DNA of 38,659 nt from a virus. The stretch is taken from positions 1 through 38,659 of IMG/VR virus record IMGVR_UViG_3300048110_000048. One strand, given 5' to 3'. How positions within the stretch are numbered: position 1 is the first letter of the stretch; each line of letters opens with the position of its first letter. The notes beneath the pieces were generated by a model, which saw only the letters and a program-made list of their open reading frames with translations, ran no database searches and was not told where the DNA came from. A program made the position numbers and the translations under genes. Positions 1 through 38,659 of this stretch are shown here, one piece after another.

Positions 1-658
1 ATACTTCAATAACAGTTTCATACCTAGTTCTAACAAATTCTATAGCTTCATATATTATATCCTCTACGCCTTGTACAATATTAGTGGCCATACTAATCTC
101 AAAGTTTAAGGAACTATTCTTAAAAGTATTGACCCTTTTATCAAGTGCGTCTAGGTATTTTTGATCATTCATTAGTCTATTTAAATCTAAAGCAATTTGC
201 ACATCCCATGCTTCAACGGCTTTACCCAGTGGCGAATTTTCAATAGCTTTTATCTTACCCTCAATATCCTTTTCAGATAATGATCCAAGTATAGAACAGT
301 TATGCTGAATGTTTCTATTATCCTTAGGTATCATTGATATAGCATCAGCAAGTCTTTGATTATTAATAATTTCTTCTAAGTTCTGTGCGCCATAGAAATC
401 AGTTGGACCAATTACTATATCGTCTAGTACAATATCATCTCTATCTTTTAGTTCATACGCCAAGGAATGAAACGTTGCGATTGAGTTTGGATTCCAATTA
501 CCTTTACGTTTAACAAAACAACCAGGGCACATATAAGAACAGCCCTCAAGTATTTCAAGATTCACTTGTATTTTATATTGAGTCATGGAAGATACAGAAG
601 TAAACTCCTCAAGCCTGTGGCCTTTGGTTACAATATTTTTCCATTCATCAGTTAACAT
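1..658 (-). CDS. Radical SAM enzyme, IGPTD family (3' end cut by window edge)
   Basis: The reading frame is open from the ATG at 658 to the left edge (219 codons visible), so the C-terminus is missing. Residues C40, C44 and C47 (GCSYMCPGCF) form the CX3CX2C motif that in radical SAM enzymes binds the [4Fe-4S] cluster used to cleave S-adenosylmethionine. Further on, IGPTDFYGAQN takes the place of the usual GGEP glycine motif, as in the paralogs at 836-1999, 1986-3008 and 4868-6046. The start overlaps the stop of the 64-aa gene by one base (TAATG), so translation is probably coupled. The C-terminal auxiliary-cluster cysteines seen in the paralogs would lie outside the window. Family membership is clear. 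The substrate is unknown; the operon suggests a peptide or virion-protein target. Confidence 0.88.
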   Translation of the reverse strand, partial: MLTDEWKNIVTKGHRLEEFTSVSSMTQYKIQVNLEILEGCSYMCPGCFVKRKGNWNPNSIATFHSLAYELKDRDDIVLDDIVIGPTDFYGAQNLEEIINNQRLADAISMIPKDNRNIQHNCSILGSLSEKDIEGKIKAIENSPLGKAVEAWDVQIALDLNRLMNDQKYLDALDKRVNTFKNSSLNFEISMATNIVQGVEDIIYEAIEFVRTRYETVIEV

Positions 659-852
659 TATTCGGTTTCCCACATCCTACAAGCAAAGTTGGGATTGTCC
701 ATTATTTCGTGTGGTGGATAACCCTCTTGAATTAACCAATCTTTTAATTTAAAATTCTTACCTTCTTTTGGAATTAAAGGTAGCATCTTAGGAAAGCCGT
801 ATCGCCATCCGTTAGGTGGGTCGATCATCACTCGCTTAGGTTTTACTAACAT
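658..852 (-). CDS. Small conserved phage protein, 64 aa
   Basis: A 64-residue soluble protein with the segments PPNGWRYGFPK and DWLIQEGYP. From memory, small proteins with a PPNGW-(K/R)-YGFP signature are common among hypothetical genes of marine T4-like phages; no function is known to me. It starts inside the 3' end of the upstream radical SAM gene (17-nt overlap) and its stop overlaps the next radical SAM start (TAATG), so it sits as a translationally coupled insert between two maturase-like genes. There is no signal peptide, membrane segment or metal-binding cluster (one cysteine only). It could be a small adaptor for the radical SAM enzymes, but that is inference from position. Confidence 0.7.
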   Translation of the reverse strand: MLVKPKRVMIDPPNGWRYGFPKMLPLIPKEGKNFKLKDWLIQEGYPPHEIMDNPNFACRMWETE

Positions 853-1999
853 ATGAAATATTCCTTAATCTTTCTAATTCTGGGTCATCATCTTTGGTTA
901 CTAAAAATTTCTTTCTATAACCATTCTTGTCATTCTCTACAGAATATCCATCCCACTCATACATAGTCTGAGCTGGTCCATTATAGTTATGTATATTATT
1001 TAACATATTCTCTTTAGGAGCAATACATCTATCTACACCAAGATAATCCCTAAGTGATATAATCTTTCTATTATAGCAAGAGAAGAACATAGGACACTCT
1101 TCACATTCGGTACCCTTTGCTCTTTCTATTTGTTCTTCTGTTATTCTGGTAGCATCTGCAAGGCTTTCTACTTTAAACATATCGTCATAGATTGCCATAT
1201 TTTCATACATAAAGGGGCTTAGGTACCATTCGCCTTTCTTATAGTTAAGAACTGTATAATTCATACCAGCGTGTGAATGGTCTATCATTATATTATTAAG
1301 AGTGCTATCTCTACTTAATACATTAAAATATTCATTAAACTTATCCAATGTTGCAAGTATGATATGTGCTTTATGGGACCTAGATACCGATGGTACAAAG
1401 TCTAAGATTGTATCAAACTTATCTATTGCATATGCATGAAGTTCTGCATAGTCTAAGTTATAGTCACGTATATTAATTACAAATGTGTATGTTATTTCGT
1501 GTTCTAAATTCTCATCAAGGTATGCTAATGCCTTTTTAGTTCTCTCAAGGTATGGTATAGAAAAGAAATTATAAGGGTTAGTAGCAATACCTATTTCTAT
1601 TTCAGTATCTATATTAATATTATTGCTAATATATTTAACAAACCTTTCTAAGTCACCATCGATAAGAGTAGATACGAATGCAAGAATAGGGCTATTTTCG
1701 TTGATAATATCTTCAAGATGTGGCATCACTTCATAGAAGTTTTCTGATGCAAGAAAGTCAGTCGGACCAATAAGCATCTCATCAACCAAGATCCCTTGAT
1801 CTGTAATGCTTCTTATAAAGTCTTTTGCTTTATCTAACTGATGCTCATCACTAGCATTACCTCTGCGATGTACAAAACAACCAGGGCACTTATGATGGCA
1901 ACCATCTAATACATCAAGCTGTATCTTTACTGCAGATACTGGCTTTGTCTGTGTCTCTGTGGTAAGTTCGTAATATAAATTGTTCTTAATGAGAGGCAT
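836..1999 (-). CDS. Radical SAM enzyme with C-terminal SPASM-like cysteines
   Basis: A 387-aa protein taken from the internal ATG at 1999 (MPLIKNNLYY); an upstream in-frame ATG at 2023 would add eight residues and overlap the preceding gene further. C34, C38 and C41 (GCHHKCPGCF) are the CX3CX2C motif for the SAM-binding [4Fe-4S] cluster. IGPTDFLASENF follows in the place where many family members have GGEP. Near the C-terminus CEECPMFFSC continues to a fourth cysteine 16 residues on (CX2CX5CX16C), matching the second half of the SPASM auxiliary-cluster motif found in peptide-modifying enzymes. It is one of four tandem paralogs downstream of the two CHxS-tailed proteins. Class assignment is strong; a peptide-maturase role is inferred from SPASM-like cysteines and context. 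Confidence 0.9.
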   Translation of the reverse strand: MPLIKNNLYYELTTETQTKPVSAVKIQLDVLDGCHHKCPGCFVHRRGNASDEHQLDKAKDFIRSITDQGILVDEMLIGPTDFLASENFYEVMPHLEDIINENSPILAFVSTLIDGDLERFVKYISNNINIDTEIEIGIATNPYNFFSIPYLERTKKALAYLDENLEHEITYTFVINIRDYNLDYAELHAYAIDKFDTILDFVPSVSRSHKAHIILATLDKFNEYFNVLSRDSTLNNIMIDHSHAGMNYTVLNYKKGEWYLSPFMYENMAIYDDMFKVESLADATRITEEQIERAKGTECEECPMFFSCYNRKIISLRDYLGVDRCIAPKENMLNNIHNYNGPAQTMYEWDGYSVENDKNGYRKKFLVTKDDDPELERLRNISYVSKT

Positions 2000-3008
2000 A
2001 CATATACTCTTTAAGGGCAACACAGTTTTCTAAACCTCGTGACTCCATATAAAGGTGTATATTACGCTCAGCACAACTCATCATATATTGGCAACCATTG
2101 CAGTCATCTACTTGTTGGGCATAATCTATATTATCATATAGTGTATTATTATCCATAGTTGTCTCAAACTGTGGTGTCCTTTGTATAATTACATCATACA
2201 AAAACGGATTGATATAAAGTTTATTATTATAGAAACTATAATTCTGGCAACCATAGCCATTAAATTTAGCATCAAAGAATGTATATAAATTTAGCCACTT
2301 ATCGTCAATCTTTTGCTCTATCATATCACGTCTAAAGTTAGCAAGATGCTGATCTACTTTACCACGAGCATTTCTATCTGTTAAGAATGATGGTGTAATA
2401 ATAATTGGTGCATTAAAGTCATCAAATACTTTTTGACATAAATCATTATAGCCAATTCTTTTAAACACATCTTTATGATAGTTTACTCTAAACTGTACAG
2501 AACCATACTTGAACAGCTCGAGGTTCTTGTACCACTCGTCCAAATCATTGTCAAGGTACTTATCTATATCTAAAACTATCTTAAAATCAATATCAGGTAC
2601 ACGATGTATATTTTTATATAACGACCATATCTTTGCAAGTTTTTCTTTAACTTCAGAATATGGTTGTAATAGAGTTGATGTAAATCCTACACCAGATATA
2701 CCATATAGTTTTTCCATATATGGGTGATTCATAATCTCACTAAAGTTCTCTGCATCAAAGATGTCTGTTGGACCAATAGTAATTTCGTCAGGGTGATAAG
2801 CCCCTTCAATTAATAGATTATAAAGTGTTTCTAAGTTATCTGCTTTGGTTAAATTCTTTCTAGGAATAAAACAACCTGGGCACATTTGACTACAACCATG
2901 TAGAATGTCCAGATTAATTTCTGTTCTTAAAAAATCTATGTTGGTTGGAGATTTTTCTTCATCATACTTATAATAACCAGCATATGTACTATTAAGTTTC
3001 GTTATCAT
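1986..3008 (-). CDS. Radical SAM enzyme with C-terminal SPASM-like cysteines
   Basis: A 340-aa paralog of the neighbouring enzyme. C39, C43 and C46 (GCSQMCPGCF) give the radical SAM CX3CX2C motif, IGPTDIFDAENF is the family's second signature, and CNGCQYMMSC plus a cysteine 16 residues later gives the same CX2CX5CX16C auxiliary-cluster pattern. The start lies 17 nt inside the 3' end of the 251-aa gene, and its own 3' end overlaps the next radical SAM gene by 14 nt, so the genes look co-translated. Having several diverged copies, not one, suggests each acts on a different residue or substrate, or that they form hetero-oligomers; the sequence cannot decide this. Confidence 0.9.
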   Translation of the reverse strand: MITKLNSTYAGYYKYDEEKSPTNIDFLRTEINLDILHGCSQMCPGCFIPRKNLTKADNLETLYNLLIEGAYHPDEITIGPTDIFDAENFSEIMNHPYMEKLYGISGVGFTSTLLQPYSEVKEKLAKIWSLYKNIHRVPDIDFKIVLDIDKYLDNDLDEWYKNLELFKYGSVQFRVNYHKDVFKRIGYNDLCQKVFDDFNAPIIITPSFLTDRNARGKVDQHLANFRRDMIEQKIDDKWLNLYTFFDAKFNGYGCQNYSFYNNKLYINPFLYDVIIQRTPQFETTMDNNTLYDNIDYAQQVDDCNGCQYMMSCAERNIHLYMESRGLENCVALKEYMYASH

Positions 3009-3747
3009 GGGTCAATAGAAAGTCTTCTGGAAAAAACTCAATTATCTGCTTTGTAAGATTAGTTTCACACAGAATATGGTAGAGGTCTTTACCAAAGTAT
3101 TTTGGAGAATCATTATAGGTTTGTTTATTAAACTCTCTGAATAATCCTTCTCTATTAAGTATTAACAGTAAAGCATCATAACCTGTAGTGAGCAGCCTAG
3201 CTATGTTAGGGCCACAAATAGCAGGTTTATCGTGTATGGTTATATCATTAACAAGCTCAGCCAGGTTAACTTCCTTTGCTTTCATATCATCATCAAAACC
3301 TTCATACAGTTTATACAGAGCAAAAGGAACTGCTGCAGCAACAGACTTAATTAAATCTTCCACTAATTCTTTATGGTCTTCTATAAACTTAAATATGAGT
3401 TTAGGAGGAAACATAAACAACAACTGGCTTTCTTGTTTAGTAATATCATGTTTATAATAAAACTTAATAATAAGAACAACAATCCTAGATAGTAAAGGAC
3501 AGTCAACCATAAAATCTGATTTGATATAAGACAGAATTAAGTCTTCATCTACAGCAGAAAATGTTGTCTTAAAGTTTGTATTAGCCAGATAGATTATGAT
3601 ATGCTGTGCAGATAGTTTTTCTTTACTTTTAGCATAATCAACCCAAAGGACATAATCCTCTAGTGTTGCTTTATCTTTGTATATCTGTACAAGATGTTGA
3701 GGAGAGAGTGGTAACTCATAACAAGTGCTTATATCAGGTGTTGTCAT
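2992..3747 (-). CDS. Unrecognised 251-aa protein within the radical SAM operon
   Basis: I do not recognise this family. The protein looks mostly alpha-helical, has no signal peptide or clear membrane segment, and has few cysteines. It begins MTTPDISTCYELP. A good ribosome binding site (AGAGGAAAA) lies about 8 nt before the ATG at 3747, in the 14-nt gap after the 367-aa gene, so it has its own translation start. Its end overlaps the following radical SAM gene by 17 nt. Being between two radical SAM genes and downstream of the CHxS-tailed proteins, it may be an accessory or recognition protein of the same system, but nothing in the sequence proves this. It could equally be an unrelated late phage protein. 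Confidence 0.75.
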   Translation of the reverse strand: MTTPDISTCYELPLSPQHLVQIYKDKATLEDYVLWVDYAKSKEKLSAQHIIIYLANTNFKTTFSAVDEDLILSYIKSDFMVDCPLLSRIVVLIIKFYYKHDITKQESQLLFMFPPKLIFKFIEDHKELVEDLIKSVAAAVPFALYKLYEGFDDDMKAKEVNLAELVNDITIHDKPAICGPNIARLLTTGYDALLLILNREGLFREFNKQTYNDSPKYFGKDLYHILCETNLTKQIIEFFPEDFLLTHDNET

Positions 3748-3761
3748 AATAAATTTTCCTC

Positions 3762-4865
3762 TTACAGTGGATATTTGTGAATAAGATAAGGAATACGATT
3801 CTGTCTTTTAGAGAAAAACTGAACATCTGTATTAATTAATTTAAGATCAGCTGTTAAGTTGTCCATATCAAAGTCATTTTGCAATACTTTACGAACAATA
3901 GGAAATACGTTTTTAAACTCTGTATAGAGATCCATATATTCCCAACCATCTGCATCACTATCTGCCTTATCTTGGTGTGCGGCAATAAATGCAGTGTCTG
4001 CTTTAACTTTATTCCACAATTCTTCTAACAGATAAAAGGCTGCGGTGTAGTTACCAGTGTTTGCTTTAGTGATATAACAGTCTTGAATAAAGGCTGTCTT
4101 ATCTGTAGCATATTGAGCATTACGTGCTGTGTTGGCATTCATCCAATCAATAACAGAAAGAATATATGCCAAATAGTGGCGTCTTGATGTAAAGTGTTCC
4201 ATTACATCTTGAGCCATAGTAGATTGGTGTACCGTAAACTTTTCTTTAATAAGTGATTGTACAGAAGCATTTCTATGATAATCATTTAACCAGAATAAAA
4301 GATCATAACTAAAGTTCTTACCATTTTGATAAACTACTGTATAAGGAGTTACTGCTCCGCCACCTGAGTCTGTAGAGAATAGTGTATCGACATAATTGGA
4401 TACATCATTCAGATCATTACTATTCATTAATATAGTTAGCATAGTATCCATAGAGAATATTTTCTCAAGAAATGATCCAACCATGCTTGTGATGTTAGTG
4501 CTTGAATCATAGAAACCAGAAGCTGTTAACAAACCATGAGTATATCTTGAAAATACTTTGATCATATCACCTGATGTTGCGAATAAGATAATACGTTTAT
4601 CACTGTTCTGTATAAAGTCTATATCATCTACATCATCAAAGTCCATGAAAGAAAGATACTCAGAAGCACCTGCTCTTGTACCTTCAGCAATAATATTATA
4701 TTGACCTTCAACCAGAAAGCCGCCCATAGATGATCTAACAATGATAATGTCTCTAGGAGTTCCTGTATGATAATATGAATTTAACTCACCACATACAGTA
4801 CCTAGGTTATCTATTGTTGAGATATACTTAGTGTTATTTAAGTAATAAAGATTTTGACCTATCAT
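3762..4865 (-). CDS. Unrecognised 367-aa protein within the radical SAM operon
   Basis: No family is recognised. The N-terminal part (to about residue 100) is rich in hydrophobic and glycine residues (VRSSMGGFLVEG, IIAEGTRAGASEYLSF) and looks alpha/beta; the rest appears helical, with aromatic-rich stretches. Only a few scattered cysteines are present, so no iron-sulfur site is suggested. The start is two bases after the stop of the radical SAM gene at 4868-6046, which implies coupled translation. It is located third after the two CHxS-tailed proteins. It may be a partner of the maturation enzymes or a virion protein; I cannot distinguish these. Confidence 0.75.
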   Translation of the reverse strand: MIGQNLYYLNNTKYISTIDNLGTVCGELNSYYHTGTPRDIIIVRSSMGGFLVEGQYNIIAEGTRAGASEYLSFMDFDDVDDIDFIQNSDKRIILFATSGDMIKVFSRYTHGLLTASGFYDSSTNITSMVGSFLEKIFSMDTMLTILMNSNDLNDVSNYVDTLFSTDSGGGAVTPYTVVYQNGKNFSYDLLFWLNDYHRNASVQSLIKEKFTVHQSTMAQDVMEHFTSRRHYLAYILSVIDWMNANTARNAQYATDKTAFIQDCYITKANTGNYTAAFYLLEELWNKVKADTAFIAAHQDKADSDADGWEYMDLYTEFKNVFPIVRKVLQNDFDMDNLTADLKLINTDVQFFSKRQNRIPYLIHKYPL

Positions 4866-4867
4866 AG

Positions 4868-6046
4868 TTACGCTCCGTCTTTCATTTTATATTGAGTTGC
4901 ATCATCATTCCAGGTGAAATCAAATGGATTATAATGCTTCAAGATTTCTTTAGGTAGTACACACCCGTCTATGTTTAAACTTTCTTGTGCTTCAAATACC
5001 AATCTATTAGCACATGCGATAGCAAATTTACAATCAGAGCAATCTTTTACCTTACTGGATCTATTTATACCTTTTGTAATCAATTCATTCTTACGCTGTA
5101 AGATTTCTTCAAAAGATAATCCGGTTACATCTAGGTTCTTATTAGATAAGAAGAATGCTTGTTCGTGCAACATAACATTTAGATGAGTAGTAGGTCCGTG
5201 TTCTCCTGGCACAATAGTTATACCAACAAAGTTAATTGAATTACAGTAAAGATTTGCCATTGACATAACAGCCTCTTTACTATTTTCATCATCGATAACT
5301 GATTCTAAAAATCTATTCCAAGCAAATAAGTTATTACGTTGAATGATCTGATTAGGCGCTCTTGCAAATGCTGGATTCATCTCTACGATTGTTCCATAAT
5401 CATTATAAGAACGTCGAATCATCCTATTATATTTTTCTTTATCTATTTGCTTTCCTACTACATTAGAAGCTTGTAGAGTCCAAGACCAATCCATCATCTT
5501 AGGAGTCTCGTTTTTAAAGAACTCTATCTTCTCCATAACAGAGTTATAATACTCATCGTCGTCTAACATCTCATTAATACGACCGACAGGCATAATAAAC
5601 TCGATAACCATATCACGTCTATATGCATCAAGGTCGTCTAGTATAGCAAATATTTCTCTTACTTTCTCCATAGAGGCTTTATCAAACTTAGCAGGAGAAG
5701 CAATACGTGCTCCTGTATGTTCTCTCATTATAGCTTGTACAGTAGGATTAGTTAAGATGTCTTTTGTATTTTTTGCTGAGAATAAATCAGTAGGTCCAAT
5801 AACAAATTCTCTTAGGTTACCTCCTACTCGTTTTACTCCATCAGCCAATTCTTTAGCTCGATCAATAATTTGTTGATTTACTTCTGGATCAATAGCTTTA
5901 TCAACAAAACACCCAAGACACCCTTGCTCACATCCAGACAATACTTCCATTTGGATTAATACATCAAACTTAGTTGCATCAGATGGTGCCAGACTTTCCG
6001 GTCCAGAATATCTCATCTGTTTACAATATGATTTTTGCATAGTCAT
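4868..6046 (-). CDS. Radical SAM enzyme coupled to the CHxS-tailed proteins
   Basis: A 392-aa protein if started at the ATG at 6046, which overlaps the stop of the preceding gene by one base (TAATG); a longer frame to 6097 would run deep into that gene and is less likely. C39, C43 and C46 (GCEQGCLGCF) form the radical SAM CX3CX2C motif, IGPTDLFSAKNT is the family signature, and CSDCKFAIAC with a cysteine 16 residues later is the CX2CX5CX16C SPASM-like auxiliary site. It is the first enzyme after the two proteins with CHxS repeats at their C-termini, so it is the best candidate for the enzyme acting on them. The chemistry (thioether, C-C bond or other) cannot be read from the sequence. Confidence 0.9.
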   Translation of the reverse strand: MTMQKSYCKQMRYSGPESLAPSDATKFDVLIQMEVLSGCEQGCLGCFVDKAIDPEVNQQIIDRAKELADGVKRVGGNLREFVIGPTDLFSAKNTKDILTNPTVQAIMREHTGARIASPAKFDKASMEKVREIFAILDDLDAYRRDMVIEFIMPVGRINEMLDDDEYYNSVMEKIEFFKNETPKMMDWSWTLQASNVVGKQIDKEKYNRMIRRSYNDYGTIVEMNPAFARAPNQIIQRNNLFAWNRFLESVIDDENSKEAVMSMANLYCNSINFVGITIVPGEHGPTTHLNVMLHEQAFFLSNKNLDVTGLSFEEILQRKNELITKGINRSSKVKDCSDCKFAIACANRLVFEAQESLNIDGCVLPKEILKHYNPFDFTWNDDATQYKMKDGA

Positions 6047-6435
6047 TAGCGTCTTCCTCTCGATGAATGGCAGCTTGTGTGGCAACTTGTATGGCATAAT
6101 ACAGCAGATATAGACCTATCTGTCATTCGTCCTTCAATTAGATCGACTGTTCTTCTCACTCCATCCTCTAATGTGTCTACAATATCCTGTGAATAAATTC
6201 TTGATCCTGCGCTCACGCCACCATCAATGTAGTTATCGAATAAGCTATTAGCAGCTCCAGTATATTCAAACCTATGGTTAGTAGAATTAGATGTAGTTTG
6301 ACCTAACCCTACGCCAGTATCCAAACCCATATACACGGTTGTAGTTATACTAATAGTTTTATCAAATGTACGGAGCCTTGCACCTGCATAAGTTTGCATG
6401 TAACTATCTAAACTATCTCTGGATAAATTACCCAT
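6046..6435 (-). CDS. CHxS-tailed small protein 2 (putative modified virion peptide)
   Basis: A 129-aa protein ending CHTSCHTSCHSSRGRR: three Cys-His-x-Ser units followed by a basic SRGRR tail. The body shares LRTFDKT, FEYTGAANSL and RIYSQ with the adjacent 140-aa paralog. The stop of that paralog and the ATG here share a base (TAATG), and the stop here is coupled the same way to the radical SAM gene. The cysteine and histidine residues are confined to the tail, apart from one histidine in the body. This layout (variable globular leader, short Cys/His/Ser core at the C-terminus, SPASM-like radical SAM gene next door) resembles RiPP precursors, especially the His-Xaa-Ser (Hxs) type. The alternative is an unmodified metal-binding fiber-tip or baseplate protein. 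Function is inference. Confidence 0.85.
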   Translation of the reverse strand: MGNLSRDSLDSYMQTYAGARLRTFDKTISITTTVYMGLDTGVGLGQTTSNSTNHRFEYTGAANSLFDNYIDGGVSAGSRIYSQDIVDTLEDGVRRTVDLIEGRMTDRSISAVLCHTSCHTSCHSSRGRR

Positions 6436-6857
6436 TACCTACGTCCTCTTGAAGTATGGCAACTTGAATGACAAGAGTTATGGCAAAGCACACCATTAAT
6501 ACTTCTATTTGTTATTCTACCTTCTATCTGATCAACTGTTCTTTGCATAGTATCGGTTATTGAATTAATAACGTGCTGTGAATACATACGCGAACCTGTA
6601 TAGATATTACCGTTTAAGTAATTGTTATATAATGAATTAGCAGCGCCTGTATATTCAAATCGTTCACCTATAGCTTGAGTTGCTGTCACACCGGTAAATC
6701 CTGAAGGGTATGATGTACCACCTGGATACAGATTCGAACCTCCTGGGCTTTGAAGTATATAAGCTGTTACATTAAAGTTGACTGTCTTATCAAAGGTTCT
6801 TAACTGGCCACCTGCCTGTGATTGCAAACTACTATTATTTTGTGCATATGTTGGCAT
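6435..6857 (-). CDS. CHxS-tailed small protein 1 (putative modified virion peptide)
   Basis: A 140-aa paralog of the next gene, ending CHNSCHSSCHTSRGRR. The body has LRTFDKTV, RFEYTGAANSLYNNYLNG and RMYSQ in common with its neighbour, while the central loop (Gly/Pro/Ser rich, about residues 37-60) differs. The positions labelled x in the CHxS units vary (N, S, T) whereas C, H and S do not, suggesting selection on those residues. It starts at a TAATG overlap with the collagen-like fiber gene and ends in another TAATG, so fiber, both small proteins and a radical SAM gene form one coupled string. From memory, proteins with this kind of tail occur in other marine T4-like phages as hypothetical proteins. 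Virion location and radical SAM modification are inferred. Confidence 0.85.
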   Translation of the reverse strand: MPTYAQNNSSLQSQAGGQLRTFDKTVNFNVTAYILQSPGGSNLYPGGTSYPSGFTGVTATQAIGERFEYTGAANSLYNNYLNGNIYTGSRMYSQHVINSITDTMQRTVDQIEGRITNRSINGVLCHNSCHSSCHTSRGRR

Positions 6858-7924
6858 TATACTTTAACCTCAACTGTTCCCTCGCCATCCTCTAGTGCCA
6901 CACCAACATAATGTAAGAAATGTATTTCGGAAGCTCTTGAAGCAGGGATTGCTTTACACTTACCAGCACCATCTGCTACTATATAGTCACCTTTTTCAGC
7001 AGTACCATTTATCTTACAAGGGATACGTCCTTTAAGAGCAATGAATGGCCACAGAGGATCTTCCATATTTTCTTCTGATACATTCATTCTAAGCCCAGGT
7101 AGTGTAGATATAACTCCTGCAATCGGCATACCAGTCTCCCATTTGGTAACCTCTTTGTCACCACCAATGCCTAATAGATCACCTGGTTCATATTCTGTAT
7201 CAGCTAAGTATTTCTCCGCAAGGTCAGACCAGTTAGCAGATGCTGCAGTACCTTGATAGATACCTGAGTTATCAACATATGATACATCGGAGCCATTTCT
7301 TCTAAACTGAACAATTCTGTTTGAAGATTGGTCTGCAACAATGTACCATCTATTTGAGTGATATTGAATTTTACCTTTTGTGCCTGGGTCACCAGTCCAG
7401 TTAGATGAAGCATTAGAGAAAACACCACCGTTAGTGATATCAATAGTACCACCACCAAAGACACCAATCTCACCTTTTTGGCCTTTAGAACCAGTTGAAC
7501 CAGTTGACCCAGTGCTACCAGTGCTACCAGTGTTACCAGTAGCACCTTTTTGACCTTTTTGACCAGTTGACCCAGTATCACCTTTTTGTCCTTTTTGGCC
7601 TTTAGCACCAGTGGCACCAATCTCACCTTTTTGGCCTTTAGAACCAGTTGAACCAGTGTTACCGACTTCACCTTTTTGGCCTTTAGCACCAGTGCTACCA
7701 GTGCTACCAGTGTTACCAGTCTGACCTTTTTGACCTTTTTGTCCAACTTCGCCTTTTTGGCCCTTCTGGCCTTTCTCGCCTTTTTGGCCTTTGTTACCCT
7801 GAGGAGCATCTCCAAAATTGGTAGCTCTCCATACACCTTTACCACTATCATATTGCCACGTTATGTTGTTAGCAGTATGTGTTGCGCCGTTTGATGGCGA
7901 TGATGGGAAATTAATTGCCGCCAT
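6857..7924 (-). CDS. Collagen-like tail fiber protein, 355 aa
   Basis: The N-terminus (INFPSSPSNGATHTANNITW) is typical of marine phage fiber modules. Residues 43-156 are 38 uninterrupted Gly-X-Y triplets made mainly of GQK, GST, GNT, GAK, GEV/GEI and GDT, with no proline. A beta-rich C-terminal domain follows (SDLAEKYLADTEYEPGDLLG and GVISTLPGLRMN), a type common at the ends of phage fibers, close to self-processing or trimer-forming tips. The protein is probably a trimeric rod on the tail. A strong Shine-Dalgarno (CAGGAGGCGC) lies inside the end of the preceding gene just before the ATG at 7924. The downstream CHxS protein is coupled by TAATG, which suggests the two products are used together. 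Confidence 0.88.
   Translation of the reverse strand: MAAINFPSSPSNGATHTANNITWQYDSGKGVWRATNFGDAPQGNKGQKGEKGQKGQKGEVGQKGQKGQTGNTGSTGSTGAKGQKGEVGNTGSTGSKGQKGEIGATGAKGQKGQKGDTGSTGQKGQKGATGNTGSTGSTGSTGSTGSKGQKGEIGVFGGGTIDITNGGVFSNASSNWTGDPGTKGKIQYHSNRWYIVADQSSNRIVQFRRNGSDVSYVDNSGIYQGTAASANWSDLAEKYLADTEYEPGDLLGIGGDKEVTKWETGMPIAGVISTLPGLRMNVSEENMEDPLWPFIALKGRIPCKINGTAEKGDYIVADGAGKCKAIPASRASEIHFLHYVGVALEDGEGTVEVKV
7457..7798 (-). repeat. Collagen-type Gly-X-Y coding repeats (38 triplets)
   Basis: A 9-base periodic tract coding for 38 consecutive Gly-X-Y triplets (residues 43-156 of the fiber). The low-complexity DNA gives spurious open frames on both strands and could recombine with the related tract at 8326-8682. 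Confidence 0.92.
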
Positions 7925-7926
7925 GT

Positions 7927-9627
7927 TTATGCGCCTCCTGCGCCGTATATAGTTTTGAGTGCTGTACCTGATGAGTTATACACTACAAAGGATACGACAG
8001 ATTTCAATTCATTTGAGCCTACGGCATCATCTGCTAGTTTAACTTGGGTTACGGAATTAGATGCTAAATGTTCTGCATCTATAGATCCTGCTGCATAGTG
8101 TTCTGAGTTAATTACATCATTGGCAATCTTTGATCCGTTAATTGCATCGCCTGCAATCTTAGCTGTTGTTATAGATCCGTCTGGAACAACCGAGTTATTA
8201 AACTGAACCCACTGACTTGAAGAGCCATCATTATAGTAAATATATAAAGATCCAGTTTCCTCATCCCACCACAAGTCTCCATCTACTGCACCTGATGGAG
8301 CAGTTACACTTGTAATAGCCTCGTTACCTTCACCTTTAATACCTTTAATACCAGTGTCGCCTTTTTGTCCTTTTGAACCAGTGGCACCAATCTCACCTTT
8401 TTGACCCTTTTGGCCTTTAGCACCGTCAGCACCTACTCCGCTTTCACCTTTTTGGCCTTTAGCTCCGGTAGAGCCTCCAGCACCAACTTCACCTTTTTGA
8501 CCTTTTTGGCCTTTAGCACCAGTTTCACCTTTTTGGCCTTTAGCACCAGCAGATCCAACTTCACCTTTTTGACCTTTAGCACCGTCAACACCAATTGTAC
8601 CAGCTGCACCTTTTTGACCTTTTGCACCTGCAGCACCAGCTGCACCTGCATCTCCGCCTGCACCTTTTTGACCTTTATCACCAGCTAAGGCTGCATTGGC
8701 AATCGTATGCTTTTCCCATGTACCTGCTGAAGCGTCATATACTGGTATAAGGTCAGTACTTACGGCATCAGCACCTGTTGAGAATGCTGATAAGGCAGAT
8801 CCAACATTAGTTGCATCAGTAACGTCAGCACTAGCTTCAATGTTATCAAGCTTACCACCATCTGTTGAAACATCTCTACCATCAACAGTACCAGTAACTG
8901 TAATATTATTAATACCACTTACATTATTAGAACCATCTTTTGATACAAGAGTACCAGATGTTGGTAGTGTAAGCCCAGTTGTTCCGCTTGTAGTAAAGGT
9001 AGTTGCGTGTGCACCAGATGTAGTAAGAGAACCACCAAGGGTTAAGTTACCTAACAGACTTAAAGTTCTATTAGCATTTTTTACATCAAAGGTTAATGTT
9101 CTATCAGCACTTGCGTTAACTGAACTGTTGGCTGCAAATAATAATTCATAACTTGCCTCAGTAACATCTCTAAGTGAGAATGTACTAATATCATTAATTG
9201 CACCAGAGTTAATATCAACTGTGTTAATAACAGGAGAAGTTAAGGTTTTATTAGTAAGTGTTTCTGTACCAGTTAATGATGCAAAAGAGTTACCGCCACT
9301 AAGAGCTGCATTCCACTGACCAATAGTACCAGTCAAACTATTGTTTGAAAGGTTAATAGTTTTGTTGGTAAGGGTTTGTGTTCCCGTTAATGTAGCCGCA
9401 TAGTCTGAGTCTAATCTAAGTTGAACATCTGCATCATTAGTACCAGAGTTAAGAACCACAATGCCAGCATCAGATCCTTTAGGAGCAATAGTCCCAACAA
9501 AATCGCCCATGGTACCAGAGTCCATAGCAATATTTGTTTCTCTAATAATCTGAAGAACATCTGCTGAGTCAGTTTGTGCTGCTAACCCTAGGCTGATATT
9601 TAGATGATCACTTAGCTTTTGTACCAT
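7927..9627 (-). CDS. Collagen-like tail fiber protein, 566 aa
   Basis: Three parts are visible. Residues 1-315 are a Ser/Thr/Asn-rich beta-type shaft with the fiber repeat TLTGTQTLTNKT. Residues 316-434 are 39 Gly-X-Y triplets with one two-residue break after GES, rich in GAK, GQK and GEV and lacking proline. The C-terminal part has decapeptide-like repeats (SITTAKIAGDAI and similar) and ends in VVSFVVYNSSGTALKTIYGA. That last module recurs at the end of the 492-aa fiber at 32749-34227, so the two fibers likely share a partner or folding tip. A ribosome binding site AGGAAA precedes the ATG at 9627 in the 16-nt gap. It is a probable virion fiber. Confidence 0.87.
   Translation of the reverse strand: MVQKLSDHLNISLGLAAQTDSADVLQIIRETNIAMDSGTMGDFVGTIAPKGSDAGIVVLNSGTNDADVQLRLDSDYAATLTGTQTLTNKTINLSNNSLTGTIGQWNAALSGGNSFASLTGTETLTNKTLTSPVINTVDINSGAINDISTFSLRDVTEASYELLFAANSSVNASADRTLTFDVKNANRTLSLLGNLTLGGSLTTSGAHATTFTTSGTTGLTLPTSGTLVSKDGSNNVSGINNITVTGTVDGRDVSTDGGKLDNIEASADVTDATNVGSALSAFSTGADAVSTDLIPVYDASAGTWEKHTIANAALAGDKGQKGAGGDAGAAGAAGAKGQKGAAGTIGVDGAKGQKGEVGSAGAKGQKGETGAKGQKGQKGEVGAGGSTGAKGQKGESGVGADGAKGQKGQKGEIGATGSKGQKGDTGIKGIKGEGNEAITSVTAPSGAVDGDLWWDEETGSLYIYYNDGSSSQWVQFNNSVVPDGSITTAKIAGDAINGSKIANDVINSEHYAAGSIDAEHLASNSVTQVKLADDAVGSNELKSVVSFVVYNSSGTALKTIYGAGGA
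8326..8682 (-). repeat. Collagen-type Gly-X-Y coding repeats (39 triplets, one break)
   Basis: A 9-base periodic tract coding for residues 316-434 of the 566-aa fiber. The register is broken once by a GV dipeptide between GES and GAD. The KGE, KGD and QKG steps resemble the tract in the next gene. Confidence 0.92.
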
Positions 9628-9643
9628 TACTTTTTATTTCCTA

Positions 9644-12592
9644 TTAAGCCTGTGCTTCAGACCAACGAAGCTGAATAGACGCTTTAACATCACCAGATAA
9701 ACAGAATGCATTCACTGCCAAGATGTCTGGGCCATCTGGGAATTTATAATCTCCTCCGAGAGGAGCACCTGATAATTCTTTAAGCTGATCAATATCAGCA
9801 GTAGTAACAACAGAGTCTTGTCTACTTGTACCAGCAACGAATGAGAAGATACGTTCTCCTGGTTGCGCATACGATCCACTAGACCATGTAATATCACCTT
9901 TATTTGCAACTTGAGCAAAGCTAGGCTGTCCACCCTCTGCAGAACCTGAAAGTGATTTCCATGTAGCATCTTGGAAGTTCTTAGGATTAATAATCCCTTG
10001 AATATGAACCTCACCGGATGATGATGAACCACGCCCACACACAACAGCACATTCTTTAAGTAGTAGCTGTGATCTGTTAAGAAGATCCTTGGCTCCAAGT
10101 CTACCAACTGATGAGTTAGATACAGAAGGTGCAAGTCTAAGCACAAAGGATGTGATAGGAGTTGTGACGATTTGGTCTAAACCAGAGTTATGTGAGTTAG
10201 AATAGTTGAAGATATAACCACGGTCGAAGTCAAAGTCTCCATCAATAACTAGGGCAGATCCCCAGTGGGATAGTGTTGGAGAACAAGTGTTTGAAATCTC
10301 AATGATACCTGTCTTATTACTATGTGTAGCAGCCGCACCAGCTGTAAGGTTATTTGTAGTACCTTGCTGATACTGAGTAAGTGTAGCTGATCTTGTACAT
10401 CCTGTAAAGTTGCCTGGTCCTAAAGTTGTTGACCTACCTGTATATGAGATAATTTCATTATCAATCATAATAGTACCAGCATCATCAAACTCGCCTAGAT
10501 CAGCAGCTGCAATAGTTGTAGTAGATGCATTGATTGTTTGAGTTAGGTGTGTAATTGGTGAGTCATTCTCAATAGAGTATCTCACTGGAAGGTTACCAGA
10601 CCGCATAAATGCTTCATTATTAATGTTGTTGTTTTTCATTCTGTGAACCATAGTCCAATGACCATCTGGTCCACGAATCATAAAGTCAATGAATCCAGCT
10701 CCATACCATGAGTATTGGAAACCAACCATCTGCATTTTGTTAACATCTAAGTTATGATGAGATGGGTTATGTGTTCCTGTGCCATCCATTGTATCCAAAT
10801 TCCAACGTGACTGTGGTATTTTAATATCTGTAATAAGGTTACCTTTAATACCAGAGGCTGTAATACCACGATAGTCAGGTGTCACAAACATAGAAGTATC
10901 AGAAGCAACTTGAGTCACAAAGTGAATCATACCACGGATAGAAATTCTATCTCCAGCTTTACACTGTTCTGTAAGTCTTGTATTAGATCCTGTGACTTCA
11001 CTACCGTTAGCAGTAACACCAATTGTACCAGTAATCTGTTGAGTTGATGTACGTCTACAAGCATATAGTTGTTTACCATCCCACTCATAAAAGATTCCGT
11101 TAACGTCATCAAACATACCTGCACGAACAGCTGCACCACGCCACTCAGTAACATACATCGTACATACTCTTTTGAGTACTGGATCTGTTGCTCCTAGAGT
11201 TTGAGTTGCCGCTACTTTATATACATAGTCATCTACGATAGAATCAACTGTATATGTTCCTTCATATCCAGATGTCTCAATACCTTCTAATCTAACTTTA
11301 GCACCAGGTTGTAGTCCGTGGTCGATCTCATCAGTACCGATTGTGATAAGAGATCCAACAGAAGTACCAGCTGCAGATATAGTTCTAACATCATAGTTAG
11401 GAGCAAAGAGTGTACCAGTTGAGAATAGGAAGCCTTTACCAGACTGATACCTAAAATACCTTTTACTAACACGTACAACAGAAGCCGCATATGTTGGTGT
11501 CTTTGTTTGTAGAATAACTCCACCATCTGCTGGTCTATGTAGAATAGTAGCGTTAGAAAGAGCATATAGTGTTATAGAACTAGGATTACTTACTACCGCA
11601 CCTGATCTAGCACTAAATGTGAGAGATGTAAGTGATGGAGTTGATTTAATAAAGAAAGGTCCTGATGAATAGTCTCTATTAGTACCGCCACCAGTCTCAA
11701 CGTGAATGTTTGTGCCTGGAATAAGCCCGTGAGGGTTAGTAAAGTTTAGAGTAATTACACTTGGGTTAGCACCATTAGATGTAGCAGAAGAAACTGGAAT
11801 AGAAGCACCTGCATAAATACCGCCACCTCTTGTTAGTGTCTCTTCAGTGTGTAATGATTGTCCGTTTGATGTACCAACAATACCTCGTGCATAGTATTTA
11901 ATTCTTGTAGTATTAACAACTGTCTCAACAAGGAATGAACCATCACCCCGTGAGAAGCCTGCAACACCAGCATCTAGCCCTGATACGTTAACAACATCTC
12001 CGACAGCCAAGCCATGTGCCGATCCAAATGTGACTTCAATTAATGAGTTTGTAGCAGAACCTGTATTGTAATTTGTAGTTACGGCTGTAGTTTCAATATC
12101 AACACCTTCGTTTTGATAAACAGATGGATATCCTTTAACAGTACCATAGCCAGCCCATTTAGTAGGCTGCAATCCATACTCAAAGTCAGCATCAATCATT
12201 GACTCTGGTAAGGATACTCTCATACGCTCAATAGCATCTGTACCAAATGCATAAGGTCTGACAGTTGTATCACCTTGTGGATCTTCTACAAAGATTTGCA
12301 GAATATCTGATGCTGACATACCTGAGGTAGATTTAGCTAATGTAAGTGTTGTATATCCATTGTCTCTTGATATAACTGTAGGCCAGTTACCACCGTCGCC
12401 AGTGTTTTCTGTAGTGACTACAGCAGTTGTGCCGGCATGATCAGCTCCACCGAAGTTGTAAATAATCACATTATCGGTTACATTAGTGATGATTAGGAAT
12501 TGGTCCAAAGTATAACCACCTGGTATTTGAATAGTACCGGCTCCGGCACCTCCAGGTGTAAATACATAATCACGAATTAATTGTTTTCCCAT
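9644..12592 (-). CDS. Large virion structural protein, 982 aa
   Basis: A 982-aa protein starting MGKQLIRDYVFTPGGAGAG, with FLIITNVTDNVIIYNFGG shortly after; from memory this N-terminus marks a structural protein conserved among marine T4-like phages. The sequence is beta-rich, with repeated segments around GLAVGDVVNV, GLIPGTNIHV and GLQPGAKVRLEG, which look like repeated small beta domains (about residues 190-480). A region with aromatic residues (HNLDVNKMQMVGFQYSWYGAGFIDF, of which the first half resembles a binding face) lies near residue 620. AGGA lies six bases before the ATG. Probably a baseplate or tail-fiber-associated protein expressed late. The exact virion position is not known. Confidence 0.8.
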   Translation of the reverse strand: MGKQLIRDYVFTPGGAGAGTIQIPGGYTLDQFLIITNVTDNVIIYNFGGADHAGTTAVVTTENTGDGGNWPTVISRDNGYTTLTLAKSTSGMSASDILQIFVEDPQGDTTVRPYAFGTDAIERMRVSLPESMIDADFEYGLQPTKWAGYGTVKGYPSVYQNEGVDIETTAVTTNYNTGSATNSLIEVTFGSAHGLAVGDVVNVSGLDAGVAGFSRGDGSFLVETVVNTTRIKYYARGIVGTSNGQSLHTEETLTRGGGIYAGASIPVSSATSNGANPSVITLNFTNPHGLIPGTNIHVETGGGTNRDYSSGPFFIKSTPSLTSLTFSARSGAVVSNPSSITLYALSNATILHRPADGGVILQTKTPTYAASVVRVSKRYFRYQSGKGFLFSTGTLFAPNYDVRTISAAGTSVGSLITIGTDEIDHGLQPGAKVRLEGIETSGYEGTYTVDSIVDDYVYKVAATQTLGATDPVLKRVCTMYVTEWRGAAVRAGMFDDVNGIFYEWDGKQLYACRRTSTQQITGTIGVTANGSEVTGSNTRLTEQCKAGDRISIRGMIHFVTQVASDTSMFVTPDYRGITASGIKGNLITDIKIPQSRWNLDTMDGTGTHNPSHHNLDVNKMQMVGFQYSWYGAGFIDFMIRGPDGHWTMVHRMKNNNINNEAFMRSGNLPVRYSIENDSPITHLTQTINASTTTIAAADLGEFDDAGTIMIDNEIISYTGRSTTLGPGNFTGCTRSATLTQYQQGTTNNLTAGAAATHSNKTGIIEISNTCSPTLSHWGSALVIDGDFDFDRGYIFNYSNSHNSGLDQIVTTPITSFVLRLAPSVSNSSVGRLGAKDLLNRSQLLLKECAVVCGRGSSSSGEVHIQGIINPKNFQDATWKSLSGSAEGGQPSFAQVANKGDITWSSGSYAQPGERIFSFVAGTSRQDSVVTTADIDQLKELSGAPLGGDYKFPDGPDILAVNAFCLSGDVKASIQLRWSEAQA

Positions 12593-12595
12593 TGT

Positions 12596-14908
12596 CTATC
12601 CTAAAGCTATTGCGTATGCTATCGCATTTTGATTAAGTGTATCGGAATCTGCATTTACTCCAGCGGTACCTTGAAGACCAGTTGGTCCTCTTTGTCCAAT
12701 AGCCGCAAATACGTTCCATGTGTTATTTATAAAGATAAAATCGACGGTGTTCTGACCAAGGTCAAGTCGGAAGTTATCTGCATTCCCTTCAATTGTCTGC
12801 CCATTTCGTGCAACATCTAAGTAGTTTGTTGCATTCCAATTAGCTATATCTATAAAGTGAATTGTATTACCTGTTGCAGGGCTAGCAGGAAGAGTTACAG
12901 TAAATGCTCCACCAGAAGTATCAATTGCTAATCTATCTCCTGCTACCGCAGTGTAGTTAGCTGTCTTTACTTTGTAATCTGATTGGAAAGCAGAGAAGTC
13001 GGAGTCAAATCCTAGATATGAACCTCTAAGTGCTCCAAAGTTCCAAGTACCTAATTCAAAACTACTGTGACCTACGTTAATAGTTTGATCAGCTGTTGAT
13101 GAATCTAACCCATCTTGTATAAGATTTTGGAAAGCATAGAACTCACCATTAGATGCATCTCTAATAAATCCAGCTCGTCTGATAGTTGATCCACCATCAT
13201 CAGAATATCTACCAACAAGACCAATATCAACAGCATCTGTTGAGTTGGAGTCGGCAAGTTTAATCATTGCATTGGTAACTCTAAGATCAGTTACCTGATT
13301 GTTAATCTGATCACCACCAACAACAAGGTCGCCAGATACGTTAAGGTTACCAGAGATAGTTGATCCGCCAGCAAAAGTAACTACCGATGATGTACTAACA
13401 TCCTGACCAATAGCAATAGAACCACTGCTAATAGTAACACCAGTGCCACCTGAGAAGTGAGCCCTTGTGTCTGATGCAACAGGTCCTTGATATGTAATTG
13501 TACCATTAGAAGCATTATAACTAAGAGAACCATCACCACCAGCATCAGTTATAGTGATTGCATTCTTTGCATCTGAATCTGCTCTTGCTGTAGTATAGTA
13601 AAGATTGCCACCTTCGGTTAGGCTGCCTGTGTTCTTTGTTGCTAATCTAGCATCAAAATCACTATCAACTCTTGTAGCTGTATAATACTTATTTGTACCT
13701 TCTGAAAGACCACCAGTGTTATGATTTGATAATGTAGAAACTTGACCTGTTAGATTACCAAGAAATACTCCTTGAGCCTGTACGTTACCAGATGTAGTAA
13801 TATCAGAAGCACGGATATCACCGGATACACCAAGACCACCAGCAACAACCAAAGCACCAGTTGTTTTGTTAGTAGATGCTATGTTTGATGGAATATCAAC
13901 AATACCTGTCGAGTCAACAGAGAATAGTGTAGTACCAGTTGAAAGATCGTAGTTGGCACCAATATCTCTTTTAATTTTAAAGTTTGTTGTATTACCTTCA
14001 TAACCAATAACAAAGTCATTAGCGCCTTGTATACCAGATATACCAATCGCATGATTGAACTGATCGTTTTTACCAATAGAAACAATAGTATCTCTGGATG
14101 AGTCACCACCAAAGTGATATACAGTATGATTAGAGTCACCAAACGATGCTGCTGTATTAAATGATATACCAGAATACTCATGCATATGCATTGTAGATTG
14201 GTTACCAGCACTATCTTTAAATATAGGAGAGCTGATATTAGGTGCTGTAATAGTTTTATTTGTAAGAGTTTGCGTGCCAGTTATTGTGGCATAATCTTTA
14301 GCTAGTAAGTCTAGCCTATCACTATCCATAACTGCAACTACTCGAGCATCTGCTCTTGCATTAGTATAGTATAGATTAGAACCTTCGGCAAGATTATCCG
14401 TGCTCTTAATAGCAAGTCTTACATCAAAGTCACTATCAGTTCTGGCACCAGTATAGTATAGATTAGAACCTTCGGCAAGATTAGCTGTCGACTTTGTAGC
14501 TAAACGTGTATCAAAATCGGCATCTTTATATGTGGTTACACTGAATTGACCTGTAGTGCTGTTAAAGGATAAATCTCCTCCAGCCGATAGGTGAGCAAGA
14601 ACATCTGCTTTTACAGGTCCTTGGTATGTAATAACACCTGAGGTATTGTTATAACCAAGGGAACCATCTCCACCGTTATCGGTTACTGAGATGGCAGTTC
14701 TGGCACTAGGTGTGATTCCTGCAACGGTTTGGTTTATTTTAAGTTGAACACCAGAGGAGTCAAGAAATCTAGCAATAGAGTTATTGGCAGCTTTATAGTA
14801 GATGTTACCATCTAAATAGTTTACGGCTAATTCGCCGTATTCTAAATCAGAACTATCCGGAGCCCTGTTCGCAACAGAACTCTTTTTATGAATTAATTTT
14901 ACTGCCAT
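12596..14908 (-). CDS. Tail fiber protein with 29-residue repeats, 770 aa
   Basis: The N-terminus (KLIHKKSSVANRAPDSSDLE, then YGELAVNY) matches the attachment segment common to many phage fibers. Copies of a repeat containing AEGSNLYYT, RxDSDFDxRLAxKST occur at about residues 130-190 and again near 400-440; two are encoded by a perfect 34-nt direct repeat 87 nt apart. The middle has beta-helix-like sequence, and the C-terminal domain (TANYTAVAGDRLAIDTSGG, VTLPASPATGNTIHFID) is a compact beta domain of a type seen in fiber receptor-binding parts. TTAAGGGTC precedes the ATG at 14908. Likely a side or long tail fiber; receptor specificity cannot be read. Confidence 0.85.
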   Translation of the reverse strand: MAVKLIHKKSSVANRAPDSSDLEYGELAVNYLDGNIYYKAANNSIARFLDSSGVQLKINQTVAGITPSARTAISVTDNGGDGSLGYNNTSGVITYQGPVKADVLAHLSAGGDLSFNSTTGQFSVTTYKDADFDTRLATKSTANLAEGSNLYYTGARTDSDFDVRLAIKSTDNLAEGSNLYYTNARADARVVAVMDSDRLDLLAKDYATITGTQTLTNKTITAPNISSPIFKDSAGNQSTMHMHEYSGISFNTAASFGDSNHTVYHFGGDSSRDTIVSIGKNDQFNHAIGISGIQGANDFVIGYEGNTTNFKIKRDIGANYDLSTGTTLFSVDSTGIVDIPSNIASTNKTTGALVVAGGLGVSGDIRASDITTSGNVQAQGVFLGNLTGQVSTLSNHNTGGLSEGTNKYYTATRVDSDFDARLATKNTGSLTEGGNLYYTTARADSDAKNAITITDAGGDGSLSYNASNGTITYQGPVASDTRAHFSGGTGVTISSGSIAIGQDVSTSSVVTFAGGSTISGNLNVSGDLVVGGDQINNQVTDLRVTNAMIKLADSNSTDAVDIGLVGRYSDDGGSTIRRAGFIRDASNGEFYAFQNLIQDGLDSSTADQTINVGHSSFELGTWNFGALRGSYLGFDSDFSAFQSDYKVKTANYTAVAGDRLAIDTSGGAFTVTLPASPATGNTIHFIDIANWNATNYLDVARNGQTIEGNADNFRLDLGQNTVDFIFINNTWNVFAAIGQRGPTGLQGTAGVNADSDTLNQNAIAYAIALG
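12724..12731 (-). promoter_or_regulatory. Possible internal late promoter box in fiber gene
   Basis: TATAAATA on the minus strand inside the 3' end of the 770-aa fiber gene, about 130 nt before the 982-aa gene. It lies within a 17-nt string (12720-12736) identical to the one at the intergenic box 17155-17171, which makes it more credible than the other internal matches. Confidence 0.35.
14363..14396. repeat. 34-nt perfect direct repeat, copy A
   Basis: Identical to 14450-14483. The two copies start 87 nt apart, equal to 29 codons, and encode the same stretch of the fiber repeat (NLAEGSNLYYT). Confidence 0.95.
14450..14483. repeat. 34-nt perfect direct repeat, copy B
   Basis: Second copy of the repeat at 14363-14396. 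The in-frame spacing means recombination between copies would add or remove exactly one 29-residue unit. Confidence 0.95.
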
Positions 14909-14970
14909 AATGACCCTTAAAAAAGTTTATTACCGAACTAAAAAGCCCAGAAAGATATTGTCAAATGTAT
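14909..14970 (-). other. 62-nt gap between fiber genes
   Basis: It holds the Shine-Dalgarno of the 770-aa fiber (TTAAGGGTC) at its left end. I see no convincing hairpin with a T-run or a TATAAATA box. The nearest late-like string on the minus strand (ACTAAATA) has two mismatches. Confidence 0.5.
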
Positions 14971-16512
14971 TTAGTATGTTCCACCATTAACTTCATGGAT
15001 GATAACTTCACCCGCTCCGTCAACTGTAAAGAAGTCAGTGCTAAACTTAGCAACACCTAAGTTAGATGAAGATGCTATCTCAGCTGAGAATGTTAAAGTG
15101 TTAGCTGTATCATCATAAGCGATGTCTAAACCTTCACCCACTTGAATCATATCATTTAATCTATCATCAACACGCTCATTAAAGCCAACGCCATTAATCT
15201 TAAAGTCTAAACCTTGTGGAAGATTAATTGATCTATTGAAATCCCAGTTATCTGTACCAGCATTCCATAGAATGTTTGCACCGGCTGTAGATACTTCAAT
15301 ACCAGATCCAGTAGCAGCAGCTGAGTCAGCCGCTCCGTCAGCAAGAACAATAGTTTTATCATCAACAGTCATAGTTGTTGAGTTAATGATTGTTTGAGTA
15401 CCGTCTACTTGTAGATCACCACGGATAATAACTTTACCAGCAACAGCCATGTTGTTACCAGGATCAAGCCACATAAGAGCATTATCAGAGTCTGTTGTAG
15501 ATAGGACGTTACCATTTAATCTAACATTATCAACATCTAGTTGTGTCAACCCAGCAAGATCAGTAACTGTAGTACCTGGATTTAGTCCTGTTGAACCAAG
15601 AGTTGTTGTTGCAACTGTAATAGCACCGGCATTATTACCGAAGTCTGTAGCATCAAATCTAGCAACACCAAGGTTTGTATCTGTAGCAACTTCTGCAGCA
15701 ACTGTGATACCAGATCCAGATGCAGCAATATCAATTCCTTCACCACCACTAAATGTTAATGTACCACCGTTTAGAGCAACTGAACCAGATGTTGCATCAC
15801 CTGCTGTTGTAAGTGTTGTAGAAATTGCAACTTGTCCAGCTGTAGTTAATCTACCTTGAGCATCAACTGTGAATGTTGGAATCTGAGTAACAGAACCATA
15901 TGATCCAGCTGTTACTGCAGTATTGTCTAAATTAAAAGTAATATTATCATTTGTAAGTGCAGCAGTTAATCCTGTACCACCGGCAAATTCTAGTAACCCA
16001 GTAGCCAAATTAATTGTATCAGAATCACTACCAACTTTAGCTGTTAGAGTAGCAGCCTGATTGTATGAGTCTACATAGCCCTTAGTCGCCGCATCAGCCG
16101 AATCTACCGGAGTAGCAACATCTTCAATTCTACTAAAGTTAATAACAACTTGACCTGTACCACTTGGTGATATAAAGATATCGCCGTTCGCATCATTTGC
16201 ACTAATGGTATTACCATCAAGTGTCAGATTGTCAACAAGTAATTCGTTAATCTTTTTGTTTGCATCTACAAGTAATGCAGAGTTAGCAGTTAGAGTACCT
16301 TTAGCATGATCTAATTGCTGTGTAAAAAACTTACCACCAATGACTTCATGATTGGCAGCATCTCCGCCAGTTTCTGTCCCGTGACCAAAGTAGAGACGAT
16401 CACCACCATTGGAACCGTTATCTGCTAAGGATGAGTATGCCATTTCGCCGGCGGCTAGCGTAGAGGGATTTCCTGACGTAGCACTGCGTTTTAATCGTAT
16501 TATTGATGCCAT
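14971..16512 (-). CDS. Tail fiber protein, 513 aa
   Basis: The N-terminus MASIIRLKRSATSGNPSTLA followed by AGEMAYS is the typical phage fiber start (sequence of the LKRSxxxGxxP-AGE type). VDSADAATKGYVDS, common in phage fibers, follows near residue 145. The rest is Ser/Thr/Gly/Asp-rich beta-type repeats, including TLGSTGLNPGTTVTDLAGLT and TTLTTAGDATSGSVALNGGT. It ends HEVNGGTY, similar to the FNGGQY end of the preceding 84-aa protein. The start codon overlaps the stop of that gene by one base (TGATG), so translation is coupled. Probably a fiber or fiber hinge. Confidence 0.85.
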   Translation of the reverse strand: MASIIRLKRSATSGNPSTLAAGEMAYSSLADNGSNGGDRLYFGHGTETGGDAANHEVIGGKFFTQQLDHAKGTLTANSALLVDANKKINELLVDNLTLDGNTISANDANGDIFISPSGTGQVVINFSRIEDVATPVDSADAATKGYVDSYNQAATLTAKVGSDSDTINLATGLLEFAGGTGLTAALTNDNITFNLDNTAVTAGSYGSVTQIPTFTVDAQGRLTTAGQVAISTTLTTAGDATSGSVALNGGTLTFSGGEGIDIAASGSGITVAAEVATDTNLGVARFDATDFGNNAGAITVATTTLGSTGLNPGTTVTDLAGLTQLDVDNVRLNGNVLSTTDSDNALMWLDPGNNMAVAGKVIIRGDLQVDGTQTIINSTTMTVDDKTIVLADGAADSAAATGSGIEVSTAGANILWNAGTDNWDFNRSINLPQGLDFKINGVGFNERVDDRLNDMIQVGEGLDIAYDDTANTLTFSAEIASSSNLGVAKFSTDFFTVDGAGEVIIHEVNGGTY

Positions 16513-16766
16513 CAGTATTGGCCTCCGTTAAAGTTAGTATTTTCTAATTCTTGCTCGGCTTCAAATTTGCCGGTTGCCGCATTATAAACTAAAACAGAGC
16601 CAGTAATGGCTCCGGTGGTATCAATTCCACCTAAATTATTTACGTTGAAAGAACCAGATGCAACCCGTCTAATAGGTGTACCTACTACTATCTTTTTTAT
16701 TTGTGTTGTAGAACCAGCAATTCTTACTGATCCAACAACTCCACTAAATCCTACTTTTGAAGCCAT
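16512..16766 (-). CDS. Small virion structural protein, 84 aa
   Basis: Started at the ATG at 16766 (MASKVGFSGVVGSVRIAG), which has AAGG eight bases upstream and follows the previous stop by four bases; a longer frame would overlap that gene. The sequence has a glycine- and beta-rich body (KKIVVGTPIRRVASGSF, NNLGGID) and ends in FNGGQY, close to the NGGTY terminus of the next fiber. Small proteins of this type accompany fibers in marine T4-like phages. Likely a fiber connector or part of the same fiber assembly; no catalytic motif is present. Confidence 0.75.
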   Translation of the reverse strand: MASKVGFSGVVGSVRIAGSTTQIKKIVVGTPIRRVASGSFNVNNLGGIDTTGAITGSVLVYNAATGKFEAEQELENTNFNGGQY

Positions 16767-16770
16767 GATA

Positions 16771-17124
16771 CTACCTTGTAACAGATGGTGAAACTGCAAT
16801 TCTGCCTTCAAGCACCCGCTCTATAATAGTATTAGAATCACTGTCGGAATATGACATTTCTACATCATATACATATCTGCCTGATTTTAGCTGATCTGTT
16901 TGCGTGTTAGTAAGACTTAAAGTTATAATCCCATCAGTTGGTGGAGTCATAACCGCTGAGATAAATTCAGTTGTATCTGCACTATCACTGTTAAAATTTT
17001 TCTTCATTTTAGCAGTTATTAAATGGTTAGTTAAGTTTTTTGGTGAGCCGTCTGTATTAACCAGATAGAGTTGAATGGCAACATCCGCGCCTTGATCAAT
17101 AGTAAATGTTTCTTCCTGTGCCAT
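16771..17124 (-). CDS. Small beta-sandwich tail protein, 117 aa
   Basis: Begins MAQEETFTIDQGADVAIQLYL and continues with a pattern of beta strands (LITAKMKKNF, GIITLSLTNTQT, YVYDVEMSY, VLEGRIAVSP). This resembles small immunoglobulin-like or BppU-N-like baseplate/fiber domains common next to phage fibers. GGGAAA precedes the ATG at 17124. It is the first gene of the left-centre tail run, preceded by a 119-nt non-coding gap with a late promoter box, so it probably heads a late operon reaching to the radical SAM genes. The fold assignment is from pattern only. Confidence 0.75.
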   Translation of the reverse strand: MAQEETFTIDQGADVAIQLYLVNTDGSPKNLTNHLITAKMKKNFNSDSADTTEFISAVMTPPTDGIITLSLTNTQTDQLKSGRYVYDVEMSYSDSDSNTIIERVLEGRIAVSPSVTR

Positions 17125-17243
17125 ATTTTCCCATATTCATCAACTGAGTTATTAGTGTTATTTATAAAGATTTTGCACTCTAAAAAAAGTTAAATTAGGG
17201 GTTTACATTCCCACAAAACCTGTTATAATAATACTGTAAGTAT
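17125..17243. other. 119-nt non-coding gap between island and tail genes
   Basis: This is the longest gap in the window. It holds a minus-strand late box (17159-17166), part of a second one, and a run of seven T on the minus strand near 17183-17189 that follows only a weak GGTTT/AAACC pairing. I see no convincing terminator and no small gene. Confidence 0.6.
17159..17166 (-). promoter_or_regulatory. T4-type late promoter box (TATAAATA)
   Basis: A perfect TATAAATA reads on the minus strand about 35 nt upstream of the ATG at 17124, in one of the few real non-coding gaps. T4-like phages use this -10 element with the gp55 late sigma factor. A 17-nt string around it is repeated exactly at 12720-12736. 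Chance matches to eight AT bases are common in AT-rich DNA, so the intergenic position is the main support. Confidence 0.55.
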
Positions 17244-17248
17244 TTATA
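17241..17248 (-). promoter_or_regulatory. Second TATAAATA box upstream of the tail run
   Basis: A second perfect minus-strand TATAAATA, overlapping the stop codon of the 269-aa gene and about 117 nt before the ATG at 17124. It may be a tandem late promoter or a chance match. Confidence 0.3.
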
Positions 17249-18053
17249 AGGGTAGTGGTAACTCCAATAGAAATCCTTTTAGCTCATTTACTGATGATGC
17301 ATGGGTAACATATGTCTGAGGCCCGTTATAGGTTTTATCAAAATCATATTGGCATATTGTAGAGAATCCATTACCCATAACAGATCCCCATGCACTACCT
17401 GGCATACCTTTACCCTCGAGCGAATCAGGATAAACATTATCTATAGGATGTCCATAACATATTGTAGGACAGTTGATAAGTGCTGCAGTATAATAACTGC
17501 CGCCCATATAGGTGTAGTGTTTCTCAGAATGTATAAGATTATCAATTAGTTCACTAGGGTGCATTTCATAGTCAACTATCTTAACTGGATAATCAGAATA
17601 CTGTTCTATATTTTCTATTATATCTAGTTGACCAGATTGCTCTGCTATATTTCTGTTGTAATTATTTCCGCCTTTGGGATTCTTATATTTCTGCAGAGTG
17701 ATATATCCACCGCCACCTAACCATTGTTTCTTAAATGGCCAAATACATTGTGCATTCCATGGAGAAGTTACTTCACAGGTTTCATGATAAAACTCCATAA
17801 TCCATTCTATGCCACAAGAAGGTTCTTCAAAGCTATCCATAAACCATCTAATCTGTTCTTCGAATGTATATTGGTGATTTAATGTATGGCTACCATTATG
17901 TAACCAATCAGGTACAAACACCTTTATAGTTACCTTATCTGTTATAAGACCCTCTTCACACATACTTTGAATCCGCCATAACACATGGCAGAATTGGCTC
18001 ATAATAGTTGCGTGAGCCTGAACTGTTCTTTCATCAAATTTAATATAGAACAT
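17244..18053 (-). CDS. Unrecognised 269-aa protein, possibly glycosyltransferase-like
   Basis: Started at the ATG at 18053 (MFYIKFDERTVQAHATIM), giving a 14-nt overlap with the preceding oxygenase gene; a longer frame to 18092 is less likely. The C-terminal half contains EKHYTYMGGSYYTAALIN followed by CPTICYGHP, which recalls the region of GT-B sugar transferases (heptosyltransferase type) where a Gly/Ser-rich loop precedes a conserved Pro. The N-terminal half (VTIKVFVPDW) could be a Rossmann half. Evidence is weak; I would call it hypothetical. It ends the minus arm of the island, after radical SAM and oxygenase genes. Confidence 0.6.
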   Translation of the reverse strand: MFYIKFDERTVQAHATIMSQFCHVLWRIQSMCEEGLITDKVTIKVFVPDWLHNGSHTLNHQYTFEEQIRWFMDSFEEPSCGIEWIMEFYHETCEVTSPWNAQCIWPFKKQWLGGGGYITLQKYKNPKGGNNYNRNIAEQSGQLDIIENIEQYSDYPVKIVDYEMHPSELIDNLIHSEKHYTYMGGSYYTAALINCPTICYGHPIDNVYPDSLEGKGMPGSAWGSVMGNGFSTICQYDFDKTYNGPQTYVTHASSVNELKGFLLELPLPL

Positions 18054-18531
18054 AATTTCTATATGTCTCGTTCTCAATCTTTGTAGGATCAACTAAGAAA
18101 TAATTATATGTAAACCTCATATTATCATCTGATTTATAATCATGCCAAGTAACATTAGTTTCACCACAAAAGACCATCAGTCTGTTAGGTTTCCATTCAA
18201 TCGTGTCTTCCTTACCATCAATATAGAATGTAGTGCCTGGTGCCTTTTCTGGTCCGATATAAACAATGGCAGACATAATCTTAAACTCTGCTTCGTCGTG
18301 TATTCTATGATGATAATTAGGAGGAGTTGCAGCAGTATGAATAAACTTAGCTAGTTTGTCATATTCTCTTTTATTGGTAAACTCATTTATCAGATCAGCA
18401 ATCTGAGGAGTAGGATCATGATCAAACATAGTTCTCTTTACATCGTCTCCAACTTTAGTGCTTTGATACATTTTATACAACATATCATATACGCCTTTGT
18501 CTAGGTAGTCATCTATAACAATTGTTTTCAT
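18040..18531 (-). CDS. 2-oxoglutarate/Fe(II)-dependent oxygenase, 163 aa
   Basis: Started at the ATG at 18531 (MKTIVIDDYL), one base after the upstream stop; an upstream in-frame ATG at 18627 would overlap the radical SAM gene by about 95 nt. The double-stranded beta-helix core is recognisable: YHHRIHDEAEFKIMSAIVYI carries the proximal His and Asp/Glu iron ligands, PGTTFY and WKPNRLMVFCG are core strands, TWHDY gives the distal His, and MRFTYNYFLV contains the Arg expected to bind 2-oxoglutarate. This matches the short prolyl-4-hydroxylase-like oxygenases common in marine phages. Likely hydroxylates a protein, sugar or nucleotide; the substrate is not evident. Co-transcribed with a radical SAM/SPASM gene. 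Confidence 0.78.
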   Translation of the reverse strand: MKTIVIDDYLDKGVYDMLYKMYQSTKVGDDVKRTMFDHDPTPQIADLINEFTNKREYDKLAKFIHTAATPPNYHHRIHDEAEFKIMSAIVYIGPEKAPGTTFYIDGKEDTIEWKPNRLMVFCGETNVTWHDYKSDDNMRFTYNYFLVDPTKIENETYRNYVLY

Positions 18532-18532
18532 A

Positions 18533-19477
18533 TTATTTCCTATACTGTTCCATAGTAAAAGAAGAACCAGTGAGTGTATTATAGTCAGCATCAAAGTTGG
18601 ACCAAACCAAAGCCTCTGGTGCATCATATAGCATATCGCAGTTCTTACAATAATCTATAGAATCAAATTCATGCATCTCATGTGCTTTTCTTAGTTTATT
18701 GTATTCATCTCCATACCATACTTCCTCAATAGTCTGATGTGATAAGTGTCCTAATACTCCTTTACTATCTTGACCTAAAACCATACAGCAAGGAACAACA
18801 GCACCAGTCATACCATTATTACCACCTGCTCTTACAATCAGATCAGGAGAGAAAGGTCTACCACAACTTCTTTTCTTTTTACCAACTCTCCAGTCGACAT
18901 CAAGTTGACCAGACCAGTTATGCATTTTCCATATAGAAGCCTTAACCCCAGGAACATGTTTAATCCAGTTACATATGTATTCACTACACTCATAGTTTAC
19001 ATTATCGTTATCTAAGATTAAATGATATGAACCTATATTACCGCCATACTCAATAGCTGCATTTGCATTATCTCTAACTTCATAGAAAGCATCTTTGCTC
19101 ATTTGTTCTTTATACAATAGAGGATTATATCCGGTAACAGATATACGAGCAAAGTGCATACCAGCATCAATGGTTCTTTTCATAAGATCATCTTTAAACC
19201 AGAAGCCGTTAGTGATAAAAGACATTTTAAATCCTCTATCAGTACCAGCTTTCACAAAGTCAGGCAGTTTCTTATTCATGGTTGGCTCACCAGAACCTTC
19301 CAAATAAATCTCTTTACATTCTGTATCTGTTAACTGATCTAACATATTGACAAACATCTGGTAGTTCATCATTCTTTTAAATGATTTTTCTCTACCACCT
19401 TCAAAAGAATGTGGGCAGAAGGTACAAGTATAGTTACATGAACCACATATTTCTATGACTGCTTTCTCAATCATCAT
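18533..19477 (-). CDS. Radical SAM/SPASM protein, 314 aa
   Basis: C14, C18 and C21 (SCNYTCTFC) form the radical SAM cluster motif. LEGSGEPTMN is the SAM-binding glycine motif, followed by FITNGF. The C-terminal part has the SPASM features: CGRPF, a glycine four residues before VVPCC (GAVVPC), GHLSHQTIEEVW, and CKNCD. Two adjacent ATGs exist (19477, 19474); AGGA is better spaced for the second. It opens the minus arm of the island, back-to-back with the plus-strand cluster across a 43-nt gap. SPASM enzymes act on peptides or on small molecules such as sugars; in this glycan-like island a sugar or protein-side-chain target is equally possible. Confidence 0.92.
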   Translation of the reverse strand: MMIEKAVIEICGSCNYTCTFCPHSFEGGREKSFKRMMNYQMFVNMLDQLTDTECKEIYLEGSGEPTMNKKLPDFVKAGTDRGFKMSFITNGFWFKDDLMKRTIDAGMHFARISVTGYNPLLYKEQMSKDAFYEVRDNANAAIEYGGNIGSYHLILDNDNVNYECSEYICNWIKHVPGVKASIWKMHNWSGQLDVDWRVGKKKRSCGRPFSPDLIVRAGGNNGMTGAVVPCCMVLGQDSKGVLGHLSHQTIEEVWYGDEYNKLRKAHEMHEFDSIDYCKNCDMLYDAPEALVWSNFDADYNTLTGSSFTMEQYRK

Positions 19478-19520
19478 ATTTCCTTAATATATAACTATAT
19501 ACTTTATATATAGGTTAATA
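19478..19520. promoter_or_regulatory. Divergent intergenic region of the island
   Basis: A 43-nt, almost pure A/T gap between oppositely directed radical SAM genes. It has TATATA-type strings on both strands (for example TTTATATATAG near 19503-19513) and the ribosome binding site AGGAAA for the minus gene. It must serve starts in both directions, so -35 regions would lie within coding sequence. No exact TATAAATA is present. Confidence 0.45.
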
Positions 19521-20774
19521 ATGGATAGTGATAATTTCTTTTGTATATCACCATGGACTATGGTTTATGCACATGATAATGGCAAATATGGTCCTTGCAA
19601 CTTTGCTGTGCCTGACGAGAATATGGGTGTTGATAACACATCTATAACAGAATGGATGCAGAGTGATAAGATGAATCAACTTCGATCTGAGATGCTTGAT
19701 CCTAATTCTGATCATAAGTTAGTAAACCAAGTCTGCCAGAAATGTAAGTTTGATGAAGAAAGATATGACTGGTCTCGAAGACTTGATACTACAACTCAAG
19801 CAAAAAGAAAAAAAGATTACTGGGATATAATAACTCGATCTGTTAAGATGAGCCAAGTTGCTGGTTATGATTTTGATGAAAGAATATTAGAACTACAGCT
19901 TAGAGTTTTTGGATCTAAATGTAACCTAGATTGTTATATGTGCCATCACTTTAGCTCTACGACTAGACAGAAAATGGCATACGATAAAGGTGTATGGAAT
20001 GATACTGTTTGGTATGATATGGATCGCTCTAAGAAATTATCAATGACTGCTAACTTAGATAAGGTAGATGATAATGTAGTTATTAATCAAATGATTGAAT
20101 TAGCTCCATATGTAAAGACATTAAAAATCATTGGAGGTGAGCCTCTTGTTATGAAGCAATACTATTCTGTATTGGATAGATTAGTGCAATCCGGCGAATC
20201 TAAAAACATTATAATAAAGTATCAAACAAATCTAACCAAGTTAAAGAATGGTAAACACAATTTTTTAAATTATATTACACATTTTAAAAAAGTTCTTATA
20301 ACAGTTTCTATTGATGCCGTAGGTAAATATAATGATTATATTAGACGCAGATCATTATTTCAAGAAATTGAAGATAATATAGAAGCGTGTTCAAAATATG
20401 ATAATGTTGTAATAAATCTAAACTCTACACTATCGGTTCCAGGCATACTACGGTTTCATGAGATAGATGAATACACTAAGAACAATCCTCACATAAGAGA
20501 TAACAGCCACTGGTTAATAAAGGATCCAAAACAGCTTAGAATAAATAATCTACCTAAACCATTAAAAGATAAACTAATACCATATTATAAAGATAATCCA
20601 AAATATGCAGATGTAGTAAAGGCCTTAGAATTACCTGAAGAGGATGATGCAAACTTTAAAGAAATATGCAACTATTTAATGAAAGGCGATGAAGCATATA
20701 GAGGTACCAAATGGGAGATGGAGTTATTTGATGTCTTTCCTGAACTAGAAGAATATTATAATGTTTCAGACTAA
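19521..20774 (+). CDS. Radical SAM protein with N-terminal SPASM/twitch half, 417 aa
   Basis: The domain order is unusual. C8 and C26 with G21 fit CX12GX4C, the first half of a SPASM motif, and C72/C75 (CQKC) supply the remaining ligands, all before the radical SAM core. C134, C138 and C141 (KCNLDCYMC) form the SAM cluster motif and IIGGEPLVM the glycine motif. Such twitch-type radical SAM proteins are annotated in marine phages. The C-terminal 130 residues (SHWLIKDPKQLRINNLPKPL) have no clear domain. It is the first gene of the plus-strand cluster and overlaps the next gene by 14 nt. The substrate is unknown. Confidence 0.9.
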   Translation: MDSDNFFCISPWTMVYAHDNGKYGPCNFAVPDENMGVDNTSITEWMQSDKMNQLRSEMLDPNSDHKLVNQVCQKCKFDEERYDWSRRLDTTTQAKRKKDYWDIITRSVKMSQVAGYDFDERILELQLRVFGSKCNLDCYMCHHFSSTTRQKMAYDKGVWNDTVWYDMDRSKKLSMTANLDKVDDNVVINQMIELAPYVKTLKIIGGEPLVMKQYYSVLDRLVQSGESKNIIIKYQTNLTKLKNGKHNFLNYITHFKKVLITVSIDAVGKYNDYIRRRSLFQEIEDNIEACSKYDNVVINLNSTLSVPGILRFHEIDEYTKNNPHIRDNSHWLIKDPKQLRINNLPKPLKDKLIPYYKDNPKYADVVKALELPEEDDANFKEICNYLMKGDEAYRGTKWEMELFDVFPELEEYYNVSD

Positions 20775-21489
20775 CCCTACAGCTGATTGGATTATAAATC
20801 AAGGTATTAACTTTGAAGCGGGTATAACTTGTAGATTGAAGTGTCCAGGTTGTGCGCGCACATTCAACCCTACAGTATTAAAAGGAGCTAATGTTTATAG
20901 GTTAGACAATTATAAACCTATATTAGAAGCTGGTTATGAATTTGTATTTTGTGGTAATCACTCCGATCCAATTTATCACCCAGATTTTTTAGACACTATA
21001 GAATATCTAAACGACAATAATAAGTGTTTAGAAGTGGCTACTAATGGCAGTGGAATGACTGAAGACTGGTGGAAGAAAGCATTCTCATTAACAAATAAAC
21101 ATTCAAACAAAGGATTTAAAACAAGACGTGTAGGTACTGAATGGATATTTGCTTTAGATGGTGTGCCTGAAGAGTCTCATAAGTATAGAGTAAATCAAGA
21201 TGGTGTTCATGTGTGGGAGATGATGAAGTTAGGAAGATCAATGGGCTGCGAGATAACTTGGCAGTATATTGTTTTTAATTATAATGAAAATGATATTGAT
21301 CACTGTATGCAGATGGCAAAAAATTACGGCATGAATTTTGATTTAATACACTCCACTAGATGGTGGCCATTAACCAACCATCTAAAACCATCAGAAGAAT
21401 ATATAGCTAAAAGACGAACAATCACAAATGGAATGTTTCATATTAATATGTCAGACATAGACCCTAAAACTAAAAGATTAAAAAAATAA
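20761..21489 (+). CDS. Radical SAM core protein, 242 aa (SPASM half in next ORF)
   Basis: C24, C28 and C31 (CRLKCPGC) form the radical SAM motif; FCGNHSDPIYHP replaces the usual GGEP motif. LDGVPEESHKYRVNQDG and WQYIVFNYNENDI are shared with the paralog at 24430-25044. The protein stops before any SPASM domain. The last sense codons read TTA AAA AAA then TAA, a perfect A AAA AAA heptamer, and a -1 shift there continues in frame into the next ORF, which encodes the SPASM half. So the full enzyme may be made by frameshifting, or be two subunits, or the split may be a one-base homopolymer error. Confidence 0.9.
   Translation: MFQTNPTADWIINQGINFEAGITCRLKCPGCARTFNPTVLKGANVYRLDNYKPILEAGYEFVFCGNHSDPIYHPDFLDTIEYLNDNNKCLEVATNGSGMTEDWWKKAFSLTNKHSNKGFKTRRVGTEWIFALDGVPEESHKYRVNQDGVHVWEMMKLGRSMGCEITWQYIVFNYNENDIDHCMQMAKNYGMNFDLIHSTRWWPLTNHLKPSEEYIAKRRTITNGMFHINMSDIDPKTKRLKK
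21480..21486 (+). promoter_or_regulatory. Candidate -1 frameshift heptamer A AAA AAA
   Basis: Seven A in the phase required for -1 slippage (third base of TTA, then AAA AAA), directly followed by the stop TAA at 21487. The -1 frame reads ATA ATT ATG and enters the SPASM ORF. No ribosome binding site is visible before the ATG at 21492. I could not evaluate a downstream stimulatory structure. Confidence 0.5.
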
Positions 21490-21491
21490 TT

Positions 21492-21779
21492 ATGACAAAG
21501 ATAGCTCCAGATTGCTTACGACTTGAATTTGCAAAACAACTTATGTTTACAAGCAGAGGATACTTTTTACCTTGCTGCGAATGTGACACTAGAAATTCTC
21601 GTAAAGAGTTTGAACTGCTAGGTTTCTTTCAAGAAAAGTTTCATGTGGATAACCTTGAATCAGTTGAACAAGTAAAAGCTGTTATTAACTCTGATGAATG
21701 GCAGAATTTTTATAAAGACTTATTTAAAGATCCAGAAAATTCACCAGAAATATGTAAAGAATTTTGTAAGGCTAAATGA
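21492..21779 (+). CDS. SPASM-like auxiliary domain protein, 95 aa
   Basis: A 95-residue protein carrying C8 then a cysteine in the CX14GX4C pattern (FTSRGYFLPCC), and a CX3C near its end (CKEFC). These are the hallmarks of a SPASM/twitch auxiliary iron-sulfur domain without the radical SAM barrel, which lies in the ORF two bases upstream. The same split occurs at 25034-25372. NSDEWQNFYKDLF between the clusters resembles the short insert with W that SPASM domains have before the last cysteines. It overlaps the PP-loop gene by four bases (ATGA). Likely works with, or is fused to, the core at 20761-21489. Confidence 0.82.
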   Translation: MTKIAPDCLRLEFAKQLMFTSRGYFLPCCECDTRNSRKEFELLGFFQEKFHVDNLESVEQVKAVINSDEWQNFYKDLFKDPENSPEICKEFCKAK

Positions 21780-22513
21780 TGAAAATAACATACGGTGATC
21801 AAACAATAGATTTCAAATGCCCTGATAAAGTTTTACTATCTTTGTCTGGTGGATTAGACTCAGCTTCGCTATTCTATCTTATATGTTTCCATTTTCCTGA
21901 TACAGAGATAGTGCCATATACAGGACAAGATGTTACAGCTCCTATGGATTATGAATGCGCTAAAGATATATTGCAGTATATGAGAGAAACATTTCCTACT
22001 GTAAATATAAGAGACCATGATGTATATACATTTGATATTATGGATCCAGAATGGAGAGAATATGCTGCATCAAAGCGTGAGGAAGAAAAGATAACTTTAC
22101 CAGATGGTACAAAAATAGATAGATGTCCTAAACTCTCCGGTCTTGTTAAAATACTAATGCTTAGAAAGAATACAGAAAGGCTCCGTAAACAATATCCAGA
22201 TCATTGGATACTTACAGGTATGACTGCAAATCCACCTGTAGAAGAACAACACAAATACAATTTTTATAATGTGGCAGAACGGCGCAGGGATGATAGAACT
22301 GTTTCTCCATGGTTTTATAATCAGCTGTATCAACCCTATGTAAATGTAGATAAGAAGTTTGTGGCTGGAGTATATAAGTTCCATAACTTAATGGATAAAT
22401 TATATCCTTTTACGTCATCATGTGTGGGTAGCGAAAGAGATACAGAATATTTTACCAAAGGTTGTGGTAAATGTTTCTGGTGTAATGAAAAGAAATGGGC
22501 ATTTGAGACGTGA
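21776..22513 (+). CDS. QueC/ExsB-like PP-loop ATPase, 245 aa
   Basis: SGGLDS at residues 24-29 is the pyrophosphate-binding PP-loop of N-type ATP pyrophosphatases. C216, C230, C233 and C236 (CGKCFWC) give a zinc site spaced as in QueC, the enzyme that makes 7-cyano-7-deazaguanine. The middle is unlike textbook QueC and no QueD, QueE, QueF or DNA-transglycosylase gene is visible, so a different adenylation-dependent amidation or thiolation, perhaps on a sugar or peptide, is possible. The start overlaps the SPASM gene and the stop overlaps the GTG of the next gene, so it is integral to the operon. Superfamily is certain; reaction is not. Confidence 0.82.
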   Translation: MMKITYGDQTIDFKCPDKVLLSLSGGLDSASLFYLICFHFPDTEIVPYTGQDVTAPMDYECAKDILQYMRETFPTVNIRDHDVYTFDIMDPEWREYAASKREEEKITLPDGTKIDRCPKLSGLVKILMLRKNTERLRKQYPDHWILTGMTANPPVEEQHKYNFYNVAERRRDDRTVSPWFYNQLYQPYVNVDKKFVAGVYKFHNLMDKLYPFTSSCVGSERDTEYFTKGCGKCFWCNEKKWAFET

Positions 22514-23361
22514 TCAACATTGTTGTTACAAGCAAGCCAGTTGATGGCTTATTGCATTATAGCTATGAATACTGCTGTCAGCTTAATGCTAACGGTGTAC
22601 CAGCACGTGTAGTTATTATACCTAGAGGTAAGTATCAGCACAAAGACTACATAAAATCATTAGATAAGAAATATAAGTATGTTGAGAATGTAGTAAACGA
22701 CGATTACTGGCCAGAACCAGATGATGTTTCTATGACTCTTGGTCGTAGTATGGTATCAATACCCTATAAAGAACAAGCCAACTACAATATGGATCAGTTA
22801 CTACTTTTACATGAACTGTTTAAGAATAAACTGATATCGGTATATTCTGAGAACGATACAGAAAATTATAAACCAGCATTAGATTATTTTAAAACAAAAC
22901 AAATAGTGGATCTGTGTGATACTGAAGTATATCCTAATGGAGTTGGTACACACTTTGAGAAAACAATTAACTTCTCATTATATAAAGATCCTATAGACGA
23001 TAAAGACTTTGAATATTTGTTTTTAGGTACGAATAGAGAATACTATAAAGATATTGAGAAGGTAATTAAAGATTATGACGATCATGGTATTATAACATAT
23101 AACGATGACTATATTAATCCTAAACTAAACAATGTATTTGTACCTATAAATAACTTACTAGGAAAGTTTGGTACATATGTTTATACCAAATCTACCTTTG
23201 ATCCAGCTCCTAGAATTTTTATGGAGTGTAAGTATTATAATAAAAAGATAATATATTTGAGAGATAAGTCAATACAAGATGGTGGTTCTGTTTATTGGAA
23301 TAGGGAACCAAAAACTCCAAATATAGAACCGATAGTGAGGGCATATGAAAATATCATATAA
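22510..23361 (+). CDS. Glycosyltransferase-like protein, 283 aa
   Basis: Starts at GTG (22510), overlapping the upstream TGA as GTGA. The C-terminal third (NNLLGKFGTYVYTKSTFDPAPRI, then FMECKYYNKKIIYLRDKS) resembles the nucleotide-sugar-binding half of GT-B glycosyltransferases, where an (E/D)-x-x-x-E-like loop follows a Pro-rich turn. The N-terminal part (INIVVTSKPVDGLLHYSYEY, VPARVVIIPRGK) fits a Rossmann-like acceptor half. No DxD is present. Its place between the PP-loop ATPase and the sugar aminotransferase supports a glycan role. The assignment is moderate and based on pattern and context. Confidence 0.6.
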   Translation: MINIVVTSKPVDGLLHYSYEYCCQLNANGVPARVVIIPRGKYQHKDYIKSLDKKYKYVENVVNDDYWPEPDDVSMTLGRSMVSIPYKEQANYNMDQLLLLHELFKNKLISVYSENDTENYKPALDYFKTKQIVDLCDTEVYPNGVGTHFEKTINFSLYKDPIDDKDFEYLFLGTNREYYKDIEKVIKDYDDHGIITYNDDYINPKLNNVFVPINNLLGKFGTYVYTKSTFDPAPRIFMECKYYNKKIIYLRDKSIQDGGSVYWNREPKTPNIEPIVRAYENII

Positions 23362-24427
23362 TGGTTGGGACAGAGAGTACCAAGAAAATAGAGAGATGTA
23401 TCATATACTTTTTGATCAAGCAATGGTCAAAGAAGTTGAAGGTAGTACCGAAGGTTTAGAATCAGCAATTGCTTCATACACGGGACGATCATATTGTGTA
23501 GCTGTGGCTAATGCTACAGATGCTCTTAGATTTTCTTTATGGGGAATAGGACCTGGTGATGAGGTTCTTGTTTCTGACTTCTCATGGATCTCTACATCAT
23601 CTTGCATTTCTATGGTAGGTGCAACTCCAGTGTTTTGTGATATAGGTCTACATAGCTATCATATATCACTCGATAGCATTAAACGTATGACGACTAATAA
23701 AACTAAGGCACTAATCTACACTCATCTTTATGGTAGTATGTCTGATACAAAAGAGATAGAACATTGGTGTATCAATAATGGTATTAGATTCATAGAGGAC
23801 TCTGCTCAGTCTCTTGGCTCATCACTTGGTGGACGTAAAGCAGGTACTATCGGAGAATGTTCATCATATAGTTTCAATGGTAATAAAGTTGTTGCTGGTA
23901 TATCTGGCGGTGGTATGTTTATGACTGATAACAAAGAACATGCCGACTATGTAAAAAGAGTAAGACGCCATGGTAAAGATAAAGACTTTGCTGAACTAGG
24001 TTATAACTCAAAGATGTTTATCACCAATGCAGATATTATACAGTATAGATTAACTCAGATGCCTAAGTGGCAAGAGAAGCGTAATCAGATAGCTGCCATT
24101 TATACCAAAGAATTAAAGTATGATGTTATATGCCAGAATATTCCAGTGGCACTAGAACACAACTTTCATAAGTTTGTTATAAGATTTGAAGATAAAGAAC
24201 AACGTAAAAGAGTTAAAGATGGATTAAAGTCAATTGGTCTTAATGCAAGTATTCACTATGAAAAGCCTTTATCCGAAAATTCATTATATATAACAGAGCA
24301 CCATAGAAAAGATAACTGCACAAATTCTCGCATAGCTTCTGATACTGTTATGTCTTTGCCTATACATGCTTGGCTAACTGATGAAGAAATAGATAAAATA
24401 TGCAATACAATTCTAATGCTATCTTAA
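23345..24427 (+). CDS. DegT/DnrJ/EryC1/StrS sugar aminotransferase, 360 aa
   Basis: Typical PLP-dependent fold type I sugar aminotransferase. ANATDAL binds phosphate; VLVSDFSWISTSS follows GPGDE; EDSAQSLGS gives D152, which pairs with the PLP ring nitrogen, and Q155; SFNGNKVVAGISGGG supplies K181, the Schiff-base lysine. The length is usual for the family. These enzymes transfer an amino group to a keto-sugar bound to a nucleotide, on the way to amino sugars in LPS, capsule or glycosylated proteins. No partner dehydratase is visible in the window, so the keto-sugar would come from the host or from phage genes elsewhere. It overlaps the upstream gene by 17 nt. Confidence 0.92.
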   Translation: MKISYNGWDREYQENREMYHILFDQAMVKEVEGSTEGLESAIASYTGRSYCVAVANATDALRFSLWGIGPGDEVLVSDFSWISTSSCISMVGATPVFCDIGLHSYHISLDSIKRMTTNKTKALIYTHLYGSMSDTKEIEHWCINNGIRFIEDSAQSLGSSLGGRKAGTIGECSSYSFNGNKVVAGISGGGMFMTDNKEHADYVKRVRRHGKDKDFAELGYNSKMFITNADIIQYRLTQMPKWQEKRNQIAAIYTKELKYDVICQNIPVALEHNFHKFVIRFEDKEQRKRVKDGLKSIGLNASIHYEKPLSENSLYITEHHRKDNCTNSRIASDTVMSLPIHAWLTDEEIDKICNTILMLS

Positions 24428-24429
24428 CT

Positions 24430-25044
24430 ATGTTACAGCGACAAGCTGTTAATCTTGATATCACTCATCGATGCCCTCTTGAATGTCCTAGATGCCAACG
24501 TGCTACATCGTTTACGTCCAAAGGTCTTAAAGTGCCAGGTCATGATATGAGTATAAAAGAATTTAGTAAAATAGTTGAACACTTTACACATATTAACTTT
24601 TGTGGGCAAGTATCTGATCCTGTTCATCATCCTAAATTCACTGAGTTTTTAGAACTGTTATATAAAAATAATAATACTGTATCTGTACATCATGCTACTG
24701 CAGCTAAACCTAGAAAGTGGTATCCAAAGGCCTTTCAAGCCAATCCTAATGCTCGTTGGTGGTTTGGAATAGACGGGCTTCCTAACGAGAGTCATAAATA
24801 TAGAATAAACCAAGATGGAGAAAAACTGTTTGATATAATGGTCGAAGCCAAACAATATCTAAAACAAATTCCTGTATGGCAATACATAGTATTTAAATAT
24901 AATGAAGATCATATACAAGAAGCATATGAAATGGCTAAAAAAGCAGAAGTACAATTTATGATTGTAAACTCGTCACGATGGCTAGGAGAGAATGATGAGT
25001 ATAGACCATCAAAGGAACATAGCTTGAGTTTACATGATGGATGA
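24430..25044 (+). CDS. Radical SAM core protein, 204 aa (SPASM half in next ORF)
   Basis: Started at the ATG at 24430, two bases after the aminotransferase stop; an ATG at 24400 would overlap that gene. C15, C19 and C22 (CPLECPRC) form the radical SAM motif; FCGQVSDPVHHP takes the GGEP position. IDGLPNESHKYRINQDG and WQYIVFKYNEDHI show it is a paralog of the protein at 20761-21489. It ends before a SPASM domain and overlaps the next ORF by 11 nt at ATGATGGATGA, a coupled stop/start. Here there is no slippery heptamer, so two separate subunits are likely. Confidence 0.88.
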   Translation: MLQRQAVNLDITHRCPLECPRCQRATSFTSKGLKVPGHDMSIKEFSKIVEHFTHINFCGQVSDPVHHPKFTEFLELLYKNNNTVSVHHATAAKPRKWYPKAFQANPNARWWFGIDGLPNESHKYRINQDGEKLFDIMVEAKQYLKQIPVWQYIVFKYNEDHIQEAYEMAKKAEVQFMIVNSSRWLGENDEYRPSKEHSLSLHDG

Positions 25045-25372
25045 ACTAGATCCAAAATGTCTTGATGGAAGACAAGAAGCATTTGCTATTACTAATAGAG
25101 GCGAACTCATACCTTGTTGTTGGTTAGACAATCAAGTTAATAGAAAAGACCCTGATTATATAAAATTACTATTAGCTAGTTATATTTACGACTACGACTC
25201 GATAGAAGAAATTCTATTAACAGACGAATGGCTTGAGTTTCAAGAAAATCTAAAAAATGGTAAAGGGTTTACAATATGCCATTTAGTATGTAAGAAAAGA
25301 AATTCGCCACAACATAAAAGAGAAACCTTTTATAATGATGATGGTAAAGAAAGTTATATAAAAGAAACATGA
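25034..25372 (+). CDS. SPASM-like auxiliary domain protein, 112 aa
   Basis: A separate ORF with C9 in a CX13GX4C pattern (AITNRGELIPCC), TDEWLEFQENL in the middle and CX3C (CHLVC) near the end, parallel to the 95-aa protein at 21492-21779. These are auxiliary-cluster ligands of the SPASM/twitch type lacking the SAM barrel. It begins within the last codons of the radical SAM core gene and overlaps the next radical SAM gene (ATGA at 25369). It probably binds the core at 24430-25044 to make a two-chain enzyme. The Lys-rich C-terminal 25 residues are unique. Confidence 0.82.
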   Translation: MMDELDPKCLDGRQEAFAITNRGELIPCCWLDNQVNRKDPDYIKLLLASYIYDYDSIEEILLTDEWLEFQENLKNGKGFTICHLVCKKRNSPQHKRETFYNDDGKESYIKET

Positions 25373-26187
25373 TACCTAACATACAACAAATAAGAGAACA
25401 GGGTTACCTTGGTGTTGACTTCTATTTGTCTAAGTCTTGTAATAAGTCTTGTCACTATTGCACTGCTTGGACTTTACAGATGCGTAACCTTCATGTTGAT
25501 ATGGAGTTTCTCACTAGAACACTTGATGGCTTTGATGGGCATAAGGTTAATGTTAATTTACTTGGTGGCGAGCCAGGGCTAATCAAGAACCTTAAAGAAG
25601 TTATTACTAAGATTAAAGAGTACGACAACATAAAACTATCTGTGCTTTCTAATTCTCTTGTAAGAAAGTTTCATCCATATGTTTTGGAAGATCCTAACAT
25701 CTATTATGTTGAGCATCTGGTATTAGATTTCCATGAAGATAAGATAGAGAAGCTAGGCAACTTTCCATTCTTTGCTGAGAATGATATGAACAATTATAAT
25801 CTTGTTATAAAGACACCAGGATACTTTGCTCATAGAGATAACCATGACTTATCTGAGATAGATCATAAGAACACTTTACTTAAAGAGTTTAATTCAAGGT
25901 CTCCAGATTGGACTGAAACAACACAAGCACCAGAATTTGATAGACGTATGTGTGCTGCCTTTCCGAAGGTACCAGTGATAGACTTTGAGATACAAAAGAT
26001 AAGACACTGCAGTAAGAAAGTAATCAAAGGTTCTAAACAGTTTGATGTAACATACGAGAACCTACAAAAGATGATGAATTTTGAACTATTTGGCTTTGAG
26101 AAGTATTGTATAGGCTGTACTGAATACATAGATAAAAGACCTCAAGAACAAATACTGAGAATAATGGAAGCTGGAGCTGTATTATGA
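25369..26187 (+). CDS. Radical SAM protein, 272 aa
   Basis: C24, C28 and C31 (SCNKSCHYC) form the radical SAM motif, and NLLGGEPGLIKN is a canonical GGEP motif followed by VLSNS. C-terminal cysteines (RMCAAF, RHCSKK, KYCIGC) suggest an auxiliary cluster, though the glycine expected four residues before the second SPASM cysteine is absent. It overlaps the previous ORF at ATGA and the SGNH gene by four bases. This single-chain enzyme differs from the split paralogs upstream and probably has another substrate, which cannot be read from the sequence. Confidence 0.9.
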   Translation: MIPNIQQIREQGYLGVDFYLSKSCNKSCHYCTAWTLQMRNLHVDMEFLTRTLDGFDGHKVNVNLLGGEPGLIKNLKEVITKIKEYDNIKLSVLSNSLVRKFHPYVLEDPNIYYVEHLVLDFHEDKIEKLGNFPFFAENDMNNYNLVIKTPGYFAHRDNHDLSEIDHKNTLLKEFNSRSPDWTETTQAPEFDRRMCAAFPKVPVIDFEIQKIRHCSKKVIKGSKQFDVTYENLQKMMNFELFGFEKYCIGCTEYIDKRPQEQILRIMEAGAVL

Positions 26188-26951
26188 GAAAGACCTTGTT
26201 AGTAGGCGGTGATAGTTTTTCTGATCAGCGCTGTAACTCTTATGATGGAACAGACATTGTAACATGGCCTATTCTATTAGCTGAAAAACTAGATATGGAT
26301 CTAGTGTGTTTAGCTCAATCAGGAGCAGGCAACGAGCAGATATATTCCTCTATACAAGACTATGTATGCAAAAACAATCCAGAAAATATAGGAATGGTTG
26401 TTGCTGCTTGGTCTAAATCAGAGAGAATGGACTATGAACTTGTTATGCATCACTCTAGTAGAAAATTGCCTAGAACATGGCATAACACTCGAGTAAGCCC
26501 ACGAGGAGAATTATACCACTTTATAAGAAAAAGTATAAGAAACTTTTACAACTTACAGATGCTATGTGAGACTCATAATTTACCATATAAGCAGTTTCAA
26601 ATGATTTCTCTATTTATGGATTATATATCCGAATATCATTCAGATGCATATGAAGAAACTAGATTGGACTGTATAAAATATATTAATGAATCGCCACAGT
26701 TCTTTCATATAGATAAGAGTAATTTTATAGGATGGCCTATCTATAATGAAGCCGGTGGTTTTGTTGTTGGAGATCATACAGTTCATCAACAATGGCGTGA
26801 GTTTCATAAACTTGCTAACGATAATCCTGATAGCTCATTCTTTAAAAGCGCTAAAGATGTTCCCCAGGATTATGTAATTGGACCTCATGATGGTCACCCT
26901 AATAAAATAGGACACAGATTAATTATGGAATTTATACATGAAAATCTTTAG
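26184..26951 (+). CDS. SGNH/GDSL hydrolase, 255 aa
   Basis: LLVGGDSFSD carries the catalytic serine (S11) in the GDS block. SGAGNEQI at residues 46-53 gives the block glycine and N50 for the oxyanion hole, and PHDGHPNKIGH near the C-terminus gives D236 and H238. This set marks SGNH hydrolases, which in phage and polysaccharide clusters often remove or transfer acyl groups on sugars. There is no signal peptide, so it acts in the cytoplasm or on virions. It lies between a radical SAM gene and the carbamoyltransferase; a role in trimming a glycan is plausible. Confidence 0.85.
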   Translation: MRKTLLVGGDSFSDQRCNSYDGTDIVTWPILLAEKLDMDLVCLAQSGAGNEQIYSSIQDYVCKNNPENIGMVVAAWSKSERMDYELVMHHSSRKLPRTWHNTRVSPRGELYHFIRKSIRNFYNLQMLCETHNLPYKQFQMISLFMDYISEYHSDAYEETRLDCIKYINESPQFFHIDKSNFIGWPIYNEAGGFVVGDHTVHQQWREFHKLANDNPDSSFFKSAKDVPQDYVIGPHDGHPNKIGHRLIMEFIHENL

Positions 26952-28446
26952 TGCAGCATTTGGTCCTCACGATCATAATACATATGATGGAACTTGGCAT
27001 AACCAAAGGGAAAGATATACTCGTCGTAAGCATAATATACCTTGGCACTATGATGCATATCCTCATCATACTACAGTAGATAAAATGAATAGACAAGATA
27101 ATACTTCAGGTCAAGAATTTTATAACGAGTATTGGAACATAGAAGACGATAATATATTTGCTTATACAACAACCATAGGCGGTGTTACTCAAATGCCTGA
27201 TCTTGAATTAAAAACAGAATTTATGGATTGGAAGCCTAATAACCTTTGGGACTATAAGAAAGATGGAAACATCTATTACATAGATCACCATCAATCACAT
27301 GCAGCTTATGCATACTTAAATTCCGGTTTTGATGAGTCAGACATATTAGCTATAGATGGTCGAGGGTACAAATACAATACAGTGTTCTTTGATAAGAATG
27401 GCACACCTCATGACTTAAACTTATCTATAGGTGAACTGTGGGATTATTTTTCAAAAGAATTAGGCTTTGGCACTCTTGGCGCAAGTAAAGTTATGGGATT
27501 GGTAGGTTATGGCAAGTCACGTAAAATACTTATGAAACTTTATATGCTGTTAGATGAGTTTTGGAGTATGGAAGATAGAAAAGATAAGAAAATTTGGTAT
27601 CAATTATGGAAAATTGTTCAGCAAGAAAATCCAAGACATATAGCATATACTTTACAGCAAGCAACTCAAGAAAGAATTATGGATGCTGTAAAGAAATATA
27701 AGACTAGCGACAACTTGTGCGTCACAGGTGGTGTAGCATATAATGGATATATGAATGAATTACTAACAGAAGAATGGAAGAATGTTTTTGTTCCACCTGC
27801 TCCTGGTGATGAAGGCCAAGCACTTGGAACATATATGCATGCTGACTATACTCTTAATAACAATATTCATATACCAGATGTGTATGCAGGTAAAGAGTAT
27901 GAATTTATTGGTGATGAGAAAGTAGATATAAAAGAAGTTGCTCAAGCTATTGCTGATGGCAAGATCATTGGTTGGTTCCAAGGTAAGTCTGAGAGTGGAC
28001 ACAGAGCATTAGGTAATAGAAGTATTCTTGCAGATCCTAGAAATCCTAAAATAAAAAGTATTATCAATCACACAATAAAACAACGTGAAGACTTCAGACC
28101 CTTCGCTCCATCTGTACTTGAAGAACATTATCAAGATTACTTTGATACTAAATCACCAAGCCCTTATATGTCTCGAATAGTAAAAGTAAAGTCTAATAAG
28201 ATTCCTGGTGTGACTCACGTTGATAATACATCTCGTATTCAGACAGTGAACAGAGAACAGAATGAGAAGTTTTATGATCTAATCAATGAGTTTTATAAGA
28301 TTACTGGAGTGCCGATGTTACTTAACACTAGCTTTAATTGTCAAGAGCCTATTGTAGAGACTCCAGAGGAAGCTATAGATACCTTTAATAGAACTGAAAT
28401 GGATATATTAGTAATTAATGATTATATCATGCGTAAAATGGGGTAA
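26938..28446 (+). CDS. NodU/CmcH-type carbamoyltransferase, 502 aa
   Basis: Clear family member. ERYTRRKHN near the start, IDHHQSHAAYAYLNSGF (residues 115-131) with its metal/substrate histidines, DGRG, GGVAYNGYMN, and the C-terminal YrdC-like signature GKSESGHRALGNRSILADPR, then NTSFNCQEPIVETPEEA. These enzymes use carbamoyl phosphate and ATP to make carbamoyl-adenylate and carbamoylate a hydroxyl, usually on a sugar. Marine phages carry homologs. It overlaps the SGNH gene by 14 nt and the glycosyltransferase fusion by 29 nt. Most likely decorates the glycan made by the neighbouring enzymes. Confidence 0.93.
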   Translation: MKIFSAAFGPHDHNTYDGTWHNQRERYTRRKHNIPWHYDAYPHHTTVDKMNRQDNTSGQEFYNEYWNIEDDNIFAYTTTIGGVTQMPDLELKTEFMDWKPNNLWDYKKDGNIYYIDHHQSHAAYAYLNSGFDESDILAIDGRGYKYNTVFFDKNGTPHDLNLSIGELWDYFSKELGFGTLGASKVMGLVGYGKSRKILMKLYMLLDEFWSMEDRKDKKIWYQLWKIVQQENPRHIAYTLQQATQERIMDAVKKYKTSDNLCVTGGVAYNGYMNELLTEEWKNVFVPPAPGDEGQALGTYMHADYTLNNNIHIPDVYAGKEYEFIGDEKVDIKEVAQAIADGKIIGWFQGKSESGHRALGNRSILADPRNPKIKSIINHTIKQREDFRPFAPSVLEEHYQDYFDTKSPSPYMSRIVKVKSNKIPGVTHVDNTSRIQTVNREQNEKFYDLINEFYKITGVPMLLNTSFNCQEPIVETPEEAIDTFNRTEMDILVINDYIMRKMG

Positions 28447-29737
28447 CAAGTTTAGTCACGAACACGTGAATAGATTATATACAATGGTATCTAATAACAT
28501 AGACATACCATTTACATTTGTTTGTCATACAGAAAACTCAGATAACATACATGAAGATATACAAATAAAACCTTTAGATACTTCTTTAGGTTTAGAAAAC
28601 TGGTGGTGGAAACTAACTCTATTCGACCAAGAACCAGATCAACATATGTTCTTTGATCTTGATGTCGTTATACAAAACAATCTACAGCCTATTATTGATA
28701 GTATAAGACCTAGCAAGCTCTGTATGGTAAAAGCCTTTTGGAAAGACTATGAGCTAAAAGGTAATGATATGAATTATAACTCTTCAGTTATGGTTTGGAG
28801 TGGCGATCTATCTCATATATGGAATAAGTTTAAAGAAGACATTGATCACTATACTTGGGCATATAATGGCATAGACGGCTTCTTGTATCATGAGATAAAA
28901 GATATAAACACATTTTCAGAAAAGCTAATATACTCCAGGCTGTTTGGTGTTGATAAAGATAACTGTTACACATATGGTGACTTTAAGGGATACTATGGTA
29001 TGCCAGATTATACAGTATGTATATTTAATGGTTGGAGACGTGATAAGAAAGATGGCAAGTATCTGTTAGATGACTATGGCTATAAAGGTATGGAACATTA
29101 CTGGAATGGTAAAGATAACTTTACGGGTATTGATACAAGAGTTTGGGAAGCTCTATGGGAGTGTGAGTATTCAGGTGGTGATACTAAACATTTCTTAGAC
29201 AGTATGTCGCCTAATCAAGTTGCATCTAAGCAATGGTTAATAGAAAATGTTAAAGAACATCATCAGCTTAGTATAAACAAAGTTCAGTTATGGGGTGGAT
29301 GGTTTGCTCACCCTATATCCTCTATGCTTGTAAATGATTTATACTCAGTCAATAGAATAACTAATCTCGACATAGATGATAACGCTCTACACTATTGCAG
29401 GTTATTAAATTCTCACCTTAAATATCTTCATGTATTAGATACTCATTGTGCAGATGTATTAGATAAACATAAAACAGATATTGATACTGACTTGGTTATT
29501 AACACATCATCTGAACATATGCCACCATTACATACTATACTAGCAAAGAAAGAATATAAAGACAACTGTCTCTTTGCTGTACAAAGTAATAATATGTTCC
29601 ATGTACCAGATCATATCAACTGTGTGAATAGTGAAGATGAGCTAGTTGAGAATACTGGTCTCAAAGAAATATTATATAAAGGTTCTTTAGATATGCCAAA
29701 TGGGTATAAAAGATTTATGGTGATAGGATATGCGTAG
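28418..29737 (+). CDS. Glycosyltransferase-methyltransferase fusion, 439 aa
   Basis: Residues 1 to about 235 are a GT-A glycosyltransferase: ISCVKWGNKFSHEHVN at the start and HMFFDLDVVI with D80xD82 for the metal and nucleotide sugar. From about residue 260 the sequence changes to a class I methyltransferase-like domain: VQLWGGWFAHPISSML as the SAM-loop equivalent, ITNLDIDDNAL as the acidic loop, and DLVINTSSEHMP as motif IV. So one chain may add a sugar and methylate it or its acceptor. The start ATG at 28418 lies within the previous gene but begins exactly at the conserved N-terminus. The methyltransferase half is less certain than the GT half. Confidence 0.78.
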   Translation: MIISCVKWGNKFSHEHVNRLYTMVSNNIDIPFTFVCHTENSDNIHEDIQIKPLDTSLGLENWWWKLTLFDQEPDQHMFFDLDVVIQNNLQPIIDSIRPSKLCMVKAFWKDYELKGNDMNYNSSVMVWSGDLSHIWNKFKEDIDHYTWAYNGIDGFLYHEIKDINTFSEKLIYSRLFGVDKDNCYTYGDFKGYYGMPDYTVCIFNGWRRDKKDGKYLLDDYGYKGMEHYWNGKDNFTGIDTRVWEALWECEYSGGDTKHFLDSMSPNQVASKQWLIENVKEHHQLSINKVQLWGGWFAHPISSMLVNDLYSVNRITNLDIDDNALHYCRLLNSHLKYLHVLDTHCADVLDKHKTDIDTDLVINTSSEHMPPLHTILAKKEYKDNCLFAVQSNNMFHVPDHINCVNSEDELVENTGLKEILYKGSLDMPNGYKRFMVIGYA

Positions 29738-30584
29738 GGTTATATACAGTTTCTACATAGATATACCTAAAGAAAAACTTGTATCGCATCATGAGTCTAA
29801 GGACAAGTTCGCTGATAACTATGAATGGTTACTAGCAAGTCAACAAAGATATGCTGAATCAATTGGTGTCGACTATAAACATTTTGTAAAAGATAAAGAG
29901 TTTGATGAATATGCTAAATGGTTTAATGATAACTATCCAGATGTATCATATTATAATATAGTTAATTTTTGGAAGATAAAACTATTACACAATTTATCTG
30001 AAACATATGATGAGGTATTATATTTAGATATAGATGTGATACCTGTGACTGACCTTAACTTCTTTGAAGAAATAGACTTATCAAAAGGTGTTGCTCTTAT
30101 GACTGGTACTGCCACAGGTCAGCAACCTATAAACAAACTACAGACTCATAACTATACACACCATGTAAGATCACCTATGGCTAAGATGTGGAACAGTAGA
30201 TGTATGCTTGGTGAAAGTGGAATGTGGGTAGATGAACCAGATGTATTTAATACAGCAATAGTAGGTGCAAGAAAAGAACACTTAGATAAGCTAGGATACT
30301 TTGATAACTTTGAAGAGACATTAGGTCTAATGTCTAATATGATATCAGATCCAGATTTCTATCCTGAGTCTATAAGTTATATGTTTGGATATGATAACGA
30401 AACTATATGGGGATATAAGACTTATATGAATGAAGTCGAGTATCAAGTCTTAGGAGAACAGTGGCACTTCTTTATGGATAAATGGAGTTATATAACAAAG
30501 AATGCAAAGTTTATTCACTGTGTGAGTAAAGACTTTGACTATGTAAGGCAATGGTGTGAAAAGAATAATATTCAGCTTATATAG
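29730..30584 (+). CDS. DxD glycosyltransferase (GT-A), 284 aa
   Basis: RVIYSFYIDIP at the N-terminus and DEVLYLDIDVIPVTD with D100xD102 are features of GT-A glycosyltransferases related to the GT8/GT34-like group. Downstream, FNTAIVGARKEHL fits the acceptor-side region of that fold. The next gene is a paralog with the same architecture. It overlaps the upstream gene at ATG/TAG by eight bases. It probably adds a hexose to the glycan or to a protein; the sugar specificity is not evident. No membrane segment or signal peptide, so it acts in the cytoplasm. Confidence 0.85.
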   Translation: MRRVIYSFYIDIPKEKLVSHHESKDKFADNYEWLLASQQRYAESIGVDYKHFVKDKEFDEYAKWFNDNYPDVSYYNIVNFWKIKLLHNLSETYDEVLYLDIDVIPVTDLNFFEEIDLSKGVALMTGTATGQQPINKLQTHNYTHHVRSPMAKMWNSRCMLGESGMWVDEPDVFNTAIVGARKEHLDKLGYFDNFEETLGLMSNMISDPDFYPESISYMFGYDNETIWGYKTYMNEVEYQVLGEQWHFFMDKWSYITKNAKFIHCVSKDFDYVRQWCEKNNIQLI

Positions 30585-31332
30585 AAATGATCTTGCTGAT
30601 CACGAATCTGTTCCCATATTTAAAAGAGAACAGTTTAGGAAATATGCATATCATATCGAGCAAAAACATAGAGACTATGCCACAGCTGTTGGTGCTGACT
30701 ACAAACTGTTTAAACCGTATTCAACAGATTATATTGATGTACAGTTTGAGAAACTTAATATGTTCGAAAAGCTGCGTAATGAATATGACGAGATAATGTA
30801 TATCGACTTTGATGTGATACCTAATACTACAGTAAACATCTTTGAAAGATTTGATCTAAACAAAGTATGTGCCTTTGATATAGAAGTTGCAGATATTGAT
30901 AATGAGCAATTACGTGAAAGGTTTAATGATAACTTTGAATGGAATTCCATGGATATGTATACAAAGGCTCATAATAAAAAAGCCATGTTACTCTTACATG
31001 ATATAAATGGTACTCAGAGTTGTATCAATACAGCCGTTATTGTAATGAATGCAGACTGTGTTCGTAATCTTAATTTTGCTGAGAGATCAGTAGAAGCTGT
31101 ATGTACATTTAATGATTCGTTGGAAGATAATCTTTATCCAGAACCAATCTCTAAGAATTGGGTGTTAAACAACGAGGTTATATTCTCTTATATAATAGAG
31201 AAATACAACGTACCATTTACTAATATTGGAATGCCTTGGAATTTTATACTAGATCACAATGAACAGAACATGACTGCAGCTGCACACTTCTTACATTTTG
31301 TTCATAAGAAATTTGATCTATTCTTCGGGTAG
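30556..31332 (+). CDS. DxD glycosyltransferase (GT-A), 258 aa
   Basis: Starts at GTG (30556), 29 nt inside the preceding gene, with AAGG just upstream; from there RIIFSLYRND aligns with the start of the paralog. YDEIMYIDFDVIPNTT has D84xD86, the metal and nucleotide-sugar site, and CINTAVIVMNADCV corresponds to the FNTAIV segment of the neighbour. It is the last gene of the plus-strand cluster and its last 15 bases overlap the convergent 169-aa gene, so no terminator lies between them. Likely function is addition of a second sugar of the same glycan. Confidence 0.85.
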   Translation: MKRIIFSLYRNDLADHESVPIFKREQFRKYAYHIEQKHRDYATAVGADYKLFKPYSTDYIDVQFEKLNMFEKLRNEYDEIMYIDFDVIPNTTVNIFERFDLNKVCAFDIEVADIDNEQLRERFNDNFEWNSMDMYTKAHNKKAMLLLHDINGTQSCINTAVIVMNADCVRNLNFAERSVEAVCTFNDSLEDNLYPEPISKNWVLNNEVIFSYIIEKYNVPFTNIGMPWNFILDHNEQNMTAAAHFLHFVHKKFDLFFG

Positions 31333-31827
31333 TGCAATCATTGTTGCATACTTAATAGCTGATAAGAAGTCTTTTGACTTTCTTAGTTTAGCCTTTAGTT
31401 CTCTATCTTTACTAGACTTAATAGCCTCTACCTCAAAGAGTTTAAGTTTCATTACAAATAATTTTTCTTTCATGTCTTCTTCGACGAATGGCTCAAACAA
31501 AGTATCTACAAGTGCTTCATATAGATTACTGTTCACACCATTGTTATCAAAGATAAGACCCATCTCTTTACCAGTGGCAATAATAGTTTCACGAAACTCT
31601 TCATTTTCTCTGCGAAACTTATTAAATGTGTTCTCATGAATTTTGTCAATATCCATCTTACTAATTAACCATTCATAATCAGCATCACCTTCTTTAGCTT
31701 CAATAATATAAGGAATCATAACTATATTATCATCAGTAGATTTATCAGAAAGAAATAGCACTTCTATCTCTGTGCGTTCATTGTTAACAAAATGAGCTGT
31801 GTGTATTTCTAGGTTATGTATAGTCAT
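31318..31827 (-). CDS. Hypothetical phage protein, 169 aa
   Basis: An acidic, mostly helical protein (IEAKEGDADYEWLISKMDID, then FNKFRRENEEFRETI) with no cysteines, signal peptide or membrane segment. Its ATG overlaps the stop of the structural gene at 31827 (TAATG), so it is translated with the fiber genes and could be a fiber assembly factor, but I recognise no family. The 3' end overlaps the plus-strand glycosyltransferase by 15 nt, which marks the junction between tail module and island. Confidence 0.75.
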   Translation of the reverse strand: MTIHNLEIHTAHFVNNERTEIEVLFLSDKSTDDNIVMIPYIIEAKEGDADYEWLISKMDIDKIHENTFNKFRRENEEFRETIIATGKEMGLIFDNNGVNSNLYEALVDTLFEPFVEEDMKEKLFVMKLKLFEVEAIKSSKDRELKAKLRKSKDFLSAIKYATMIALPEE

Positions 31828-32744
31828 TATGTTGTAGTCTCCATTTTAAGTCTGTGGGTTGCAGCTACAACGGCTGAACCGTTAGGAAATTCTTGTGTTC
31901 GGTAGTCATCAAGACCTACATAGCGTGTTTGGTAATTACCGGATCCATTAAGGATAGTATCTGTCATACCAGACCCAAGGTTTATTCCACTACCGTTGAA
32001 GTTATAACTTAGATGTGATCTTGCTTCGGCTTGAATAGATTGGGTTAGCCAAGCATCCATCTCAGCTTGAGTGTATTGCTCAATGTTTGCATCTGCATTA
32101 CGGATAAACAGCATCTGCACCATACTAGGTGCAGAAATATTATTAGCTTTTAATAGATAATAACCCTGAATATTAGTTGGCTGGTCTTGTTGTTCGCCAA
32201 TACCACCAGCAGTATATGCTCCAACATTTGCCCTACTATCAATATATATTGCATCATTTGATATTGCTGTATATCCTGACAGGGTTGAACTGGTATGAAT
32301 GTAATATGTTCCTGGTTGCCCTGCAGCACCTGTCATTGTATTAAAAGCTGGTCTGATAAATGTATCTTCCACATCTTGCCTAGTCATGGCTCTAATATTA
32401 CCACTTGTCTGATAGATTGGAAAGGCAACATTATTTGTATCTGCTGGATAACCAACAGTGGCAAATCCCTGATGGACGCAACTATATTCTACTGTCACTG
32501 TGGATATATTAGGTGTTTCTGCTTCAGTGTGAAAGTTTGTTACATCGGTTGTAGAAGCGCCAGCTTGCTTTCTGGTATCACTAAGACCACCAAGGTTACC
32601 TCCACTGTTTTGTCTTGATAGAATTACTGAGGGGTTTTCTCCGTATAGGTATCTAACCCTATCCTTAACAGCATTTATCTGAGCTGTTGTCATCTCTTTA
32701 AGGTTATTAGACCCATCGAGTGTAAGAGGTGTTCTAACCGCCAT
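31827..32744 (-). CDS. Virion structural protein, 305 aa
   Basis: Starts MAVRTPLTLDGSNNLKEMTT with ribosome binding site AGGAAG about nine bases upstream. The first 45 residues include AQINAVKDRVRYLYGENPSV, and the body is Gly/Ser/Thr/Asn-rich (SGGNLGGLSDTRKQAGAST, VGYPADTNNVAFPIY). From memory, proteins with this N-terminus sit next to fibers in marine T4-like phages and are annotated as structural. No enzyme motif is seen. It is co-transcribed with the fiber at 32749-34227 and the 169-aa protein. Probably a fiber or neck-associated protein. Confidence 0.72.
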   Translation of the reverse strand: MAVRTPLTLDGSNNLKEMTTAQINAVKDRVRYLYGENPSVILSRQNSGGNLGGLSDTRKQAGASTTDVTNFHTEAETPNISTVTVEYSCVHQGFATVGYPADTNNVAFPIYQTSGNIRAMTRQDVEDTFIRPAFNTMTGAAGQPGTYYIHTSSTLSGYTAISNDAIYIDSRANVGAYTAGGIGEQQDQPTNIQGYYLLKANNISAPSMVQMLFIRNADANIEQYTQAEMDAWLTQSIQAEARSHLSYNFNGSGINLGSGMTDTILNGSGNYQTRYVGLDDYRTQEFPNGSAVVAATHRLKMETTT

Positions 32745-32748
32745 TTAA

Positions 32749-34227
32749 TTAACTTCCTGCACCATATAGTGTCTTCAGAGCTGTACCATCACTACTATAT
32801 ACCACAAATGTAACAACATCTTTTAGTTCATCTGAAGAAACAGCATCATCTGCAAGATGTTCTATTGCAACTGCATTATCTGCAATCTTGGTTCCATCAA
32901 CAGCATCAGCTGCAAGTTCGGTATTGCCAACAGCACCAGAAGCAATCTTTGCGGCAGTAACTGCATTACTAGCAATTTCAGTTTCACCTACTGCATTATC
33001 TTTGATGTGTTCTGAACCGACAGCATCATCTGCAATCTTGGTTCCATCAACAGCATCAGCTTCAATCATGTCTGTTACTACCTGAGTTTCACCTATAATA
33101 CCTGCGGTTGTTGCACCTAACACTCTATCTGCTGTAACTAAGTTTTGTAGTTTAGCATATGTAATAGCATCATCTGCAACTTTAGCAGTAGTAACTGCAG
33201 TATTGTTGATCTTGTCGGTTGTAACGGCAGAGTTATTAATCTTAGCAGTAGTGACACCACTGGCTGCAATCTTAGCAGTAGTAACAGCAAGATTTGCTAG
33301 TTGTGTTGTTCCAATAGAACCTGCAGAAATCTGTCCAGCTCCAATAGCTCCTGATTTTAGAAAAACTCTTCCGCTTGTAACTGTGAAGCCATCTGAGTCA
33401 AATTCTGCAATACCTTTATTAGAAATTGTAGCATCTTCGCCTGAAATAACTCCACTTGAAATGTTTATACCTTCGCCTGCTGAAATAGCACTTCTGATAT
33501 TAGCATTGGTTACTTTGCTATATGTGTAAACTCCATTGTTACCATATGCAAGAGAACCAAATCCTGTACCACTATTTGCTGCAGAGAATATTTCCATAAT
33601 GGTATCAGAGTCAATACCTTGTAGGTAAGTTTCGTTAATAGCTCCAACAATACTATTTTTAGCTACTGTGAGTAGATCGCCGAGAGGACCCACCACTGTC
33701 TGAGCACTATCTAATTGTCCATGGATTTCACCGATAGCAGGACCTACTGTACTTGCTGTCGTACCCATAACACCAGATGTAATTGTACCTAGTTTATTTG
33801 TATTAGATGTGGAAGCTGATAGTGCACTTGAAGCATTAGCATCAACTTCATTAATAGCAACTACTAAGTTTTGATCAGCATCTGTAGTTAAAGATGTTCT
33901 TGTACCTAAATCACTATCAAGGCTATTAATTTGTGTTTCGTGTTCGTTGATTGCGCCTCTAAGTGTAGATGCACTAGTTGTTAAAGCCGCACTACCAATC
34001 TCAGCATCTATCTCATTAATAGCTGCTTTAACACTAGACTTATTTGTTGTTGTAAGATTAGCAATCCCACCTATATCTGAGTCTAGTGAATTAATAGCCT
34101 GAACTATATCACTGTCAGTCCCTGATGTAGACATAAGATCAAGATCACCTACCTTATAGGAAATCTCATTTACTTTATCTTTAAAGACGGCTACTGTATC
34201 TGTTAGATTGACTGTTGTTCTGGCCAT
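32749..34227 (-). CDS. Tail fiber protein, 492 aa
   Basis: The N-terminal 200 residues are repeats such as LTTTNKSSVKAAINEIDAEI and LTTDADQNLVVAINEVDANA, a coiled rod pattern common in marine phage fibers. After a short beta region (GVISGEDATISNKGIAEFDS), the second half is a run of ten-residue units (AVTTAKIAASG, DAVDGTKIADDAV). It ends VVTFVVYSSDGTALKTLYGA, matching the end of the 566-aa collagen-like fiber. The ATG follows the previous stop with no gap (TAA ATG). Probably a trimeric fiber. Confidence 0.83.
   Translation of the reverse strand: MARTTVNLTDTVAVFKDKVNEISYKVGDLDLMSTSGTDSDIVQAINSLDSDIGGIANLTTTNKSSVKAAINEIDAEIGSAALTTSASTLRGAINEHETQINSLDSDLGTRTSLTTDADQNLVVAINEVDANASSALSASTSNTNKLGTITSGVMGTTASTVGPAIGEIHGQLDSAQTVVGPLGDLLTVAKNSIVGAINETYLQGIDSDTIMEIFSAANSGTGFGSLAYGNNGVYTYSKVTNANIRSAISAGEGINISSGVISGEDATISNKGIAEFDSDGFTVTSGRVFLKSGAIGAGQISAGSIGTTQLANLAVTTAKIAASGVTTAKINNSAVTTDKINNTAVTTAKVADDAITYAKLQNLVTADRVLGATTAGIIGETQVVTDMIEADAVDGTKIADDAVGSEHIKDNAVGETEIASNAVTAAKIASGAVGNTELAADAVDGTKIADNAVAIEHLADDAVSSDELKDVVTFVVYSSDGTALKTLYGAGS
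32878..32911. repeat. 34-nt perfect direct repeat, copy A
   Basis: Identical to 33028-33061, with starts 150 nt (50 codons) apart. It codes for the decapeptide unit AVDGTKIAD in the 492-aa fiber. Confidence 0.95.
33028..33061. repeat. 34-nt perfect direct repeat, copy B
   Basis: Second copy of the repeat at 32878-32911, in the same reading frame. Confidence 0.95.
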
Positions 34228-34446
34228 TTATATTTTCTCTACAAGTTTACCGAGGAGATGTTTGATTTCACTCATTTCATTTTTTAATAAACTTACATCT
34301 TCCTTCAGTTGTTTTTCTTCGTCTGCTTTTGCAGATCGTAATCTTTTTCTCTCACGAGCTGCTTCTATTTCACTTCTATTTATATTAATTATGGCACCCG
34401 ATTTTGGGTCCCTCACTAGATTAGAATGTCCATCAACCTTTAACAT
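34228..34446 (-). CDS. Small coiled-coil phage protein, 72 aa
   Basis: The N-terminus MLKVDGHSNLVRDPKSGAII is, from memory, shared by small proteins of many marine T4-like phages beside structural genes. The remaining 45 residues (EIEAARERKRLRSAKADEEK onward) are strongly charged and end in a likely coiled coil with leucine/isoleucine spacing (LLKNEMSEIKHLLGKLVEKI). The start codon overlaps the stop of the giant structural gene. It may be a scaffold or assembly helper. A TATAAATA on the minus strand at 34377-34384 within it could serve the next fiber but is equally a chance match. Confidence 0.78.
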   Translation of the reverse strand: MLKVDGHSNLVRDPKSGAIININRSEIEAARERKRLRSAKADEEKQLKEDVSLLKNEMSEIKHLLGKLVEKI

Positions 34447-37400
34447 TATACACTCAGAGCAATTATTCTTAGGTCTTGTATAACTGGAGGAGTTGAAGTA
34501 TTAGTTGATTTTAATACTATCTTAACTTGGAATTGTGAGAAAGCATCCATGGTTCCGCCATCACCACCTACCAAATATCTGTACTCTCTGAATACATTAA
34601 TATTTTGATCAGAAGGAATTTCAGTTTCAAGTGTAGCTAGTACCCAAGTTGAATCAAGTAAGTTACCTGCAGCTGCTGTATCTGAAGCATTTGTTCTATA
34701 GTAAACATCAAAGCTTGCTGCAGATGGTCTGTTTGCACCAATCATAATCTTTAACCCAACAGCTGACTCATCAAGAACCACAGGTGAGGTAATATGTTTA
34801 GATAGATGTGAACCACCGGTTGGATTTGTTTCAGCAACATACTCTAGTGGAATATTACCACCAGTACCACTTGCAACTTGTTGATCAACTAAATTTCTTA
34901 CGGCTGTTACAGAAGCACGTTGAAGATCAACTACTGGTGCTACTATATCAGTAGATGTAGACACATCAATTTTATATGTTAATGATTTACTACCTGATAA
35001 GGAAGCCGTTTCATTCTCACTTGAAGCAATTAACCTAGGGTTTGCAAAGGTATTATTATCTCTATTTGATATGCTTTGATAACTACCATCTACAGAATAT
35101 GCAGTTTCAGATCCAGCAAATGATTTACCTGATGTAAACTTAGCTGAGTGCGAAATTAAAGTCTGTGCTGGAGAAAGTGTTTCAACATATGGTACTACTG
35201 TATCCATCATAATATTTCTCGTGACAGTAATATTATCACCACCACCAGCTACAGCTTGATTTGCAGTATCTGAATTACCTGCAACAAACTCGAAGCCTGT
35301 ACCATCTACTTTAGTGACTGCTCTTGTACCATTAATATTAGATGCAGCTATTCCACCGAATGTTGCAGCTCCTGCAATTGTTACTGAGTCACCTACTACA
35401 AGGCCATGACCAAATGCAAGAACCTTAACTGTAGCACTTGAATTTGTAGAATCTAATGGATTACTTGCCAATAAGATTGGTGGGATTGGTGCATTGTTTA
35501 ATGTAACATATCCACTTTCTACAGTAAAGTTAGCACGATCAATAGTAAATGTTAAATCTCTTTCTTGATCTGGTGTCCATGTTCTACTATTCTGAGATTT
35601 AAACAATGAACCTAGTGTAGGTTGTTTAGCAACTCTTAGTTCTGTAGAGTTAAGCATTAGATCACCAGCTTTGGCTACATACACATTATAGTCTATAGAA
35701 TCAGCAAGTAGAACAATAGAATATTCCATGTTACCATTCAAGTAAACTGGCTCATCAAACTCAAAGTAAGTTACTGCACTTGCGTCAGCTGATATGTTTA
35801 CATCAGAAGGTGAAAGAACCTTAACTCCATTAGGTATAACTTCATCTGCTGATGGAACACCATTTACGGTTGATCTAATTTGCAACATTACTGGAACTGT
35901 TGTATCTTTAGTTTGGAATCTAACACCAACTCTAGTTATAAATGCACCATCATTTTCATCAATAAAGAATGTCTGAGCCAAAGGATCTCTACGACGTTGA
36001 TTCCTTGGATCAAGCTGAGGATTTCTTTCAATAGCAAAGTCTCGTGAACTACGTCGTCTACGTCTACGTGGTTGAACAGGTGGAGGTGGAGCTGCTATAG
36101 TTAGCACTCTAGTTGTTGTAAATGTTGCTTGTCTAGTCTCTAATACACCTGTTGATGCAAAAGGTTCTTTTGCAATTGATGTTGCATTCTCATCATTAGG
36201 TACACTAATATCAAGTAATTTAAACTCACGTGTACCAGTTCTAAACTTAATTGCATCGGTATTAGGTATAAAGAATGAACCTTCAATAGAACCATCAGTT
36301 CCTGTTGTAAGTGTTGACTTACCATCAGGATGTTCAGTTGCTCTATTATGTCTATTACCAAAATCATCAGTAGTAGTAGCAAATCTAGTAAATGTTTCTG
36401 ATCTTACCCAATCAGCAACTGGTTTGTTATTAAAGAAAGCATACACTTGAGTGCTAGGTTTAAGACCTTGTGCACGGAAGAAAACTTTCTTAGATCGCAT
36501 AAACGGAATAAATGCAACATCTAACACACGATCATTAACAAACTCTCGTACTGTTTCTGAAGCAACAACTCTGTTGACTGCTAATATATTATTTCTTGCT
36601 GTATCTCTGGCTGTTAGATTTGCCCTTGGTGTATCATTTCTTCCTATCCAGTTCCATCTCCATGTATTCCATAGTAATGCACCATTATTAACAAGTCTTG
36701 TTCCACCATCTTCCACACGATCTGGTAATCTATCAACAGCAGTCCACTCATCTGATGATGGTGAGAGATCAATAAACCCTTCATTTAGAATAACAGCAAA
36801 TGGGTTAATATTCATTGCTTCTGTTGCGAGAGGTTGATCAACATAATTTGTATTATCATGTTTTAGGTATACACTATCACCTTTAAGAATTGTGTTACTA
36901 GATTGATCAGAGTCATAAATTAGTCTAAGGTTATTTTCTTCAAACCATGGTCGCATAATCCTAGCTTCTGGATCAATAGCTGCATTATAATCTGCAGACA
37001 TATATGACCTAGCTTGATCAGCAAAGTTATCCACAAAGAAACCAGACTGTGTTCTATTATTGCCGCTAGCATCAAGAACAGCAAATGATGATGTATCTAA
37101 TTCAAGAAGGCTTAGTGATGTAGCCTCTTCAACATTATCAATTCTTTCTTCTAGTTTACCAATGTCTCTCATAGTAAAGTTTTTAGCTTTAATAGTAGTT
37201 GAAGTGATATCTGTATCACTAACTGTATATGGATTCATATCAATATGGAATAAATCCAGCGAGTTATTTGGAGCTGGTGGTAATTGAGGATTAACACTAG
37301 CTGCACCACTAATAGTATCAATAAAACTATTTTTATCAATCGTCACACGAACCTTTTTACCAAGGTAATATTCTGCATCAAATGTGATAAGACCTGTATT

Positions 37401-38659
37401 CTTAGGCATCTCATTAATTCTAGCACCTGAACCAAAGTTACCTGAGCTGTTAACACTTGAACGGAAGTCTAATACATTTCTTAGAGATACTTCAGTGCCA
37501 TTTGCTTGTGTGTATGACGGAATGTTTTCATAGTCAACTTGACCTGTATAAGAGTTAACCGCAAAGAAATCTCCAGATGTACCATGGACAAAGTGCTTAT
37601 ATCTTACAAACACATCAGATCCTGGTGTAGCAGCTCCAGCTTTCTTAACCATTCTACCGTTTAGATATGCAAAGTCACGTTGACCATTATCTAAATCGTA
37701 TAACGTTGTTAAGTCAGCACCATCTGAGTCAGCAAGAGTAATTCTAGTGATGCTACTTACATCAGCCTTTGTAAAGTTTAGATTACCAGAGCCATCCGGT
37801 GTGATTGTTTCTGTTACTTCTGTAAGTGTTTTGGTTCTAACAGACCCTGCACTCTTATTTACATAAGTAAGGATCTCATAAGTACCATCTTGTTGGCCAG
37901 TTAAGTTAGATGCAGCAGTACCAGCACCAGATGCTGTAAAGATAACATCAATATCAGAGTCAGCATGTGCTGCAATCCAATCACTAGTGTCAGCAAAAGT
38001 TTCCCCTGTATTGGTTACTGTAATAGTAGCAGATCCACTACTTATGTTTGCTGTTCTATATCTTTGTACTGTAAGACTAATATCTGTAATAGTCTTTGGT
38101 CTATCCCCAGGAACTGGAAATAATAGACTTGTTGATGCTTCATCTTTAAATGCTGCAAGACTATTTTCAAGCACTAGTGTCATATAGTCTGTAGAACCAG
38201 TACCAATTGATTTTGTATTTCTTTTATTTTTACCAGAAGCAATTTGTACATCAAACAGATATACTCTATAGTTCGATCCGTCTTCCTCTACAGCTCTTAC
38301 ACGTGCTGTACCGATAGCAGTACCAGTACCAGCAGTATTCGGAAATAGTGTAACTTCTTGGAATGATGCAATATTAGGTAAGCCTTTATTAGCAGATACT
38401 ATAACATATTGGCCATACGCAGCGGCTGTTACTTCATTATTTTCTGTCTGAGTTGTTCTAGGTTTACTTACTCCAATTCTAACTGGAGAGTTGATAACAG
38501 CTCTATATCCATCTACATATGCAACACCAGGCGAAATATCAAAGTCTAATACACTTTCGTCTGAATCATTAGTATCAAAACTAATAGCAAACCTTTTAGC
38601 AATATAGTTACCTGACTCTTCACTTGTTCTAAGAGCCATTCTGTCTTCTATTTTATTAT
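34446..38659 (-). CDS. Giant DUF4815-like virion structural protein (5' end outside window)
   Basis: At least 1397 residues are visible from an internal ATG at 38639, but the frame stays open to the window edge with the codons N-K-I-E-D-R before that Met, and MALRTSEESGNYIAKRF looks like the middle of the known N-terminal domain (the segment around xARRTxDESGNY). So the real start is outside the window. FDISPGVAYVDGYR also fits DUF4815-type tail proteins of marine T4-like phages. Around residue 850 from that Met there is a Pro4 run followed by six Arg, then DPLAQTFFID, seen in this family. The C-terminal part is beta-rich. Likely a baseplate or tail-associated structural protein. Confidence 0.85.
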   Translation of the reverse strand, partial: NKIEDRMALRTSEESGNYIAKRFAISFDTNDSDESVLDFDISPGVAYVDGYRAVINSPVRIGVSKPRTTQTENNEVTAAAYGQYVIVSANKGLPNIASFQEVTLFPNTAGTGTAIGTARVRAVEEDGSNYRVYLFDVQIASGKNKRNTKSIGTGSTDYMTLVLENSLAAFKDEASTSLLFPVPGDRPKTITDISLTVQRYRTANISSGSATITVTNTGETFADTSDWIAAHADSDIDVIFTASGAGTAASNLTGQQDGTYEILTYVNKSAGSVRTKTLTEVTETITPDGSGNLNFTKADVSSITRITLADSDGADLTTLYDLDNGQRDFAYLNGRMVKKAGAATPGSDVFVRYKHFVHGTSGDFFAVNSYTGQVDYENIPSYTQANGTEVSLRNVLDFRSSVNSSGNFGSGARINEMPKNTGLITFDAEYYLGKKVRVTIDKNSFIDTISGAASVNPQLPPAPNNSLDLFHIDMNPYTVSDTDITSTTIKAKNFTMRDIGKLEERIDNVEEATSLSLLELDTSSFAVLDASGNNRTQSGFFVDNFADQARSYMSADYNAAIDPEARIMRPWFEENNLRLIYDSDQSSNTILKGDSVYLKHDNTNYVDQPLATEAMNINPFAVILNEGFIDLSPSSDEWTAVDRLPDRVEDGGTRLVNNGALLWNTWRWNWIGRNDTPRANLTARDTARNNILAVNRVVASETVREFVNDRVLDVAFIPFMRSKKVFFRAQGLKPSTQVYAFFNNKPVADWVRSETFTRFATTTDDFGNRHNRATEHPDGKSTLTTGTDGSIEGSFFIPNTDAIKFRTGTREFKLLDISVPNDENATSIAKEPFASTGVLETRQATFTTTRVLTIAAPPPPVQPRRRRRRSSRDFAIERNPQLDPRNQRRRDPLAQTFFIDENDGAFITRVGVRFQTKDTTVPVMLQIRSTVNGVPSADEVIPNGVKVLSPSDVNISADASAVTYFEFDEPVYLNGNMEYSIVLLADSIDYNVYVAKAGDLMLNSTELRVAKQPTLGSLFKSQNSRTWTPDQERDLTFTIDRANFTVESGYVTLNNAPIPPILLASNPLDSTNSSATVKVLAFGHGLVVGDSVTIAGAATFGGIAASNINGTRAVTKVDGTGFEFVAGNSDTANQAVAGGGDNITVTRNIMMDTVVPYVETLSPAQTLISHSAKFTSGKSFAGSETAYSVDGSYQSISNRDNNTFANPRLIASSENETASLSGSKSLTYKIDVSTSTDIVAPVVDLQRASVTAVRNLVDQQVASGTGGNIPLEYVAETNPTGGSHLSKHITSPVVLDESAVGLKIMIGANRPSAASFDVYYRTNASDTAAAGNLLDSTWVLATLETEIPSDQNINVFREYRYLVGGDGGTMDAFSQFQVKIVLKSTNTSTPPVIQDLRIIALSV

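Follow-up and report, generated by a model that had tools for sequence, protein, structure and literature searches.

A candidate RiPP-like system in the tail module of phages: small proteins with Cys-His-x-Ser tails linked to radical SAM enzymes

Hundreds of tailed phages encode, beside their tail-fibre genes, a small CHxS-tailed protein whose tag spans 16 residues. The tag is the same throughout and constantly keeps the company of radical SAM genes, whose enzymes resemble those making cross-links in peptide antibiotics; phages therefore probably modify a part of their own particle chemically. Taking all parts of the proposal jointly, we consider it likely that a phage SPASM enzyme modifies the tail of a tail- or baseplate-associated protein in a RiPP-like manner: the genes provide a conserved C-terminal core, a linked maturase and a protein body that is free to vary. 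The tail is presumably the modified part. We regard the system as a variant of the SPASM/RiPP kind that has a good chance of being a new kind of virion modification. The fullest form of the proposal holds that, in several lineages of tailed phages, the enzyme converts the CHx(S/N) repeats at the end of a virion tip or baseplate protein into a rigid and possibly metal-binding structure of several rings, which would be the first case of a virion protein modified by a radical SAM enzyme; this form has in our judgement an even chance of being right. A search of the open-access literature, with subscription papers outside its scope, found no report of radical SAM modification of a virion protein.

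The window, a virus record of 38,659 bases, encodes two tailed paralogs, P1 and P2 (Table 1), whose C-terminal ends read LCHNSCHSSCHTSRGRR and LCHTSCHTSCHSSRGRR; the C-terminal tryptic peptide of P1 is SINGVLCHNSCHSSCHTSR. Both tails have the form CHxSCHxSCHxSRGRR, confirming the three CHxS units plus SRGRR described in an earlier note on this DNA, and the TAATG start/stop overlaps that it listed at 6857, 6435 and 6046 are all present, as are the three further radical SAM paralogs, each with CxxxCxxC. At the DNA level, a pattern encoding three CHxx units is found at two places in the window and in none of 100 dinucleotide-preserving shuffles. Pfam, NCBIfam and PHROGs yield no function for P1 or P2.

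Table 1. Features of the system and of its surroundings in the window
Feature	Position	Strand	Remarks
P1, CHxS-tailed protein, presumed substrate	6435..6857	(-)	140 aa
P1 tail	6438..6485	(-)	CHNSCHSSCHTSRGRR
P2, CHxS-tailed paralog, presumed substrate	6046..6435	(-)	129 aa
P2 tail	6049..6096	(-)	CHTSCHTSCHSSRGRR
Collagen-like tail fibre, TAATG-coupled to P1	6857..7924	(-)	Pfam Collagen 1.4e-18; PHROG tail fibre
Type A radical-SAM-like enzyme	4868..6046	(-)	392 aa from coupled ATG; CEQGCLGC, IGPTD, CxxCx5C...C
Protein kept in window-type clusters	3762..4865	(-)	367 aa; no Pfam match
phrog_20767-like protein, conserved system partner	2992..3747	(-)	PHROG 3.1e-5; HMM 3e-10
Type A paralog	1986..3008	(-)	CSQMCPGC, CxxCx5C
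Type A paralog	836..1999/2023	(-)	CHHKCPGC; Radical_SAM 8.2e-5, below cut-off
Type A paralog, cut at window edge	2..658	(-)	CxxxCxxC
Large baseplate/tail-module protein	34446..38639	(-)	Pfam DUF4815

The surroundings place these genes in a tail module. An HMM of the fibres from loci that encode the second enzyme of the system, called type B, matches the fibre next to P1 at 1e-33, the C-terminal domain of this fibre being common to fibres upstream of type B clusters, and the C-terminus of the large DUF4815 protein matches a gene upstream of the same clusters (HMM 4.7e-42). A 215 aa open frame at 7204-7851 lies in another frame of the collagen-like fibre gene and is a side effect of its repeat. 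Two distant fibre-module proteins, at 31827-34227 and 7927-9627, end alike (KTLYGAGS, KTIYGAGGA), which suggests duplicated fibre modules. Between the two modules, at 18533-26187, the window holds five more CxxxCxxC radical SAM-like genes, one of which (18533-19477) has Pfam Radical_SAM and SPASM matches, and among them a PP-loop-like gene at 21776-22513.

The tag is far better conserved than the proteins that bear it. A pattern scan of IMG/VR recovered at least 119 stretches and, together with further loci, at least 195 distinct tailed proteins, in all of which three Cys, three His and three Arg are invariant; at these positions synonymous codons are mixed (TGT/TGC, CAT/CAC, AGA/CGN), a pattern that points to selection on the tail. 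A motif scan forces part of such invariance, so tails found solely via the neighbouring enzyme were also sampled: 66 tails in register, plus one (L155) with a shifted end. In this motif-independent sample every unit starts with CH (198/198), position 3 varies freely (A, S, T, N, Q, G, Y, V, K, F), S fills position 4 in 170 units, N in 24 and A in four, with Thr, Gly and Asp absent there from all 198, and the tails end in RGRR (60), RSRR (3), RNRR (2) or RARR (1). Stripped of their tails, the bodies fall into BLAST clusters of 114, 51 and 4 members plus small groups that are not joined, and a profile comparison of the two main body families gave 3.5% probability, that is, no detectable homology. 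The AlphaFold2 model of P1 has a pLDDT of 74; that of a type B substrate shows a folded body (mean pLDDT 84) and a tail of about 52. Neither model has a significant match in the PDB, and matches in BFVD are mainly relatives, such as the DT01 and Atu_ph07 proteins, along with three Myoviridae sp. ctijX18 proteins. Both models place a helix-hairpin-helix order before the tail, which was not counted as evidence.

Linkage between tail and enzyme holds in both directions. A type A or type B enzyme is linked to the tail in each of the 128 tail contigs (these are contigs or stretches, some of which may overlap): in 120 the enzyme lies inside the stretch, and in the other eight, where the stretch is cut, a whole-record search found it every time. 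The earlier note had named tail genes lacking a radical SAM gene as the observation that would speak against it, and the 128 include no such case. In all 60 adjacent pairs the gene immediately upstream of the tail gene is type B, and type A follows the tail gene directly in 28 of 30, as it does behind P1 and P2. Starting from the enzyme instead, protein similarity to type B retrieved 357 IMG/VR stretches; among the best 80 of these, four end before the next gene and the remaining 76 all have a tail gene directly downstream, two loci with CHxN tails, which lie outside the first pattern, being counted as linked. Relatives of the window enzyme share their record with a tail at 46/46 loci, within 2.5 kb at 43, 40 of these twice, and elsewhere in the record at the other three. 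That phages combine a Cys-His tail and radical SAM enzymes in a RiPP-like arrangement, as first proposed, is thus strongly supported. A fixed structural operon could account for some of the linkage, yet rearranged clusters keep it.

This linkage also bears on a simpler reading, in which the tail is a plain metal-binding tip, comparable to the HxH sites of T4 gp37 or to PAAR-like tips, and the radical SAM enzyme acts elsewhere, for instance on fibre glycans or another protein. Metals are typically bound by Cys and His, and other radical SAM genes do lie in the same tail region, but several hundred contigs show the association in both directions, type B immediately precedes the tail gene whenever the two are adjacent, and position 4 is strictly S, N or A, for which metal binding offers no obvious reason; we consider this reading improbable.

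In cellular genomes the tail pattern is rare: among 84,980 prokaryote genomes it occurs on just 11 contigs, all from metagenome bins, and the system therefore looks viral. Three tail-gene contigs (L139, L141 and L145) belong to one Rhodobacteraceae bin (Water_Bin34) and probably represent viral sequence that was binned into a bacterial MAG. Only seven of 50,697 annotated phage records match type B, in Burkholderia phages FLC6, FLC8 and SURPRISE13, Pseudomonas phage DT01, Sinorhizobium phage Phosso and, twice, Agrobacterium phage Atu_ph07. A tail-family gene is present in all of these phages; direct reading of the sequences showed the tail in FLC6, DT01, Atu_ph07 and Phosso, and the FLC6 tail protein recurs at full length in FLC8 (100% identity) and SURPRISE13 (88% identity). 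Searches of annotated phages with P1 and with a 20-aa tail peptide found no match because the bodies diverge, and in these genomes the family is reached through the enzyme neighbourhood only.

The conserved operon runs fibre, cupin oxygenase, type B enzyme, tail gene, phrog_20767. Among the same best 80 of 357 type B loci, the fibre is present in 62, the cupin in 76 and phrog_20767 in 67, and the HxD...H metal triad of the cupin is intact in 76/76. The fibre, phrog_20767 and baseplate genes of these loci all have homologs in the window. A whole window-type cluster, L049, contains fibre, P1, P2, type A, a 366 aa protein, phrog_20767, type A, cupin and type B, and ends with two more radical SAM genes, so that both enzyme types are present; type B is also found in most window-type records. 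From this layout, the window is most likely such a cluster with its left edge cut. The giant-phage clusters L009:3819-16136 and L010:517-11407 contain a cupin, several radical SAM genes and 2OG-Fe(II) oxygenases, that of FLC6 also has two DHFR-like genes, and the other radical SAM enzymes of the L009 and L010 clusters may have further substrates.

Type B has the make-up of a complete SPASM enzyme. SPASM proteins were defined here by CxxxCxxC plus C-x(9-15)-G-x4-C, C-x2-C-x5-C-x3-C and a last C; type B carries CxxxCxxC and the seven-Cys pattern C245-x10-G-x4-C261 ... C300-x2-C-x5-C-x3-C ... C323, invariant in 13 diverse members. Against TIGR04085 the FLC6 enzyme, gp71, scores 28.8 bits (cut-off 27) and that of DT01 25.7. 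The best NCBIfam matches are DynA, PapB, YhhB, anSME and FxsB, all below the curated cut-offs, and PDB sequence matches include 8vpo, 5wgg (presumably a thioether-forming enzyme), anSME and ChlB. Type B does not belong to either tested 3-CyFE family (YhhB, 46-50 bits against a cut-off of 445; FxsB, 34-44 against 370) or to the PapB family of ranthipeptide maturases (47-50 against 340). The type B enzyme at L009:3819-4883 matches PADLOC pVip at 3e-11, through the radical SAM core only, and type B could therefore be misannotated as a defence gene; type B scores 22-39 bits against NCBIfam viperin (cut-off 180), and the linked tail gene argues against a viperin defence role.

Type A is a different enzyme. 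The gene next to P2, called SPASM-like in the earlier note, does have CxxxCxxC and IGPTD but only half of the SPASM pattern (CxxCx5C...C), and Pfam reports no Radical_SAM match for it; type A and type B show no profile alignment beyond the Cys motif (hhalign 4.8%). Type A is best regarded as a candidate divergent, twitch-like radical SAM enzyme. The full-SPASM enzyme of the system is a separate gene, type B, outside the window, and it, more probably than the window's own gene, is the key maturase.

In the proposed mechanism, the substrate would be a small folded protein associated with the tail, baseplate or fibre, with flexible C-terminal C-H-x-(S/N/A) repeats closed by RGRR. Type B would act on this tail and oxidise each unit, helped by the cupin-type Fe oxygenase, phrog_20767 and, in window-type phages, the type A enzymes. 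In a triceptide-like bond, the ring of each His would be linked to the beta carbon of the second residue after it; a tail could then contain as many as three rigid rings, with Cys remaining available for disulfides, metal binding or a second cross-link, perhaps via the cupin or the extra radical SAM enzymes. The likely purpose would be to harden or metallate an exposed virion tip.

Taken alone, a triceptide-like cross-link from His to Ser, Asn or Ala is the likeliest chemistry, which we put forward tentatively. Gly has no beta carbon and Thr is branched; their absence from position 4, together with the His-x-(S/N/A) units, fits a bond from His to C-beta. All 198 units of the motif-independent sample follow the aromatic-x-acceptor grammar of triceptides. 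In the documented three-residue cyclophanes, His C2 is bonded to C-beta of Ala (HaaB, ScaB) or Arg (YhhB), Phe to Ser (MscB) and Trp or Phe to Asn (XncB, OscB), always from i to i+2 (PMC11002830). The invariant Cys falls outside the scope of a His cross-link and may form thioethers, disulfides or metal sites.

The main chemical rival is a Cys thioether alone, of the ranthipeptide or sactipeptide type, from the Cys sulfur to the alpha or beta carbon of a nearby Ser, Asn or Ala. Invariance of Cys in the tails is in keeping with it, as are PapB, a thioether ranthipeptide maturase, among the best NCBIfam matches and 5wgg among those in the PDB; a thioether would, however, leave the equally invariant His unexplained, and His-x-(Ser/Asn/Ala) agrees with documented triceptide acceptors (PMC11002830), so that we hold this rival to be rather unlikely. 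The Cys thioethers first suggested for this system are one possible chemistry, the S/N/A grammar being a better fit to His-x-(S/N/A) cross-links.

A further reading makes the tail a recognition handle only, the enzyme modifying a site in the body or a neighbouring fibre. SPASM enzymes often bind their peptide at a distance from where the reaction takes place, RGRR resembles a docking or stop signal, and some clusters contain 2OG oxygenases. Against this reading, the bodies have no detectable homology across groups, and the CHx(S/N) units are multiplied in one protein, as reactive core units are; the chance of this reading is slim. That protein (L110:7832-8515) ends in more than ten CHx(S/N/D) units, in blocks split by VPV or VV, a run that resembles a multi-core RiPP precursor.

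The same protein, with the precursor-plus-maturase layout, recalls RiPP clusters whose product is released, and the tailed protein could by analogy be the precursor of a bioactive peptide (toxin, signal or bacteriocin) and not a particle component. We consider this highly improbable: the body is predicted with confidence to fold as a domain of some 160 residues, no protease or exporter was recognised among the cluster genes scanned, and the gene lies in a fibre/baseplate module and, in Atu_ph07, in a cluster defined by mass spectrometry.

Gene order gives good support for placing the system in the tail/fibre/baseplate module. For Atu_ph07, the available excerpts of the paper describe a virion-protein cluster, CDS 170-215, defined by ESI-MS/MS (Attai et al., 2018, PMC6102473), and the tail protein of this phage is gp170, the first (boundary) gene of that cluster. 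The numbering there agrees with RefSeq for portal (198), core (204), capsid (215) and wedge (182), and identification of gp182 as gp25 supports the match; the same excerpts do not mention gp170 by name as a detected protein. Presence of the tail protein in virions is thus indicated indirectly, by gene position. Of the original idea of a modified virion peptide, the tail, fibre or baseplate context is borne out by gene order, whereas the virion location is indirect and comes from Atu_ph07.

Radical SAM genes have been reported in the giant phages Aeromonas 332-Vera, Burkholderia FLC6, S13 and Ralstonia RP12/RP31 (PMC12390700, PMC8066314, PMC11898562, PMC5468394); in 332-Vera, where they are called highly unusual, eight of them lie inside the structural gene cluster (PMC12390700). 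The excerpts of these four papers available to us propose no substrate, tail motif or function. The tailed protein provides a concrete candidate substrate for the clusters left unexplained there, places RiPP-like chemistry on a folded viral protein, and makes the unannotated phrog_35144, phrog_31457 and phrog_20767 readable as parts of one system. Isolated phages (FLC6, DT01, Atu_ph07, Phosso) have the system, which is thus open to mass spectrometry. Should the tail be a cross-linked tip, phages would have a new way to build hardened or metal-loaded tail parts, and the system would supply new peptide-cyclising enzymes that follow a very regular grammar in recognising their substrates.

Among known systems, the Hxs RiPP system, to which the earlier note related the tails, likewise pairs HxS units with radical SAM enzymes, but the phage units are CHxS, and scores far below the cut-offs for HxsB (24.8-26.2 bits against 370) and HxsC (16.4 against 267.9) place the phage enzymes outside that system, so that the relation is one of resemblance. 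The metal-binding tips of T4 gp37 and PAAR proteins are also Cys/His-rich parts of tail-associated proteins; their repeat differs, and to our knowledge they have no linked radical SAM enzymes. Type B shares the radical SAM motif and the seven-Cys pattern with SPASM maturases (DynA, PapB, YhhB, FxsB, ChlB, anSME), whereas its full-length scores lie far below the curated cut-off of each family, it is viral, and its substrate would be a folded tail-module protein in place of a short leader-core peptide. The i/i+2 grammar is that of triceptides, with His-x-Ala in HaaB/ScaB, Phe-x-Ser in MscB and x-Asn in XncB/OscB (PMC11002830); within this comparison, made at the level of sequence grammar alone, the phage tail is set apart by an invariant Cys before every His, by its RGRR end and by its setting in phages.
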